A stretch of 64,000 bases of DNA from Pseudomonas sp. R5-89-07 (lineage in GTDB: Bacteria > Pseudomonadota > Gammaproteobacteria > Pseudomonadales > Pseudomonadaceae): NCBI RefSeq assembly GCF_003851685.1, contig NZ_CP027727.1, positions 868,001 through 932,000 on the forward strand, given 5' to 3'. The notes beneath the pieces were generated by a model that saw only the letters and a list, made by a program, of their open reading frames with translations, searched no databases and was not told where the DNA came from. Position numbers and translations under genes: made by a program. Below are positions 1 to 64,000 of this stretch, one piece after another (positions within the stretch are counted from its first letter, which is position 1; each line of letters starts with the position of its first letter).

Positions 1-468
1 AGTTTCCACGGTTTGCCGGAGCGCCACCTGACAAAGCTCGACCCGACCGGCCAGCATTGTTTCAAAGACGCGGATTGCTGCAGGAACGCCTCGCCTGAAG
101 TGCTTGCCACCTGTTATCGCGCGCAGTGTTTCAGCGTCGCCCGGGATGTGGCCGCGCGGCTGGGGCTGCCCGACGGCAAGTGGTCGGTGGCGTTCCAGTC
201 CCGCCTGGGCCGCGCCAAGTGGATCGAACCCTACACCGAGGCGCGCCTTGAGGCGTTGGCGCAACAAGGCGTGAAGAAATTGCTGGTGATGTGCCCGGCG
301 TTTGTCGCCGATTGCATCGAGACCCTGGAGGAAATCGGTGATCGCGGGCTGGAACAGTTCCGTGAGGCAGGGGGTGAGAAATTGGTGCTGGTGCCCTGCT
401 TGAATGATGACCCGCAGTGGGCGGCAGCGCTCAATACCTTGTGTGAAAGGGCGCCTGTTTCGCTGTAA
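1..468 (+). CDS. hemH: Ferrochelatase, C-terminal part (5'-truncated by window edge)
   Basis: Ferrochelatase inserts ferrous iron into protoporphyrin IX, the last step of haem synthesis, at the inner membrane. The reading frame is already open at base 1 and starts with SFHGLPERH, the ferrochelatase motif that holds the metal-handling histidine; the rest ([22 protein letters not shown], an [10 protein letters not shown] helix) matches the C-terminal half of the family. About 155 residues remain of the usual 340. The TTG at base 13 is internal, not a start. The stop is at 466-468, and a REP palindrome follows 20 bases later, which may also stop transcription. Confidence 0.93.
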
Positions 469-487
469 TCGCGCCTGGTGGTTATCC

Positions 488-520
488 AAATGTGGGAGGG
501 GGCCAGCCCCCTCCCACATT
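488..520. repeat. REP palindrome (single unit)
   Basis: A near-perfect palindrome of TGTGGGAGGGGG and its complement with a central CCAG. It lies between the convergent hemH and TonB-receptor genes and shares its arms with the longer REPINs at 4780, 7862 and 11896. It could act as a bidirectional terminator, although it lacks a T tract. Confidence 0.85.
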
Positions 521-534
521 AGTACTGTGCCCGC

Positions 535-2631
535 TTAGAGGTTGAGGGTCAGGCTGAGCGTCAAGTTGCGCGGCTCGCCGGGGCTGACCCAGTAGCTGCT
601 GTAGGACCGCTCGTAATACTTTTCATCAAACAGATTATTGAGGTTCAGGCCCACGGTAACGTTCTGCGTCGCCTTGTAATGCGCCAGCAGATCGACGGTG
701 TGGTAGGCGGGCAGTTCGAAGCCTGTTCCCGCTTCACCGGAGCGATCACCGACATAGGTAAACGCTGCCCCCAGGTCCGAACCGCGCAACGCGCCGTCCT
801 GGAATTCGTACACCCCCAATAGACTGCCGCTGCGCTTGGCCACGCCGAGGATGCGGCTGCCTGCTGGAATGGTTTTGTCGCCCTTGGTCACTTCGGCGTC
901 GATGTAGGCGAACGCGCCGATTACGCGGATGGCGTCGCTCACTTGCCCGGTCAGCTGCAGATCGAACCCCTGGCTGCACGCCTTGCCCATGGCGCGGTTG
1001 GTATTGGTCGCCGGGTCCAGGGTCAGCACGTTTTCCTTGTCGATATGGAAGGCGGCGAGGGTGGCGCTGAGGCGGTCATCAAACAGCTCGCTCTTGATCC
1101 CCACTTCATAACCCACGCCCTCTTCGGGCTTGAAGGTCTTGCCGCCGGCATCCAACCCGCTATTGGGCTTGAACGAGGTGGAGGCGTTAGCGAATACGCC
1201 CACCTGCGGCGTCAGTTGATAGAGCAGGCCGGCCCGCTGGGTCAGGGCGTCGTGGGTTTGCCGGCTTTTGGCATGGTTACGGGCAAAATCGTCCGTGCTC
1301 TGTTCGAAATGCTCCAGGCGCGCGCCCACCATGCCGCGCAGGCGGTCGGTGAAGACGATCTGGTCTTGCAGGTTCAGCGCCTGGCTTTTGGTGTGTTCGA
1401 AGAAGTTGGGACCGGAGCGCGTGCCATTGGGTTTTGGCTGGCCGTAGACCGGGTTGTAGAGGTCGATGGGGTAGGTGCTGCCGCCAATGGCCGTCACGCG
1501 CTCCTTCTTGCGGTAGTCCTCGTACTCGGTGCCGATCAGCAGTTCATGCTGCCAGCTGCCCACATCGAACAGGCCGCGCAGTTCCAGTTGGGTGATGCTG
1601 TCGTGCCACCCGAAAGAGCGCTCGCGGTAGCGGCGGTTGACGGTGTGGCCATCAGGGTTCAGCGCGCGACTTTCCGACGCGTCGCCCCATAGGCTGCCTT
1701 GTTTGTAATGACTGGCCAGGCGCAGTTTCCATGCGTCGTTGAGGTGATGCTCCAATGCGACCTGGAGGCGGTTGTTGTGGTTGCGGATATTGCCGTCGTT
1801 GGGCTCGCCGAGGAAGGTCGACCGGGACATGCCGGTGTTGGCGACAACACCTCGGTCGAAGGTGGAGCTGTGGCGCACGAATTCGCTTTCCACCAGCAGG
1901 CGGGTGTCCGGGTCCAGTTGCCAACTGAAGGACGGCGCGACGAAGACTCGCTTGGCGTCCACGTGATCACGAAAGCTGTGGTTGTCTTCAACCGCCAGGT
2001 TGACGCGGGTTAAAACGCGCCCCTCGCTGTCCAGCGGGGTATTCACATCCAGCGCGGTGCGGTAGCGGTCCCAACTGCCGGCGCTGGTCTGCAAGGTGGT
2101 GAAGGCATCCGGTTGGGGCTTCTTGCTGACGATATTCACCGTGCCGCCAGGGTCGCCGCGCCCATACAGGCTCGCGGCAGGGCCCTTGAGCACTTCGATG
2201 CGTTCGATATTCGCGGCGTCCGGCGTGCTCGGGTAGCCGCGGTTGGCACTGAAGCCATCCTGATAGAACTCAGAGGTGGTGAAGCCGCGCACGCTGTATT
2301 CGTAAAGGGTCAGGCCGCCGAAGTTGTTCTGTTTGGAGACGCCGCCAGCAAACTCCAGGGCGCGCTCCACGCTGGTGCTGCCCAGGTCTTTGAGTACCGT
2401 GGCGGGAATCACGCTGATCGACTGCGGGATATCGCGCAGTGCGGTGTCGGTCTTGGTGGCACTGGCGGAGCGGGTAGCGCGGTAGCCCTGCACCGGGCCG
2501 GTGGCCGATTCATAGGCGTCGGTGGTGACGCTGATGGTGTCCAGCTCCAGGGTGTTTTCTTCGGCGTAGGCGGGGTCGAACAGCAAGCCCAAGGCCAGGC
2601 CGGCCAGGGGCACGAATTTTCGAGACGGCAT
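535..2631 (-). CDS. TonB-dependent siderophore receptor
   Basis: Outer-membrane gated beta-barrel for ferric siderophore uptake. The start chosen is the ATG at 2631, giving 698 residues, with GGAA as ribosome site; a TTG five codons upstream is also open. A signal peptide ends in DPAYA-EE, followed by a TonB-box-like DTISVTTDA. The plug domain has RDIPQSISVIPA, IERIEVLKGPAASLYGRGDPGG and TVNIVSKKP. The barrel ends with NLFDEKYYERSY and the terminal strand LTLSLTLNL. The FhuA/FoxA/FpvA-like TonB siderophore class fits, but the substrate cannot be read from the sequence. No FecA-type N-terminal signalling domain is visible, so iron control is probably through Fur (see candidate box upstream). 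Confidence 0.92.
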   Translation of the reverse strand: MPSRKFVPLAGLALGLLFDPAYAEENTLELDTISVTTDAYESATGPVQGYRATRSASATKTDTALRDIPQSISVIPATVLKDLGSTSVERALEFAGGVSKQNNFGGLTLYEYSVRGFTTSEFYQDGFSANRGYPSTPDAANIERIEVLKGPAASLYGRGDPGGTVNIVSKKPQPDAFTTLQTSAGSWDRYRTALDVNTPLDSEGRVLTRVNLAVEDNHSFRDHVDAKRVFVAPSFSWQLDPDTRLLVESEFVRHSSTFDRGVVANTGMSRSTFLGEPNDGNIRNHNNRLQVALEHHLNDAWKLRLASHYKQGSLWGDASESRALNPDGHTVNRRYRERSFGWHDSITQLELRGLFDVGSWQHELLIGTEYEDYRKKERVTAIGGSTYPIDLYNPVYGQPKPNGTRSGPNFFEHTKSQALNLQDQIVFTDRLRGMVGARLEHFEQSTDDFARNHAKSRQTHDALTQRAGLLYQLTPQVGVFANASTSFKPNSGLDAGGKTFKPEEGVGYEVGIKSELFDDRLSATLAAFHIDKENVLTLDPATNTNRAMGKACSQGFDLQLTGQVSDAIRVIGAFAYIDAEVTKGDKTIPAGSRILGVAKRSGSLLGVYEFQDGALRGSDLGAAFTYVGDRSGEAGTGFELPAYHTVDLLAHYKATQNVTVGLNLNNLFDEKYYERSYSSYWVSPGEPRNLTLSLTLNL

Positions 2632-2672
2632 GATAGAGCGTTCCAATGTCGATATTGAAACAATATAACATG

Positions 2673-2691
2673 ACTAATGAGAAATATTGCT
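2673..2691 (-). promoter_or_regulatory. Candidate Fur box upstream of the TonB receptor
   Basis: The AT-rich stretch CTAATGAGAAATATTGC matches about 11 of 19 positions of the GATAATGATAATCATTATC consensus. It lies about 42 bases before the receptor start, where an iron-repressed promoter is expected. The match is moderate, and the family context carries much of the argument. Confidence 0.4.
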
Positions 2692-2742
2692 ATGTAATGT
2701 CTTCCTCTAAGTGCCCGCGAACGGGCACCTGGGCGATGCCGC

Positions 2743-3903
2743 TTATTCCTCTTCTTTTACGGGCGCCGTGGCCGGCGGCGGGCGCAGGCCGATTTCCGCC
2801 GACAGCTTGAGTTCCTTGCCGTTGCGCATCACCTGGATCGCCACCTTGTCGGTCGGCTTGATCCGCGCCACCTGGTTCATCGACTTGCGGCCATCACCCG
2901 CCGGTGCGCCGTCGATGCTGAGGATCACGTCGCCCAACTGCAGGCCGGCTTTCTGCGCCGGACCGTCGCGGAAGATCCCCGCGACCACGATGCCGGGGCG
3001 CCCGGTCAGGCCGAACGATTCGGCCAGTTCCTTGGTCAAGGGCTGTACTTCGATGCCCAGCCAGCCGCGAATCACCTGGCCGTGTTCGATGATCGACTTC
3101 ATCACTTCCATCGCCAGCTTCACCGGGATCGCAAAACCGATGCCCTGGGAGCCGCCGGACTTGGAGAAAATCGCCGTGTTAATACCCGTCAGGTTGCCAT
3201 TGGCATCCACCAGCGCGCCGCCGGAGTTGCCGGGGTTGATCGCGGCGTCGGTCTGGATGAAGTCTTCGTAGCTGTTAAGGCCCAACTGGTTACGCCCGGT
3301 GGCGCTGATGATGCCCATGGTCACCGTCTGGCCCACGCCGAACGGGTTGCCGATGGCCAACGCCACGTCGCCTACGCGCAGTCCATCGGAGCGGCCCAGG
3401 GTGATCGAGGGCAGGTTCTTCAAGTCGATTTTCAGTACCGCAAGATCGGTTTCCGGATCGCTGCCCACCACGCGGGCCAGGGTCTCGCGGCCATCACGCA
3501 GGGCCACTACGATCTGGTCGGCGCCGGTGGTCACGTGATTGTTGGTGAGGATGTAGCCTTCGGGGCTCATGATCACCCCGGAACCGAGGCTGGACTCCAT
3601 ACGCCGTTGCTTGGGCCCGTTGTCACCGAAATAGCGGCGAAACTGCGGGTCTTCGAACAAGGGATGCGCCGGCTTGTTGATGACCTTGGTGGTATAGAGG
3701 TTGACCACGGCGGGGGCGGCAATGGTCACGGCGTCCGCGTAGGTCACCGGGCCCTGCACCACGGTGCTGGTTTGCGGGGCCTGTTGCAGGTTCACGTCGA
3801 GGCTGGGCAGGCCAACCCACTGTGGATAACGCTGAATGATCAGCATCGCAATCAGCACGCCAGCCAACAATGGCCATCCAAAAAAACGCAGTGCCTTGAG
3901 CAT
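2743..3903 (-). CDS. algW: AlgW-type periplasmic serine protease (DegS/HtrA family)
   Basis: Site-1 protease that senses misfolded outer-membrane proteins and cleaves the anti-sigma factor MucA, starting release of AlgU. The 386-residue protein has an N-terminal membrane anchor (about 7-23), a trypsin-like domain with H123 (NNHV), D153 (TDLAVL) and S227 (GNSGGA), and one PDZ domain (about 275-365), the DegS-like rather than the two-PDZ DegP layout. The ATG at 3903 is preferred over the TTG one codon before it; AGGA lies about 10 bases upstream. The neighbouring Nif3-like and cysD genes repeat the P. aeruginosa algW locus. Function is family knowledge; residues are seen directly. Confidence 0.93.
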   Translation of the reverse strand: MLKALRFFGWPLLAGVLIAMLIIQRYPQWVGLPSLDVNLQQAPQTSTVVQGPVTYADAVTIAAPAVVNLYTTKVINKPAHPLFEDPQFRRYFGDNGPKQRRMESSLGSGVIMSPEGYILTNNHVTTGADQIVVALRDGRETLARVVGSDPETDLAVLKIDLKNLPSITLGRSDGLRVGDVALAIGNPFGVGQTVTMGIISATGRNQLGLNSYEDFIQTDAAINPGNSGGALVDANGNLTGINTAIFSKSGGSQGIGFAIPVKLAMEVMKSIIEHGQVIRGWLGIEVQPLTKELAESFGLTGRPGIVVAGIFRDGPAQKAGLQLGDVILSIDGAPAGDGRKSMNQVARIKPTDKVAIQVMRNGKELKLSAEIGLRPPPATAPVKEEE

Positions 3904-4004
3904 CAAGTAAGTCCTGACAGGTTGCAGGGGGCGCGGGAGCGACCATAATGTCGCGCATTATACGAGGCTGTGACGCCTGCGAACGGGATATTTAGGAGTC
4001 TTTT

Positions 4005-4763
4005 ATGGCCGTCCCCCTTACCACCCTCGTCGAGGAAGCGGACCGCTACCTTGGCAGCTCGAAAATCGCCGATTATTGCCCCAACGGCCTGCAGGTCGAG
4101 GGCCGGCCTCAGGTGATGCGCATCGTCAGCGGCGTCACCGCCAGCCAGGCCCTGCTGGACGCCGCCGTCGAAGCCCAGGCCGACCTGATCCTGGTGCACC
4201 ATGGGTATTTCTGGAAGGGCGAGAACCCTTGCGTCACCGGCATGAAGCAGCGTCGCCTGAAAACCTTGCTCAAGCATGACATCAGTCTGCTGGCCTACCA
4301 CCTGCCCCTGGATCTGCATCCGGATGTGGGCAACAACGTGCAGCTTGCCAGGCAACTGGACATCACCGTCGAAGGCCCGCTGGACCCCAGCGATTCCAAA
4401 GTCGTGGGCCTGGTCGGCTCCCTTGCCGAGCCGCTGTCACCGCGTGACTTTGCCCGTCGCGTACAGGAAGTGATGGGCCGCGAGCCGCTGTTGATCGAAG
4501 GCAGTGAAATGATCCGCCGCGTGGGCTGGTGCACCGGCGGTGGACAGGGCTATATCGACCAGGCGGTGGCTGCCGGTGTCGACCTGTACCTGAGCGGCGA
4601 AGCGTCCGAGCAGACCTTCCACAGCGCACGAGAAAACGACATCAGCTTCATCGCCGCCGGCCATCACGCCACCGAGCGCTACGGCGTGCAGGCGCTGGGG
4701 GATTACCTGGCCCGGCGCTTCGCCCTGGAGCATATTTTCATCGATTGCCCGAACCCGATTTGA
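4005..4763 (+). CDS. Nif3-like dinuclear metal centre protein (YbgI/PA4445 type)
   Basis: A 252-residue member of the Nif3 family, which forms hexamers with a two-metal site per subunit; the biochemical role is not settled (often called GTP cyclohydrolase 1 type 2-like). Metal ligands fit the motifs LVHHGYFWKG and AYHLPLDLHPDVGNN and the C-terminal AAGHHATERYG. TAGGAG lies 7 bases before the ATG. It is divergent from algW across a 101-base gap, so the two share one promoter region. Confidence 0.9.
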   Translation: MAVPLTTLVEEADRYLGSSKIADYCPNGLQVEGRPQVMRIVSGVTASQALLDAAVEAQADLILVHHGYFWKGENPCVTGMKQRRLKTLLKHDISLLAYHLPLDLHPDVGNNVQLARQLDITVEGPLDPSDSKVVGLVGSLAEPLSPRDFARRVQEVMGREPLLIEGSEMIRRVGWCTGGGQGYIDQAVAAGVDLYLSGEASEQTFHSARENDISFIAAGHHATERYGVQALGDYLARRFALEHIFIDCPNPI

Positions 4764-4779
4764 GCCCTACAACGCAGCC

Positions 4780-4874
4780 AAATGTGGGAGGGGGCTTGCC
4801 CCCGATGGCAGTGTGTCAGTCAGTCCATCTGCTATTGGCCCACCGCTATCGCGAGCAAGCCCCCTCCCACACTT
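4780..4874. repeat. REPIN (paired inverted REP sequences)
   Basis: Two inverted REP units, AAATGTGGGAGGGGGCTTGC on the left and GCAAGCCCCCTCCCACACTT on the right, enclose about 55 bases. It fills the gap between the Nif3-like gene and cysD and belongs to the same family as 7862 and 11896. Confidence 0.88.
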
Positions 4875-5021
4875 GATCGCGTTTGGGGCCAAACTTGGGG
4901 GCATATTCATATACCGTTTCGATCTAGCCGGCGCCCTGAATAGAAGCAGGTGCTGTGCTAGCATGCCCCGCTCGAACACGGCCCGCTGGCCGTCCACACG
5001 ATCGTTTTTCCGTGAGTAGCC

Positions 5022-5939
5022 ATGGTCGACAAACTGACGCATCTGAAACAGCTGGAGGCGGAAAGCATCCACATCATCCGCGAGGTCGCCGCCGAGTTCG
5101 ACAACCCGGTGATGCTCTACTCGATCGGTAAAGACTCCGCCGTGATGCTGCATCTGGCGCGCAAGGCCTTCTTCCCGGGCAAGTTGCCGTTTCCGGTGAT
5201 GCACGTCGACACCCGCTGGAAATTCCAGGAGATGTACACGTTCCGCGACAAGATGGTCGAGGAGCTGGGCCTGGACCTGATCACCCATATCAACCCCGAT
5301 GGCGTGGCGCAGAACATCAACCCGTTCACCCACGGCAGCGCCAAGCACACCGACATCATGAAGACCGAGGGCCTCAAGCAGGCGTTGGACAAGCATGGTT
5401 TCGACGCCGCGTTCGGCGGTGCCCGTCGCGATGAAGAGAAATCCCGCGCCAAAGAGCGCGTGTACTCGTTCCGCGACAGCAAGCACCGCTGGGACCCGAA
5501 GAACCAGCGCCCGGAGTTGTGGAACGTCTACAACGGCAACGTCAACAAGGGCGAATCCATCCGCGTGTTCCCGCTGTCCAACTGGACCGAGCTGGACATC
5601 TGGCAGTACATCTACCTGGAAGGCATCCCCATCGTGCCGCTGTATTTTGCCGCCGAACGCGACGTGATCGAGAAGAACGGCACGTTGATCATGATCGACG
5701 ACGACCGCATCCTTGAGCACCTGTCCGACGAAGACAAAGCCCGCATCGTCAAAAAGAAAGTCCGTTTCCGCACCCTAGGCTGCTACCCGTTGACGGGCGC
5801 GGTGGAGTCCGAAGCCGAAACGCTGACGGACATCATTCAGGAAATGCTCCTGACGCGAACTTCCGAGCGCCAGGGCCGGGTCATCGACCACGATGGCGCC
5901 GGCTCCATGGAAGATAAAAAACGTCAGGGTTATTTCTAA
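5022..5939 (+). CDS. cysD: Sulfate adenylyltransferase subunit 2
   Basis: Catalytic subunit of ATP sulfurylase, which makes adenosine 5'-phosphosulfate from sulfate and ATP at the start of assimilatory sulfate reduction. The 305-residue protein has the PP-loop SIGKDSAVM near residue 36, the [17 protein letters not shown] segment and the terminal [27 protein letters not shown] end, all typical and of full length. The GTPase partner follows after 9 bases, so the two are almost certainly one operon. The ATG at 5022 has only a weak ribosome site (GTGAGTAG). Confidence 0.97.
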
Positions 5940-5948
5940 GGGGTTGTC

Positions 5949-7847
5949 ATGTCGCACGTATCTGATTTGATCAGCGAGGACATCCTCGCCTACCTGGCCC
6001 AGCACGAGCGCAAGGAAATGTTGCGCTTCCTGACCTGCGGCAACGTCGACGACGGCAAGAGCACCCTGATCGGGCGCCTGCTGCACGACTCCAAGATGAT
6101 CTACGAAGATCACCTGGAAGCCATCACCCGCGATTCGAAGAAGTCCGGCACCACCGGCGATGACATCGACCTGGCGCTGCTCGTTGATGGCCTGCAGGCC
6201 GAGCGCGAGCAGGGCATCACCATCGATGTTGCCTACCGCTACTTCTCCACCGCCAAGCGCAAATTCATCATTGCCGATACCCCAGGCCATGAGCAGTACA
6301 CCCGCAACATGGCCACCGGTGCGTCCACCTGTGACCTGGCGATTATCCTGATCGACGCCCGCTACGGCGTGCAGACCCAGACCCGTCGCCACAGCTTTAT
6401 CGCCTCGTTGCTGGGCATCAAGCACATCGTGGTGGCCGTCAACAAGATGGACATCAATGGCTTTGACCAGAGCGTATTCGAGTCGATCAAGGCCGATTAC
6501 CTGAAGTTCGCCGACGGTATTGCCTTCAAGCCGAGCACCCTGGCCTTCGTGCCGATGTCGGCGCTCAAGGGCGACAACGTGGTGAACAAGAGCGAGCGTT
6601 CGCCGTGGTACACCGGGCAGTCGCTGATGGAGATCCTGGAAACTGTCGAGATCGCCAACGACCGCAACTACACCGACCTGCGTTTCCCGGTGCAGTACGT
6701 CAACCGTCCGAACCTGAATTTCCGTGGTTTTGCCGGCACCCTGGCCAGCGGCATCGTGCACAAGGGCGACGAGGTCGTGGTGTTGCCGTCGGGCAAGAGC
6801 AGCCGCGTCAAATCCATCGTCACCTTCGAGGGCGAGCTGGAACACGCGGGCCCAGGCCAGGCCGTGACCCTGACCATGGAAGACGAGATCGACATCTCCC
6901 GTGGCGACCTGCTGGTGCATGCCGACAACGTGCCGCAAGTGACCGACGCCTTCGACGCCATGCTGGTGTGGATGGCCGAAGAGCCGATGCTGCCGGGCAA
7001 GAAATACGACATCAAGCGCGCCACCAGCTATGTGCCGGGTTCCATCACCAGCATCGTGCACCGCGTGGACGTGAACACCCTGGCCGAAGGCCCGGCAAGT
7101 TCGCTGCAGTTGAACGAGATTGGCCGGGTCAAGGTCAGCCTTGACGCGGCTATCGCGCTGGACGGCTACGACAGCAACCGCACCACCGGTGCGTTTATCG
7201 TCATCGACCGCCTGACCAATGGCACCGTCGCGGCGGGCATGATCATCGCCCCGCCAGTCAGCCACGGCAGCGCGGCGCAGCACGGCAAGCTGGTCCATGT
7301 GGCCACCGAAGAGCGTGCCCTGCGTTTCGGCCAGCAACCGGCCACCGTGTTGTTCAGCGGCCTGTCTGGCGCCGGCAAGAGCACGTTGGCTTATGCGGTC
7401 GAGCGCCGGCTGTTCGACATGGGCCGTGCGGTGTTTGTGCTGGACGGTCAGAACTTGCGTCACGACCTGAACAAGGGGCTGCCGCAGGACCGTGCCGGGC
7501 GTACCGAGAACTGGCGTCGTGCCGCTCACGTGGCGCGCCAGTTCAACGAAGCCGGCCTGCTGACCCTGGCCGCGTTCGTCGCCCCGGATGCCGAAGGCCG
7601 CGAACAGGCCAAGGCGCTGATCGGCAGTGATCGCCTGCTGACGGTGTACGTGCAGGCCTCGCCGCAGGTGTGCGCCGAACGTGATCCGCAAGGGCTGTAT
7701 GCCGCCGGTGGGGATAACATCCCGGGTGAGTCATTCCCGTATGATGTGCCGTTGAATGCCGACTTGGTGATCGACACCCAGTCTTTGTCGCTGGAAGACA
7801 GCGTCAAGCAGGTGCTCGAGTTGCTGCGCCAGCGCGGCGCGATCTAA
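5949..7847 (+). CDS. cysNC: Bifunctional sulfate adenylyltransferase GTPase / APS kinase
   Basis: GTP-driven regulatory subunit of ATP sulfurylase fused to adenylylsulfate kinase, giving activated sulfate (PAPS). The 632-residue chain has an EF-Tu-like GTPase with GNVDDGKST (31-39), [11 protein letters not shown] (110-120) and NKMD (166-169), two beta-barrel domains, then from about residue 450 a kinase domain with a second P-loop GLSGAGKST (about 470-478) and a [13 protein letters not shown] motif. The fusion is the usual form in Pseudomonas. It follows cysD by 9 bases. Confidence 0.96.
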
Positions 7848-7861
7848 GGGTTGCAGTCGTC

Positions 7862-7956
7862 AAATGTGGGAGGGGGCTTGCCCCCGATAGCGGTGGATCA
7901 GTGGCAGATGTACTGACTGACACACAGCTATCGGGGGCAAGCCCCCTCCCACATTT
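7862..7956. repeat. REPIN
   Basis: Inverted REP arms AAATGTGGGAGGGGGCTTGC and GCAAGCCCCCTCCCACATTT about 55 bases apart, in the 115-base gap between convergent cysNC and the acyltransferase gene. The inner arms GCCCCCGATAGC / GCTATCGGGGGC extend the palindrome. Confidence 0.9.
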
Positions 7957-7962
7957 TGAGCA

Positions 7963-8859
7963 TCACTTGTCTGGGAAATCTTTGTGCAACTGCTGAAGCA
8001 GTGCATCCTTGTCTTCCCACAACCGGTTGATCCACCCCTGGAACGCCAACCGGTATTCCCCATCCTGCTCATAATTCTTGCCGATAAACTCGGGCGGAAT
8101 CCGAACCTCTTCAAACCGCACCACAACATCCTCCACATTCCCGCACAACAAATCCCAATACCCCGGGCGCCCGGCTGGGTAGTGGATGGTCACGTTCACC
8201 AGTGACTTCAACTGCTCGCCCATCGCATCCAGCACAAACGCGATGCCACCGGCCTTGGGCTTGAGCAGATAGCGAAAGGGCGACTGCTGCTGCGCGTGCT
8301 TGCCCGGCGTAAACCGTGTGCCTTCGGCAAAGTTGAAGATGCCCACCGGGTTGTCGCGAAATTTCGCACAGGTCTTGCGGGTAGTTTCCAAGTCTTTACC
8401 TTTCTTCTCCGGGTGTTTTTCCAGGTAGGCCTTGGTGTAGCGCTTCATGAACGGGAAACCCAGCGCCCACCACGCCAGGCCAATCACCGGCACCCAGATC
8501 AGCTCCTGCTTGAGGAAGAACTTCAGCGGGCGAATGCGGCGATTGAGCACGTATTGCAGCACCATGATGTCGACCCAGCTCTGGTGGTTGCTGGTTACCA
8601 GGTAGGAATGCTGATAATCGAGGCCTTCAAGGCCGCTCAGGTGCCAGCGGGTGCGCCGTACCAGGTTCATCCAGCCCTTGTTGTTGGTGACCCAGGCTTC
8701 GTGCGTGTGGTTCATCAACCATTCGCTGAAGCGCTTGGCGAAGGGCAGGGCCTTGAACAGCGCCACGATAAACAGGAACGAGCACAGCAGGATCGTGTTC
8801 AGCGCCAGCAGCAGGGAAGCGATCACCCCGCGCACGGCGGCAGGTAGAAAATCCAGCAT
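7963..8859 (-). CDS. Lysophospholipid-type acyltransferase (PlsC/YihG-like)
   Basis: A 298-residue membrane acyltransferase. An N-terminal hydrophobic segment (LLLALNTILLCSFLFIVALF) is followed by the NHQSWVD catalytic HX4D motif near residue 92 and the FAEGTRF glycerol-phosphate-binding motif near residue 180. E. coli YihG and related enzymes transfer acyl groups to lysophosphatidic acid; the exact substrate here is not known. The start codon directly abuts the pta stop, so it is the second gene of a pta operon. Confidence 0.88.
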   Translation of the reverse strand: MLDFLPAAVRGVIASLLLALNTILLCSFLFIVALFKALPFAKRFSEWLMNHTHEAWVTNNKGWMNLVRRTRWHLSGLEGLDYQHSYLVTSNHQSWVDIMVLQYVLNRRIRPLKFFLKQELIWVPVIGLAWWALGFPFMKRYTKAYLEKHPEKKGKDLETTRKTCAKFRDNPVGIFNFAEGTRFTPGKHAQQQSPFRYLLKPKAGGIAFVLDAMGEQLKSLVNVTIHYPAGRPGYWDLLCGNVEDVVVRFEEVRIPPEFIGKNYEQDGEYRLAFQGWINRLWEDKDALLQQLHKDFPDK

Positions 8860-10959
8860 TTAGATATCCATAGGTCGGTTGGCGGCTTGGATCGCAGTCA
8901 GCGCGATGGTGTACACGATGTCGTCCACCTGGGCGCCGCGCGGCAGGTCGTTGACCGGTTTGCGCAGGCCCTGGAGCATCGGCCCCAGGCTCACGCAATC
9001 GGCGCTGCGCTGCACGGCTTTGTAGGTGGTGTTGCCGGTATTCAGGTCGGGGAACACGAAGACCGTGGCCTTGCCGGCGACCTGGCTGTTGGGGGCCAGT
9101 TGCCGGGCGACGCTTTCGTTGGCGGCGGCGTCGTATTGCAGCGGGCCGTCGATCAGCAGCGAACTCTGTTGTTCGTGGGCCAGCAGGGTGGCTTCGCGGA
9201 CCTTTTCCACTTCTTCGCCGCTGGCGGAGTCGCCGCTGGAATAACTGATCATTGCCACGCGCGGGACGATGCCGAACGCGGCCGCCGAATCGGCGCTTTG
9301 CAGGGCGATTTCCGCCAGCTCGGCGGCGCTTGGGTGCGGGTTCATCACGCAGTCGCCATACACCAGCACCTGCTCGGGGAACAGCATGAAGAACACCGAC
9401 GACACCAGTGTGCAGCCCGGCGCCGTCTTGATCAGCTGCAAGGCTGGGCGGATGGTGTTGGCGGTGGAGTGAATCACCCCGGACACCAGGCCGTCGACTT
9501 CGTCCAGGGCGAGCATCATGGTGGCGATCACCACGGTGTCCTCCAGTTGCTGCTCGGCCATGGGCGCATTCAGGCTCTTGCTCTTGCGCAGTGCGACCAT
9601 GGGCTCGACGTAGCGCTGGCGGATCAGGTCCGGGTCGAGTATCTCCAGGCCTTCCGGCAGTTCGATACCCTGGGCGCGGGCCACCGCTTCCACGTCCGCC
9701 GGCTTGGCCAGCAGTACACAACGGGCGATGCCGCGTGCCTGGCAGATCGCGGCGGCCTGCACGGTCAGCGGCTCGCTGCCTTCGGGCAGCACGATGCGCT
9801 TGTTGGCGGCCTGGGCGCGCTGGATCAACTGATAGCGGAATACCGCCGGTGACAGGCGCATTTCCCGTGGGGTGCCGCAGCGTTGGTGCAGCCAGCGCGC
9901 ATCGAGGTGGCTGGCGACGAAGTCGGTGATGATCTCCGCGCGCTCGCGGTCATCGATGGGGATTTCCTTGTTGAGGCTATTGAGCTGGTTGGCGGTGTCA
10001 TAGGAGCCAGTGCTCACCGAGAGCACCGGCAACCCGGCCTGGAACGCGCCACGGCACAAATCCATGATGCGTGGGTCGGGCAGGGTGTCGCTGGTCAGCA
10101 ACAGGCCGGCCAGCGGCACGCCGTTGATGGCGGCCAGGCTGACGGCAAGGATGATGTCGTCGCGATCACCCGGCGTCACCACCAGCACGCCGGGCTTGAG
10201 CAGTTCCACGGTGTTGCGCATGGTGCGGGCGCAGATAATGATCTTGGTCATGCGCCGGGTTTCGTAGTCGCCGGCGTTGAGGATCTGCGCGCCCATCAGG
10301 TCGGCCACGTCGCGGGTGCGCGGCGCGTTGAGTTCGGGCTGGTAAGGGATGCAGCCGAGCAGGCGGAAATCACCGCTGCGCAACAACGGCGAATGCTCCT
10401 TGAGGCGCGCCGAGAACGCCTCCATGCTTTCGTCGGTGCGCACCTTGTTGAGGATCACGCCCAGTACTTTCGGGTCTTTCGGGCCGCCGAACAGTTGGGC
10501 CTGCAGTTCCACGCGGCCGGACAGCTCGGTGAGCACTTCATTTTCCGGGGCCGAGACCAGGATCACTTCCGCATCCAGGCTCTTGGCCAAGTGCAGGTTG
10601 ACCCGTGCCGCATAGCTGGCGCTGCGGGTCGGCACCATGCCCTCGACGATCAGTACGTCCTTGCCCACGGCGGCTTGCTGGTACAGCGTGATGATCTCTT
10701 CGAGCAACTCATCGAGCTGGCCGTCGCCGAGCATGCGCTCCACATGGGCCAGGCCCAGGGGTTGTGGCGGTTTCAGGCCGTGGGTGCGCGCCACCAGTTC
10801 GGTAGAGCGCTCGGGGCCGGTGTCGCCAGGATGAGGCTGGGCAATCGGCTTGAAGAACCCGACTTTAAGCCCGGCGCGTTCCAGGGTGCGCACCAGCCCA
10901 AGGCTGATGGAGGTCAGACCCACACCAAAATCGGTGGGCGCAATAAAAAAAGTCTGCAT
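8860..10959 (-). CDS. pta: Phosphate acetyltransferase (long form)
   Basis: Interconverts acetyl-CoA and acetyl phosphate. The 699-residue long form has an N-terminal P-loop-like domain (FFIAPTDFGVGLTS), a central DRTGG domain and the C-terminal catalytic domain (RIVLPEGSEPLTVQAA, GDCVMNPHPSAAELAEIA, FPDLNTGNTTYKAVQRSA). The ATG at 10959 begins MQTFFIAPTDFG as in other long Pta proteins; the ATG seven codons earlier is also open. The usual partner ackA is not adjacent in this window, unlike the P. aeruginosa locus. It is followed directly by the acyltransferase gene. Confidence 0.95.
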   Translation of the reverse strand: MQTFFIAPTDFGVGLTSISLGLVRTLERAGLKVGFFKPIAQPHPGDTGPERSTELVARTHGLKPPQPLGLAHVERMLGDGQLDELLEEIITLYQQAAVGKDVLIVEGMVPTRSASYAARVNLHLAKSLDAEVILVSAPENEVLTELSGRVELQAQLFGGPKDPKVLGVILNKVRTDESMEAFSARLKEHSPLLRSGDFRLLGCIPYQPELNAPRTRDVADLMGAQILNAGDYETRRMTKIIICARTMRNTVELLKPGVLVVTPGDRDDIILAVSLAAINGVPLAGLLLTSDTLPDPRIMDLCRGAFQAGLPVLSVSTGSYDTANQLNSLNKEIPIDDRERAEIITDFVASHLDARWLHQRCGTPREMRLSPAVFRYQLIQRAQAANKRIVLPEGSEPLTVQAAAICQARGIARCVLLAKPADVEAVARAQGIELPEGLEILDPDLIRQRYVEPMVALRKSKSLNAPMAEQQLEDTVVIATMMLALDEVDGLVSGVIHSTANTIRPALQLIKTAPGCTLVSSVFFMLFPEQVLVYGDCVMNPHPSAAELAEIALQSADSAAAFGIVPRVAMISYSSGDSASGEEVEKVREATLLAHEQQSSLLIDGPLQYDAAANESVARQLAPNSQVAGKATVFVFPDLNTGNTTYKAVQRSADCVSLGPMLQGLRKPVNDLPRGAQVDDIVYTIALTAIQAANRPMDI

Positions 10960-11038
10960 GCGAATTCTCTGGAGGTGCATGGCTTGGGTGGCGCTCTATG
11001 CATGAGTGCCTACCGCGAATCAGGCGCCAAGGTTATCG

Positions 11039-11329
11039 TTATTCGGGCTGTTGCGCACACCAGCCGCACGCAAAGGGTTGGCCTATTTTTTCAAGGCGTT
11101 GCGCAGGGTCCAGTACCCAGGCGCGGGACTGCCATGGCGGCTGGTGGCGCAGATGCTGGGTGTGGCCGCAGGACAGCTCGGCGACCCAGTGCAGGTCGTC
11201 GTCCTGGTGGAAACCACAGATCGTCGAGACCGTTGGTCGGCCCCGTCTGTCCGGGTTCTGTTCGCTTTCGGGCAAATCCTTGTTTAGACTTGTCCGTTCT
11301 TCATTCTTATGCAAAAGGTCTCGCCCCAT
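11039..11329 (-). CDS. DUF3565-type small protein
   Basis: The segment TICGFHQDDDLHWVAELSCG and CGHTQHLRHQPPWQSRAWV, ending in FACGWC, fits DUF3565, a short family with conserved Cys/His residues and no known function. The domain occupies the last 60 or so residues. The start is unclear: the ATG at 11329 gives 96 residues but overlaps the slyD start on the other strand; no good start closer to the domain was found. It lies 79 bases before pta in the same direction and may be co-transcribed with it. Confidence 0.7.
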   Translation of the reverse strand: MGRDLLHKNEERTSLNKDLPESEQNPDRRGRPTVSTICGFHQDDDLHWVAELSCGHTQHLRHQPPWQSRAWVLDPAQRLEKIGQPFACGWCAQQPE

Positions 11330-11813
11330 GACGATCGCCGCTAACAAGGCTGTCTCCATCGACTATACCCTGACCAACGACGCTGGTGAGGTCATCGACA
11401 GCTCCGCCGGCGGCGCGCCGCTGGTCTACCTGCAAGGCGCGGGTAACATCATCCCAGGCCTGGAAAAGGCTCTGGAAGGCAAGGCGGTTGGTGATGAACT
11501 GACCGTGGCCGTAGAACCTGAAGATGCCTACGGCGAATACTCCGCCGAACTGGTCAGCACCCTGAGCCGCAGCATGTTCGAAGGCGTCGATGAGCTGGAA
11601 GTGGGCATGCAGTTCCACGCTTCCGCGCCGGACGGCCAGATGCAGATCGTGACCATCCGCGACCTGGACGGCGACGACGTGACCGTAGACGGCAACCACC
11701 CTCTGGCTGGCCAGCGTCTGAACTTCCAAGTGAAGATCGTTGCGATCCGCGACGCTTCCCAGGAAGAAGTGGCTCACGGCCACGTTCACGGTGAAGGCGG
11801 TCATCACCATTGA
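11328..11813 (+). CDS. slyD: FKBP-type peptidyl-prolyl isomerase SlyD
   Basis: Cytoplasmic prolyl isomerase and chaperone with a metal-binding tail. The 161-residue protein starts MTIAANKAVSIDYTLTNDAG and shows the FKBP fold (GAGNIIPGLEKAL), an inserted flap domain (about 70-125) and a short histidine-rich tail (HGHVHGEGGHHH) as in nickel-binding SlyD. The ATG at 11328 is chosen because the upstream open frame does not resemble the family. A clear terminator follows. Confidence 0.95.
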   Translation: MTIAANKAVSIDYTLTNDAGEVIDSSAGGAPLVYLQGAGNIIPGLEKALEGKAVGDELTVAVEPEDAYGEYSAELVSTLSRSMFEGVDELEVGMQFHASAPDGQMQIVTIRDLDGDDVTVDGNHPLAGQRLNFQVKIVAIRDASQEEVAHGHVHGEGGHHH

Positions 11814-11840
11814 TTGTGGTTTGATCAATAGGTAGCAAAA

Positions 11841-11870
11841 ACGCCCCGACTGGTTCGGGGCGTTTTTTTT
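11841..11870 (+). terminator. Rho-independent terminator of slyD
   Basis: ACGCCCCGA-loop-TCGGGGCGT stem followed by eight T, 27 bases after the slyD stop. Confidence 0.93.
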
Positions 11871-11895
11871 GCGCTTGATAATGCGCCACCTATTC

Positions 11896-11990
11896 AAATG
11901 TGGGAGGGGGCTTGCCCCCGATGACAGTGTGTCAGTCAGAATATCTGGTACTGATACACCGCTATCGGGGGCAAGCCCCCTCCCACATTT
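11896..11990. repeat. REPIN
   Basis: Same paired arms as at 7862 (AAATGTGGGAGGGGGCTTGC and its inverse), located between the slyD and rpsT terminators. Confidence 0.9.
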
Positions 11991-12012
11991 GGATATGTAG
12001 ATTCCAGAAAAC

Positions 12013-12048
12013 AAAAATGCCCCGGACCTTTCGGTACGGGGCATTTCT
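12013..12048 (-). terminator. Rho-independent terminator of rpsT
   Basis: On the minus strand the stem AAATGCCCCGTACC / GGTCCGGGGCATTT (one mismatch pair) is followed by TTTTTGTTTT, 43 bases past the rpsT stop. Confidence 0.9.
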
Positions 12049-12090
12049 TAACTGTTACGCAACCTCAGGTCGCGTGGCAGTTGTTACCAC

Positions 12091-12369
12091 TTAGGCTGCA
12101 GCAGCAACGCTCAGAGCCTTGATGTGGCCGTTCAGGCGGCTCTTATGACGAGCGGCCTTGTTCTTGTGGATGATGCCTTTATCGGCCATACGGTCGATAA
12201 CTGGCACGGCCAGAACGTAAGCTGCTTGAGCTTTTTCAGCGTCTTTGGTGTCGATGGCTTTAACTACATTCTTGATGTAGGTACGAACCATGGAACGCAG
12301 GCTGGCGTTGTGGCTGCGACGCTTCTCAGCCTGTTTTGCACGTTTTTTGGCGGAAGGTGTGTTGGCCAC
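12091..12369 (-). CDS. rpsT: 30S ribosomal protein S20
   Basis: Primary binder of 16S rRNA in the small subunit. The 92-residue basic protein ([20 protein letters not shown] start, [11 protein letters not shown] near the end) is full length and unmistakable. It is transcribed alone, divergent from murJ, with its own promoter and terminator. Confidence 0.98.
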
Positions 12370-12422
12370 CGTCGAGCTCCTCGAAAGACTTTTTAGGAAA
12401 TAGCAAACAAAATAGGCCGCGA

Positions 12423-12451
12423 ATCATGCCGATGACTTGATGGGTTGTCAA
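12423..12451 (-). promoter_or_regulatory. Sigma-70 promoter of rpsT
   Basis: On the minus strand TTGACA, a 17-base spacer and CATGAT, followed by a GC-rich discriminator (CGCGGCC). The -10 box ends 53 bases before the rpsT start. Confidence 0.65.
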
Positions 12452-12622
12452 GGGCGGCTGATGCGAACTGCTGAGTGGTCGATCTGAAGAGGCGGGTGAT
12501 TTATTTCCGGCGCTTGACCTGTAAACTCGCGAGCTTTGGCTCTGTGCTGTTGCAGGCGCGCAGTATCGCATAAGTAGGCGCTTTGTTCGCCTGCTCTTTA
12601 TCTATAGGCGCAAACTCTTTCA

Positions 12623-14161
12623 ATGAATCTGCTCAAATCGTTGGCTGCCGTCAGCTCTATCACGATGATCTCCCGGGTTTTGGGGTTTGTGCGTGACACC
12701 CTGCTGGCGCGCATTTTTGGCGCCAGCATGGCCACGGACGCCTTCTTCATTGCCTTTAAACTGCCCAACCTGCTGCGCAGGATCTTCGCCGAAGGCGCGT
12801 TTTCCCAGGCATTCGTGCCGATCCTGGCCGAATACAAGACGCAGCACGGCGAGGAGGCAACCCGCACCTTCATTGCCTACGTCTCTGGCCTGTTGACCCT
12901 GGTGCTGATGCTGGTGACCTTCGTCGGCATACTCGCCGCGCCCTGGGTGATCTGGGCGACAGCCCCCGGTTTTGCCAATACCCCGGAGAAGTTCGCGCTG
13001 ACCACTGATCTGCTGCGCGTGACCTTTCCTTATATATTGCTGATCTCGCTGTCATCGCTCGCCGGGGCGATTCTCAATACCTGGAACCGTTTCTCGGTGC
13101 CGGCCTTCGTGCCGACGCTGCTTAACGTCAGCATGATTATCTTCGCGCTGTTCCTCACGCCCTACTTCGATCCGCCGGTCATGGCCCTTGGCTGGGCCGT
13201 CCTGGCCGGCGGCCTGGCGCAGTTGCTCTACCAACTGCCGCATCTGAAAAAGATCGGCATGCTCGTGCTGCCGCGCCTGAACCTCAAGGACACCGGCGTC
13301 TGGCGCGTGATGCGCAATATGTTGCCAGCGATCCTCGGTGTGTCGGTCAGTCAGATTTCCCTGATCATCAACACCGCCTTCGCTTCGCTGCTGGTGTCCG
13401 GCTCGGTGTCGTGGATGTACTACGCCGACCGTCTGATGGAATTGCCGTCCGGCGTGCTCGGTGTGGCCTTGGGTACGATCCTGCTGCCGACCCTGGCGCG
13501 CACCTATGCAAGCAAGGACCGCCAGGAATATTCGCGCATTCTCGACTGGGGCCTGCGCCTGTGCTTCCTGCTGGTGCTGCCATGCGCACTGGCCCTGGGA
13601 ATCCTGGCTGGACCGCTGACGGTCTCGCTGTTTCAATACGGACAATTCGACGCCCATGACGCCTTGATGACCCAGCATGCGTTGGTGGCCTATTCGGTGG
13701 GCCTGCTCGGCATTATCGTGATCAAGGTGCTGGCGCCGGGCTTCTATGCCCAGCAGAACATCCGCACGCCGGTGAAGATCGCGATTTTCACGCTGATCGT
13801 CACACAGCTGCTCAACCTGATTTTTATCGGCCCGCTGGCCCATGCCGGCCTGGCGTTGGCGATCAGTGCCGGTGCCTGCATCAATGCTGGCCTGTTGTTC
13901 TACCAACTGCGCAAACAGCAGATGTACCAGCCGCAGCCAGGCTGGGGGGCGTTCACCCTCAAGTTGCTGGTGGCGGTCGCCGCGATGTCCGCCGTGTTGC
14001 TGGGCCTGATGCATGTGATGCCGGCCTGGGACCAAGGCCATATGCTGGAACGCTTCCTGCGCCTTGGCGTGCTGGTGGTGGCTGGCGTGGTGGTGTACTT
14101 CGGGATGTTGCTGCTGCAGGGTTTCCGCCTGCGCGATTTCAATCGCAAGTCGCTGGGATAG
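12623..14161 (+). CDS. murJ: Lipid II flippase MurJ
   Basis: Moves lipid II across the inner membrane for peptidoglycan synthesis. The 512-residue protein has the MVF/MurJ N-terminus ([41 protein letters not shown]) and about 14 hydrophobic segments. The ATG has no strong ribosome site. It begins the conserved murJ-ribF-ileS-lspA-fkpB-ispH run. Confidence 0.96.
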
Positions 14162-14280
14162 ACAGTTTGCCGCGATAAAACGGCTGTTTTATCGAATCGA
14201 TCCATTTGGCCTGCGCTGTTGCCTGTCGTCCGGGGCCGGGTGTGGTTATAATCGACCACTTTATGAGCAAGAAGCGCGTT

Positions 14281-15219
14281 ATGCAGCTGGTTCGAGGTCT
14301 CCACAACCTGCGCCCCGAGCACCGGGGCTGCGTCGCCACTATTGGCAACTTTGACGGTGTTCACCGTGGCCACCAGGCTATCCTGGCCAGGCTGCGCGAG
14401 CGTGCGGTCGAGTTGGGCGTGCCCAGCTGCGTGGTGATTTTCGAGCCACAGCCGCGGGAATTCTTTACCCCGCACACGGCGCCGGCCCGTCTGGCCCGCC
14501 TGCGGGACAAGTTGCAGCTGCTGGCTGAAGAAGGTGTGGACCGCGTTCTCTGCCTGGCTTTCAACCAGCGTCTGCAAAGCCTGAGCGCCGCCGAGTTCGT
14601 CGACCGCATCCTTGTCGATGGCCTGGGCGTGCAGCATCTGGAGGTCGGCGACGACTTCCGTTTTGGTTGCGACCGCGTCGGCGATTTCGATTTCCTGCAG
14701 CACGCTGGCGTCAACCAGGGTTTTACCGTCGAAGCCGCGCAAACCGTCGAACTGGACGGCCTGCGCGTGAGCAGCACCCAGGTGCGTAACGCCCTGGCCG
14801 CTGCCGACTTCGCCTTGGCCGAGCGCTTGCTCGGTCGCCCGTTCCGCATCGCCGGGCGGGTACTGCACGGCCAGAAGCTGGCGCGCCAACTGGGCACGCC
14901 AACCGCCAACGTGCAACTCAAGCGCCGTCGTGTGCCGCTGACCGGGGTTTACCTGGTGAGTGTCGACATCGACGGCCAATCGTGGCCGGGAGTCGCCAAC
15001 ATAGGCGTCAGGCCCACGGTTGCAGGTGATGGCAAGGCCCACCTGGAAGTTCACCTTCTGGATTTTGCCGGTGATTTATACGACCGGCGTTTAACGGTGG
15101 TTTTCCACCAGAAGCTGCGTGAAGAGCAGCGTTTCGCCTCCCTTGAGGCGTTGAAAACGGCGATCAATGCGGATGTCGCCGCCGCCCGTGCACTAGCCGC
15201 ACCTAGCGCCCATCGCTAA
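14281..15219 (+). CDS. ribF: Bifunctional riboflavin kinase / FAD synthetase
   Basis: Phosphorylates riboflavin to FMN and adenylates it to FAD. The 312-residue chain starts MQLVRGLHNL; the N-terminal nucleotidyl-transferase domain carries GNFDGVHRGH and VSSTQVRNAL, and the C-terminal flavokinase domain carries GRPFRIAGRV and LGTPTANVQL. The ATG at 14281 fits family starts better than 14263 or further upstream. Confidence 0.95.
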   Translation: MQLVRGLHNLRPEHRGCVATIGNFDGVHRGHQAILARLRERAVELGVPSCVVIFEPQPREFFTPHTAPARLARLRDKLQLLAEEGVDRVLCLAFNQRLQSLSAAEFVDRILVDGLGVQHLEVGDDFRFGCDRVGDFDFLQHAGVNQGFTVEAAQTVELDGLRVSSTQVRNALAAADFALAERLLGRPFRIAGRVLHGQKLARQLGTPTANVQLKRRRVPLTGVYLVSVDIDGQSWPGVANIGVRPTVAGDGKAHLEVHLLDFAGDLYDRRLTVVFHQKLREEQRFASLEALKTAINADVAAARALAAPSAHR

Positions 15220-15233
15220 CCGAAGAGCCTTAA

Positions 15234-18065
15234 ATGACCGACTATAAAGCCACGCTAAACCTTCCGGACACCGCCTTCCCAATGAAGGCCGGCCTGCCAC
15301 AGCGCGAACCGCAGATCCTGCAGCGCTGGGACAGTATTGGCCTGTACGGAAAGTTGCGCGAAATTGGCAAGGATCGTCCGAAATTCGTCCTGCACGACGG
15401 CCCTCCTTATGCCAACGGCACGATTCACATCGGTCATGCGCTGAACAAGATTCTCAAGGACATGATCCTTCGTTCGAAAACCCTGTCGGGCTTCGACGCA
15501 CCGTATGTTCCGGGTTGGGACTGCCACGGCCTGCCGATCGAACACAAAGTCGAAGTGACCTACGGCAAGAACCTGGGCGCGGATAAAACCCGCGAACTGT
15601 GCCGCGCCTACGCCACCGAGCAGATCGAAGGGCAGAAGTCCGAATTCATCCGCCTGGGGGTGTTGGCCGAGTGGGACAACCCGTACAAAACCATGAATTT
15701 CAAGAACGAGGCCGGTGAAATCCGTGCCTTGGCCGAAATCGTCAAGGGTGGCTTCGTGTTCAAGGGCCTCAAGCCCGTGAACTGGTGCTTCGACTGCGGC
15801 TCGGCCCTGGCCGAGGCGGAAGTCGAGTACGAAGAAAAGAAATCCTCGACCATCGACGTGGCCTTCCCGATCGCCGACGACGCCAAGCTGGCCGAGGCCT
15901 TCGGCCTGGCATCGCTGGCCAAGCCCGCAGCCATCGTGATCTGGACCACCACGCCATGGACCATCCCGGCCAACCAGGCGCTGAACGTGCACCCCGAGTT
16001 CACCTACGCGCTGGTTGACGTGGGTGACCGCCTGCTGGTGCTCGCCGAAGAAATGGTCGAGTCGTGCCTGGCACGTTACGAGCTGCAAGGTTCGGTGATC
16101 GCCACCACTACCGGCTCCGCGCTGGAACTGATCAACTTCCGTCATCCGTTCTATGACCGTCTGTCGCCCATCTATATGGCCGAGTATGTCGAGCTGGGTT
16201 CGGGCACCGGGATCGTTCACTGCTCGCCTGCCTATGGTGTGGACGACTTCGTGACCTGCAAGAAGTACGGCATGGTCAACGACGACATCATCAACCCGGT
16301 ACAAAGCAACGGCGTGTATGTGCCATCGCTGGAGTTCTTCGGCGGGCAGTTCATCTTCAAGGCCGACCAGCCGATCATCGACAAGCTGCGTGAAGTCGGC
16401 GCGCTGATGCAGGCCGACACCATCAAGCACAGCTACATGCACTGCTGGCGCCACAAGACCCCGTTGATCTACCGCGCCACCGCGCAGTGGTTTATCGGCA
16501 TGGACAAAGCGCCGACCAGCGGCGAGACCCTGCGCGTACGCTCGCTCAAAGCCATCGAAGACACCCAGTTCGTCCCGGCCTGGGGCCAGGCGCGCCTGCA
16601 CTCGATGATCGCCAACCGTCCGGACTGGTGCATCTCCCGCCAGCGCAACTGGGGCGTGCCGATTCCGTTCTTCCTGAACAAGGAAAGCGGTGAGCTGCAC
16701 CCACGCACCGTCGAACTGATGGAAGAAGTGGCCCAGCGCGTTGAACGGGAAGGCATCGAAGCCTGGTTCAAACTGGACGCCGCCGAGCTGCTGGGCGACG
16801 AAGCGCCGCAGTACGACAAGATCAGCGACACCCTCGACGTATGGTTCGATTCGGGCACCACCCACTGGCACGTACTGCGCGGTTCGCACCCGATGGGCCA
16901 CGAAACTGGCCCGCGTGCCGACCTGTACCTGGAAGGTTCCGACCAGCACCGTGGCTGGTTCCACTCCTCGCTGCTGACCGGTTGTGCCATCGACGGCCAT
17001 GCGCCTTACCGTGAACTGCTGACCCACGGTTTCACCGTCGACGAAAACGGTCGCAAGATGTCCAAGTCGCTGAAAAACGTGATCGAACCGAAAAAGATCA
17101 ACGACACCCTGGGCGCCGACATCATGCGTCTGTGGGTCGCCTCGACTGATTATTCGGGCGAGATTGCCGTGTCGGACCAGATCCTGGCCCGCAGCGCCGA
17201 TGCCTACCGTCGCATCCGTAATACCGCACGCTTCCTGCTGTCGAACCTGACCGGTTTCAACCCGGCCACCGACCTGCTGCCGGCCGAGGACATGCTCGCC
17301 CTCGACCGTTGGGCCGTGGACCGCACCCTGTTGCTGCAACGCGAGTTGCAGGAACACTACGGCGAGTACCGCTTCTGGAACGTGTATTCGAAGATCCATA
17401 ACTTCTGCGTGCAGGAGCTGGGCGGCTTCTACCTCGACATCATCAAGGACCGCCAGTACACCACCGCCGCCAACAGCAAGGCGCGCCGTTCGGCGCAGAC
17501 CGCGCTGTACCACATCAGCGAAGCGCTGGTGCGCTGGATCGCACCGATCCTGGCGTTCACCGCCGACGAACTGTGGGAGTACCTGCCGGGCGAGCGTAAC
17601 GAGTCCGTCATGCTCAATACTTGGTACGAAGGCCTGACCGAACTGCCGGCCGACTTCGAACTGGGCCGCGAGTACTGGGAAGGCGTGATGGCCGTGAAGG
17701 TTGCGGTGAACAAGGAACTGGAAGTGCAGCGCGCGGCCAAGGCCGTGGGTGGCAACCTGCAAGCCGAAGTCACCCTGTTTGCCGAGGACGGCCTGACCGC
17801 CGACCTGGCCAAGCTAAGCAACGAGCTGCGCTTTGTGTTGATCACCTCTACCGCAAGCCTGGCGCCATTCGCCCAGGCGCCGGCAGACGCCGTGGCAACC
17901 GAGGTGCCGGGCCTGAAACTCAAAGTGGTCAAGTCGGCCTTCCCCAAGTGCGCCCGTTGCTGGCACTGCCGTGAAGATGTCGGCGTGAACCCTGAGCACC
18001 CGGAAATCTGCGGTCGTTGCGTGGATAACATCAGCGGTGAAGGCGAGGTTCGCCACTATGCCTAA
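15234..18065 (+). CDS. ileS: Isoleucyl-tRNA synthetase
   Basis: Class I synthetase charging tRNA-Ile. The 943-residue protein has HIGH at 65-68, the editing domain ([14 protein letters not shown]), KMSKS at about 608-612, and a C-terminal zinc finger CARCWHC...ICGRC. Full length. It lies 14 bases after ribF, and its last codons overlap the lspA start by 8 bases, which suggests coupled translation. Confidence 0.97.
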
Positions 18066-18567
18066 CGCCGGCCGTTTCGGACGTCTTGGCTGGCTCGTAC
18101 TGAGCGTGCTGGTCCTGGTCATCGACCAGGTCAGCAAGGCTCATTTCGAAGGCACCCTGGAAATGTTTCAGCAAATCGTGGTGATCCCGGATTACTTCAG
18201 CTGGACCTTGGCCTACAACACCGGCGCGGCCTTCAGCTTCCTCGCCGATGGCGGCGGCTGGCAGCGTTGGCTGTTCGCGCTGATCGCCGTGGTGGTCAGT
18301 GCGGTGCTGGTGGTCTGGCTCAAGCGCCTGGGCCGTGATGACACCTGGCTGGCCATTGCGCTCGCCCTGGTGCTGGGCGGCGCATTGGGCAACCTGTACG
18401 ACCGCATTGCCCTGGGCCATGTGATCGACTTCATCCTGGTGCACTGGCAGAACCGTCATTACTTCCCGGCGTTCAATTTCGCCGACAGTGCCATCACCGT
18501 CGGTGCAATCATGCTGGCGCTGGATATGTTCAAGAGCAAGAAAACCGGAGAGACCGTCAATGACTGA
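18058..18567 (+). CDS. lspA: Lipoprotein signal peptidase
   Basis: Inner-membrane aspartyl peptidase that removes signal peptides of prolipoproteins such as BamD and the NlpD-like protein of this window. The 169-residue protein has four hydrophobic segments and the catalytic aspartates in [10 protein letters not shown] (D115) and FNFADSAIT (D143). The ATG at 18058 overlaps the end of ileS; the gene end overlaps fkpB by 8 bases. Confidence 0.96.
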
Positions 18568-19015
18568 TCAGGTATTGGCTGAGCAACGCATCGGCCAGAA
18601 CACGGAAGTCACGTTGCATTTCGCATTGCGCCTGGAGAATGGCGATACGGTCGACAGCACCTTCGACAAGACCCCGGCGACCTTCAAGGTCGGCGATGGC
18701 AACCTGCTGCCGGGTTTTGAAGCGGCTCTGTTCGGGTTCAAGGCGGGGGATAAGCGCAACCTGCAGATCCTGCCGGAAAATGCCTTTGGCCAGCCCAACC
18801 CGCAGAACGTGCAGATCATTGCGCGCTCGCAGTTCGAAGGCATGGATCTGTCGGAAGGCTTGCTGGTGATTTTCAATGATGCGGCGAATACCGAATTGCC
18901 CGGCGTGGTCAAAGCCTTCGATGACACGCAAGTGACCATCGACTTCAACCACCCGCTGGCCGGCAAGACACTGACCTTTGACGTCGAGATCATCAACGTC
19001 AAGGCACTGGTCTAA
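18560..19015 (+). CDS. fkpB: FKBP-type peptidyl-prolyl isomerase FkpB
   Basis: SlpA/FkpB-type prolyl isomerase of 151 residues, start [13 protein letters not shown]. It has the FKBP core (GDGNLLPGFEAALFGFKAGD) and a flap domain (PNPQNVQIIARSQFEGM) and lacks the histidine tail of SlyD. The ATG overlaps the lspA stop, as is common for this gene pair. Confidence 0.93.
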   Translation: MTDQVLAEQRIGQNTEVTLHFALRLENGDTVDSTFDKTPATFKVGDGNLLPGFEAALFGFKAGDKRNLQILPENAFGQPNPQNVQIIARSQFEGMDLSEGLLVIFNDAANTELPGVVKAFDDTQVTIDFNHPLAGKTLTFDVEIINVKALV

Positions 19016-19047
19016 AATGTGGGAGGGGGCAAACCCCTCCCACCTTT
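19016..19047. repeat. REP palindrome (single, imperfect)
   Basis: AATGTGGGAGGGG-loop-CCCCTCCCACCTTT, immediately after the fkpB stop; a shortened member of the family at 488. Confidence 0.75.
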
Positions 19048-19114
19048 GATCCCCATTGTCCCTTGGGTCAGCAACAAACCTGACCCTGAGTGGCTGCAAG
19101 ACACGAGGCACAGC

Positions 19115-20062
19115 ATGCAAATCAAACTCGCCAACCCCCGTGGCTTCTGTGCCGGCGTGGACCGGGCGATCGAAATCGTCAACCGCGCCCTGGAAGTTTT
19201 CGGGCCGCCGATTTACGTGCGGCATGAAGTGGTCCACAACAAGTTCGTGGTCGAAGACCTGCGCGCGCGCGGTGCCATCTTCGTCGAGGAACTCGACCAG
19301 GTGCCCGATGATGTCATCGTCATCTTCAGCGCCCACGGCGTTTCCCAGGCCGTACGCACCGAAGCGGCCGGCCGTGGCCTGAAAGTATTCGACGCCACCT
19401 GCCCGCTGGTGACCAAGGTGCATATCGAAGTGGCGCGCTACAGCCGCGATGGCCGTGAATGCATCCTGATCGGCCACGCCGGCCATCCGGAAGTCGAAGG
19501 CACCATGGGCCAGTACGACGCCAGCAATGGCGGCGCCATCTACTTGGTGGAAGACGAAAAAGACGTCGCCAACTTGCAGGTGCAAAACCCGGAACGCTTG
19601 GCCTTCGTGACCCAGACCACCTTGTCCATGGACGACACCAGTCGCGTTATCGATGCCCTGCGCACGCGGTTCCCGGCCATTGGCGGCCCACGTAAGGACG
19701 ACATCTGCTACGCCACGCAAAACCGCCAGGATGCCGTCAAGCAACTGGCTGACGAGTGTGATGTAGTGCTGGTGGTCGGCAGCCCCAACAGCTCCAACTC
19801 CAACCGTTTGCGTGAGCTGGCTGAGCGCATGGCGACGCCGGCGTACCTGATCGACGGCGCCGAGGACATGCAGCGCAGCTGGTTCGACGGTGTCGAGCGC
19901 ATCGGCATCACCGCTGGTGCCTCGGCCCCGGAAGTCCTGGTGCGTGGTGTAATCCAGCAATTACACGCCTGGGGTGCCACTGGCGCCGATGAATTGGCGG
20001 GCCGGGAAGAAAACATTACCTTTTCCATGCCCAAGGAGTTGCGGGTTCGCTCGCTGCTCTGA
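19115..20062 (+). CDS. ispH: 4-hydroxy-3-methylbut-2-enyl diphosphate reductase
   Basis: Iron-sulfur enzyme of the last step of the MEP isoprenoid pathway, forming IPP and DMAPP. The 315-residue protein has cluster cysteines C12 (GFCAGV), C96 (ATCPLV) and C198 (ICYATQ) and the conserved H41, H74, H124 and E126. Start [10 protein letters not shown] with GAGG 8 bases upstream. Confidence 0.97.
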
Positions 20063-20078
20063 AGCCCTGCTAACTGGA

Positions 20079-20597
20079 TCAGCCTCGGCATAACGCCTGC
20101 TCAGCTTTCTCGCTGCGCAGGCTGATGCGCCCGCTGGGAGCCAGCACCACCTGATACAGGCTCTGTGCCTGCGTCGTGTCGCACACGTGCACGGTGCCGG
20201 CACGAAATCCCCCGCCCGCAAACACCGGTTCCCCCAAACCGCTGAATCTAACCTGGCTGCTGACCGGGCCATTACCGGCCACCGGAACGCGCCCGCTGTC
20301 CTGTCGCTCCAACAGCACCGGATTGTCCTCATCCAGATGGCCGCGCCCGCTAAGGTCCAGTATCACCCGCCAACCTTGGCTCCAGTCCTCATCCCGTGCG
20401 TGGATAACCACCGCACGATTGCGTGCGATCGCCTCGGTACGCGCGTAACGCAGCCCTTCGGCGAGTGACTGGGCCACGCTTTGTCGCTGCTGCGACTGCA
20501 GCAAACCCTTGAAGTTGGGTATGGCCAGCTGTGCCAGTAAACCCGTCACGATCAGCCCCAACAGTAGTTCGATCAGGGTGAATCCTCGTTGTGTCAT
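20079..20597 (-). CDS. fimT: Type IV minor pseudopilin, FimT/GspH family
   Basis: A 172-residue prepilin: MTQRG-FTLIELLLGLIV is a type III signal cut after the glycine by PilD, followed by the hydrophobic pilin helix and a GspH-like domain with two cysteines. Start ATG at 20597 has GGAGGGGG upstream. It faces away from the pilV-pilE group, with the shared control region at 20598-20789. Confidence 0.88.
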   Translation of the reverse strand: MTQRGFTLIELLLGLIVTGLLAQLAIPNFKGLLQSQQRQSVAQSLAEGLRYARTEAIARNRAVVIHARDEDWSQGWRVILDLSGRGHLDEDNPVLLERQDSGRVPVAGNGPVSSQVRFSGLGEPVFAGGGFRAGTVHVCDTTQAQSLYQVVLAPSGRISLRSEKAEQALCRG

Positions 20598-20789
20598 GTG
20601 CGCCCCCTCCTTGGATGCGAGTGATCTGTAATTGGCAGGCATAGGTATAGCGCTTGGTCCTTGGGGCTGAATGATGGCCTTTGTGCCCAATGTATTTCCC
20701 TTTGTTCCCGCAGCCACACCGACCAAAAACCGACGCTAGTCTTGGGGCGTACAACAGGTTTTCCTGTTTCTCTATGACCTTCGACAGGG

Positions 20790-21287
20790 ATGACGACGGT
20801 AATGCCCTTCTGCCGGAATAGATTTTCTCGACGCGTTTTTCATCGGCACCAATCCGGCATGACGCTGATCGAGGTGCTGGTAGCGGCGCTCGTCCTGGCA
20901 ATCGGACTGCTGGGCGCCGCAGCCATCCAACTCAGCGCCCTCAAGTACACCGACAGCGCGCGGATGACCAGCCAAGCCAGTTTTATTGCTTACGACATGC
21001 TTGACCGTATTCGCGCCAACGCCGGCGTCGATTACGCCTGGGCTCGAAGCGAGCGCGCGCCGCCCAGTACCTCGACCGCCAGCGTGCGTGACCTGGACCT
21101 GCATGACTTCGAGGCCAATATCATCGGTTTTGCCGGCAAGGACGCTAGAGGTGCCGTAGCGATCAGCGGTGACGAGGTCACTATCAGCATCAGTTGGGAG
21201 GATGCCAGGGGCGCGGGTAGCCTCGGTGCTCTGGAAACCTTCACCCTGACCAGTCGAATCGCCAATGGGCAGGGGCGGTTGCAATGA
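20790..21287 (+). CDS. pilV: Type IV pilus minor pilin PilV
   Basis: Minor pilin of about 165 residues. The cleavage site is SG-MTLIEVLVAALVLAIGLLG, with the E5 residue present. It starts the pilV-pilW-pilX-pilE operon. The start is uncertain between 20790 and 20802; neither has a strong ribosome site. It probably forms part of the priming complex for pilus assembly. Confidence 0.85.
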   Translation: MTTVMPFCRNRFSRRVFHRHQSGMTLIEVLVAALVLAIGLLGAAAIQLSALKYTDSARMTSQASFIAYDMLDRIRANAGVDYAWARSERAPPSTSTASVRDLDLHDFEANIIGFAGKDARGAVAISGDEVTISISWEDARGAGSLGALETFTLTSRIANGQGRLQ

Positions 21288-21991
21288 ATCGTCCTATACG
21301 GGGTTTTGGACTGGTGGAGTTGCTGCTGGCGCTGGCGCTCGGACTGTTGCTGGTGCTGGGCGCGAGCCATGTGCTGATCAGTTCGCGGTTGACCCAGGCC
21401 AGCCAGCAGGCCGCCATGGCTTTGCAGGACGATGCGCGGTTCGTCCTGAGCAAGATGACCCAGGATATTCGCCAGGCCGGCATGCTGGGGTGTTTGGCTA
21501 CGGCCTATATCCACAACGCCCCGGCCGCCTTTGATCGGCCGATCAGTTGGGAGGTATCGGCAGGTGCAAAGTCACTGACACTGCTGACCGCCCATGCCGG
21601 CGATGGTGCTGGCAAGCCTGACTGGACGGTGGTATCCGACTGCAAGGAGGCTGCCCAGGCTTATGCCGGGGCAGCGCCTGCAGTCGCGCCCGGCCAGATT
21701 CGTTTTGCGATACGCGAGGTCACTTACACCTATGAGACGGGCCAGCTAAAGATCAGTACCCCTTCGGCACCGGCCAAGGCTGTACTGATGGATAACGTTG
21801 GGGCATTCGAGCTCAGTTTTGGCGTAGCGGCCAGGCCTGGATCGACGGACGTGGTGCGTTATGACAACCACCCCGCCGACCCATCGTTGATACGCAGCGT
21901 GCGCCTCCTCATGACCCTGCAAGACCCGACCGGTCGCGTGAAGGATCAGGCCTACAGCGTCGTGGCGGCTTTGCGCAACCGGCTGGAGTAG
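21284..21991 (+). CDS. pilW: Type IV pilus minor pilin PilW
   Basis: A 235-residue PilW-family protein: prepilin site RG-FGLVELLLALALGLLLVLG and a large globular domain. The ATG overlaps the pilV stop by four bases (ATGA), so translation is coupled. Confidence 0.87.
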   Translation: MNRPIRGFGLVELLLALALGLLLVLGASHVLISSRLTQASQQAAMALQDDARFVLSKMTQDIRQAGMLGCLATAYIHNAPAAFDRPISWEVSAGAKSLTLLTAHAGDGAGKPDWTVVSDCKEAAQAYAGAAPAVAPGQIRFAIREVTYTYETGQLKISTPSAPAKAVLMDNVGAFELSFGVAARPGSTDVVRYDNHPADPSLIRSVRLLMTLQDPTGRVKDQAYSVVAALRNRLE

Positions 21992-21995
21992 GGCG

Positions 21996-22526
21996 ATGAC
22001 GTTGGTAATGGGTAATCCGATGCGGCAGGCGGGAATGGTGCTGCTGATCAGCTTGGTATTTCTGCTGATGTTGTCGTTGCTGGGGTTGTCGTCGATGCAA
22101 GGCGCAATTTCTCAACAGAAGGCCGCAAGCAGCCTGTGGCAGCGTATTCAATCGTTCCAAACAGCCGAAAGTGGCCTGCGGCTGGGGGAGGCTGCGGTGC
22201 GCAGGGGCGGACATACGCTGCCGGTTTGCCACTCGGTCAACCGTTGCGCGCCGCCTGACGAGGCGTTTTCGTTGGTTGGCGCCGGACCCCATCCGGTCTC
22301 GGGGGTGACTTGGGTGGCGTTCAAGGGTGGGGTGTATGGCGTTCAATCCCTGGGAGAGGGTACGGGCCAGGCGCATTTGCCGGCGTACGCCCCCGCCGCG
22401 CTGTTCCGGGTGACGGCCGTTGGGCTTGGTGGGCATTCGCGCACGGTGCTGGAGACTGTGTATGCGCGGGTGGAGGAGGGCGGCGGCGAAAGGTTTCGGC
22501 GCGTCTTATGGCGGCAACTTCAATAA
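21996..22526 (+). CDS. pilX: Type IV pilus minor pilin PilX
   Basis: A 176-residue PilX-type protein. The short N-terminus MTLVMGNPMRQAG precedes the hydrophobic helix MVLLISLVFLLMLSLLGLSS; ESGLRLGEAA fits the PilX N-terminal family. The start may be the internal ATG at 22020 (MRQAG). It lies 4 bases after pilW. The position where pilY1 normally follows is empty; pilE comes next. Confidence 0.83.
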   Translation: MTLVMGNPMRQAGMVLLISLVFLLMLSLLGLSSMQGAISQQKAASSLWQRIQSFQTAESGLRLGEAAVRRGGHTLPVCHSVNRCAPPDEAFSLVGAGPHPVSGVTWVAFKGGVYGVQSLGEGTGQAHLPAYAPAALFRVTAVGLGGHSRTVLETVYARVEEGGGERFRRVLWRQLQ

Positions 22527-22537
22527 GGAGCAATCGA

Positions 22538-22939
22538 ATGGGCATGGATAGCCAGGGCTTTACCCTGATCGAATTATTGATCACGGTGGCGATCGTTGCG
22601 CTGCTGGGCGGCATCGCTTACCCGGCGTACACCGGCCAGGTAAAAAAGGTGTATCGGGTGCAGATCGTCGCGCTGCTGACCGAGCAGGCTCAGCATCTGG
22701 AGCGCTTTTACACGCGCAACGGCACTTTTATTGATGCAGGCGGCGTCAGTACAGGCAATGATCACTATAGAATCAGCGCAGTATTGAACCCCCAGGATTT
22801 TGCCCTGCTCGCCACGCCTGCCACCGATTCAGTCATGGCGGACGACGCTTGCGGCCGATTCCGCTTGACCAGCACCGGCATGCGAAGCAATCCGGATGCT
22901 GCGCCGCAGATGCCGCTCAACGCATGCTGGGGGCAGTGA
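22538..22939 (+). CDS. pilE: Type IV pilus minor pilin PilE
   Basis: A 133-residue pilin with AAGGAG before the ATG, cleavage site SQG-FTLIELLITVAIVALL, the motif AYPAYTGQVKK of the PilE family and a C-terminal pair of cysteines (DDACGRF, LNACW) that can form the D-loop disulfide. It closes the minor-pilin group, 11 bases after pilX. Confidence 0.88.
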   Translation: MGMDSQGFTLIELLITVAIVALLGGIAYPAYTGQVKKVYRVQIVALLTEQAQHLERFYTRNGTFIDAGGVSTGNDHYRISAVLNPQDFALLATPATDSVMADDACGRFRLTSTGMRSNPDAAPQMPLNACWGQ

Positions 22940-22998
22940 TGAGAGTGCTGGATGAATGGGCGCCGGGTGCGCTTCTCCCTTTTTATCGGCTGGATCAA

Positions 22999-24111
22999 AT
23001 GATGGCAAAGCAACAGCGAGTAGTGATTGTCGGCGGCGGCGTAATTGGCTTGTTGACGGCGTACAACCTGGCAAACCAAGGGCGGGCGGTCACCTTGCTG
23101 GAGCGCGCCGGGCTTGGCCAGGAATCGTCCTGGGCTGGCGGCGGTATTGTTTCGCCGCTGTATCCGTGGCGCTACAGCCCGGCGGTGACGGCCTTGGCCC
23201 ACTGGTCCCAGGATTTCTACCCGCAACTGGCGCAACGGCTGTTCGCCGCCACCGGTGTTGATCCCGAAGTTCATACCACGGGCCTGTATTGGCTTGATCT
23301 GGACGACGAAGCCGATGCACTGGCCTGGGCTGCGCGGGAGGGGCGGCCCTTGAGTAAAGTGGATGTGTCGGCTGCCCATGACGCGGTTCCGGTGCTGGGG
23401 AGCGGTTATTCCCAGGCGATCTACATGGCCAACGTGGCCAATGTACGCAATCCGCGCTTGGTCAAATCACTCAAGGCGGCGTTGTTGGCGCTGCCCGCTG
23501 TGACGATTCACGAGCAGTGCGAAGTCGATGGCTTTATTTTGCAAGGCGACAGCGTGGTTGGCGTGAATACGGCTGCTGGCGCCATGCTGGGCGATCAGGT
23601 CGTGCTCGCAGCCGGTGCCTGGAGCGGCGAGTTGCTGGGAAAACTGGGCTTGGCGCTGCCCGTGGAGCCGGTCAAGGGCCAGATGATTCTCTACAAATGC
23701 GCGTCTGACTTCCTGTCGAGCATGGTCCTGGCGAAAGGGCGCTATGCGATTCCGCGACGTGATGGTCATATCCTGATTGGCAGCACCCTGGAACATGAGG
23801 GCTTCGATAAGACCCCGACCGACACCGCGCTGGAAAGTCTCAAGGCCTCTGCCGTGGAGCTGCTGCCCGCGCTGGCGGACGCCGAGGTGGTGGGGCATTG
23901 GGCGGGGTTGCGGCCCGGCTCGCCGGAAGGCATCCCTTATATCGGCGAGGTGCCGGGCTTCAAGGGCTTGCGGCTCAATTGCGGGCATTACCGCAATGGC
24001 CTGGTGCTTGCTCCGGCGTCCTGCCAGTTGTTTGCCGACTTGCTGCTGGGGCAGGCACCGATCATCGATCCGACACCTTACGCACCCGCCGGCCGACTCA
24101 ACGCTGGATAG
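22999..24111 (+). CDS. thiO: Glycine oxidase ThiO-type FAD enzyme
   Basis: FAD-dependent amine oxidase that makes the imine intermediate for the thiazole ring of thiamine. The 370-residue protein begins MMAKQQRVVIVGGGVIGLLTA, the Rossmann FAD motif, and has the DAO end SPEGIPYIGEVPGFKGL and CGHYRNGLVLAP. The start at 22999 or 23002 matches family length; an upstream ATG at 22939 overlaps the pilE stop and would add 20 residues unlike the family. The 3' end overlaps the next, convergent gene by 14 bases. Confidence 0.9.
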   Translation: MMAKQQRVVIVGGGVIGLLTAYNLANQGRAVTLLERAGLGQESSWAGGGIVSPLYPWRYSPAVTALAHWSQDFYPQLAQRLFAATGVDPEVHTTGLYWLDLDDEADALAWAAREGRPLSKVDVSAAHDAVPVLGSGYSQAIYMANVANVRNPRLVKSLKAALLALPAVTIHEQCEVDGFILQGDSVVGVNTAAGAMLGDQVVLAAGAWSGELLGKLGLALPVEPVKGQMILYKCASDFLSSMVLAKGRYAIPRRDGHILIGSTLEHEGFDKTPTDTALESLKASAVELLPALADAEVVGHWAGLRPGSPEGIPYIGEVPGFKGLRLNCGHYRNGLVLAPASCQLFADLLLGQAPIIDPTPYAPAGRLNAG

Positions 24112-24331
24112 ACTTCGGCCCTTGCTGCAGGTGCGCCTGGGTGCAATACCAGGCCTGGCCTGAGCTCAGCGCACGATCCTGCGGCACGTGCACGCCGCAG
24201 TGGGCGCAACGCACCATCAACGCGGCATCTGGCTCGCCGGTGCGGCGTTGGCTGGCAGCAGGGCTTTTAAATTTGCGCCAGAGCCATACCGCGGCGGCAA
24301 TGACGGCGATCCAGAACAATAGACGAAGCAT
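24098..24331 (-). CDS. PP0621-family small membrane protein
   Basis: A 77-residue protein with one N-terminal membrane helix (LLFWIAVIAAAVWLW) and a short C-terminal domain with CAHCGVHVP and a third cysteine in WYCTQAH, suggesting a small metal-binding site. It matches the conserved gene beside bamD in Pseudomonas (PP_0621 in P. putida). Function unknown. Confidence 0.85.
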   Translation of the reverse strand: MLRLLFWIAVIAAAVWLWRKFKSPAASQRRTGEPDAALMVRCAHCGVHVPQDRALSSGQAWYCTQAHLQQGPKSIQR

Positions 24332-24412
24332 GATGGGTAGTTTCTCGATAAGGAATGCGCCAGTTTAGCCAAGGTCGCCATGGGCGCACAGCGCAATAAA
24401 TACCCGCCCATG

Positions 24413-24442
24413 AAAAAGGGAGCTCCTGAGAGCTCCCTTTTT
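24413..24442 (-). terminator. Bidirectional terminator between PP0621-type gene and bamD
   Basis: AAAAAGGGAGCT-loop-AGCTCCCTTTTT: a strong stem with A and T flanks on both sides. It serves bamD on the minus strand. Confidence 0.9.
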
Positions 24443-24458
24443 GCGTTGCGTCGAACGA

Positions 24459-25484
24459 TCAGTCGAACACACCGAAGGTCATGTAGCTGAACCACGAGCG
24501 GTCCTGGTTGTTGCCCAGGGCTTGCGGCTCTTCTTCTTCGATCACGTCGCCGTTTTCGTCGTGCGGCTTGAGGTCCGAAGGAATCGCGTCCTTGGCGTCC
24601 TGGTATTGCTTGATCACGTCCTGGTTGGCACGTGTTTCACCTGGCGGCAGCGGTGGACGGGACTCGATCAGGCCCAGGGTGTACTTGCTCAACCACGAAC
24701 GGTTGTCCGCTTCGTCGACCTGAGGCACGAACTGGCCGTCTTTCAGGCTTGGGTGGTCCGGGTAGTTGAGCTTCAGGGTTTCCAGGCTGGTGCTCGCCAG
24801 TTCGTCCAGGTGCAAGCGCTGGTAAGCCTCGGTCATCACGGCCAGGCCGTCACCCACCGAAGGGGTTTCCTGGAAGTTCTCCACCACGTAGCGGCCACGG
24901 TTGGCGGCGGCCACGTATGCCTGACGGGTCAGGTAGTAGTGGGCCACGTGGATCTCGTAGGAGGCCAGCAGGTTGCGCAGGTAGATCATGCGCTGCTTGG
25001 CATCCGGCGCGTAGCGGCTGTTCGGGTAGCGGCTGGTCAGCTGGGCGAACTCGTTGTAGGAGTCGCGAGCGGCACCCGGGTCACGCTTGGTCATGTCCAG
25101 CGGCAGGAAGCGCGCCAGCAGGCCAACGTCCTGGTCGAACGAGGTCAGGCCCTTCATGTAGTAGGCGTAGTCCACGTTCGGGTGCTGCGGGTGCAGTCGG
25201 ATAAAACGCTCGGCGGCGGACTTGGCAGCTTCCGGCTCGGCGTTCTTGTAGTTGGCGTAGATCAGCTCGAGCTGGGCCTGGTCGGCATAGCGCCCGAACG
25301 GATAGCGCGACTCCAGTGCCTTCAGCTTCGCTGTGGCGCTGGTGTAGCTATTATTGTCCAGGTCTGTCTGAGCTTGCTGGTACAGCTCGACTTCGCTCAG
25401 GTTTTCGTCGACGACGTCCTTTGTTGACGAGCAAGCAGCAGTCATGGCGAGGATGGCGATCAGCAGCAGGTGTTTCACTTGCAT
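24459..25484 (-). CDS. bamD: Outer-membrane assembly lipoprotein BamD
   Basis: Essential lipoprotein of the BAM complex that folds outer-membrane proteins. The 341-residue protein starts [18 protein letters not shown] with the lipobox cysteine at 18, followed by TPR-like repeats ([29 protein letters not shown] segment) and an acidic tail longer than in E. coli, as usual in Pseudomonas. The ATG at 25484 is chosen for the signal peptide. Confidence 0.95.
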
Positions 25485-25633
25485 GGCGGCTTGCGTCCCT
25501 ATGACGGCCGCTGTCTTGGGCGGGGCCGTCCTGTTATGATGAGCGCCCCGTTGAAAGCCTCGGGGCAAAAGACGCCGTATTTAACCACAAGCGCGCAGCC
25601 GAAACCAAAGGCTGTGCCACGCCTAGTCTGAGC

Positions 25634-26596
25634 ATGTCCGATAAAATTGAACTTCGCGCAGAGGTGCCGTCCGAATTGGGCGGCCAACGCCTCGATCAAG
25701 TCGCCGCACAATTATTCGCTGAGCACTCGCGCTCGCGCCTTTCCGCCTGGATCAAAGACGGCCGCCTGACTGTGGATGGAGCGGTTATCCGCCCGCGAGA
25801 CATAGTGCATGGCGGTGCGATTCTTGAGCTGACTGCCGAGCAGGAAGCCCAGGGAGAATGGGTCGCCCAGGACATCGAGCTGGATATCGTCTATGAAGAC
25901 GATGACATCCTGGTCATCAATAAACCCGCAGGCCTGGTGGTTCACCCGGCTGCCGGGCACGCTGATGGCACCTTGCTCAATGCCCTGTTGCACCACGTGC
26001 CAGACATCATCAATGTGCCGCGTTGCGGCATCGTGCACCGTCTGGACAAGGACACCACCGGCTTGATGGTGGTGGCCAAGACCATTCAGGCGCAGACGCA
26101 GCTTGTTACTCAATTGCAGAGTCGCAGCGTCAGCCGGATCTACGAGTGCATCGTGATCGGTGTGGTGGTGGCGGGGGGCAAGATCAACGCACCTATCGGT
26201 CGCCACGGCCAGCAGCGCCAGCGCATGGCGGTGATGGAGGGCGGCAAGCAGGCCGTCAGCCACTATCGCGTGCTGGAACGTTTCCGTTCCCACACTCACG
26301 TGCGGGTCAAGCTGGAAACCGGTCGTACCCACCAGATCCGCGTGCACATGGCCCACATCAACTTCCCGTTGGTCGGCGATCCGGCCTACGGTGGTCGCTT
26401 CCGCATTCCGCCCGCGGCCAGCCAGACCATGGTTGAATCGCTCAAGTCGTTCCCGCGCCAGGCGCTGCATGCACGCTTCCTGGAACTGGATCATCCGACG
26501 AGCGGTAAGCGCATGAGCTGGGAATCGCCGCTTCCAGACGATCTGGTCTGGTTGCTGTCGCTGCTCAAGCAGGATCGCGAGGCGTTTATCGGATGA
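25634..26596 (+). CDS. rluD: 23S rRNA pseudouridine synthase RluD
   Basis: Makes pseudouridines 1911/1915/1917 in helix 69 of 23S rRNA. The 320-residue protein has an N-terminal S4 domain (SRLSAWIKDGRLTVDG) and the catalytic HRLDKDTTGLMV motif with its aspartate near residue 138. It is divergent from bamD, and its stop overlaps the pgeF start. Confidence 0.96.
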   Translation: MSDKIELRAEVPSELGGQRLDQVAAQLFAEHSRSRLSAWIKDGRLTVDGAVIRPRDIVHGGAILELTAEQEAQGEWVAQDIELDIVYEDDDILVINKPAGLVVHPAAGHADGTLLNALLHHVPDIINVPRCGIVHRLDKDTTGLMVVAKTIQAQTQLVTQLQSRSVSRIYECIVIGVVVAGGKINAPIGRHGQQRQRMAVMEGGKQAVSHYRVLERFRSHTHVRVKLETGRTHQIRVHMAHINFPLVGDPAYGGRFRIPPAASQTMVESLKSFPRQALHARFLELDHPTSGKRMSWESPLPDDLVWLLSLLKQDREAFIG

Positions 26597-27318
26597 GTGA
26601 CTGGCTGATTCCTGACTGGCCCGCGCCGTCTCAGGTCAAAGCCTGCGTCACTACCCGTGCGGGCGGCGTCAGTGTGGCGCCGTTCGACAGCCTCAACCTG
26701 GGCGATCATGTCGAGGACAGCCTTGAGGCCGTCCTGGAAAACCGTTGTCGCTTTACCGATGCCTTCGATATTCAGCCGGCCTGGTTGCGCCAGGTCCATG
26801 GGACCAGCGTGGTCGAGGCCGATCCTGGCCGTATCGCCGAAGCCGATGGCAGTTGGACAAGCACACCCGGTATCGCCTGCACATCGATGACGGCGGATTG
26901 CCTGCCTGCGTTGTTCTGCAATCGGGCGGGCACTCGTGTTGCTGCGGCCCATGCCGGTTGGCGTGGGCTGGCGGCCGGCGTGCTGGAGGCTGCTGTTGAC
27001 AGCCTTGAGTGCGACCCCGCCGACGTTCTGGTCTGGCTCGGCCCCGCCATTGGCCCGCAGGCCTTTGAAGTCGGCCCCGAGGTGCGTGAAGCCTTCATGC
27101 AGCAACTGCCGGCGACTGCCCAAGCCTTCGTTCCCGGCCGCAATCCCGGCAAGTTCATGGCCGACATCTATCAGCTCGCCCGCCTGCGCCTTGCCGCGCG
27201 GGGCATTACCGCTGTCTATGGTGGCGGTTTTTGCACCGTGACCGACCCGCGTTTCTTTTCCTATCGCCGCAGCCCGCGTACGGGCCGATTCGCCTCCCTT
27301 ATCTGGCTTGAACGCTAG
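26593..27318 (+). CDS. pgeF: Peptidoglycan editing factor / multi-copper polyphenol oxidase-type protein
   Basis: YfiH/LACC1-family protein of 241 residues. Family members act on purine nucleosides and on wrongly incorporated muropeptide residues. Zinc/catalytic residues are visible in RQVHGTS, TADCLPALF and AAHAGWRGLAAGVLE. ATGA overlap with rluD shows coupled translation, the standard order. Confidence 0.93.
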   Translation: MSDWLIPDWPAPSQVKACVTTRAGGVSVAPFDSLNLGDHVEDSLEAVLENRCRFTDAFDIQPAWLRQVHGTSVVEADPGRIAEADGSWTSTPGIACTSMTADCLPALFCNRAGTRVAAAHAGWRGLAAGVLEAAVDSLECDPADVLVWLGPAIGPQAFEVGPEVREAFMQQLPATAQAFVPGRNPGKFMADIYQLARLRLAARGITAVYGGGFCTVTDPRFFSYRRSPRTGRFASLIWLER

Positions 27319-27347
27319 ACTGTCCTGACCTGTATCAACCCACAGCT

Positions 27348-27378
27348 GCTTGAATCCCGCAAAATCCACCCCATCTAT
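27348..27378 (+). promoter_or_regulatory. Sigma-32 (heat shock) promoter of clpB
   Basis: GCTTGAA, 14-base spacer, CCCCATCTAT: almost the exact RpoH consensus (CTTGAA - 13/15 - CCCCATnT), 72 bases before the clpB start. Confidence 0.9.
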
Positions 27379-27449
27379 AAGGGTATCTAGCAGGTTTCTT
27401 CATTCAGGATGTGTTTACAGCTCCGGCCTGCTCAAAAGGAAGGTGACTA

Positions 27450-30014
27450 ATGCGTATTGATCGTTTAACCAGCAAATTGCAGTTGGCCTTATCGGATTCC
27501 CAGTCCCTGGCGGTCGGCCTCGACCACCCGGCGATTGAGCCGGCGCACTTGATGCAAGCGCTCCTGGAGCAACAAGGTGGTTCTATCAAGCCCTTGTTGA
27601 TGCAGGTAGGCTTTGACGTCAACAGCCTGCGCAAGGAATTGAGCAAAGAGCTCGACCAACTGCCGAAAATCCAGAACCCTACCGGCGACGTAAATATGTC
27701 GCAGGACCTGGCACGCCTGCTGAACCAGGCAGACCGCCTGGCCCAGCAGAAAGGTGACCAGTTCATCTCCAGCGAGCTGGTACTGCTCGCCGCCATGGAC
27801 GACAACAGCAAGCTCGGCAAATTGTTGCTTGGCCAGGGCGTGAGCAAGAAAGCCCTGGAAAACGCCATCAACAACCTGCGCGGTGGCGAGGCGGTGAATG
27901 ACCCCAATCACGAGGAGTCGCGCCAAGCCCTGGATAAGTACACCGTCGACCTGACCAAGCGCGCCGAAGAGGGCAAGCTCGATCCGGTGATCGGTCGTGA
28001 CGATGAAATTCGCCGCACCATCCAGGTGCTGCAGCGTCGCACCAAGAACAACCCGGTACTGATCGGTGAGCCTGGCGTGGGTAAAACCGCAATCGCCGAA
28101 GGCTTGGCCCAGCGCATCATCAATGGTGAAGTGCCGGACGGCCTGAAAGGCAAGCGCCTGCTGTCCCTGGACATGGGGTCGTTGATTGCCGGCGCCAAGT
28201 TCCGTGGCGAGTTCGAAGAACGCCTCAAATCCCTGCTTAACGAATTGTCCAAGCAGGAAGGGCAGATCATTCTGTTTATCGACGAACTGCACACCATGGT
28301 CGGCGCGGGTAAAGGCGAGGGCTCCATGGATGCGGGCAACATGCTCAAACCTGCCCTGGCGCGAGGCGAGTTGCATTGCGTCGGTGCCACCACGCTCAAC
28401 GAATACCGCCAGTACATCGAAAAGGATGCGGCGCTTGAGCGGCGTTTCCAGAAAGTGCTGGTGGAAGAACCGAGCGAAGAGGACACCATCGCCATTCTGC
28501 GTGGCCTGAAAGAACGCTATGAGGTTCACCATAAAGTCGCGATCACCGACGGTGCGATCATTGCGGCGGCCAAGTTGAGCCATCGCTACATCACTGATCG
28601 GCAGTTGCCCGACAAGGCCATCGACCTGATCGACGAAGCGGCCAGCCGCATTCGCATGGAGATCGACTCCAAGCCGGAAGTGCTCGATCGCCTGGATCGC
28701 CGCCTGATTCAACTGAAGGTCGAATCCCAGGCGCTGAAAAAAGAAGAGGACGAAGCGGCGAAGAAACGCCTGGAGAAACTCCAGGAAGAAATCGTGCGCC
28801 TGGAACGTGAATATTCGGACCTCGAAGAAATCTGGACTTCGGAGAAAGCCGAAGTGCAGGGATCGGCGCAGATCCAGCAGAAGATCGAGCAGTCCCGTCA
28901 GGAACTGGAAGCTGCGCGCCGTAAAGGCGACCTGAACCGCATGGCCGAGTTGCAGTACGGGGTCATCCCGGACCTGGAGCGTAGCCTGCAGATGGTCGAC
29001 CAGCATGGTCACAGTGAGAACCAGTTGCTGCGCAGCAAGGTGACCGAGGAAGAAATTGCCGAGGTGGTCTCCAAATGGACCGGTATTCCTGTGTCGAAAA
29101 TGCTGGAAGGCGAACGCGACAAGCTGTTGAAGATGGAAAGCCTGTTGCACCAGCGCGTTATTGGCCAGGAAGAGGCTGTGGTGGCGGTGTCCAACGCAGT
29201 GCGGCGTTCGCGCGCCGGGCTGTCCGACCCGAATCGCCCGAGTGGTTCGTTCATGTTCCTCGGCCCGACCGGCGTGGGTAAGACCGAGCTGTGCAAGGCC
29301 TTGGCTGAATTCCTCTTCGATACCGAAGAGGCGATGGTGCGCATCGACATGTCCGAGTTCATGGAGAAACACTCGGTGGCCCGTCTGATCGGCGCACCAC
29401 CAGGCTATGTGGGCTACGAGGAAGGTGGTTACCTGACCGAAGCCGTGCGGCGCAAGCCTTACTCGGTGATCTTGCTCGATGAGGTCGAGAAGGCGCACCC
29501 GGATGTGTTCAACATCCTGCTGCAAGTGCTGGAGGATGGCCGCCTTACCGATAGCCACGGACGCACGGTGGACTTCCGTAACACGGTAATCGTGATGACC
29601 TCCAACCTGGGCTCGGCGCAGATCCAGGAACTGGTGGGCGACCGCGAGGCCCAGCGCGCAGCGGTAATGGATGCGCTGACCACGCACTTCCGGCCGGAAT
29701 TTATCAACCGGGTGGATGAAGTGGTGATCTTCGAGCCTCTGGCGCGGGATCAGATCGCCGGTATCACCGAGATCCAGCTGGGACGCCTGCGTGCACGCCT
29801 GGCCGAGCGCGAACTGGCGCTGGAGCTGAGCAGCGAGGCGTTGGACAAGCTGATCGCGGTGGGTTACGACCCGGTGTATGGCGCGCGGCCATTGAAGCGT
29901 GCGATCCAGCGCTGGATCGAAAACCCGCTGGCGCAGCTGATCCTGTCGGGCAGCTTCATGCCGGGTACCAGCGTCGAGGCAACCGTGGAGAACGACGAAA
30001 TCGTCTTCCACTAA
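27450..30014 (+). CDS. clpB: ATP-dependent disaggregase ClpB
   Basis: Hexameric AAA+ chaperone that rescues aggregated proteins together with DnaK. The 854-residue protein has the Clp N-domain, AAA1 with [13 protein letters not shown] near 204, a long coiled-coil M domain (about 410-520), AAA2 with [13 protein letters not shown] near 605, and the C-terminal D2-small domain. AAGGAAGG precedes the ATG. A sigma-32 promoter lies upstream and a terminator downstream. Confidence 0.98.
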
Positions 30015-30039
30015 GCCTGGCAAGCACTGCTATAAGAAG

Positions 30040-30068
30040 AGGCCCCGCATTGCGGGGCCTTTTTTTTC
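30040..30068 (+). terminator. Rho-independent terminator of clpB
   Basis: AGGCCCCGCA-TTGCGGGGCCT stem followed by eight T, 26 bases after the stop. Confidence 0.95.
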
Positions 30069-30199
30069 GATAGGGCGTTGAACTGTAAGGCAAAGGCTTG
30101 TAAAGTGCGCCCCGCAGCAACGTCAGCCCACGGGTTTCTTCTCCCCAAGAAGAAATCAGAAAGAAGCGCAAATCATTGTCTTAAAAGCAATTTAAAGGG

Positions 30200-30227
30200 T
30201 TGACAGGGGTTTTTAAGATTGTAGAAT
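30200..30227 (+). promoter_or_regulatory. Sigma-70 promoter of the tRNA cluster
   Basis: TTGACA, 16-base spacer, TAGAAT, then a GC-rich discriminator GCGCGCC typical of stringently controlled stable RNA genes; about 85 bases before tRNA-Asn. Confidence 0.8.
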
Positions 30228-30318
30228 AGCGCGCCTCAGAGACGCTAACGTAGCGATACGGACAGGGTCGAAGAGAAGGTTGTAACGCAGTAGAAGTTGT
30301 ACATTTGAAATATGTAGT

Positions 30319-30394
30319 TCCGTGATAGCTCAGTCGGTAGAGCAAATGACTGTTAATCATTGGGTCCCAGGTTCGAGTCCTGGTCACGGAGCCA
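30319..30394 (+). tRNA. tRNA-Asn (GTT)
   Basis: Full cloverleaf: acceptor TCCGTGA/TCACGGA, anticodon loop CTGTTAATC, T loop GTTCGAGTC, encoded CCA. First of the cluster after clpB. Confidence 0.97.
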
Positions 30395-30402
30395 ATTTCA
30401 AA

Positions 30403-30485
30403 CCGGGGTATAGCGCAGTCCGGTAGCGCGCCTGCTTTGGGAGCAGGATGTCGGGAGTTCGAATCCCCCTACCCCGACCATATTT
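30403..30485 (+). repeat. 83-bp direct repeat, copy 1 (contains tRNA-Pro)
   Basis: Identical to 30749-30831, from CCGGGG through the whole tRNA-Pro to GACCATATTT. The identity runs one base before and five bases past the tRNA. Confidence 0.9.
30404..30480 (+). tRNA. tRNA-Pro (TGG), copy 1
   Basis: Acceptor CGGGGTA/TACCCCG, anticodon loop CTTTGGGAG, T loop GTTCGAATC, encoded CCA. Identical to the copy at 30750. Confidence 0.97.
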
Positions 30486-30561
30486 GGGTCGTTAGCTCAG
30501 TTGGTAGAGCAGTTGGCTTTTAACCAATTGGTCGTAGGTTCGAATCCCACACGACCCACCA
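30486..30561 (+). tRNA. tRNA-Lys (TTT)
   Basis: Acceptor GGGTCGT/ACGACCC, anticodon loop CTTTTAACC, T loop GTTCGAATC, encoded CCA. In P. aeruginosa the tRNA-Lys gene at this clpB locus is an attachment site for pKLC102/PAPI-1-type islands. Confidence 0.97.
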
Positions 30562-30748
30562 TTTTTGAGACCAGTTAACGCTGGAATCAAATCTTAGAAT
30601 CAGAGGTTGAAGCTCTGATAGAGGCGGTTTTACGGTTTTGGAAAGTGTTACAGCACTTAGATATCGCCGTAGACATGCAGCCGTCTGAGGCGAACAGTAG
30701 TTTCGGTTCGTCATGATGTCAATGTGCGTCGGTTTTGCGATGCGCATT

Positions 30749-30831
30749 CCGGGGTATAGCGCAGTCCGGTAGCGCGCCTGCTTTGGGAGCAGGATGTCGG
30801 GAGTTCGAATCCCCCTACCCCGACCATATTT
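30749..30831 (+). repeat. 83-bp direct repeat, copy 2 (contains tRNA-Pro)
   Basis: Second copy of the repeat at 30403. It is the last core-type element before the integrase and is the best candidate for an attachment-site half (see findings). Confidence 0.9.
30750..30826 (+). tRNA. tRNA-Pro (TGG), copy 2
   Basis: Same 77 bases as the copy at 30404, with full cloverleaf and encoded CCA. A terminator follows 10 bases later, so it ends the tRNA transcript. Confidence 0.97.
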
Positions 30832-30835
30832 AATG

Positions 30836-30867
30836 AAAAAAGGCGTCTTTATGGCGCCTTTTTTTGT
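30836..30867 (+). terminator. Terminator of the tRNA cluster
   Basis: AAAAAGGCG-TCTTTAT-GGCGCCTTTTTTT: stem of about seven pairs with a long T tract. Confidence 0.8.
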
Positions 30868-30996
30868 GCCTTGAGCAAAGTCGTACCGTTCGTCTGAAAA
30901 AAATACGGATCTCGACCTAGTGCTTTATTCCGGGCAAGCGAAAGCCTCTGGCCAACCAGAATCCCCTATAGCCAGTGCGCTTTGATTATAAGCGTA

Positions 30997-32316
30997 CTAG
31001 GGCGATGCTCGAGAAAAGGATGAGCTTCGCATTGAATGCTCAGTCGAGGTGCGTTTCCTGAATGTGCCGACACCAAGCCCGCTCGCCATTAGCGTCAATA
31101 GTAGACTCTGCTCTACTTGATCTACTGGTGGGTCCATAGAGCATGTCATTGACTCGCGATGCAGTTGCGCAGATGCGAGCTCGAGAGCCCTCTGTAGCGC
31201 GCTTCGGCCAGTCGACTTGGTCGGCCGATCAATACTGATCTCTGTGCTGCTAGATTGTTGTGGAGCTGGCAGCTTCTTGGGCTCTGGTTGAGCGGTGTCC
31301 TGTGAATGCACACCTATGTTGGCGGGTAAGGGGGCAGAGGGTGTGCCACTTGGATCAACCCGTCTCACTCGGCTTAGAGCGCCCTGAGCCAGGCTTCGCT
31401 CATGCAGAACAGCACGCATATGGTCGTAGTCTGCCTCAATGTAATTCATCGTTGTCGCGAGATTCGAGTGATTCAGCAAGCTTTTCGTGAGATGGATGTT
31501 TCGCTCAGGCTGCTTCATCAAGTCTGTTGCTAATGTGTGCCTGAAACGGTGAGGGGTCATGCGCACGCCGATCTTATCGGTGAGTTTGCCGTACATTGAC
31601 TCTACCTGGTCGATGTTCATTTCCTTGCCATGGTAGTGACGGGAGAACCTGTTGACGTTGAACAGCTGATCGTCTGGTGAAAATCCGATTTTCTCGGCCT
31701 CCCCCAGGATCCTGGATAGGTGCGGAGCTAGTCCTTCCATAATGGGTAGGAAAAACTCCCGATGGGTCTTCTCTGTTTCAGCGCGGACCAAGATCATCTG
31801 GTTGCCCCAGTCGATATCTCTGTAGCGAAGGCACAGCAGGGCGTTCAGACGTATGCCTGTGTAATAAAACATCTCGAAGACGCTGAGCCAGAACCAGGCT
31901 GGTGTGATCTGGCTACGTTCATGCGTACAACGTTCTTGGCCTACAAGGGATATGAGCCAGTTGCGTGCTCGTTGGATGGCGTCTCCATTGATTGTCTTGC
32001 TGGCTCGCTTTGGTGGGATAACGCTGGTTTTCTTGAATGGGTTGATCGTGGTATGGGTCATCAGGCCGTGTTCTATGGCGTAGCCCCAAACAGTTCGAAG
32101 GTGATTTGAATAGGTGTTCCAGCTGCGTTTGGATAATCCGTTCTCAAATACTTTTTTTCGCCATGTCAGAATCGCACGATGATCGATCTCCTCAACTGAG
32201 GCCGTTCGGAAATGCTTAAGTAGTGCTTTGGTCGAGGCACGATAGATCTTTGCACTGGCAGGCCGCAGATCATGGGCAAAGATGTATTCCTCCGTCAGAT
32301 TCGAGGGCGTCGTCAT
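30997..32316 (-). CDS. Tyrosine recombinase (island integrase)
   Basis: Site-specific recombinase of the phage-integrase/XerC class, expected to integrate and excise the element at the neighbouring tRNA locus. The 439-residue protein has a core-binding domain (about 10-95) and a catalytic domain with R156 (GIRLN), H256 and R259 (TPHRFRHTLATDLM), H283 (LLNHSNLATTM) and Y292 (NYIEAD); the full catalytic set is present. A tail of about 125 residues rich in Ser, Pro and Gln follows the catalytic tyrosine, longer than in most family members. The start overlaps the relaxase stop (ATGA), so both are one operon. Confidence 0.92.
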   Translation of the reverse strand: MTTPSNLTEEYIFAHDLRPASAKIYRASTKALLKHFRTASVEEIDHRAILTWRKKVFENGLSKRSWNTYSNHLRTVWGYAIEHGLMTHTTINPFKKTSVIPPKRASKTINGDAIQRARNWLISLVGQERCTHERSQITPAWFWLSVFEMFYYTGIRLNALLCLRYRDIDWGNQMILVRAETEKTHREFFLPIMEGLAPHLSRILGEAEKIGFSPDDQLFNVNRFSRHYHGKEMNIDQVESMYGKLTDKIGVRMTPHRFRHTLATDLMKQPERNIHLTKSLLNHSNLATTMNYIEADYDHMRAVLHERSLAQGALSRVRRVDPSGTPSAPLPANIGVHSQDTAQPEPKKLPAPQQSSSTEISIDRPTKSTGRSALQRALELASAQLHRESMTCSMDPPVDQVEQSLLLTLMASGLGVGTFRKRTSTEHSMRSSSFSRASP

Positions 32317-34199
32317 TGTGGCGGCTCCGTTGCTTCTGACTTCAAGGACAGGCTGATATTGTCGAAGGGGACCTCAGAGAAGATTGTTCGCGGGTCTAGT
32401 AGTAAGTACCCCTTGAGCTGCTTGGATTTTCGAGGTCCAACAACGTCACAGGTCCAAATATTCAGACTCTTATGCGTTTTTCGATGAAGTTTCTGTTTCT
32501 CGAAACTACGTTGAACCAGCTGCCAGGCGCTGACTTGCTGTACTTTGGCTTGCTGTTCGATATGGGGGAATTCAAGGACGTAGCGTTTGAAAATTCCAGG
32601 CGTTACCAGCATAGCGGTCCCTGCTACGGTATGAACCAACGCTTTGGTATCGTTGATAATGATGGTCCGGGATGCGATGCCTTTCTTAAGCCATTCAACA
32701 AATCCCTGACCGATCTCGGTGTTATTGCTAGGCATCGGGGTGACTTCTTCGATTATTGCTAGAGGCGCACCTCCTTGATTGGAGGTTTGGGAAGGCTGGA
32801 TGTCATCCAGTTTCGGAGGCGCGGTATGTGCCGCTGAGACCTCTTTGTTCTTGGTGTCTTCTGATGGCTCATTGATGTTACCAAGGAGCGCCAGTAGCTC
32901 GTCAAATTCCTCGTTACTGCTCGAGAAATGCTGCGGGAGTTCGAACGGCGATGGCTGTGCCGGTGCTAAAGGCGCCGACTTAGAGCTGGATTGAATGTCC
33001 GAAGGCAAATTTTTTGCCGGTGAGGTGACGTTATTTTCAGCTGCAGAGTCTTCTGCCGGATTGCCAGCTTCTACTTCAAGCGTCCCCAGGTAAGCTGTGG
33101 GCCGATCATTTGGATCATTCCAGATCAGCGCCGGTGAGAGCTTCAGCAGGGTGAAGGTGTTTCGCCAGCCACGACCATTGTCTATCGTGGCTTTCCAGAC
33201 CGCCTTGTCTTGGGCATTGGTCTGGATCACCCCCTGATCTTGCAGCATGTTGAAGAAAGGTGCATTCGAACTGGGTACACCCTCAACGCCTTGGGTCAGC
33301 AAATAGGCTCGCAATTGATCAGCAATAGGCTTGCTAACCAGCCAAAGAGCATCCTGTGTCAGCCATCCATCTGACGGTCCATCGGGTTGATTCAGTTTGA
33401 ATGTATCTCGGACCAAGTGACGCAACCCATCTGCCAATTGACGCTGCAAAGACTGTTTGGGCGCGGACAGCGCGCGGGCTGGATTTCCTCCGAGTTCCTG
33501 TGCGACGGACGCCTGATCGGCCTTGACCACGATCTCGCCCAAAATGCCGGCATGTTCGTACTGACCAACCAAAATGAAGATTAACTGCGACCACACTTCG
33601 GGGAAATTACTGAGCCAATCTAAGATTTCTGAGGAGAGGATCTGCGCGTAGATCAGTGCGGCAGCGGCTCCGTGAAGTTGGTAATTGCGTCCTTTCACGT
33701 AGCGGAATCGATAGGGACGATCGATTGGACCGTGCCAGGGGTGCCAGGTTTTCCCTCCTATCAACTCGACGTGCACGTCGACAGCGATCTTGCCCAGGTC
33801 GTGTATCAAAGCGCCATAAGCCGCGGCGGCAGTCCAGGCCTCAGCCTGTGCTGATTGGGATTCCGGCGGTGCGCCTATAGGCAGCAGGTAGCTCTGTCGA
33901 ATCTTCAAGGCATAGGCGACGATTTCAAGTCCGTGATCCAGCATGCCGCCAGGGTGTGCATGATGGTGGTTTTGCGAAGCAGGGAGCTGCTGGACCAACT
34001 CCGCGTAGCGCTCAAGTGGACGCCGATAGAGCTCGACAAACTGTGAGCGAGATAACGATGCGCGCTGCCAAATGTTCTCCAGTAGTTTCTGACGGCGTGG
34101 CGATGCCAGTAGTGCTTGGCTAGAGGCCGGCTGTATAAAACCGTTAGGGGAGGGGCTTTGGGCGGGTAGCGCTTTATTGCGGCGGAAAATAGAGAACAT
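32313..34199 (-). CDS. MobH-family relaxase (TraI_2 type)
   Basis: Conjugative relaxase that nicks the transfer origin of integrative elements. The 628-residue protein has the N-terminal HD-like domain with HHHAHPGGMLDHGLEIV (about 78-94) and LIHDLGKIAVD (H133, D134), features of MobH/TraI_2. A linker rich in Ser/Pro (about 390-480) leads to a C-terminal TraI_2_C-like domain (QGFVEWLKKGIASRTIIIND, FPHIEQQAK). The ATG at 34199 has GGAG 7 bases upstream; earlier ATGs at 34229 and 34211 are possible. No frameshift is seen, so it may be active. Confidence 0.9.
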   Translation of the reverse strand: MFSIFRRNKALPAQSPSPNGFIQPASSQALLASPRRQKLLENIWQRASLSRSQFVELYRRPLERYAELVQQLPASQNHHHAHPGGMLDHGLEIVAYALKIRQSYLLPIGAPPESQSAQAEAWTAAAAYGALIHDLGKIAVDVHVELIGGKTWHPWHGPIDRPYRFRYVKGRNYQLHGAAAALIYAQILSSEILDWLSNFPEVWSQLIFILVGQYEHAGILGEIVVKADQASVAQELGGNPARALSAPKQSLQRQLADGLRHLVRDTFKLNQPDGPSDGWLTQDALWLVSKPIADQLRAYLLTQGVEGVPSSNAPFFNMLQDQGVIQTNAQDKAVWKATIDNGRGWRNTFTLLKLSPALIWNDPNDRPTAYLGTLEVEAGNPAEDSAAENNVTSPAKNLPSDIQSSSKSAPLAPAQPSPFELPQHFSSSNEEFDELLALLGNINEPSEDTKNKEVSAAHTAPPKLDDIQPSQTSNQGGAPLAIIEEVTPMPSNNTEIGQGFVEWLKKGIASRTIIINDTKALVHTVAGTAMLVTPGIFKRYVLEFPHIEQQAKVQQVSAWQLVQRSFEKQKLHRKTHKSLNIWTCDVVGPRKSKQLKGYLLLDPRTIFSEVPFDNISLSLKSEATEPPQ

Positions 34200-34337
34200 C
34201 GCCTGCTCCATAAATGATTCATGGGCCATGCTTTTCTCCTATCCAAAGGGGGGCGAGCAAGGGGAAAGGATCACTGGTGGTCTCGGGTATTTCTTTTGGC
34301 GAAAAGCCATCTTTCTATGGTGGTGACGGAGAAAGGA

Positions 34338-34892
34338 ATGCAGAATTATCGTCATTTCGGCCTAAGGTACGGTGCCGCAGATCGACCATGTCAGGAAAAA
34401 ATGATGGTTTCACTTCGCTACGCTACGAAATCAACCTCAGATAATGTTTGGGCACTTTGTGATTTGATACGTGACAATAAGTGTGATGAGATCATTCTTT
34501 TTGCTAGCGTAGGGAATGATCTTGACGATGAAGAAGCAAGGTGGGACAACAACCTTCCTTTGGTTGTCGCCTTAGCTAAATATATTATTCCTCACGTTGA
34601 CAGCGTCTTGGTCGTTTTTGATGGGGTGTTTTTAACCGCTGCGCGTCCCGCTCGTTATGGTGAAGTACGAGACTTGCTGGATGTAGCTATTGCGTCAGAC
34701 AAGGTTTATTACTCTGAGCAGAGAGCTCCACTCACTAGCGAAATGACTCCTGACGAGGCAGTTTCAACTCTTATTGATTTAGGTTCTATCCAGCCGTTGA
34801 CGGTTGAGTCCAGAGCTGAATACTTTTCATTGCTTAGTAATTTTACAGAAGACGAGTTAGTTGAAATTTATTCGACTCGGGAGATGCGTTGA
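34338..34892 (+). CDS. Hypothetical island protein
   Basis: Not recognised. The 184-residue protein (start MQNYRHFGLRYGAADRP, GGAGAAAGG just upstream) is acidic in its C-terminal half (TPDEAV, FTEDELVEIYSTREMR) and has no signal peptide or membrane segment. It is divergent from the relaxase and its base composition is AT-rich like the rest of the island. Earlier starts to 34221 are open but would overlap the relaxase start on the other strand. Confidence 0.55.
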   Translation: MQNYRHFGLRYGAADRPCQEKMMVSLRYATKSTSDNVWALCDLIRDNKCDEIILFASVGNDLDDEEARWDNNLPLVVALAKYIIPHVDSVLVVFDGVFLTAARPARYGEVRDLLDVAIASDKVYYSEQRAPLTSEMTPDEAVSTLIDLGSIQPLTVESRAEYFSLLSNFTEDELVEIYSTREMR

Positions 34893-35127
34893 TGGGATTA
34901 GTCCTTTTTTCCGCTGAAAGCGGCCCTTTCGGGTAAGGCTTTTACCCTTGTTAACCATTCCATTCGCTTCTACAAAACCTTTTACCCTTTGGGCCATTTT
35001 GCTGTGAAAAAGGGCGGGCTTCTGGTGCAAGGCAAGGGCCGTTTGTCTCATGATCTTGCAGCAGAGAAAAATCGGTATTATAAGTAATGTCAAATCGCCC
35101 CTAGATCGGGTAAGAAGGAGACGCACC
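34893..35127. other. Intergenic region with inverted-repeat elements
   Basis: Contains TTTTTTCCGCTGAAAGCGG and several GGTAAGGCTTTTACCC / TTTTACCCTTT repeats that may fold into hairpins; possible terminator of the upstream gene. No gene is visible. Confidence 0.4.
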
Positions 35128-35451
35128 ATGACCGCACAGACCTCTCAGGGAGTAGCAAGTCGCTTAGGCTATGGCCTGGGTCAGGTTGCGCGCCTCGTTT
35201 GGTGCAGTCAGAACCGTACCCTGCGTTGGGTCAAGCGTCTGGTTGTAGCTGCCGTGCTCCTATATTTTTCTGCAGACATTTTCAGCGGAATTATCAGCGT
35301 TGCAGTATTTACCTTGGTTTTGGGTGGAGGGCTCTGGGCGTTGAATCACAAACCTACGCCTCGCAGAAACCAAATAGAGTACGGTCAATGTTATGGCCCC
35401 GATGGCTATGGGTACTATGTTGCTGGTCAACGTGTAGACGACGATGATTAA
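35128..35451 (+). CDS. DUF3742-like conjugative element protein
   Basis: A 107-residue protein with AAGGAG 8 bases before the ATG. A short N-terminal part (SRLGYGLGQVARLVW) precedes a membrane stretch (about 38-70) and the end GPDGYGYYVAGQRVDDDD, which resembles the conserved C-terminus of the DUF3742 proteins found near traG in Pseudomonas integrative elements. It is convergent with the TraG-like gene. Function unknown. Confidence 0.7.
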   Translation: MTAQTSQGVASRLGYGLGQVARLVWCSQNRTLRWVKRLVVAAVLLYFSADIFSGIISVAVFTLVLGGGLWALNHKPTPRRNQIEYGQCYGPDGYGYYVAGQRVDDDD

Positions 35452-35482
35452 GGGACTCATATAATGATATGAGACCCTTACG

Positions 35483-36997
35483 TTACATAACGCTATGTTT
35501 GACAGTATTCACCCCTTCCTGACCTGCCTTTTGAACATCTTTTGTTCCGCTGGTAAGGCCTTCCAACGCTTTTCCTGCGCTCACCCCTGCCCATCCCAGC
35601 GCGCCTATCCAAAACACTGGCAGGATGATGAACATCGAGCCCATCACGAAGTTTAAAATTGCGTCCTGGGTGGCAGTGTTCAAACCCATCACAGGATCAA
35701 ATGATAAATGCGGAGAGCCGGCTCCATATAAAGCGTCCAGTATCGTGGTATCGACCCATCTAGCCAGTTGAAACCAGAAGTCCACGAATATCAGAGCGAA
35801 AAAAACAACGGACATAGTCATGGCCACTTTTAGTTGGTAAGCCCCGACAATTAGCACCAATGGAATGCAAATCACCATCGCCATTTTCAAGAACGCCATG
35901 ACCATCGGTAGCGCTTGGCGAACCATGTCCATCGCTGGGAAATAGGCCATAGATCCTAATGCAACTCCGAGAGTCCCCGCTGCCCGGGCTGCTCCATTCC
36001 ACACGGTTCCGTTGATTTGCCCCCCGTAATCCGTATAAACATCCCCTTTCACCTGGTTCGACGGCGAGACCAGTTGCCGGACAAGCGAGTCAGTCACTTC
36101 TTCCGGGGATAGCCACTTTGCCCAGCCGAGCATTTTGGTCAGGAGGTCCGGCGACACTTGAGCCTTGATACGATCCTGCAGCCCCACTCCGCTATCCGAC
36201 CACCATTGTTTGCATGTTGGATAGCCGCCACCTCCACTCACTTCTGGTAAACCCACATCGCGAGATGCGTTATAAGGCCAAGAAGTCCTTGGAGTTTTGG
36301 AGTAGTCCGTGTCGTAATACCCCGAGGTGTTCAATAAGAAGTGAGAACCAATCCAGCTGAGTTCTTGCGCAAAACGAGGGTCATTCCCTTGCGCGCCCAG
36401 TTCAGGTTGACGCATGAATAGTCTAGCACGGGAGGGGCCGTAGCAATCGTGCGTGAAGTCCCCAATTTCTTGAGCCAATAGTGGGTTGTTGATCTTGGTG
36501 TTGCTAACTTCCATGCGTACTTGTCGCAAATCAGTTCCGCAAGGAATTGCTGCGACCGCGCCACTGGTTAACCCCTTTGATAATGCATGCATTAACGCCC
36601 ACCACATGGGCATCTGGGCGCTCTTTCCTGCCAGTGAGCTGAATGTTGTGTTCCAGCCTGTGTCTGTGGGTTTAGGTAAGTTGTATTGACATTGCTGAGC
36701 TCTACTCTGGTCGAATGCCAAGGTATCAAAACTCACATTGACGGCTGGTACAGCGAAGAATGCGACGACGATGTAGCCAACATAGATATTGGTCTCGATA
36801 CGTGCCAGTGAGAGAACGCCTTTGTTGCCCTCATCAGCCCCCTCACCACGGACTTTCAGCCACTCTCGAATAACGATGATGCAGAAGGGCAGGGCGAATA
36901 GGCCCGTATCTGAAATCATCGCCCAGATACCATTGTTGATGATCCAACCGACCAACGTCAGGTAGTACTCCAAATAATCATTGGTGTAGAGCGTCAC
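35483..36997 (-). CDS. TraG N-terminal domain-type conjugation membrane protein
   Basis: A 504-residue inner-membrane protein of the integrative-element type IV secretion system, related to the F-type TraG N-terminal region that works in mating-pair stabilisation. About five membrane segments: an N-terminal pair around 25-45 and 75-90, then a large soluble loop with conserved cysteines (QQCQYNLP, PCGTD, DCYGPSRARLF, YPTCKQWW), and three C-terminal segments (about 360-470). It overlaps the next upstream gene by four bases. Family assignment is from layout and motifs. Confidence 0.82.
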   Translation of the reverse strand: MTLYTNDYLEYYLTLVGWIINNGIWAMISDTGLFALPFCIIVIREWLKVRGEGADEGNKGVLSLARIETNIYVGYIVVAFFAVPAVNVSFDTLAFDQSRAQQCQYNLPKPTDTGWNTTFSSLAGKSAQMPMWWALMHALSKGLTSGAVAAIPCGTDLRQVRMEVSNTKINNPLLAQEIGDFTHDCYGPSRARLFMRQPELGAQGNDPRFAQELSWIGSHFLLNTSGYYDTDYSKTPRTSWPYNASRDVGLPEVSGGGGYPTCKQWWSDSGVGLQDRIKAQVSPDLLTKMLGWAKWLSPEEVTDSLVRQLVSPSNQVKGDVYTDYGGQINGTVWNGAARAAGTLGVALGSMAYFPAMDMVRQALPMVMAFLKMAMVICIPLVLIVGAYQLKVAMTMSVVFFALIFVDFWFQLARWVDTTILDALYGAGSPHLSFDPVMGLNTATQDAILNFVMGSMFIILPVFWIGALGWAGVSAGKALEGLTSGTKDVQKAGQEGVNTVKHSVM

Positions 36998-37386
36998 AAG
37001 TCACCCCCTGCCTCATACAGCACCTTGCTCAGCTCAACCATCAGAAATAATAGGAACACCATTGCCTCGATCTTCAACAGACCTTTGCGCCGTTTCGAGC
37101 GTTCTGAGTTCGATAACCCTGCCTTGAATTTGAACCAGGCAACGGACAGCGCGATATAAAGCACCAGGCGCCAGGTGAAGAGCGGCCAGTAGTGGTCGGT
37201 ACGCCAGGCTTGCCATTGCTCAGCGCTGTCGAACATGTTCATCAAGACAGCGCTGAGTAGTACTACGAGGGCGGTAGTCGCGAGCAAAACACCCAGAACA
37301 AGCAGAATGCTCCTCCCGGTTCGTCGAACCAGCGAGCGATTGGAGGCGGTGACAGGCTCCGGCATATCGGTCATGGCCTTTCTCAC
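36994..37386 (-). CDS. Small integrative-element membrane protein
   Basis: A 130-residue protein with two or three membrane segments (SILLVLGVLLATTALVVLLS, FTWRLVLYIALSVAWF, EAMVFLLFLMVELSKVL). Its ATGA overlaps at both ends with the TIGR03755-type gene and the TraG-like gene show tight translational coupling. Small membrane proteins stand at this place in related elements; no specific function is known. Confidence 0.7.
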   Translation of the reverse strand: MRKAMTDMPEPVTASNRSLVRRTGRSILLVLGVLLATTALVVLLSAVLMNMFDSAEQWQAWRTDHYWPLFTWRLVLYIALSVAWFKFKAGLSNSERSKRRKGLLKIEAMVFLLFLMVELSKVLYEAGGDL

Positions 37387-38744
37387 TGTTTGTTCTGGGC
37401 GGGTGACTGCAACTGGTCCAATCGATCTGTTTCTGGGGCTCCCTGGGACACACCACGAGAGTTTTCGGCCCGTGCTTTGCTGCGTTCAATGATGGTCAGA
37501 GGCGAGTTCTTGGCGAGTTGCTGACGCATGTCCAGTTCCATTTTGAGGTTGCCGATCTCCTGTTGTAGGGATGAGCTCTGCTGGCCGACTGCCTGCACGG
37601 CGAGGTCATTTGCCGCGACGTTCGGTTCCCGACTGCCTGCCATCAACGTGCGCTGCAGGGTCAGGGCTTTCTCCAGCACATCGGACAACGCGACTTCGGA
37701 AGCAAGCCGGCGAGCGAGTACGTCCTGGTCGCGCTCATCCTTGAGTGCTGCTACAACGCCTCGTGTGATGGGTAACGAGTTGCTGCTCGCTGCTTCCAGG
37801 TTTTCTAGCGACAGCGTTTTGCTTCCGCTCAGCAGTTCCTGCAGGGCCTTCAGCTTGGTTTCGTACGTTTCCTGGATCAGCGGCGTGAGGCCGACGCCTG
37901 CGGCTGTCACCGTTTTAGGGCAGCTGTCACAGGTCTGCTGTTGTTGTTCACCCAGGACACGAGTGGCAAAGGTGGTGGCTTCTTGGGGCGATGACCAGAC
38001 ATTGCACACCATGCCGTTGTTGCAGTTCGCTTTGCTGATGGATGCGGTGTCGCCGGCCGCGCGCTTGTTCAGAAGGTTGTAGCCCGCCTTGGTGACGTCG
38101 CCTACGATACGAATTGGCTTTTGACCGGAACCACCTGCTCTATCACCACCAACCCAAGTGACGCCATCGTTGCCACCTTTCTTTTCGACTTGTTCCACCG
38201 CCGATACTGCGTCCGTGTTGGATGTTAGCGCCTGACTCATAGCCTGACCTTCAGCAAGCTTGCCCCAGCCCATTTGGTTACCGGCGATATCCGCCATTTT
38301 TTCGCCAATGGCGCGGCAGGTGCCTTTGGAGCGGTCGAAGTCCAAGCGGGCCTGCAAAATGCCGTTGGTTATGAGGTTGTATAGCGCCGGGTTCGCACGT
38401 TGAAGAATCAGTGCCGGCAGCGAAGCCACGGCGCTGGTGGCGCTCTGTACCACCGAGCTCATGATGTTTTTGAAGCCGGAAGTGGCACCATTCAATTGGT
38501 TTTCTAGGGTTGTGCTCAGGCTCATGTTTCCGCAGATCAGGTTGGTATTCCAACCGCCTCCCACAGAAATACTATCCATGTTGCCTGCGCTCCCCATGGT
38601 TACTGCGTTGCCGCCGCCAATGCTATACAGCACGTTGTCCCCAATAACGCTTCCGGAGGATGAGACGTTGATTGGATCAGCAGAGAGCGCTATTGCACTG
38701 CTGAGGCTGCAGGCGAGCCCTATCGCCAAGGTAGTGAGTTTCAT
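37383..38744 (-). CDS. Integrating conjugative element protein, TIGR03755 (PFL_4711) family
   Basis: A 453-residue exported protein: signal peptide MKLTTLAIGLACSLSSAIALS-AD, cysteines in SKGTCRAIGEKMADIAGNQMGWG and DSCPKTV, and a C-terminal helix-rich, Gln-rich part. The layout and its position between the TIGR03756-type gene and a small membrane protein fit the PFL_4711 family, a secreted component of integrative-element conjugation. The ATG at 38744 has CGGAG 7 bases upstream; 38768 is an alternative that overlaps the upstream stop. Confidence 0.8.
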   Translation of the reverse strand: MKLTTLAIGLACSLSSAIALSADPINVSSSGSVIGDNVLYSIGGGNAVTMGSAGNMDSISVGGGWNTNLICGNMSLSTTLENQLNGATSGFKNIMSSVVQSATSAVASLPALILQRANPALYNLITNGILQARLDFDRSKGTCRAIGEKMADIAGNQMGWGKLAEGQAMSQALTSNTDAVSAVEQVEKKGGNDGVTWVGGDRAGGSGQKPIRIVGDVTKAGYNLLNKRAAGDTASISKANCNNGMVCNVWSSPQEATTFATRVLGEQQQQTCDSCPKTVTAAGVGLTPLIQETYETKLKALQELLSGSKTLSLENLEAASSNSLPITRGVVAALKDERDQDVLARRLASEVALSDVLEKALTLQRTLMAGSREPNVAANDLAVQAVGQQSSSLQQEIGNLKMELDMRQQLAKNSPLTIIERSKARAENSRGVSQGAPETDRLDQLQSPAQNKQ

Positions 38745-38764
38745 GCTTTGCTCCGATCGCTGTT

Positions 38765-39706
38765 TCATTGGAAGTCCGTACTGCCGAGGAAGGTCTGGCC
38801 ACGACGCTGGCAGCACGAATAAGGGCGCCAGAGTGCCCAGGCGTAGCCGCCATCCTGCGCATCGATGTTCGGACCGATGGTGGGAAAGGTTGCGCAAGTC
38901 GGGTTGAGGACTGGGGTGAGCTCTTGCCACTTGCCAGTGGACGCGTCACCTTCGCGTAACGGCCCCGCAGGCCAGTAGCCGGGGTATGGAAGGGCGAGCA
39001 TCGGCAAGTAGACATGTACCTGGCCTGGACGGGTAACCACGTCGCCGGCACGCTGCGCAATAACTGCGCCCGTTTTGTAGTCGTCAGTCTGGTTAAGGAA
39101 GCCGCTACGTGGGTAGACGTTCCCCCAACTGCTTGCTGAGAGCAGGCTACCGACTTCACGCATACCCGGAATGAGCGCTTCGGGGTATACGGATTCTGGG
39201 ACGCCGTATCTCCAAGCAATGGGGTCAAGGGTGCTGAGAAAGTAAGGCACAAGCGGTAAGGTTGCGCCTTTGCATACATAGCCCGAGGCTCTGGCAAACT
39301 GACTCAACGTCGCACCACCTGGATGGCCGATGACATCGGCTTCCTTAAATTTGATGATGTTGTTCTCGGCAACGTGATTGGTAGTGCCGTCGTTACCCGC
39401 TTGGGCGATCGGATTCGGGGTGCCAAGAGGTGACATCTCGATCCAAGGGTTCATCCCGGTATTCGCATATGCAGACACCACAGCGTCCGGTACGTAGTGA
39501 CGAACCTTGGTCGAGGTTTTGACTTTGCATCCGAATGGTGTGCAGAGCAGCCAATAGCAGATGCCGACTACTTTGTACTCCAGGCAGGTTGGTGACAGGG
39601 TCGAGGCAATAATCGCTGCCGAGTTGATCGCAGCCGATGCACTGAATGACAGGCTGAAAGTGATAGCCAGCGACAAAGGCCGGATCGCAAAACGTGAGCG
39701 TCTCAT
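38765..39706 (-). CDS. Integrating conjugative element protein, TIGR03756 (PFL_4710, TraU-like) family
   Basis: A 313-residue exported protein: signal peptide ending ...FSASA-AIN, then CLEYKVVGICYWLLCTPFGC, the cysteine pattern of TraU-like proteins, and a C-terminal WALWRPYSCCQRRGQTFLGS. TraU-like proteins act in the periplasm in DNA transfer. It overlaps the TIGR03757-type gene by four bases. Confidence 0.85.
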   Translation of the reverse strand: MRRSRFAIRPLSLAITFSLSFSASAAINSAAIIASTLSPTCLEYKVVGICYWLLCTPFGCKVKTSTKVRHYVPDAVVSAYANTGMNPWIEMSPLGTPNPIAQAGNDGTTNHVAENNIIKFKEADVIGHPGGATLSQFARASGYVCKGATLPLVPYFLSTLDPIAWRYGVPESVYPEALIPGMREVGSLLSASSWGNVYPRSGFLNQTDDYKTGAVIAQRAGDVVTRPGQVHVYLPMLALPYPGYWPAGPLREGDASTGKWQELTPVLNPTCATFPTIGPNIDAQDGGYAWALWRPYSCCQRRGQTFLGSTDFQ

Positions 39707-40131
39707 CGTGACAGGCTCCGTGCTCGTTCGATCAACGCGACGGCTTTAGCTACGTCAGGCTCGCCGTACACGACGTAGCGACGATCTACGACCACGGCTG
39801 GGAGTTTTTCGACTCGCAGGCTCCAGGCGTCTGTGACGCCCTGCTGGGCCTGGGCCAGCTCGTTTTGCAGATGCTTCCCTGCAGGGCTGACCAGGTAGCG
39901 TTGAATGGCCGCTTCTGCCTGGCGTGGATCGGCGGGTAGTTGTCTAGAAAGTAGTTCTTCAAGGCGCTGCTGATCATCCAGGAAGATGACGCGAGCGCCA
40001 GAAGGTGCGGATACTGGATGTGCTCGGTTTGTAATGACCCACGTCTCCGCGTGGGACGCAGTGGACAAGAACAGTAGCAGTGAAAACAGCCAGCGCCGCG
40101 TTTCGCTAAGGTGGGTAAGGATCTGGAGCAT
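39703..40131 (-). CDS. Integrating conjugative element protein, TIGR03757 (PFL_4709, TrbC-like) family
   Basis: A 142-residue exported protein: signal peptide ending ...STASHA-ET, and a C-terminal VEKLPAVVVDRRYVVYGEPDVAKAVA segment typical of the thioredoxin-like TrbC/TIGR03757 group, without a CxxC pair. First gene of the visible T4SS tail; the genes normally upstream (VirB4/TraC, TIGR03752 and others) are absent. Confidence 0.82.
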   Translation of the reverse strand: MLQILTHLSETRRWLFSLLLFLSTASHAETWVITNRAHPVSAPSGARVIFLDDQQRLEELLSRQLPADPRQAEAAIQRYLVSPAGKHLQNELAQAQQGVTDAWSLRVEKLPAVVVDRRYVVYGEPDVAKAVALIERARSLSR

Positions 40132-40903
40132 GGCACCGTACCTGATATGGATTCAGGTACAGAAAACCGGATGGCTGTCTTGAGCGCAGTAAGAAATAGG
40201 AATTTGGAGCCTTCGGGTATTTGAGAGCGACGAATTCGTGTGGGTTGGATTTGAGATGGCACTTGGTCGGCTCAAATTGACGACGCCGCGAGTACGCAGT
40301 TAACTGGCTATCAATACAGTAATTTCGGGCCGGTTTTATGAGCGTTACCCTTCCCGGTCCCGTTATCAACGATAGTAGTGCGAAACACCTTATTTGTGTC
40401 AGGTCTCAGCTAGCTTACCTTCTCCTGCGGCCGATTACCTTGAGAGATTAATATCGCTAGATGAGTTATTCGCCCGTCGCACATGTATTTGGCCAAGATC
40501 ATGGGGCGACAGCACGCAAGTTGCTGCGCTCAACGCCAAATAGGTTTGCAAACATCTGCATATCCGCGACAAACAGATGGCGTTGCACCGAATATTTCTA
40601 ATAACTACCGATAGAAACGCCAGCATTGAATGGGTCCCGTTTTGGATTTGCATATCGCAATATCAGTTGAACTTCAAAATTCCGAGCATGCTGGTACTGC
40701 TTCTAGGTGGAGTGAATATTTGTACTCTCACATATTCGAGTGGGCGGGGTTGCTAATGCTGTCGCGCATAACAATCTCCACAGTCGAGTTATACTATGGA
40801 ATAAGGGCGGCTGTACTAGCGATGTCGCATTGATCGAGAATAACAAAATTAACGCTGTAAGAAGCGAAGGAGGTTCGATTTTCTGTAATGCTAAAAGGGA
40901 GCC
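40132..40903. other. Non-coding junction between conjugation genes and cargo
   Basis: 772 bases, AT-rich, with only short open frames lacking ribosome sites or family signals (for example 40630-40833). No repeat, attachment site or tRNA fragment was recognised. This is where the conjugation module breaks off. Confidence 0.5.
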
Positions 40904-42016
40904 TTAAACATCATGTTCGCCTGGTTGTAGTGTTTTCAGTATATTATTAAGCTTGTTTTTTGCATCTTCCAATTTTTTCTGCTTTACTGTTAGTACCTCG
41001 GCCATACGTTGAAGGACCTTCTCCCGGTTGGTTAGTTCTGCCTGCTTTCTATTTTGCTCTGCTTGTCGATGAGCTAAATTTTTAACATTTTGCAGAAATA
41101 GCTCGTTTTTCTTTTCATATAGGCGCTCTAGCTCTTGCAATTGTAATTCTTTAGATTCCAAAGTTTCTTGGTGAAGTTTGCTTTGTTTTCTTTGTGTCGT
41201 CATCTCTACTGCCAAATCTGACAGTTTATCAAGTTCCTGAAGTACGGTTTCCCCGTCGTCCACTGGAGCTTTGCTGTCAAGAGTGTCTGTTGCTGGAAGC
41301 CAGGATATCTCGTTTGAGAGAGTTGACGCAGCTGAAAAATTCATTGGTTGATCATCAGCCACTTGATAAGTGGGCTCCTGAATCAACTCATCTTGAACCG
41401 TAGTGGATTGAAGGGGGGAGGCTACAGCAGAAGAAGCCATATCTGTGTAAGTGGATGCGGCAGGGACGGTTTCGGCAGGTTCTGACAGGGGCACAGCTGT
41501 TTTCTCCTCAATCTCTCGAGCCGGCTGTTCTGTGGGCGCTTCCGATTGTTCAACACTCGAATAACTTACAGGTGTGATTTCTGTCTGAAATGCAGGCCCG
41601 TAAGGGGTTAAAGGTTGAAAACTAAATAGCTTAGTAATTTGGGCTTCCGTGATGTCCAGAGTATTGTGCATATTCAACACGGTCGGCGAAATAATCAATT
41701 CACTTGAGTCTAATAGGTGAAAACTGGTATTAGTGGTACTCGTCTCGCCTGTAAATGCCTCTTGCAGAATAAGGCCGAACACTTCCGAAGCTCTTTCCCA
41801 ATGTTCGTTGGTTGTAAGAGGGCGGAGTAAGCTGTGGCCATCGTCATCGGGATGCAGTGACGTCAGATAGACCCGGGTAGAGTTGTCGTCGATCTTTTCG
41901 TTCAGACTGTAAACGAGAAAGTTTTGCTCGATGTCGTGGACCGCGAAGCTACATAAATGCACAGCCGTCAGCGTGCTTTCGTTGTCGTGTTGGATTGAAA
42001 AAGTTGATACCAGCAT
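40904..42016 (-). CDS. Hypothetical protein with C-terminal coiled coil
   Basis: Not recognised. The 370-residue protein (start MLVSTFSIQH, GGAG upstream) has an N-terminal globular part of about 120 residues, a central Pro/Thr/Glu-rich stretch (about 140-270) and a long heptad-rich C-terminus (about 275-365: LQELERLYEKKNELFLQNV and following). No signal peptide or membrane segment, so it is probably a cytoplasmic scaffold or regulatory protein. It faces away from the ABC operon, with palindromes between. Confidence 0.65.
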   Translation of the reverse strand: MLVSTFSIQHDNESTLTAVHLCSFAVHDIEQNFLVYSLNEKIDDNSTRVYLTSLHPDDDGHSLLRPLTTNEHWERASEVFGLILQEAFTGETSTTNTSFHLLDSSELIISPTVLNMHNTLDITEAQITKLFSFQPLTPYGPAFQTEITPVSYSSVEQSEAPTEQPAREIEEKTAVPLSEPAETVPAASTYTDMASSAVASPLQSTTVQDELIQEPTYQVADDQPMNFSAASTLSNEISWLPATDTLDSKAPVDDGETVLQELDKLSDLAVEMTTQRKQSKLHQETLESKELQLQELERLYEKKNELFLQNVKNLAHRQAEQNRKQAELTNREKVLQRMAEVLTVKQKKLEDAKNKLNNILKTLQPGEHDV

Positions 42017-42105
42017 GTGCTCTCCATCGGGTTGAGGAATCATAGGGTACAGGATATGACGACTGGACCCCGCAGCGATCTAAGATGTTGCGCATTTGCT
42101 GATGG

Positions 42106-42140
42106 GATAAATCTGAATATCAATCAGATTTATCTGATTG
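42106..42140. promoter_or_regulatory. Overlapping perfect palindromes, probable operator
   Basis: GATAAATCTGA (42106-42116) pairs with TCAGATTTATC (42124-42134), and CAATCAGAT (42121-42129) pairs with ATCTGATTG (42132-42140). Both are perfect and share an arm. They lie between the coiled-coil gene and the ABC operon, a place for a divergent regulator. Confidence 0.6.
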
Positions 42141-42300
42141 AGTCTGTTCTTCTCAGCAGCCGCACGACGCAAGCTTTATCGTCGGCCTAACTTATAAATT
42201 ATGCGGCCTTCGTCGCTCGCATGTGGGTCGGCATGCATCTGTGCGCTTTTTTATGCGCGGCGTACGACTTATCAAATACAGTTTTTGAAAAGGGGAAGCC

Positions 42301-43224
42301 ATGATCGAAATACTCAATCTTACCAAGCGCTTCTCTCGGCATATTGCGGTAGATAATCTCTCTCTTCACGTCGGATCCGGGGAGGTTTTGGGCGTTCTGG
42401 GAGTCAATGGCGCAGGCAAGACCACGACAATGAGAATGCTGACAGGGTTTCTGGCACCCACCTCAGGTACGATTCGTATTTTGGGGCTCGATGTTCGGAG
42501 GCAGACTCTCCAAGTGCAGCAGCAAATAGGCTACCTGCCGGAAGGGGCGCCCTGTTACGTGGAGATGCGAGTAGGAGGATTTCTTGAGTTTATTGCCGGT
42601 GCCCGAGGATACCGTGGCGCCGAAAGGCGTGAGCGAGTGGAGCGTGCGATAGACATGCTGGAGTTGGGGGGGGTTGTTGGATTGCCCATTACGCAATTGT
42701 CGAAAGGATTTGTCCGTCGTGTTGGGCTGGCGCAGGCGATCTTGCACGACCCAAAGATATTGATCTTGGACGAGCCTACAGATGGGTTGGATCCGAATCA
42801 AAAACACAAGGTGCGCGAGCTGATCCGGAGGTATGGGCAGGACAAAACAGTCGTTATCTCTACGCATTTGCTTGAAGAGGTTTCGGCAATCTGCAGTCGT
42901 GCCGTGATATTAGGTGCAGGTAAGGTCTTGGCGGATAGTTCGCCTGAAGAATTGCGAAGGCGTTGTCGTTATTACCAAGCCGTCACGCTATTGATTGATG
43001 GACCTATAGACCTGATGGCCCTAGCAATGCTGCCGGGAGTTGCCGGAGTGGAGGAAAGGAAGACTGGGCATTGTTTTACAATACTGGCCCGACCAGGTGC
43101 AGTGATTTTTCCGGCGGTAAGCGCGTTGGTAGCAAGTCGTGGTTGGCAGGTCAAAGCATTGGAGCTGGAGAGAGGGCGTCTGGATGAAGTTTTTAGGAAG
43201 ATAACCAAGGCAGGTAAGCCATGA
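42301..43224 (+). CDS. ABC transporter ATP-binding protein (GldA-like)
   Basis: A 307-residue export-type ATPase: Walker A GVNGAGKTTTM (about 38-48), signature LSKGFVRRVGLAQAI (a LSKGF variant of LSGGQ, as in the GldA group), Walker B ILILDEPTDGLDP, and switch histidine in STHLLEEV. GGGGAAG precedes the ATG. It overlaps the permease gene by four bases. An 8-G tract (42666-42673) lies inside the gene without breaking it. The GldA/GldFG-type system exports an unknown substrate here. Confidence 0.88.
   Translation: MIEILNLTKRFSRHIAVDNLSLHVGSGEVLGVLGVNGAGKTTTMRMLTGFLAPTSGTIRILGLDVRRQTLQVQQQIGYLPEGAPCYVEMRVGGFLEFIAGARGYRGAERRERVERAIDMLELGGVVGLPITQLSKGFVRRVGLAQAILHDPKILILDEPTDGLDPNQKHKVRELIRRYGQDKTVVISTHLLEEVSAICSRAVILGAGKVLADSSPEELRRRCRYYQAVTLLIDGPIDLMALAMLPGVAGVEERKTGHCFTILARPGAVIFPAVSALVASRGWQVKALELERGRLDEVFRKITKAGKP
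42666..42673 (+). repeat. G8 tract inside the ABC ATPase gene
   Basis: Eight consecutive G within codons for Gly-Gly-Val near residue 123; gain or loss of one would shift the frame. Confidence 0.8.
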
Positions 43225-43954
43225 CGCCGATATTCGTTATTTTTAAGCGCGAGTTGTGCGGCTATTTCGTCTCTCCTTTGGCCTATATATTTATTGAGGT
43301 GTTTCTGGTTCTGTCCGGCGTTCTTACATTTTATGTCGGAGGTTTTTTTGAGCGCAATCAAGCTGACTTGGTCTCTTTTTTGGTATCCATCCGTGGTTGT
43401 ATTTATTTCTGGCTCCTGCGCTCACTATGCGCCTTTGGGCTGAAGAGCGACAGTCCGGAAACATCGAATTACTGCTCACGTTATCGGTAGCAACGCGAAA
43501 TGTGGTGTTGGGGAAGTTTTTTGCCGCGTGGGTGGTGGCGGGAGTTAGTTTGCTTTTAACATTTCCGTTAGTGATTTCTGTAAATTATTTAGGTAACCCC
43601 GATAATGGAATTATCTTTGCGGGGTACATAGGTAGTTGGTTGCTCGTGGGGGCTTACCTTTCGATCGGTTCTTGTATGTCTGCGCTTGCTAAGAGTCAGG
43701 TAATCGCGTTGATTCTAACACTTGTCGTATGTTTTTTATTTGTCGTCAGTGGATTTCCCCTTGTACTGGACGCACTTAATCCATGGGCCCCGCAATGGAC
43801 TATTGATTTATTAGCTTCGATTAGCATTCTGGCTCGTTTTGAGGCAATCAGCAGGGGGGTAATTGATGTGCGCGATGCGCTATATTTTTTCAGTGCAATT
43901 GCGGCTTGGTTGACCGCTACCACCGTGGTCATCAATCTGAAGAAAGCGGAATAA
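43221..43954 (+). pseudogene. ABC transporter permease (GldF-like), frameshifted
   Basis: An ABC-2-type permease of about 244 residues split between two frames. The first part runs MTPIFVIFKRELCGYFVSPL to about DLVSF; the second continues GIHPWLYLFLAPALTMRLWAEERQ and ends VVINLKKAE. The frame changes at the T6 run 43376-43381, where one more T would restore SFFGIHPWLY. The heptamer at the shift is T TTT TTG in the zero frame, a classical -1 slippery sequence, so either a deletion, a sequencing error or programmed frameshifting is possible. Its place between the ATPase and GldG-like genes fixes the identity. Confidence 0.8.
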
Positions 43955-43963
43955 AGGAAGGAT

Positions 43964-45802
43964 ATGAGGCGAATTATATATTCTGGCACGGGGCTTCTAT
44001 TGATAGCTCTGTTTTTTTTGGCGTTCAATATGCTGGGTGGGCAGTGGCTGACTAACATTCGCTTGGACTTGACGGAGGATAAACTCTATTCCATCGGTTC
44101 GGATACCCAAAAAATAATTATGGGCTTAGAGAAGCCTATAGAGTTATACTTTTTTTACTCCAATTCCAGCTCAAGGGAGTTGAGCGCTATACGAAGTTAT
44201 GCATTGCGTGTAGAAGAGCTGCTCAAAGTGTACGAGCGAGAGGCTAAAGGATCAATTCGTCTGCATGTCATAGATCCTGTACCGTATTCCGATGACGAGG
44301 ATCGCGCAAATGGTTTAGGTCTTGAGCCTATGCTGTGGGGAGAGGGCGCTGCGCCCGTCTATTTGGGGCTGGCCGGCATCGACTCGCAGAATACCACCCA
44401 CGTTATTCCGTTTTTTTTTCCAGATCAAGAGAATAGACTTGAATATGAAATCAGCCGCCTTGTCCAGGTTCTAAATCAGCCTAAGCGTCCCGTAGTTGGG
44501 CTGGTTACAAGTTTGCCGTTAAATGGCGCTTACGATGTGCGTACGAAACGCATGGCCGAACGCTGGATGCTGGCCGAAGAAATAGGTCAAGCATACGATT
44601 TGCGAGAGGTAGCGGCGGATGTCAAGGAAATACCCAAAGATGTGAGTGTCTTGATGCTGGTTCATCCAAAGCAATTGTCAAAGGCAACGCTCTACGCCAT
44701 TGATCAGTTTGTTCTGAGGGGGGGCAAGTTGCTGGCTTTTATCGACCCATTGAGCGAGCTGGATCCCGGAGCCGAACACTTTGGTATTTTGAGTAAAGAC
44801 AAATCTTCTGATCTGGCACCACTGCTTGAAGCATGGGGGGTTCGGATGCAGACCGGAAAGATATTGGCTGACGGCGCCTACACCATGCTTGGTGGCACCG
44901 CAGAGGAAGTAGTAGCAACGCCACTCCCATTCACACTCAAGTTTTCAAGGAATGCATTCAATCAGAACGATCCGAGTACGGCCGGGCTGGAAGTTATAAG
45001 TATGAGTACCGCCGGCATAATAGAGTCAATACCAGGTGCTTCGACGCACTTTACTCCGCTCATACACAGCTCTGATTATGCGTTACCGATGGAGGTGAGC
45101 TATTTCGATAAATCAGATGATCATGATCGGCTGATGAAGATGCTAAAGCTCTTTACGCAACGATATATCGTGGCTGCCAGAATCCAAGGGCCGGTGGCAT
45201 CTGCTTTTGCTGATGGTATTGAAGATCATGAGGGGGGGGTTAAGCAGGCGAAGCAAATAAATGTCATTGTAGTAGCCGATACGGATCTACTGAGTGACTC
45301 GATGTGGCTGCACCAGCCGGACATCAGCGTAGGGCTGAAACCATGGTCGGACAACGCTGCGTTCGTGATGGGGGCACTGGATAGTTTAAGCGGATCGGAC
45401 ACGCTCAATGGCTTACGTGCTCGCGGGCGGCACGACCGCAGCTTTGTGCGTGTGGAGCAAATGCAGCGCAAGGCGCAAATGAGCGTTTTGGATAAGCAGT
45501 CTGCACTTCAGCAGCAGCTTGATGAAACCGAGCGCAAGATGCAGGATATACACACCTCAGCGGCCGAAAGCTCGGATGAATCTGAGGCGCGGCAACAGGC
45601 CATGATTCGAGAGTTTATGAGGAATAAAATCCATATCCGTAAACAGTTACGCGAGTTGCAATATGAGCTCAATAGCGATATTGGCGCTTTAGGACGACAA
45701 CTGAAAGTGATCAATATTGCTTTTATTCCATTCTTGCTAACGCTCTGCATGTTAATGATTTGCGGGATACGGCGTATCCGGATGCGGAGGCGGCCGTCTT
45801 AA
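43964..45802 (+). CDS. GldG-like ABC transport auxiliary protein
   Basis: A 612-residue membrane protein: N-terminal helix (about 7-25), then a GldG-type extracytoplasmic domain (LDLTEDKLYSIGSDTQKII, IELYFFYSNSS, VLMLVHPKQLSKATLYAIDQ, LRGGKLLAFIDPLSE), a coiled coil (about 510-590) and a C-terminal helix followed by RIRMRRRPS. AGGAAGG lies before the ATG, 9 bases after the permease. An 8-G tract (45232-45239) lies within it. No DUF4340-type partner, common in this kind of operon, follows. Confidence 0.85.
   Translation: MRRIIYSGTGLLLIALFFLAFNMLGGQWLTNIRLDLTEDKLYSIGSDTQKIIMGLEKPIELYFFYSNSSSRELSAIRSYALRVEELLKVYEREAKGSIRLHVIDPVPYSDDEDRANGLGLEPMLWGEGAAPVYLGLAGIDSQNTTHVIPFFFPDQENRLEYEISRLVQVLNQPKRPVVGLVTSLPLNGAYDVRTKRMAERWMLAEEIGQAYDLREVAADVKEIPKDVSVLMLVHPKQLSKATLYAIDQFVLRGGKLLAFIDPLSELDPGAEHFGILSKDKSSDLAPLLEAWGVRMQTGKILADGAYTMLGGTAEEVVATPLPFTLKFSRNAFNQNDPSTAGLEVISMSTAGIIESIPGASTHFTPLIHSSDYALPMEVSYFDKSDDHDRLMKMLKLFTQRYIVAARIQGPVASAFADGIEDHEGGVKQAKQINVIVVADTDLLSDSMWLHQPDISVGLKPWSDNAAFVMGALDSLSGSDTLNGLRARGRHDRSFVRVEQMQRKAQMSVLDKQSALQQQLDETERKMQDIHTSAAESSDESEARQQAMIREFMRNKIHIRKQLRELQYELNSDIGALGRQLKVINIAFIPFLLTLCMLMICGIRRIRMRRRPS
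45232..45239 (+). repeat. G8 tract inside the GldG-like gene
   Basis: Eight consecutive G coding for Gly-Gly-Val near residue 424 (DHEGGVKQ). Confidence 0.8.
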
Positions 45803-45957
45803 TCGCGGATTTTGGTGCTTCAGATAATATCTATGTTTCTCCGCCCTATGGCGATATCAATAGTTGCACTCTTTTTTTCTGCGCCCGTTTTTGACTAGGT
45901 TTTGCATGAAAAGTGGGTACGGTAAAATTGCCGCCATGATTGGCTAGAGATCCGCAT
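45803..45957. other. Intergenic spacer between GldG-like gene and IS remnant
   Basis: AT-rich, no gene visible. The left end of the insertion element is probably in here, but no clear terminal repeat was found. Confidence 0.4.
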
Positions 45958-46797
45958 GCAGTGCGTTACGAACTTTCCGATGCATCCTAGAATCGATCAA
46001 GGATCTGGTTTCTTCCGAGTAGAAAATGGGTCAACCACACAGCGATGATCGTCTAGAACTTTATGGATCCTTTGGATCCTGTGCTCGGGCGCTGCATGGC
46101 GTGGCCTGCCTGAACGATTTGGGCCTTGGTAGACGGTGTATCAGCATTTTTGTGCTGGCGCGATGGCGGTACGTCCGGCCAGATACTGGAACGTTCGCAT
46201 ATCAAGTGGAGTCAGGACGACTGATCGATCTGGGGCACCTGGATTATCGATTCATAGCGGAACGTGCAACCCGATCCTCTTCAGGTGTCGGAAAGAAAGG
46301 CTGAAGAACCAATAGACCCTGCCTTGGGGCGCAGTCGAAGCGGCCTGACAAGTTTCACGTGACCTGCGACGCCAATGGCGTGACATTACGCTTCATGCCC
46401 CGCCGGGGGCGCGCCGGCGATATCGCTCACGTCCGGCCGCTACTGGAGCAAGTAGGAATTACCGGTAAGCTAGGGCGATTACGCAAGCAGAGCTGCTGGT
46501 ACTGGCTGACAAAGGCCATGACGCAGAACACCTACCTTACTACAGCGACCGTTACCGGATGCAACCAGATCCACTTGCGCGCCATGCCGCGCAAAATCAG
46601 ACCAGGCTGCCTCGATTATCTGATAGTCCAAAATATCGGCAACGGAATATCATTGAACGGGTAATTTTGCTGACCAAAAAAGAACCGCAGAGTCGCACTT
46701 GCTGCGACAAGCTGGCGAAAAGTTTTGCAGCCATGGTATCGCTGGCCTGCTACCTATATTGTATGCGGCGCTGCTTTTCATACAAACCTAGCTATCT
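45958..46797 (+). pseudogene. Decayed IS5-family transposase
   Basis: Pieces of a DDE transposase appear in several frames: RYELSDAS, GQPHSDDRL, CSGAAW-like residues, ATRSSSGVGKKG, CDANGVTLRFMPRRG, RAMPRKIRPGCLDYLI, PKYRQRNIIERV and DKLAKSFAAMVSLACYLYCMRR. In-frame stops (TAG near 45986 and others) and frameshifts break it, so it cannot be functional. The boundaries are approximate and the inverted repeats were not identified. Confidence 0.82.
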
Positions 46798-47098
46798 ATG
46801 CAAAGTAACGACCAAACACTATGGCGGTGGTCAGCATGGCTTTGGAGGGAGCAGGTGCCAAGGCTATTTTTCTAGAAAACCCAGGTAGATTCAAATTAAG
46901 TGGACACCCTCGCCTTTGGCGTTGAGGTCAGAAAGGTGAGTTGCCGCACGGCTACGAAAGTCCAACACCATTTGTAGTAGAAGCGTCAGGGCAATTCAGG
47001 ACGCGACCCCGGCGCGGAGTCGCCACTGGGCTTCGCCCCTCAATTGCTCAAGTCACACAACGAATGTCAAAGTTGCTTGAGTGCCACCTTGGTGTGGG
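46798..47098. other. Spacer between IS remnant and NlpD-like gene
   Basis: About 300 bases without a supported gene. TTCAAATTAAGTGGACACC near 46890 resembles an insertion-element end but no partner was found. Confidence 0.35.
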
Positions 47099-47806
47099 TC
47101 AAACCGGCGGTAGCAGCTGCTGCGGGTCGACCGGAACGCCGTTGACACGGATTTCGAAATACAGCTGAGCACGGTTGGTGTCCTGCGCACCGGCTTCGGC
47201 GATCTTCTGTCCTTTGATCACCATCTGGTCCTCCTTGACAACCAATCGACTATTGTAGGTATAGGTACTGGTGTAAGAAGGGCTGTGCTGAAGGATTAGC
47301 ACGTTACCGTAGCCACGCATGTAACCGGCGAACATCACTTTGCCCCCCAGCGAGGCATAGATTGGTTGCCCTTGGACGGCAGCAATGCGGATTCCCTGGG
47401 TTAGTTTGCTGCCGGGGGAGAAGCGCCCGATCAATACGCCATGGATTGGCCAACTCCAACCCTGCAGAGTTTCTTTCGTGGGGGGGGGCTGAAGTGACAC
47501 TGTTCCAAACTTGCTAATTGAAGCCACTTTTCTTTTTCTGGCGCCTCTGGGCTGTGTCCGAGCTCCCTCAAGTCGTAGGAGTTGATCGACTTTTAGCGTA
47601 TAGGGAGAGGCAAGCCGGTTGCTTCGAGCCAAGTTCTTCCATTTCAGACCGTTATGTGCAGCGATCGACCATAAAGTATCGCCTCGTTTGACCTTATATT
47701 CTCCGAGCGCATCCCTGTTTGTCGAGGTGCTGTGAAAGACCGGGAAGGGAGAACTGCAGGATGAAAGCGTCAGCAGCAATGCGAAGAGTATAAGTCTTAA
47801 AAACAA
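47099..47806 (-). CDS. NlpD-like lipoprotein with LysM and degenerate LytM domains
   Basis: A 235-residue lipoprotein: lipobox LLTLSSC with C17, LysM domain (about 37-80, YKVKRGDTLWSIAAHNGL), then an M23/LytM domain (about 127-232). The positions of the zinc-binding histidines read TQGIRIAA, YTYNSRL and QLYFEIR, with Tyr in two His positions, so it is most likely a non-enzymatic amidase activator like NlpD/EnvC. A C9 run in the coding strand (47480-47488 as G on plus) lies in the linker (QPPPTKE). It is a standalone island gene, unlike the housekeeping nlpD beside rpoS. Confidence 0.85.
   Translation of the reverse strand: MFLRLILFALLLTLSSCSSPFPVFHSTSTNRDALGEYKVKRGDTLWSIAAHNGLKWKNLARSNRLASPYTLKVDQLLRLEGARTQPRGARKRKVASISKFGTVSLQPPPTKETLQGWSWPIHGVLIGRFSPGSKLTQGIRIAAVQGQPIYASLGGKVMFAGYMRGYGNVLILQHSPSYTSTYTYNSRLVVKEDQMVIKGQKIAEAGAQDTNRAQLYFEIRVNGVPVDPQQLLPPV
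47480..47488 (-). repeat. C9 tract (G9 on plus strand) in the NlpD-like gene
   Basis: Nine identical bases encoding Pro-Pro-Pro in the linker before the LytM domain; a length change would remove that domain. Confidence 0.8.
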
Positions 47807-48002
47807 GCAGCACCCTCTATGTCTTGATATGTATATACATTCTGTACGCCAGCAATGTTAGCAGCATTTTTATACGCCACCTTTCCCATGCGTTGGATGC
47901 ACTGTTTTCGCTATCCGTGCTGGGATAATTGTCGGTTAAGCAGTCTTAAAACCTTATAGAGCTCTGCGAGTGAAATCTGCATCTGGGAATGAAACCGTAG
48001 GA

Positions 48003-48137
48003 TCATTGTTTAGATTTTTTTTGCGTCTGTCTAGCCGCAGTTTCTTCTTTGTGGTTCTTTATATCAAGTCTAGCGCCGACAGCGAGGACGATGACAGCAA
48101 AGATGATCATGAAGAATATCTGATATCCGAAAGGCAT
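48003..48137 (-). CDS. Small single-pass membrane protein (44 residues)
   Basis: A short open frame not matching any family I know: MPFGYQIFFMIIFAVIVLAV is a membrane helix, followed by GARLDIKNHKE and a basic tail ending KKSKQ. GGAGAGTTAATC precedes the ATG with 8-base spacing, a good ribosome site, and the stop is TGA. The hydrophobic helix with a charged cytoplasmic tail is typical of real small membrane proteins. It lies between the NlpD-like and CDF-type genes. Confidence 0.6.
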   Translation of the reverse strand: MPFGYQIFFMIIFAVIVLAVGARLDIKNHKEETAARQTQKKSKQ

Positions 48138-48689
48138 GATTAACTCTCCGTAAAAAAGCTCATTGAACCTACAAACGAAACTCCTGCCAAATTAGGGATG
48201 TCACAGCATGTTTCGGCCGCGAGCTGACCAAGTTAAAAATGGCCGCGGCAGCCGCTGCGTGTCTATAGACGTGGACTGCAGACACGCAGCGCGTTGTGAG
48301 CGTACCACCCGTAATAGTCGCGCTGTTGGATGGGTCAGAATAATCGCGATGAATATTAGATAAGTCCCATATGATGGCGGGCCGGCAAGGTGATAAAAAG
48401 GGTGTTTCTTGTAAGCCCCCACAGCGCAATTTCTTAATCCAAAGAATTCACTTGCATTCACGGATGTTTATTGACCATCTGTTTCGAGCTATGGGGATGA
48501 CCCACGTACGGCGCTGTTCAACCAGTTTTATCTAGCCTAGATTCTACTGGTTTTCCGCAATTTCAAGTGAGCGAAACTTTGCCGTAAACGTAGGGCGGTC
48601 AAGAACACAAAGTCGAGACGGCGTTGCTTTCAAAAGGCACTAGGAATACCTCGCAGAGGCGACTACTTTACGGTTCAATAGGAGGTACT
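48138..48689. other. Gene-poor region upstream of the CDF-type gene
   Basis: Two overlapping 86-codon minus-strand frames (48169-48461) lack ribosome sites and family similarity. TGTCTATAGACGTGGACTGCAGACACG forms an imperfect hairpin near 48260. Nothing else is recognised. Confidence 0.4.
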
Positions 48690-49595
48690 ATGAGTAATTG
48701 GGGTGAGCAGGTTCTGCTCAAACAATCGACCATTTTGATGTTTGTTGTCGCGATCGTTGCGGTCGCCACGGGTGTTGCTTCTGGTTCTCAATCAATTCTG
48801 TTCGATGGATTTTTCTCGCTGATCGCGACCCTTATCAAGGTGCTGATGCTGATCACCGCAAAACTGATCGCCAGGGGAAGCAATCTGCGCTTTCAGTTTG
48901 GCTTCTGGCACCTTGAGCCGATGGTGCTCTTAATCGAAGGCAGCTTTCTTTTGTTGATTTCAGTTTACGCTTTTCTCAGCGGTATATTTGGCATCATCAA
49001 TGGTGGCCGCGTAATCGAACTGAACCTGGTAATTCCTTTTGCTGCGGTGCTTAGCGTAGTTAGTATCAGCTATTTCTTATACATCCGTCATCGCAATCGT
49101 ACGTTGAAGTCCTCGCTTATCCAGTTCGATAATGTCAGTTGGTTGGTGGACGCGATGCTTTCAGTGGGTTTGCTGGTGAGTTTTCTCGCCGCATTGCTGT
49201 TGAAGCAACAGGGTTACGCCGAGTGGGCGGTCTATGTCGACCCAATGATTCTGATTCTGTTGGCTCTGTGCATGCTTATGCCTGCATTTAAAATACTTAA
49301 GCCAGCATTGCGAGACGTGCTTGGGGTTGCTCCCGATCAATTGGATGAAAAGGTCCGTAAGGTGATGGATGAGACTCAAATAGAGCATGGATTCATTGAA
49401 TATGTGTCGTATGTACAAAAGCATGGTCGGGCGCGGTTTATCGAAATCCATATTGTGCTGCCGACTGAGCATCAATTGCGCGGTGTAGGGCAGCTTGATC
49501 GCATCCGCGAAGAAATATCGGCGAAGCTCGGTAAGGTTGATCCGGCACGCTGGTTAACGATCAGCTTTACGGGCGATCGCAAGTGGATTGCCTGA
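48690..49595 (+). CDS. Cation diffusion facilitator-type transporter, divergent
   Basis: A 301-residue membrane protein with six helices in the first 210 residues (FDGFFSLIATLIKVLMLITA, FWHLEPMVLLIEGSFLLL, VSWLVDAMLSVGLL) and a C-terminal cytoplasmic ferredoxin-like domain (FIEYVSYVQKHGRARFIEIHIVL), the CDF plan. AGGAGG lies before the ATG. Each metal-site helix shows only one aspartate (LFDGFFSL, WLVDAMLS) instead of the usual two-residue motifs, so metal choice is unclear and transport activity uncertain. Confidence 0.82.
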   Translation: MSNWGEQVLLKQSTILMFVVAIVAVATGVASGSQSILFDGFFSLIATLIKVLMLITAKLIARGSNLRFQFGFWHLEPMVLLIEGSFLLLISVYAFLSGIFGIINGGRVIELNLVIPFAAVLSVVSISYFLYIRHRNRTLKSSLIQFDNVSWLVDAMLSVGLLVSFLAALLLKQQGYAEWAVYVDPMILILLALCMLMPAFKILKPALRDVLGVAPDQLDEKVRKVMDETQIEHGFIEYVSYVQKHGRARFIEIHIVLPTEHQLRGVGQLDRIREEISAKLGKVDPARWLTISFTGDRKWIA

Positions 49596-50228
49596 GGCGA
49601 CTGGCCTGTACCAAAAGGGGTGGGATTTATACGCTTCGCCGACTCCAGCCCCTGCAGCAAAAAGATTAGTGAATCATCTTCGGCGCTACTCATCGTTGCC
49701 ATTACGTCACATTTCACCGCGGCGCCGTTGCAGGTCTTGGAAAGCGGGCACCGAGTCGAGTCTCTGTTAGGAGGTGGTATGGTCAGATGCAGCTTCCCGG
49801 ATGCCTCGAAGGATCAATCCACGGTAGTCAGTCATTGAGGGCTTGAACCCTAGTAAGTACTAGGCGACGTTCCCGAAGTCTTTGGTTAAGCAGTCCAGGC
49901 ACGCGCTTGCATCACCTGAACAGCCGTACAGTTAAACTTCCCCCAAAAAAACTAAATCGCACATTCACTATTGATATTCGCCGACGCTTGATAGCGCTAG
50001 TGAAGGCGTATTGTCTCGTACTGAATCCTGATTGGTCTGATTAAGTCAAATGTCTGGCAGTTTGTAAGATTAATGACGTAATGAGCTAAAAAATATAAAA
50101 AATAAGCGAATGCATTGATTGCGATTGAGGTGTCAATCTTTGGAGAAGGAGTTTCTTCTCGCGGGGGCTAAATAGTTGTAATTAAAAAACAACAGCAGTA
50201 GCTCGGCCTGCGTAGGACTTATCTGATA
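49596..50228. other. AT-rich intergenic region upstream of the fimbrial operon
   Basis: About 630 bases with only weak short frames (for example 49620-49838, whose end has an AGGAGG at 49769 before a 19-codon stretch). Likely a long regulatory region for the pilin promoter. Confidence 0.45.
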
Positions 50229-50247
50229 GGGGGGGGCGAATTGTCCG
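50229..50247 (+). promoter_or_regulatory. G8 tract and shared motif upstream of pilin
   Basis: Eight G (50229-50236), then C and GAATTGTCCG (50238-50247). The same ten bases stand in the leader of adhesin 1 (60381-60390), with variants in adhesins 2 and 3. It lies 111 bases before the pilin ATG. Shared control by the linked response regulator is an inference. Confidence 0.55.
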
Positions 50248-50357
50248 CGGCTGGGTAAGAACTTGGCACTATTTTCCAAGGCTAAAGGGCGATAATATTT
50301 TCGTGCTCTCCAGGGGCGTGTGTTGAGAACTACTCTACTGTAAAAGGAAGGTTAAGC

Positions 50358-50942
50358 ATGTCTAATAGTTTGAAAACTTTACTGGCAATAGCTGTTTCGG
50401 GTTTTATCGCTAACTCCGCAATGGCCGCTGATGGCGTTATTAATTTTACCGGTGAAATTGTTGCGGTAACGTGTGATGCTACTGGTGGTTCAACGGGTGG
50501 CAATGCAAGCGCTCAAAATATTGATGTAGATTTGGGTAAAGTTGCCATGGACTCCCTTCAAAATTCTGAAGGAGGCATCGTATCGGGTACTGCAATCAAT
50601 GTGAAATTGGATTGCGGTGGTACTGCTGAAGGCTTGAACTTCGTAAAAATGAAATTCGACCCGCTCTCGGGCTCGGGTGTAGATCTTGTTAATGGGAGCT
50701 TGCTGAAGACCGTCGGTACTGCAACAGGTGTGGGGATCGGTGTTTACAATTCTGAAAACGAGTTGCTGAACCTTTCCGCGAACGAATCCATTACTGCTCC
50801 TTTGGTAGGGGAAGAAGTAGGCGAGGACGAGACAAACTATACTGCTGATATCGTTCTTCGAGCATCTTATGTGGCCTCTGGCGGTCCGGTCGCACCCGGT
50901 ACCGCAAACGGGACTCTGCCATTTACTTTGACTTACGAGTAA
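50358..50942 (+). CDS. Fimbrial major subunit (chaperone-usher pilin)
   Basis: Structural pilin of 194 residues: signal peptide MSNSLKTLLAIAVSGFIANSAMA-AD, then GVINFTGEIVAVTCDATGG, two cysteines (C39, C82) for the pilin disulfide, and the C-terminal strand LPFTLTYE with the penultimate Tyr needed for chaperone binding. AAGGAAGG precedes the ATG. A stable hairpin follows, then the chaperone and usher genes: a CupA/Fim-type operon. It is relatively acidic and Gly-rich. Confidence 0.92.
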   Translation: MSNSLKTLLAIAVSGFIANSAMAADGVINFTGEIVAVTCDATGGSTGGNASAQNIDVDLGKVAMDSLQNSEGGIVSGTAINVKLDCGGTAEGLNFVKMKFDPLSGSGVDLVNGSLLKTVGTATGVGIGVYNSENELLNLSANESITAPLVGEEVGEDETNYTADIVLRASYVASGGPVAPGTANGTLPFTLTYE

Positions 50943-50956
50943 GTCTAGATAGTACT

Positions 50957-50984
50957 GGGAGAGAGTGGTTACTCGCTCTCTCCC
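50957..50984 (+). promoter_or_regulatory. Intra-operon hairpin after the pilin gene
   Basis: GGGAGAGAG (50957-50965), 10-base loop, CTCTCTCCC (50976-50984): a perfect 9-base-pair stem 15 bases after the pilin stop with no T tract. Such stems protect upstream mRNA from decay and give more pilin than chaperone/usher; partial termination is the other possibility. Confidence 0.75.
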
Positions 50985-50996
50985 TGTGAGTTTAAT

Positions 50997-51719
50997 ATGA
51001 AAATTATATCTTTTAGACGATGTTTTCTGGTGACTACCTTACTGCTGTTTTCAGGGTGGTGCAGTGCGGGGATCTCATTGGGCGGCACGCGGTTAGTATT
51101 TGAGGCCCCTAATAAAGAGGCTTCAATCATGGTCAAGAATGGGGGCGGACAGGATGTCATGATCCAGTCGTGGTTGGAGGCCGGGACGCCGCAGGAAAAA
51201 GGAGATATTCCCTTTGTAATTACGCCGTCGCTTAGTCGTCTGGGGGGGGGGAAGCAGCAAGTGCTCCGTATTCTTTATTATGGAGAAGGGTTGCCTACAG
51301 ACCGGGAATCCGTGTTTTGGTTGAATGTCCAAGAAATTCCACAAAAAGCCAAAGTGGATAACACCTTGCAAATCGCGGTGCGCCAGAGAATCAAAATGTT
51401 CTACCGTCCGTCTGGGTTGAAACAGGGGGCTGAAGATGTACAGAAAAATCTGAAATGGCGCGTACTAGGCCAAGGGGCTCAGGCGCGATTGGAAGTAGTA
51501 AATGATTCGGCCTATTACGTGTCATTTGGAAAGATTACGCTACGTAGTGGTTCTAACACTTATGAAGTAGTTCCTGAGATGCTGGCGCCATACAAGACGT
51601 CGGTGTTTAAAATTAATGCGTTAGACGGAAAATTTTCCGCCGCAGCCACTCAGGTGGAATTTAAAACTATCAACGATTACGGTGGGGTTATTAGTCAGAA
51701 GTCCGGGCTTTCTAAGTAA
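50997..51719 (+). CDS. Periplasmic pilus chaperone (PapD family)
   Basis: Folds and carries pilin subunits to the usher. The 240-residue protein has a signal peptide (FLVTTLLLFSGWCSA-GI), the PapD features GGTRLVFEAPNKEASIMVKN, IQSWLEAG, PFVITPSLSRLGGGKQQVLRIL and FWLNVQEIPQKA, and the basic residue RIKMFYRP that anchors subunit ends. A G10 tract (51242-51251) lies in the SRLGGGKQ codons. Second gene of the operon. Confidence 0.93.
   Translation: MKIISFRRCFLVTTLLLFSGWCSAGISLGGTRLVFEAPNKEASIMVKNGGGQDVMIQSWLEAGTPQEKGDIPFVITPSLSRLGGGKQQVLRILYYGEGLPTDRESVFWLNVQEIPQKAKVDNTLQIAVRQRIKMFYRPSGLKQGAEDVQKNLKWRVLGQGAQARLEVVNDSAYYVSFGKITLRSGSNTYEVVPEMLAPYKTSVFKINALDGKFSAAATQVEFKTINDYGGVISQKSGLSK
51242..51251 (+). 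repeat. G10 tract inside the chaperone gene
   Basis: Ten consecutive G, the longest homopolymer noticed in the window, coding Gly-Gly-Gly. Slipped-strand mispairing here would switch the chaperone off. Confidence 0.85.
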
Positions 51720-51794
51720 CTTCATAGATCGTAGAGCTAATTATTTTTTTGACCTGGCGCTCTGTAAAATGCCTGGGATGGCGAGGTATTGACG

Positions 51795-54272
51795 GTGAAA
51801 TATAATTCTCGGATCCCGTGTTTGGTTGGGATTGGGTTTCTATGCCCTGTTGTCGCTAGCGCTGTAGAGTTTAACGAGCACTTTTTAACCAAGGGCGGTG
51901 CGCCAGTTGAGCTTCATTTTTTCGAACAGGGCAATGGGGTTTTGCCTGGCTCCTATGGCGTAGATATCTATCTTAACCAAGTGCTGATTAAACGTCAGGA
52001 CGTTGATTTTCGCGGTGCCGCTGACGGAGAAGTCAGGCCAGATATTTCGTTGGGAACACTTCGCGCGTTAGGGGTCGATATTGTACGTCTGGAAAAGGAA
52101 GGGCTTATACCTGCGAGCAGCGATGACGCACGGCTTATCAATATTGCTGCTTTGCTGGAAGGGGCTTCGGTCGATTTTGATGTGACGAACCTCGCTTTAC
52201 ACATCAGTGTTCCTCACGCCTATATTTTGCGTCGGTCCCGAGGTTATGTTGACCCTACATTGTGGGATCAGGGCATAACGGCTTTGTATACAAATTATCA
52301 AATCAACGTCAATCGTAATGAAAATTCGGGAGCGCGCTCGGACTATCGGTACATCGGGTTACGGAATGGGTTTAACCTGAAGGGCTGGCGTTTTCGCAAT
52401 GAGTCTTCATTGTCCGGAGGGAGCGGCAGGCCTAATACATTTAGTAGTAATCGTAGCTACCTTGAGCGTGATCTTGCATCGCTAAAAGGCAAGCTCGCCA
52501 TGGGCGACCTTTATTCTCAAGGTGATATCTTCGACAGCGTCCGTTTTCGCGGTGCTCAAGTGACGTCGGACTTAGGCATGCTAACTGATGGTGAGCGAGG
52601 TTATGCTCCGGTCGTGCGTGGTATTGCTGAGTCCAATGCTACCGTAGAAGTGAGGCAGAACGGCTACGTTATCTACTCGACTACTGTTTCGCCAGGTGCT
52701 TTTGAAATATCCGATATTTACCCAGGCGGCTCTAATGGTGATCTTAAAGTAAAAATTATCGAGGCTGATGGGCGTGAGCGCGAATTTTCTCAAGCATATT
52801 CTTATTTGCCGGTTATGGCGCGACGAGGCAGTATGCGTTATAGCTTGGCCGCCGGTAAGTACAACGTTCCAGGGCGGCCCTCACCAAAATTTACCCAAAG
52901 TACCTTGGTGTACGGCTTAACCAATAACTTCACGGGTTATGGTGGCCTGCTGGTTGCTCAGAAATATAAAGCGTTGAACGTGGGTGTCGGGATCAACTCT
53001 AGTTTGGGGGGCGTTTCCGTCGATATTACCAGCAGCGCTTCTGAGGATGACCACGGTAAGAAAAATAAAGGGCAGAGCGCACGGTTTCTATACTCAAAAA
53101 CGGTCAACAGCACCAACACTACGTTCACTATGGTCGGCTATCGCTATTCTACAGACGGCTACCGTACGCTGAATCAGCATGTCGATGAGATGGACCTCAC
53201 GATGGGGCGACGTAACGGGCGACAAAAAAGCCATTTTGATATGAATGTCAGTCAGGCTATTTCTAAGCATGGTTCGTTGTTTTTGAGCTTGGGTGAAACA
53301 AGCTATTGGAACGTGGTTGGGCGTACTCGACGTTGGCAGGCTGGCTATAGCGGTAGCTTATCGAGAGGAAGTTATAGCTTGGCAGTGTCTAAGACTAAAA
53401 ATTCTGATCATGTAAATAGTTCTGATACGCAACTTACTGCATCTTTTAGTTTTCCTCTTGGTGAGCGCTCAAGCACGCATTATGTGAATTCTAGCGCTGT
53501 ATCATCGCAGCACGGGGATTCGGTTTTACAAACTGGCGTGTCTGGCTATTTAGACGATAAAAACACTGTTAATTACTCCGCACAATCGGGATATAGTAAA
53601 CAGAGTGGAAGTTCTGGAGGCATTGGGGTGGGTTGGGATGCGCCAGTTGCTACGCTGGGTGCCCGCTATAATCAGAGTTCGGACAGTAAGCATGTTGATC
53701 TCAGCGCTTCCGGTTCTATAGTGGCTCATGAGGGTGGTATTACCTTCGGTCAGCCTGTCGGCGAAACATTTGCTTTGGTTGAAGTTCCTAACGTTGCCGG
53801 TGTGGGAGTTGATAGCTATAACTCGGTCCGTACTGACAATAGTGGTTATGCCGTGGTCCCTTATGTACAGCCTTATCGTTACAATTGGCTGAATTTGGAC
53901 ACAAATACAATTGACAGCAATATGGAAGTTGCCGAGAGCAGTAAAATTGTTGTGCCCACGCGAGGAGCAGTCGTCAAAAGTCGTTTCGCTGCTGAGTCGG
54001 GTCGCCGACTTCAGTTTAATTTAACCCTTGATACAGGTGGGAAAATTCCTTTTGGCGCGCAGGCATATGATAAAAAAGGTAAGGCTCTCGGTGCTGTTGA
54101 TAGCCTATCCCGTTTGCTTGTTTTTGGTGTCGATGATTCCGGAACTCTGAGTGTTCGTTGGGGGCGAGATAGCTGTAGATTCGATTATGCGCTGCCAGTT
54201 GCTAATAAAAATCTTGCTTACGAAAAATTTAATTATACTTGTGTATATTCTGGATCTTCGGAGGAAGTGTGA
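51795..54272 (+). CDS. Outer-membrane fimbrial usher (PapC/FimD family)
   Basis: Outer-membrane pore of about 825 residues that assembles and exports pilins. It has an N-terminal signal peptide, the usher N-domain (FNEHFLTKGGAPVELHFFEQ), the 24-strand barrel with the plug, the motif YPGGSNGDLKVKIIEADGRER, and the C-terminal domains ending in the cysteine pair RDSCRFDYALP / YTCVYSGS. The GTG at 51795 has GAGG at 8 bases and is preferred to TTG at 51789. It is the last full gene of the operon; a short vestigial frame overlaps its stop. Confidence 0.94.
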   Translation: MKYNSRIPCLVGIGFLCPVVASAVEFNEHFLTKGGAPVELHFFEQGNGVLPGSYGVDIYLNQVLIKRQDVDFRGAADGEVRPDISLGTLRALGVDIVRLEKEGLIPASSDDARLINIAALLEGASVDFDVTNLALHISVPHAYILRRSRGYVDPTLWDQGITALYTNYQINVNRNENSGARSDYRYIGLRNGFNLKGWRFRNESSLSGGSGRPNTFSSNRSYLERDLASLKGKLAMGDLYSQGDIFDSVRFRGAQVTSDLGMLTDGERGYAPVVRGIAESNATVEVRQNGYVIYSTTVSPGAFEISDIYPGGSNGDLKVKIIEADGREREFSQAYSYLPVMARRGSMRYSLAAGKYNVPGRPSPKFTQSTLVYGLTNNFTGYGGLLVAQKYKALNVGVGINSSLGGVSVDITSSASEDDHGKKNKGQSARFLYSKTVNSTNTTFTMVGYRYSTDGYRTLNQHVDEMDLTMGRRNGRQKSHFDMNVSQAISKHGSLFLSLGETSYWNVVGRTRRWQAGYSGSLSRGSYSLAVSKTKNSDHVNSSDTQLTASFSFPLGERSSTHYVNSSAVSSQHGDSVLQTGVSGYLDDKNTVNYSAQSGYSKQSGSSGGIGVGWDAPVATLGARYNQSSDSKHVDLSASGSIVAHEGGITFGQPVGETFALVEVPNVAGVGVDSYNSVRTDNSGYAVVPYVQPYRYNWLNLDTNTIDSNMEVAESSKIVVPTRGAVVKSRFAAESGRRLQFNLTLDTGGKIPFGAQAYDKKGKALGAVDSLSRLLVFGVDDSGTLSVRWGRDSCRFDYALPVANKNLAYEKFNYTCVYSGSSEEV

Positions 54273-54340
54273 GGAGTCTAAAGTTTATTGCTCTTATCTT
54301 TATGTTTGTTCTCTGGTTGAAATTATCTACCTCGTTATAA
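54269..54340 (+). pseudogene. 23-residue signal-peptide-like frame overlapping the usher stop
   Basis: GTG at 54269 overlaps the usher TGA and opens a frame that reads MRSLKFIALIFMFVLWLKLSTSL and stops at 54340. A basic start plus a hydrophobic stretch looks like the beginning of an exported fimbrial protein. Adhesin genes often stand here in chaperone-usher operons, so this may be the remnant of a lost or relocated adhesin. It may instead be chance. Confidence 0.4.
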
Positions 54341-54779
54341 TTTTACACCTCGGAGACAGGCTTATTCGAAAATCACATGTAGATTTATGCGTTTAAAGAC
54401 TATCTTTTTAAGGCGAATATTTGTTGGTTTTTAAGATTTCGGAAAGGGCAGAAAGGCAGAGACGTTTCTGAGTACGCTACCTTTGTTAAGGTGACTGCGC
54501 ACTACAACCGTTGATTTTAAGGTCACTAGCCTAGGTAAGGGGGGGCGCTCTAGCGCGTCGGCCTTGGCACATTGGTGCTGATTTATAACGGGGGTCTTTA
54601 GGATTACGAAAGGGCTGAGTCAGGCTGACGAGCTAAAAAAATATAAGCGTTGAGTATTTACCCTAACTAATTCTGATACGCTCGCTGACGCAGGGGACGC
54701 GGATGCCATCCGCCGCGAGGTAAGGTGAATTTACCCCGTTGATTATCCTCACGCTCGTGCGTTTTTCGGAGAGGTCTCT
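54341..54779. other. Intergenic region before the response regulator
   Basis: About 440 bases without a supported gene. A G7 tract lies at 54539-54545. A ribosome site CGGAGAGG precedes the next ATG. Confidence 0.45.
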
Positions 54780-55409
54780 ATGGGACGTATTGTTATTGTG
54801 GATGATCACCCGCTTATCCGCTTGGCGGTTAAGGTGGCTTTGGAAGAAGAGGGGCATACCGTTCTTGCAGAAGTCGATAATGGCTCAGACGCTTTGGAGA
54901 TAGCCCGCAGGCTCCTTCCCGACTTGATCATTCTTGATCTCAGCATCCCTAGCAAGGACGGTTTTGCGGTGATTGCTCACCTGAAGTCGATTGGCCTTGC
55001 CGTCAAAATACTCGTTCTTACCTCAGGAGAGCCGCGCAATTTTGCGATGCGTTGTTTGCAGGCCGGAGCTGCTGGGTTCGTCAGCAAGGGGGACAACCTT
55101 GACAAGCTGGCGGGCGCGGTCAAGGCGGTATTATCGGGGTATTCCTATTTTCCAGAAGATACCATTTTCATGTTGAGGGAAAACGCTCAAGGTGCTCATG
55201 ATGAAGGTGCCCTTATCAGAGACCTTTCTGATCGTGAAATAACTGTCTTGAGGCTGCTCGCCCAAGGATTTGGTAATCAGGAAATCGCCGAGACACTGAT
55301 CATCAGTCACAAGACTGTGAGCACCTATAAGGTCAGATTACAACGAAAACTTAACGCTCCAAATCTTGTGGCGCTAGTTGAGTTAGCCAAGCGCAATGGC
55401 ATTTCCTGA
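54780..55409 (+). CDS. NarL/RcsB-type response regulator
   Basis: A 209-residue regulator: receiver domain with acidic pair D8/D9, phospho-acceptor D53 (LIILDLS) and K103 (FVSKGD), and a LuxR-type helix-turn-helix from about 145 (LSDREITVLRLLAQGFGNQEIAETL, SHKTVSTYKVRLQRKL). Full length. The adjacent hybrid kinase is the likely partner. The arrangement recalls the RcsCB/PvrSR regulators linked to the cupD fimbriae of PAPI-1 in P. aeruginosa. Confidence 0.92.
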   Translation: MGRIVIVDDHPLIRLAVKVALEEEGHTVLAEVDNGSDALEIARRLLPDLIILDLSIPSKDGFAVIAHLKSIGLAVKILVLTSGEPRNFAMRCLQAGAAGFVSKGDNLDKLAGAVKAVLSGYSYFPEDTIFMLRENAQGAHDEGALIRDLSDREITVLRLLAQGFGNQEIAETLIISHKTVSTYKVRLQRKLNAPNLVALVELAKRNGIS

Positions 55410-55819
55410 AAATAGCCGTTTGGTGGCGTTAAGCCTAATGCTCGGTTATAAAATATTGAAGCGAAAATTCAATTAATCTTGCCCGAAGGATACCGTTTGG
55501 CTGCGTCTGCAACGTATCCTAGGCATTAAGCTATTCAGTTTCAAAAAATTGGCGATTCTATTGGTTAGCTAGAGATATGATTCAGAATTCATAAGCTTAT
55601 GTCTGTAGGCGCGCCTGAGTCGGAACAGCTTGATATGACGGCCCGCATAACTTTTTGCTCAAGCCCTTTCTATTGGGTGAACTGAGACGGCGTCCCTAAT
55701 TTTTAGTATTATCTACATATTCGTGTGGTGCTGTTCCTTTCCTGGTCTCCGATTTTGTCCTATACTGAAGCATTTCCTGACATTAATGAAAAATTGCACA
55801 AATTTTAACTGGACGAACT
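55410..55819. other. Intergenic region before the hybrid kinase
   Basis: 410 bases without a gene. An inverted repeat, AGGATACCGTT (55487-55497) and AACGTATCCT (55511-55520), could be an operator or weak hairpin. The kinase therefore has its own promoter region rather than being tightly coupled to the regulator. Confidence 0.45.
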
Positions 55820-58800
55820 ATGAAAATAATGCGTTCTAAGCTTCGGAATTTGTCAAGGTCTATGTTGCGCTTCAACTCGCTGTTGTTATATTCATTTCTT
55901 CTTACGCTGTTCTTTTTTGGTACCAGCTATTGGGCTATTTATACGGTCGTAGAGGAGCAACGCGTCAAGGTTAATTACCATTATTTTAGAATGGTTGGTG
56001 CAATACATGAGCATGAGCTTTTTTTACTACAAGTTGCTCGGCTGACGTCTGCTGCTTTTAAATTTGATAAGCCATTAGTGCTGTCAAGCGTCAACCATTA
56101 TATCTCAAATTATCATGATTTTTATGACGTCGAGGGCGGTGAGCGCGAACTTGCATTTTCCATGATGTTGCCTAAGGCTATTCTTGATGGACAGGCGATA
56201 AGGCATAAATTAGAGTTGGCCATGAAAGTTTCGAAGTTTCGCAAGGGCTTCTGGGATGATTCCCCCTATTCGGCGCCGCAGTTATTCGTTCTAGATAGTC
56301 GCAGTGTTGCTGGCTTCTCCATTCCTCCCATTGACCGCCGAGCAGGGCGAGGCGAAACTGCTCGTAACGGCCTTCGACAGGTCATTGAGAAAGTCGCTCG
56401 TAATGTGCGTAGTTTGCCTTCGGACTCCGGCTCCCGTCGAGTACATTGGCGGCCAGCTTCTGAATTTCTGGGGGCGGGCGCGCGGGAAACTCTGGCTTAT
56501 GTTTCCGGTGTTATTCCCGATAAGGCTTGGGGCATCAACAGCACATCGTCAAAATTCAATATTGCCGCTCTATTTGAACTGGATAGCCTTTATAAATATG
56601 GTCAGCCTGAAAATGCGATATTCGATTCGTTAGATCTTATTTCACCTGAGGGAGTGGTAGTCATAGGGGCAGATATGTCTAAGTCTGACTATGGAAACGG
56701 GATTTTTTTAACCCAGACTGGTTTGTTGATCAAGCGCAGCTCTGGGTTTGAAAAAAGCTGGCAAGCTTTTTACCACATTGGCTATCAACGGCTATTTCAT
56801 GACGCGAAATGGTCGTTGCTCAATGTTCTGCTTTTACTTATCTCCTGTCTTGGTCTTGGGTATTTGTTATTGCGATGGCAGCGTCGGAATATCGTAGATC
56901 CAGCAGATCGATATTATGGCTCTTTAATTAGTAGGAATGAGTTTAGCCACGGTGTTATCCAGGCGACGCCGGTTGCATTGTGCGTCATAAAAGAGCGTGG
57001 GCGACAAGTGGTTTTGCAAAATTCATTAGCATCAGAGTGGGTCGGCGACCTGAAGTTTGTGGCGCATTTGATGCTCGACTGGCACATGTTTGAAGGCGGT
57101 GAGCCGGTGTCCGGTGAAGCATGCGTTATGATAAACGCGCTTTGCTTGCATGCCCGATTCGCCCCGACGACTTACCACGGTAGCCCCGCTTCTTTGTGTG
57201 CGTTTATTGATATTACAGCTTATAAAAACTCAGAGTCGGAGCTTGTTAGGGCGCGTAATTTAGCTAATCTTGCTAGCGCGGAAAAAAGTCGTTTTTTAGC
57301 ATGTATGAGCCATGAGATCAGAACGCCGCTGTATGGCGTAGTTGGAACGCTGGAATTGTTGGGGTTGACCCCGATTAGCCAGCAACAGGCAGGATACCTA
57401 CAGATAATTAAAGGGTCTTCTAACGTTCTATTGCAATTGATCAGTGATATCCTTGATTTATCAAAGATCGAAGCTGGAGAAGTAGCCTTGAATCTGCAGT
57501 CTTTTTCACCTTTGGAGTTGGCGGAGGAGGCGATACGCAGTTATTCGGCTACTGCTGAGGGGAAGGGTTTGTTATTGTACAGCTGTGTCGATACCGACTT
57601 ACCGGGCAAAGTCCTGGGAGATGGTATGCGAGTGCGTCAGATTGTTAATAATCTGCTTAGCAACGCCATCAAATTTACCTCTACAGGCAAAATCGTGCTT
57701 CATTTAAGAGTGCTTGGTCGTGAGGATGGGCGGGTGCGCCTTCAATGGGAGGTCGTCGATACCGGAGTTGGTATCTCCAAAGAGCACCAAATTAATTTAT
57801 TCGAGCCTTTCTTTCAGGCTGATAATCAACAGTCTGGCACAAATGGAGCCGGCCTGGGCTTGACCATTTGTTGGCAACTCAGCCAACTGATGGGGGGAGA
57901 ACTAAAGGTCTCGAGTGTGCCCCTACTGGGAAGTAATTTTAGTTTTGAAGTCCAGCTTCTTGAGCTTGAGAGCAGTGTACTGCTTCCTCGCGCTATTCCG
58001 GTGGGGACTGTGAAAGTTCATGTTCGCTCTCCGGAGGCGGATCTTACTGGCGAGATTTGTCACTGGTTGGAAATGTCGATGGGAGGCGTCATCGAGTGGA
58101 GCGAGCAAGCATCGGTAACGTCCAGCGATAAAGATTTATTATTGGAGCTGTATGGCGATTCAATTCCCCCCATTGAATGGTCCGGCCCTCGTGTCCTGGC
58201 TGCCGCGCATGCGAGCATCCACCCTTTACGCGACGTACACGGATGGCATGTCAATATCCATAGCCGTTTGGAGATTACACGTGCCGTCATGTTATCAATG
58301 GGCTGGCTAGTTGAATCGGCTGTTCTGCAAGACGATAAGCTTGCCGAAGTCCCGCTCGGTTTAAGGGTCTTGTTGGCTGAGGATCATCCGGTTAATCAAG
58401 CTTTGCTCTCCGAACAATTGGAGCGGTTAGGATGTTCGGTAATTACGGTCAGCAATGGAGAAAGTGCGTTTCACATGCTAGAGGTGGGTGAGTTCGACGT
58501 GTTGCTGACGGACGTTAATATGCCCGTGATGGACGGCTATGAACTTACCAAATTGGTAAGATCATCCGATAGTTCAATACCGATTGTGGCAGTAACGGCC
58601 AATGTATTACAAGGCGAAGGTGATCGTTGTATCAGTGCTGGTATGAATGCATGGCTGACCAAGCCTGTTAGCTTGGCTGCATTACGCAGCTGTTTAAAAG
58701 CTGTGACGGAAGGCAAGGTTGTCAGGCTGGGTGAAGCGACTTCTCGGAGCGGAATCCCTCTAGCCGAAGACGACGCGTCGGGTTTACCAATGCAGATGCG

Positions 58801-59071
58801 TAAGCTTTTCGTCGACTCCATGAAAAAAGACTTAGATGCTGTTTATGCTGCTAAGGCCAGTGATGACGTGAGTGAACTGATTTTCTTGCTTCATCGTATT
58901 CGTGGGGCGTTAGCGGTCGTCAAAATACCCTACTTGATAAAAGCGAGTTTGGAAATTGAGCTCATTCTTAAAAAGGGTAAAAGTCTTCCATTGATGTCTA
59001 ATAAGCTAGAGCGGTTTTTAGAGATGGTAAATACTGTCGTGGAAAGGATCGAAAGCGAGAGTAAGAAATAA
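55820..59071 (+). CDS. RcsC-like hybrid histidine kinase
   Basis: An inner-membrane sensor of 1083 residues: helix 1 (about 21-43), periplasmic domain (about 45-328) without a recognised ligand fold, helix 2 (about 332-351), a PAS-like region (about 370-470), HisKA with H498 (ACMSHEIRTPLYG), HATPase with RQIVNNLLSNAIKFT (about 606-620) and the G-boxes DTGVGIS and GAGLGLT, a receiver domain with D898 (LLTDVNMPVMDG), and an HPt domain with H1025 (LLHRIRGAL). This is an unorthodox three-step phosphorelay. The last 90 or so bases of the gene are found again at 61690. Confidence 0.93.
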   Translation: MKIMRSKLRNLSRSMLRFNSLLLYSFLLTLFFFGTSYWAIYTVVEEQRVKVNYHYFRMVGAIHEHELFLLQVARLTSAAFKFDKPLVLSSVNHYISNYHDFYDVEGGERELAFSMMLPKAILDGQAIRHKLELAMKVSKFRKGFWDDSPYSAPQLFVLDSRSVAGFSIPPIDRRAGRGETARNGLRQVIEKVARNVRSLPSDSGSRRVHWRPASEFLGAGARETLAYVSGVIPDKAWGINSTSSKFNIAALFELDSLYKYGQPENAIFDSLDLISPEGVVVIGADMSKSDYGNGIFLTQTGLLIKRSSGFEKSWQAFYHIGYQRLFHDAKWSLLNVLLLLISCLGLGYLLLRWQRRNIVDPADRYYGSLISRNEFSHGVIQATPVALCVIKERGRQVVLQNSLASEWVGDLKFVAHLMLDWHMFEGGEPVSGEACVMINALCLHARFAPTTYHGSPASLCAFIDITAYKNSESELVRARNLANLASAEKSRFLACMSHEIRTPLYGVVGTLELLGLTPISQQQAGYLQIIKGSSNVLLQLISDILDLSKIEAGEVALNLQSFSPLELAEEAIRSYSATAEGKGLLLYSCVDTDLPGKVLGDGMRVRQIVNNLLSNAIKFTSTGKIVLHLRVLGREDGRVRLQWEVVDTGVGISKEHQINLFEPFFQADNQQSGTNGAGLGLTICWQLSQLMGGELKVSSVPLLGSNFSFEVQLLELESSVLLPRAIPVGTVKVHVRSPEADLTGEICHWLEMSMGGVIEWSEQASVTSSDKDLLLELYGDSIPPIEWSGPRVLAAAHASIHPLRDVHGWHVNIHSRLEITRAVMLSMGWLVESAVLQDDKLAEVPLGLRVLLAEDHPVNQALLSEQLERLGCSVITVSNGESAFHMLEVGEFDVLLTDVNMPVMDGYELTKLVRSSDSSIPIVAVTANVLQGEGDRCISAGMNAWLTKPVSLAALRSCLKAVTEGKVVRLGEATSRSGIPLAEDDASGLPMQMRKLFVDSMKKDLDAVYAAKASDDVSELIFLLHRIRGALAVVKIPYLIKASLEIELILKKGKSLPLMSNKLERFLEMVNTVVERIESESKK

Positions 59072-60364
59072 GACGCTCTTTGTAGCCCGCCGGCTTATGT
59101 CGCAGCGAAGCGGAACACATGGCGGGGCTAATATGCCCCGTCTAAGCAGCCCACAGTTTAAATGGACTGGCCATGCGCAGCTGTGAAGCGGCGTTTATCC
59201 AGCACGCGTTATCGGTAAGCTCTGGCCAACTCACCTGCCAAGCTCCAGCATTAAGGGTGGTGGTGTTCGAGTATTTTTAAGCTGACGCGCTAGCCTTTGT
59301 CACAAAAATTCTCATTCGCGAACGAAGCTTATACCCCAAACCGTTCAAAGCTCAGGTCGTCCAGGAATGCTTACTACCTGGAGCGACGATTTCCATCATA
59401 GTTATCCACCTCGATATCAACGCCAACATTATCTCAAAGTGGCGTAAGCGCTCGATGATCCCCACATTTAACGTATCAGCCTGATCCGCGATGCTTTGCT
59501 CCCGATTTCTTCCGGAGCCAGCACCTCATGATGCGCGGATGCCCGCTTGATCTGTACGAGACCTGCTCTAGGTACGATTACTAATAAATCGCCCGATAAT
59601 GAATAACTCGAGATTCCTCAGATCACGCACTTGCTATCGAAGATTTTGAAATTGGGAAAAAGAGGGGGTTGAAGACGGATTCAGGTTTATCAATCCGGCT
59701 GATTGACGAGTAACTTTCGAGGGAAGCACCGTTTCAATGCGCCCAGTGAGTGCCTTATAGTTGCGTGCTTGAACCAGCAACTGATAGGCATCGGTGGCTT
59801 GTCCATATGATCCATATGCCGAGGCTACGCCGGGTGTATGTCGAAAATTCATCAGGAGAGCAGCATGTTGGTCAAGCGTTAGTAAAAGCTCTTATGAGAC
59901 ATGCGGCTCTTCGCTTTCGGGCCGTGCACATCAACTGATATATCCCAAGGCGACGCGTTTTATCTGCACTGTGGTTTCATACAAACATATATTCCTCATG
60001 CTACTCCTGTCATGCAGACAGGCGAGAGCTGCTGCACGTAGCCAAAGGTGTATTTGCCAGCCGCTTACCGTTGTTGATTGCTTCGGCTCGCCTATATCAA
60101 TAGATATATCTCGCGATCCGCAGCGCAGGCCTGTGAAGTTCCGTCAAGTTTCCCATCAGAGTCAACAAGCCCAATGCATGCTTAGGAAGCGGTTGATTTT
60201 TAATTTCAAACTGCGCTACTCCGTTTGGGTTGGTAATGCTCTCACAGCTTTCTGCACAATGATTCCTTAGATGTGGGTGATCATCTGCAAGGCGCTGCAC
60301 GCAAACCATCCCCACCTACCCATAAATCAGGTACTGGATGGCATTTTTAGCCAAAAGCTGCACG
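59072..60364. other. Region between kinase and adhesin 1, cassette spacer
   Basis: About 1.3 kb. Bases 58973-59225 (kinase tail and first part of this spacer) recur at 61690-61960. The middle (59230-59960) has short frames on both strands without family signals. Nothing coding is supported. Confidence 0.55.
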
Positions 60365-60469
60365 AAATACCTTGATGTAGGAATTGTCCGAGGGGGTGGG
60401 GCGTTTAGTCCTGTTGGTTTCTTTTTTTCTAACTGTAAATTGTAAGTCCTATTCTTGAAGGTGGTGGTC
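60365..60469 (+). promoter_or_regulatory. Conserved leader of adhesin 1
   Basis: Aligned with 62170-62265 and 63388-63491: CTTGATGTAGGAATTGTCCG, then TTTAGTCCTGTTGG, a T-rich run and CTGTAAAT, ending in GAAGGTGGTGGTC before the start. The TAGGAATTGTCCGA core matches 10 of 14 positions of the RcsB box TAAGAATATTCCTA. Direct control by the linked regulator is inferred. Confidence 0.6.
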
Positions 60470-61429
60470 TTGGGTGTGTGTCTTGTTAATTTTGTAATAG
60501 GCTGCTTGCTTTCCTGTGTTTTTTTTGTGGAATCAGCACTTGCTCGGTGTTCTGATGATAACAAGACATTTGACGCGGCATTTCCAAGCGCGATTGTGAT
60601 TTCACCCAATATTCCCATAGGAGGAGTGTTGGCGCGGTCGTTATGGATGGGTATTGGCTCGTATTCCATAGTCTGTAGCGTCGGAGATAAAGTCTTATAT
60701 GAAGAACGATCGGGTATGGAGATGTCCCAGATTCCGGGGGTATATAAGACCAACGTTGAAGGGGTTGGTTTGAAGTTTGTATTGAAACCTCATACCAATA
60801 GAGCAGTGCCTTTTGCACTACATTACGAACGGCCACTTGGTGTGGACATTGGGGTAGAAATTTCTTTAATTCGCACAGGTGCGTTTGTCGGGAAAAACAG
60901 GCTAGAGGCTAATTTTGACATTTCGGTCGGTCACGGTACGGCCTCAAGAGCTGCGACATATAGGGGGAGGATATCAACACAATTGGAGGAAAATAATTAT
61001 ACAATGTGTTTAGTCGGAGATATAAATTTAGACGTGCAACTGGGAAGATTTTTTGTTGGACAAGTAAGATCCGGTAGCGCTGCACCAAAGTCATTTTCTT
61101 TTGATGTTTCTTGTGCTGGTGTACCTGCCGGAAAGCCGCTTCCGGTAAAAGTATATTTTGTCGGCGACTCTCCATCTGCCGGTACTTTATATCTTTCAGG
61201 TAGGGGAAGTTCTGGGGTGGCTAAAGGCGTTGTAATTGGATTGGAAAATGATAAAGGAGTTGCTCTACCTTTTGATAGGGCTAATGCGGTACCAATCGAA
61301 TGGCAGAGCTCTCAACCGTCAGGAGAGGTCTACCGTTTCGATGGTTTGGCGAAATATATGCCAGGAGGGGGAAGCATACAGCCCGGTATGGCGAATGCGG
61401 TAATGATAATTGTCTTGGAATACAGCTAG
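60470..61429 (+). CDS. Two-domain fimbrial adhesin, copy 1
   Basis: A protein of 319 residues: signal peptide (CLVNFVIGCLLSCVFFVESALA-RC), a variable N-terminal domain of about 160 residues and a C-terminal pilin domain starting LDVQLGRFFVGQV and ending VMIIVLEYS, the penultimate Tyr of chaperone-usher subunits. The TTG at 60470 is inferred from alignment with the two later copies (AAGG 8 bases upstream); a TTG at 60455 is also open. Probable tip adhesin of the linked fimbria. No family name was recognised for the N-terminal domain. Confidence 0.8.
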   Translation: MGVCLVNFVIGCLLSCVFFVESALARCSDDNKTFDAAFPSAIVISPNIPIGGVLARSLWMGIGSYSIVCSVGDKVLYEERSGMEMSQIPGVYKTNVEGVGLKFVLKPHTNRAVPFALHYERPLGVDIGVEISLIRTGAFVGKNRLEANFDISVGHGTASRAATYRGRISTQLEENNYTMCLVGDINLDVQLGRFFVGQVRSGSAAPKSFSFDVSCAGVPAGKPLPVKVYFVGDSPSAGTLYLSGRGSSGVAKGVVIGLENDKGVALPFDRANAVPIEWQSSQPSGEVYRFDGLAKYMPGGGSIQPGMANAVMIIVLEYS

Positions 61430-61689
61430 TTCCTTTGTTTGCGTAGGAGCGAGGCTCTGGCTTTTCTGTAATATTATGCTCTAAGGTGGCGCTCCACAAT
61501 TGAGGATTTGATGTTGATTTTGTTTAGGGCGGAATTGGAGAACGTCATTGCCAATTATGAAGTGAAGGCTTTATTTTAACTAAAGTTTAACTTGAACATC
61601 AGTAAGGTAGCTGGCTTGAAGCACTGGCCCGCAAAGGGGGCATTCTCAGTATGATTTTATATCCGGTAGACTTCCTGTCGTTGTTATCT
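61430..61689. other. Spacer after adhesin 1
   Basis: The first part (CCTTTGTTTGCGTAGGAGCG) resembles the sequence right after adhesin 2 (63232 onward). The rest has only traces of the kinase gene; no frame is supported. Confidence 0.5.
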
Positions 61690-61960
61690 GGAAGGGCGTA
61701 AGTCTTTCATCGATATTTAATGATCTGGCGTTTTTTAGAACCTGTAAATAACGTTGTAGAAAGAGTCGAAAGCGTGTGTAAAAAATAAAAGGCTATTTGC
61801 AGCTCACCTTCTTGTGTCGTAGCGAAGTGTATCACATGCTAAGAGGGGCTTATTGTGCGCCGTCTGCGCGCCTAACAGTTAAAGCGGACTTGACCATGTG
61901 CATGTTGTTCAGCGGTTTCATCCAGTATGCATTTTCCTTCGCTCTGACTCGCTAATATCA
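61690..61960. repeat. Duplicated kinase-gene tail and spacer (cassette 2)
   Basis: Bases from GGAAGGGCGTAAGTCTTTC through GAAAGAGTCGAAAGCG align with the last 95 bases of the kinase gene (58973-59071), and similarity goes on through TTCTTGTGTCGTAGCGAAG to the spacer near 59225. The kinase frame here is broken, so it is a non-coding remnant that marks the cassette boundary. Confidence 0.75.
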
Positions 61961-62169
61961 GTGCGCTATGTCCCGCCACATGTCTGTGATTGTGGTCTGT
62001 GAAGTGTTGTCGAGTTTCTCGGCCAGACTCAATAAGGTCAACATATGGTTAGGTATCATCTTGTTACGACGCTCATGGCAGAGCTACTCTGCTCGGGTTG
62101 GTAATACTCAAAGGTACCATCGGCCTAAAGGTTAGATACGGGCGGCGTCTGTTGCTCAAAAAACGCACG

Positions 62170-62265
62170 AAATGCTTTGGTGTAGGAATTGTTCCGGGAG
62201 AGGAGGACTTTGTCCTGTTGGCTTCTTTTTTCTACCTGTAAGTTTGATTCTGGGGGGAGGTGGTC
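62170..62265 (+). promoter_or_regulatory. Conserved leader of adhesin 2
   Basis: GGTGTAGGAATTGTTCCGGG, GACTTTGTCCTGTTGGCTTC, a T-rich run, CTGTAAGTTTG and GGGGGGAGGTGGTC before the start; the motif has one extra base compared with copy 1. Confidence 0.6.
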
Positions 62266-63228
62266 TTGGTCGTACGTCTTATAAATTTTGTAATGGGTTG
62301 CTTGCTTTCCTATATATTTCTTGCAGAGTCGGCACTCGCTGTCTGTGTTGACAATGACTATAAATATGAAGTGACATTTCCAAGCACGCTTAGGATCTCA
62401 TCCGTTCCCATTGGAGGGGTGTTGGCGCAGACGGCATGGCAGAGCCCTCTCAGTAATGCCATACGTTGTGACATAGGAGATATACTCTTATATGAAGAAA
62501 AAACGGGCATGGAGATGTCCGGAATTCCTGGCGTGTATAAGACAAACGTTGAAGGCATTGGTATGAGATTCCTACTGGGAAATAGAGGAATACCATTGCC
62601 TTTTTCCAGGGTTTTCTCTCGTTCTGGGTCTGTGGATCGTACGATAGTGATTGAGCTTGTACGCATAGGTGCTGGAGTCGGGAAAGAAAGGATAGAGTCC
62701 GATCTCCACATTGAGATCGGCCAGGAGGGTGGAGGGGCGAGTGGTAAAGTTGCGACATATAAGGGAAAGTTATCATTTGACGTAATTGGCAATAATTATA
62801 TGATGTGTTCTGCCGGAAATCTGAGTTTAGATGTGCAGTTGGGAAGGTTTTTTGTTGGGCAAGTAAAGTCCGGTAGTGCTGCTCCAAAATCATTTTCTTT
62901 TGATGTCTCTTGTACTGGTGTACCGGCCGGAAAGCCGCTTCCGGTAAAAGTATATTTTGTCGGCGACTCTCCATCTGCCGGTACTTTAAATCTTTCAGGT
63001 AGGGGAGGTTCTGGGGTGGCTAAAGGCGTAGTAATAGGGTTGGAAAATGATAAAGGGGTTGCTTTACCTTTTGATAGGGCTAATGCGGTACCAATCGAAT
63101 GGCAGAATTCTCAACCGTTAGGAGAGGTCTACCGCTTCAATGGACTGGCGAAGTATATTCCGAGAGGGGGAGACATACAGCCCGGTGTGGCGAATGCGGT
63201 AATGACAATGGTCTTGGAATACAACTAG
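62266..63228 (+). CDS. Two-domain fimbrial adhesin, copy 2
   Basis: A protein of 320 residues with the same plan as copy 1. Signal peptide VVRLINFVMGCLLSYIFLAE and following, ending ...SALA-VC; N-terminal domain clearly different (DNDYKYEVTFPSTLRISSVP); C-terminal domain from LDVQLGRFFVGQVKSGSAAP on nearly identical. By hand the last 133 residues differ at 14 positions. TTG at 62266 is inferred by alignment with GGAGG upstream. The conserved/variable pattern suggests gene conversion or cassette exchange. Confidence 0.8.
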   Translation: MVVRLINFVMGCLLSYIFLAESALAVCVDNDYKYEVTFPSTLRISSVPIGGVLAQTAWQSPLSNAIRCDIGDILLYEEKTGMEMSGIPGVYKTNVEGIGMRFLLGNRGIPLPFSRVFSRSGSVDRTIVIELVRIGAGVGKERIESDLHIEIGQEGGGASGKVATYKGKLSFDVIGNNYMMCSAGNLSLDVQLGRFFVGQVKSGSAAPKSFSFDVSCTGVPAGKPLPVKVYFVGDSPSAGTLNLSGRGGSGVAKGVVIGLENDKGVALPFDRANAVPIEWQNSQPLGEVYRFNGLAKYIPRGGDIQPGVANAVMTMVLEYN

Positions 63229-63275
63229 TACCTTGTTTGCGTTGGTATGTGGAGTGAAGTTCTGGCTTTTGCCGG

Positions 63276-63491
63276 TTATGATAGCGTGAGTAAAGAATAA
63301 AAGGCTGTTTACAGCTCACCTTCTTGTGCCGGAGCGGAGTGGATCGCAGCTAAGAGGACCCTACTGTACGCCGGCTGCGCGCCTCACATGCTTTGATGTA
63401 AGAATTGTCTGAGTGGGTGCAAGGTTTTGTCCTATTGGCTTCGTTTTTTTAATCTGTAAGCTGATGGGGTTGATCCTGAAAGGTAGTGGTC
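63276..63491 (+). repeat. Cassette 3 boundary repeat and leader
   Basis: GATAGCGTGAGTAAAGAATAAAAGGCTG aligns with the kinase-tail remnant of cassette 2 (61769 onward), followed by ACCTTCTTGTGCCGGAGCGG; then the leader CTTTGATGTAAGAATTGTCTG, GTCCTATTGGCTTCG and CTGTAAGC lead to the start. Cassette 3 has a shorter spacer than 1 and 2. Confidence 0.7.
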
Positions 63492-64000
63492 ATGAGTGTG
63501 CGTATTTTTAGTTTTGTAGTGGCTTGCTTGTTTTTATATATTTTTCCTGTGGAGTCGGCGCATGCTAAGTGTTCGGATAAGCTCAAAGCATTTGATGTGA
63601 CATTTCCAAGCTCGGTTAGAATTTCATCTGTTCCTATTGGGGGAGTGCTGGCGCAGATAAAATGGTACACTCCTGGCGATTATTTCTTTGGCTGTGTGGA
63701 CGGAGATGTCATATCGTATGAAGAAAAAACGGGTATGGAAATGTCCGGGATTTCTAAAGTATATAAGACCAACGTTGAAGGGGTTGGTATAAGGTTTGTG
63801 TTAGGTATGTACACAAAACATACATTGCCTTATTCTTTTGTTTTCCATCCGCCGATGGTGGCCGAAACTACTATTGTAATTGAGTTAGTACGCACAGGTG
63901 CGGGGGTTGGAAAAAATAGGCTAGAGTTCGATTTGGACATTGAGGCCGTAGAAGTTGGAGGTTCAGGGCTGAAACTTGCGTCATATAAAGGGAAGGTGTC
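63492..64000 (+). CDS. Two-domain fimbrial adhesin, copy 3 (cut by window end)
   Basis: An open frame to the window end, about 170 residues visible. ATG start with AAAGG 9 bases upstream, signal peptide MSVRIFSFVVACLFLYIFPV and following, ending SAHA-KC, then CSDKLKAFDVTFPSSVRISSVP, PIGGVLAQ, YEEKTGMEMSGI and VYKTNVEGVG, all shared with copies 1 and 2, with different residues between. The C-terminal domain lies beyond the window. Confidence 0.78.
   Translation, partial: MSVRIFSFVVACLFLYIFPVESAHAKCSDKLKAFDVTFPSSVRISSVPIGGVLAQIKWYTPGDYFFGCVDGDVISYEEKTGMEMSGISKVYKTNVEGVGIRFVLGMYTKHTLPYSFVFHPPMVAETTIVIELVRTGAGVGKNRLEFDLDIEAVEVGGSGLKLASYKGKV

Follow-up and report, generated by a model that had tools for sequence, protein, structure and literature searches.

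Organization of the fimbrial locus

Within the window (the whole 64,000-nucleotide stretch of Pseudomonas sp. R5-89-07 that was analysed), a chaperone-usher operon of pilin, chaperone and usher genes is followed by a LuxR-type regulator, an RcsC-type kinase and three two-domain adhesins in tandem (Table 1). The preliminary description placed two complete adhesins and a partial third correctly, but the third is cut only by the window end: with the sequence extended past position 64,000 it proves to be full-length, ending 454 bases beyond. The best relatives of the major pilin are 58-63% identical and mostly from Pseudomonas where named, the usher is 62-63% identical to the ushers of five other genomes, and the LuxR-type regulator is 69-71% identical to the equivalently placed regulator of four other loci. 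Besides the usher of the adhesin locus, the genome holds four more. Pfam gives nothing for the 138-aa ORF at L004:2754, consensus promoters and terminators in the region show no excess over shuffles, and plasmid records contain neither a near DNA match to 50300-64000 nor any protein related to adhesin 2.

Table 1. Features of the fimbrial locus, in window positions
Feature	Position	Strand	Evidence
Major pilin, 194 aa	50358..50942	+	PF00419, E 2.7e-14
Periplasmic chaperone, PapD type, 240 aa	50997..51719	+	PF00345, PF02753
Outer-membrane usher, 827 aa	51789..54272	+	PF00577, E 5.3e-169
LuxR-type response regulator, RcsB/RocA1-like, 209 aa	54780..55409	+	PF00072 + PF00196
Hybrid histidine kinase, RcsC-type layout, 1083 aa	55820..59071	+	HisKA-HATPase-receiver-Hpt domains
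IS66-type transposase remnant	59215..59443		75-78% to plasmid stretches
Adhesin 1, 319 aa from TTG	60470..61429	+	PF22003, PF00419 above cut-off; intact frame
Kinase-gene 3' end remnant, start of duplicated unit 2	61692..61788	+	Local alignment
Adhesin 2, 320 aa from TTG	62266..63228	+	PF22003, PF00419
Kinase-tail/upstream block recurrence, start of unit 3	63280..63388	+	84% to 61768-61877
Adhesin 3, 320 aa from ATG	63492..64000, on to window-equivalent 64454	+	L004:1487-2455

Three tip-adhesin-type genes

All three adhesins carry an N-terminal MrkD-type receptor-binding domain (PF22003, above the curated cut-off, covering in copy 1 only profile positions 8-87 of 142) and a C-terminal pilin domain (PF00419, above the cut-off), and PF22003 matches occur genome-wide at exactly three places, all of them at this locus. 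The best PDB profile match is MrkD1P (3u4k, E 3.5e-12). In adhesin 1, the two domains follow a leader that is hydrophobic by eye, as is the putative secretion leader of the adhesins generally, which is predicted as a helix at residues 2-17 in the structure model of copy 2. The predicted structure of adhesin 2 (mean pLDDT 82.9) comprises a separate domain like that of Abp1D/MrkD1P and a FimG/FimA-like fold. Each copy is a complete gene with its own start (for copies 1 and 2 likely the TTG codons that align with the ATG of copy 3), leader and upstream region, and none contains an internal stop; all three look functional at the sequence level. These observations support the view that the three genes encode tip-adhesin-type proteins, made of a variable receptor-binding domain and a conserved assembly domain, which, going by their family, would sit at the tip of the fibre.

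Constant and variable domains

The preliminary description counted 14 differences between copies 1 and 2 in their last 133 residues, and this number is exact; copies 1 and 3 differ at 23 positions there, and copies 2 and 3 at 17. The strong divergence that it reported for the N-terminal halves also holds: the N domains are 46-58% identical (a range spanning two alignments, 48-58% and 46-57%, with about 48% for copies 1 and 2), versus 80-87% for the C-terminal 143 residues, and the motifs PIGGVLA and EMSxIxxVYKTNVEG are present in all three copies. Between copies, the C domain has a dN/dS well under 1, a value equally compatible with plain conservation or slow specialisation, and the N-domain dS is probably inflated by the misalignment of diverged stretches; dS is often lower in the C than in the N domain between genomes as well.

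Is this contrast a special sign of diversification? In a between-locus control with 55 adhesins, from which pairs with C identity <0.40 and N identity <0.5 were removed before counting, a constant C-terminus and a variable N-terminus were found in 176 of the 181 kept pairs, which are not mutually independent. The contrast is thus general in the adhesin family, and was rejected as such a sign. It is absent from one tandem pair among those removed (L064; N 35/141, C 36/133).

Recombination at the conserved ends, also proposed earlier, is found in relatives, and is weakly indicated at the locus itself. Copies 1 and 2 share a tract, spanning codon-alignment columns 668-839, in which identity per 60-nt window is 92-98%, with a permutation p of 0.0016 for all sites and 0.10 for third positions alone. 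A synonymous test on identical-residue codons gave p <0.05 for three of 17 tandem pairs: copies 1 and 2 (p 0.044 before correction), copies 2 and 3 of a Burkholderia locus (L063) and the pair L076. When all 17 tests are corrected for, L076 is clear, L063 2/3 (0.0024) barely passes and the pair studied here fails; at synonymous sites, the signal of conversion in this last pair is weak. The sequences of a Citrobacter tandem pair argue strongly for C-terminal gene conversion (3/137 vs 26/116 synonymous differences, p 3.8e-7), and among Pseudomonas relatives, swaps of binding domains from one genome to another are likewise supported.

Cassette switching was considered as a mechanism, and rejected: no recombinase family is found among the five other ORFs of at least 90 aa between the kinase gene and the start of copy 3, there is no inverted repeat of at least 40 nt between copies (the five imperfect pairs of 14-26 nt being taken as chance), and the three genes are self-standing, none of them having the appearance of a silent donor devoid of expression signals. 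Exchange between copies could also follow a host RecA route.

Origin of the array

The repeated units share 73-75% DNA identity over more than 1 kb, which excludes chance similarity, and they extend beyond the adhesin gene to include a remnant of the 3' end of the kinase gene. The remnant at the start of unit 2 reaches a local alignment score of 94 (maximum 44 in 200 shuffles), and its region is 71% identical to 58973-59213 over 248 columns; no such remnant was found in 61448-61692. The block at 61768-61877 recurs at the start of unit 3 over 110 columns, where it belongs to a 69-bp repeat family with the kinase end, although 63246-63330 compared with the kinase gene alone gives no significant match (27 of 200 shuffles did as well). 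Because the repeated unit carries these kinase remnants, it follows that the array originated by tandem duplication. An extra ~860-900 bp separates the kinase gene from copy 1, partly formed by a relic of an IS66-type transposase (several of the matching plasmid stretches are annotated as transposase, one of them as IS66 family), which is absent from units 2 and 3.

Regulators and probable island setting

By their domain order, an RcsC-type kinase and an RcsB-type regulator adjoin the fimbrial operon, and the adhesin locus may be regulated by the latter. The locus has one chaperone and one kinase, with no second chaperone and no PvrS/PvrR pair, and no EAL domain occurs among the 10 proteins scanned between 50.4 kb of the window and window-equivalent 66.1 kb. 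An RcsB-like box (TARGAATNNTC) lies upstream of copies 1 and 3, and none upstream of the pilin gene; two matches occur in 20 kb where 0.34 are expected, and 5 of 200 shuffles gave as many. Copies 1 and 3 being duplicates, these matches are weakened as evidence and serve as a lead only. It is strongly indicated that the fimbrial locus is carried on an integrative conjugative island, in a reading that covers the sequence outside 950-997 kb and places the far end from tRNA repeats.

A proposed single assembly machine for several tip adhesins

The sequence shows the gene anatomy, the domain identities, the duplicated unit and the contrast in selection. The locus probably encodes an island-borne chaperone-usher fimbria under an RcsB/RcsC-like switch, for which tandem duplication of the tip-adhesin gene has produced three alternatives, all intact. 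The fimbria would be cargo of the conjugative island together with its switch; the single chaperone and usher would recognise the pilin domain common to all three adhesins, so that each fibre would most likely be capped by one of them, and a cell or a population would show mixed binding specificities. The constancy of the pilin domain would be due mainly to purifying selection that preserves assembly, perhaps with a contribution from gene conversion in copies 1 and 2, and the receptor-binding domain would be freer to diverge. We infer that all three adhesins use the one usher, although they lie behind the kinase gene and not directly behind the usher and the genome offers four other ushers, and that they bind differing receptors; given the apparent TTG starts of copies 1 and 2, one or two of the adhesins may be poorly made.

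Could the copies be redundant duplicates, decaying after tandem amplification and without different functions? The TTG starts would fit, as would the erosion of the region (intergenic remnants and the IS66 relic) and a third Burkholderia ubonensis copy without its binding domain, yet the proteins have diverged by 13-20% in the C domain and 42-52% in the N domain with no internal stop, and the C domain keeps its low dN/dS, making this reading improbable. That the three genes are independent minor pilins is hardly credible: they do share the PF00419 pilin domain, and in three other loci (L044, L045, L046) further pilin-domain repeats seem, from self-alignment, to lie close to the adhesins, but each has a receptor-binding domain above the curated cut-off, they are ~1.65x as long as the major pilin, and the model predicts a separate adhesin-like domain. 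Cassette or antigenic variation, in which a single copy would be expressed and its displayed binding domain replaced from the others by recombination through the conserved 3' ends, draws on the homology present on both sides (common upstream block and common 3' ends), on the all-sites result for copies 1 and 2, on the Citrobacter conversion and on the binding-domain swaps among Pseudomonas genomes. It is nevertheless very improbable here, with three complete genes, no recombinase family among the intervening ORFs of at least 90 aa, only short and imperfect inverted pairs, a contrast that is general, and a converted tract in the constant half, the effect of which is to make the copies alike and not to diversify what is displayed. 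Of the specificity diversification proposed in the preliminary description, the variable binding domain is supported and the cassette mechanism at this locus is not.

A broader reading, rather unlikely in our opinion, sees a mobile, recombination-fed generator of specificities, anchored on the constant pilin domain and the upstream-gene tails, served by one usher, and arisen separately in Pseudomonas and Burkholderia: tandem copies would be made, their assembly end homogenised, and new receptor-binding domains taken from other loci or strains. 

With its three intact alternatives, a single assembly machine probably equips the cell to bind with several specificities. If so, with several full-length tip adhesins per usher, it becomes possible to ask how the usher chooses among competitors, and such a locus would allow mixed fibre specificity within a cell to be tested. 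In related loci, the binding domains are seen to move on their own, apart from the assembly domains, a point relevant to the natural change of specificity of chaperone-usher fibres.

Comparison with known systems

Among 8000 scored candidates, none outside the clusters of the genome itself is closer than 35% to copy 1, and the best is 38% identical to any copy. A P. aeruginosa record has, near pqsA, an usher 59% identical to the one described here, at a locus that we take from this position to be cupC; both loci share the pilin-chaperone-usher order, but in cupC no adhesin gene is annotated directly behind the usher, in a plasmid gene table incomplete by its own note. MrkD of Klebsiella and Abp1D/Abp2D of Acinetobacter share the receptor-binding domain family and the two-domain plan of the adhesins described here. 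Abp1 and Abp2 are two pili, each with its respective tip adhesin (PMC9942807), and differ as separate pili from three adhesins at a single locus. The passages on the Salmonella ste cluster describe two tandem adhesins, versus three here, with a pi-clade usher, and mention no Rcs linkage (PMC3373541). Of the open-access literature searched for more than one adhesin on an usher, only this paper proved relevant.

The preliminary description knew of no comparable system linked to an RcsC-type kinase, but one exists: cupD-rcsBC-pvrRS of P. aeruginosa PA14 sits on PAPI-1 (PMC2696094, PMC3842833, PMC8565334), an island named an ICE in a paper title (PMC8565334), and has a single adhesin and an RcsC of 1084 aa with the HisKA, HATPase, receiver and Hpt domains (PMC2696094). 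The likeness (an island-borne chaperone-usher operon beside which lie an HTH response regulator and an RcsC-type hybrid kinase, 1084 vs 1083 aa) rests on domain order here and on the published description of cupD. In cupD, a single predicted adhesin of 448 aa is accompanied by a second chaperone and the PvrS/PvrR pair, and the regulators are in opposite orientation, whereas the locus described here has three adhesins behind the kinase gene, one chaperone and regulators in the same orientation.

The Burkholderia ubonensis LMG 20358 locus (L063) likewise combines tandem MrkD-like adhesins with subsequent kinase-regulator-kinase genes, and its copies 2 and 3 are each preceded by a remnant of an upstream gene's 3' end; it differs in that its remnants stem from the usher gene where those here stem from the kinase gene, and in that copy 3 has no binding domain. 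A fimbrial locus on an island with an RcsC-type kinase next to it (cupD) and a tandem adhesin pair (ste) are already known, whereas three intact adhesin copies at one Rcs-linked usher locus are apparently undescribed in the open-access literature searched, and apparently new as well is the style of duplication, adhesin plus upstream gene tail, which recurs in Burkholderia ubonensis.

Locus organization and adhesin copies

The window corresponds to bases 868,001-932,000 of a genome consisting of one contig of 5,997,145 bases, and the hybrid kinase of its fimbrial cluster shows the domain order HisKA, HATPase, receiver and Hpt. The preliminary description had proposed to read beyond position 64,000: the third adhesin extends 454 bases further and is complete in the genome, so that three copies can be compared, all with intact reading frames. 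In a whole-genome search, the MrkD receptor-binding domain profile (MrkDrd, PF22003) matches exactly three places, all at the adhesin array, and the usher profile matches five.

Main features of the locus (window positions)
Feature	Position	Strand	Remarks
tRNA Asn-Pro-Lys-Pro cluster	30,319-30,826		
ABC transporter genes	42301-45802		upstream of fimbrial operon; same place in compared genomes G017, G099, G238, G361
Fimbrial cluster	from 50,358	+	major pilin, PapD-type chaperone, usher, LuxR-type response regulator, hybrid histidine kinase, three adhesins
LuxR-type response regulator	54780-55409		
Hybrid histidine kinase	55820-59071		RcsC-type, 1083 aa
Adhesin copy 1	60470-61429		
Adhesin copy 2	62266-63228		
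Adhesin copy 3	63492-64454		end given as window equivalent

The 14 differences counted earlier in the last 133 residues of copies 1 and 2 hold, with 23 for copies 1/3 and 17 for copies 2/3. Over the last 143 residues, protein identity reaches 86% (1/2), 80% (1/3) and 87% (2/3), against 48%, 49% and 58%, respectively, in the N domain. The two motifs pointed out previously (PIGGVLA and EMSxIxxVYKTNVEG) occur in all three copies, and are family hallmarks, because MrkD1P has similar residues at the same positions in the profile alignment. Each adhesin start is preceded, at a distance of about 73 to 98 bases, by a conserved TGATGTARGAATTGTC-like block (60373-60388, 62178-62193 and 63394-63409) that bears a faint resemblance to an RcsB box; its conservation proves little, since the copies are duplicates. 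Downstream of adhesin 3, a 138-aa ORF (2754-3170 of L004, the own-genome stretch covering the window end and beyond) has by eye the look of a degenerate receiver and gives no Pfam match.

Tandem duplication and selection

Self-alignment reveals a repeated unit larger than the adhesin gene. The last 99 bases of the kinase gene and the following stretch (58973-59213) recur at 61692-61936 (71%), and the block 61768-61877 recurs at 63280-63388 (84%). A resemblance to the end of the kinase protein persists in the remnant at 61692-61788 (score 94, the 200 shuffles reaching no more than 44); the shorter one before copy 3 is not significant in direct comparison with the kinase gene (27 of 200 shuffles scored as high), and is recognised through its likeness to the unit 2 block. 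Because kinase-tail remnants recur before copies 2 and 3, the array is, judging from these repeats, a tandem duplication of units composed of kinase tail, intergenic stretch and adhesin, the first of which holds approximately 860-900 extra bases, partly an IS66-type transposase relic. A closely similar style of duplication is found in Burkholderia ubonensis (locus L063, 478-4284), where the duplicated tail is that of the usher instead of the kinase: the usher 3' part 478-729 is repeated before adhesin 2 (2025-2276, 76%), and part 597-722 before adhesin 3 (3542-3667, 91%), which has no binding domain.

In the window copies, dN/dS is 0.27 (1/2), 0.18 (1/3) and 0.11 (2/3) in the C domain, and 0.77, 0.67 and 0.38 in the N domain. 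Together with the intact frames, these values speak for all three genes being functional, their assembly domain under constraint and their binding domain freer.

Domain contrast, gene conversion and exchange

Is a constant C-terminus with a variable N-terminus a special sign of this array, as initially suggested? Among 55 adhesins (not counting pairs whose identity was under 0.40 in C and under 0.5 in N, which were dropped), the N domain is the less conserved in 16/16 same-locus and 176/181 between-locus pairs; since the latter show the same contrast, it is a property of the adhesin family and not a mark of the array. At C identities of 0.8-0.9, median N identity is 0.58 in same-locus (n=3) versus 0.68 in between-locus pairs (n=7). 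A tandem pair among those dropped (L064) shows no contrast.

The proposed recombination at the conserved ends fares differently at the window locus and in relatives. At the window locus the evidence for gene conversion is mixed: when all sites are used, a tract of copies 1 and 2 is conspicuous (p 0.0016), but third positions alone do not single it out (p 0.10), and p is 0.044 in the codon test, uncorrected for 17 pairs. In Citrobacter freundii (tandem pair of L076, 8494-10702) conversion is clear: synonymous differences number 26/116 for the N domain versus only 3/137 for the C domain (p 3.8e-7). The two domains of a Dyella pair (L071) do not differ in this respect (13/111 and 14/124), so the contrast seen in that pair does not require conversion.

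Binding-domain replacement is also seen, on sequence comparison, between Pseudomonas genomes. Loci L046 and L061 are 88% identical in the usher and 79% in the C domain, but only 29% in the N domain, with synonymous differences at 30/40 and 30/110 shared residues (p 1.9e-7); L044 copy 2 and L055 display the reverse pattern (N 0.92, C 0.57, usher 82%). With ushers 82-88% identical, binding and pilin domains have different histories, pointing to domain exchange between genomes. Such exchange over evolutionary time is well supported in relatives, whereas cassette switching finds no support at the window locus.

Genomic setting and synteny

Right after the tRNA cluster, GC drops from about 61% to 45-57%, and genes for an integrase, next to the cluster, and for TraI_2 relaxase, TraG_N and TraU follow. 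Six conjugative-element families (TIGR03744, 03745, 03746, 03749, 03750 and 03752) are found at genome 940-947 kb, and parts of the tRNA stretch are copied, at 95-99%, at 997,079-997,308. These copies likely mark the far end of a conjugative element, read up to genome 950 kb, which would span roughly 98 kb and probably carries the fimbrial cluster as cargo. Within the island, two adjoining ORFs (L004:7438-8406, minus strand) match different parts of tyrosine recombinases. A short ORF (L004:5611-6021) has a start resembling, by eye, a peptide synthetase adenylation-domain fragment.

The operon, response regulator and upstream ABC transporter are syntenic with G017, G099, G238 and G361 (identity 69-71% for the regulator, 42-56% for the ABC genes). 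The window kinase differs from those of these four loci, its best match among ORFs of the compared loci (35-36%) being in G214. The usher-regulator gap measures 507 bases in the window, without any ORF of at least 90 aa. In G361 (L124), this interval holds two ORFs, one matching the adhesin profile (20.2 bits) and another related to it by a repeat of 407 columns (63%), and in G099 (L122) a 327-aa ORF without profile match. Kinase and adhesin array may therefore be exchanged modules.

Frequency and known systems

MrkDrd matches occur in 84/398 genomes of the genus, six of which (including this one) have at least two with starts within 3 kb; three close matches are found in this genome only. In the class-wide sample, 4/369 genomes match (including this one), and one other (G562) carries a close pair. 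At least two adhesin-length adhesin-profile ORFs in succession are present in 7 of 19 named loci (L063, L064, L071, L072, L076, L077 and L078), and the Pseudomonas pairs of L044, L045 and L046 apparently have extra pilin-domain repeats adjoining the adhesins. Among the 8000 candidates with most words in common, the only ones scored, the best relatives outside the copies' own clusters reach 35% to copy 1; further comparisons gave 37% to copy 2, and 38% in L063. The own clusters represent one to four member sequences on one or two contigs, so a small number of near-identical records may exist.

The window usher shares 59% identity with an usher that a P. aeruginosa record places close to pqsA, presumably that of cupC. 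Taken together, the initial observation is real, the protein kind is ordinary, and the arrangement is unusual but has precedent; on the best account, one usher serves three functional, alternative tip adhesins derived from tandem duplication. Tandem adhesins with apparent recombinants have been described for Salmonella ste (PMC3373541), and the cupD locus of PA14, located on an island, has a kinase of the same layout and length as that of the window, as well as an HTH response regulator (PMC2696094).
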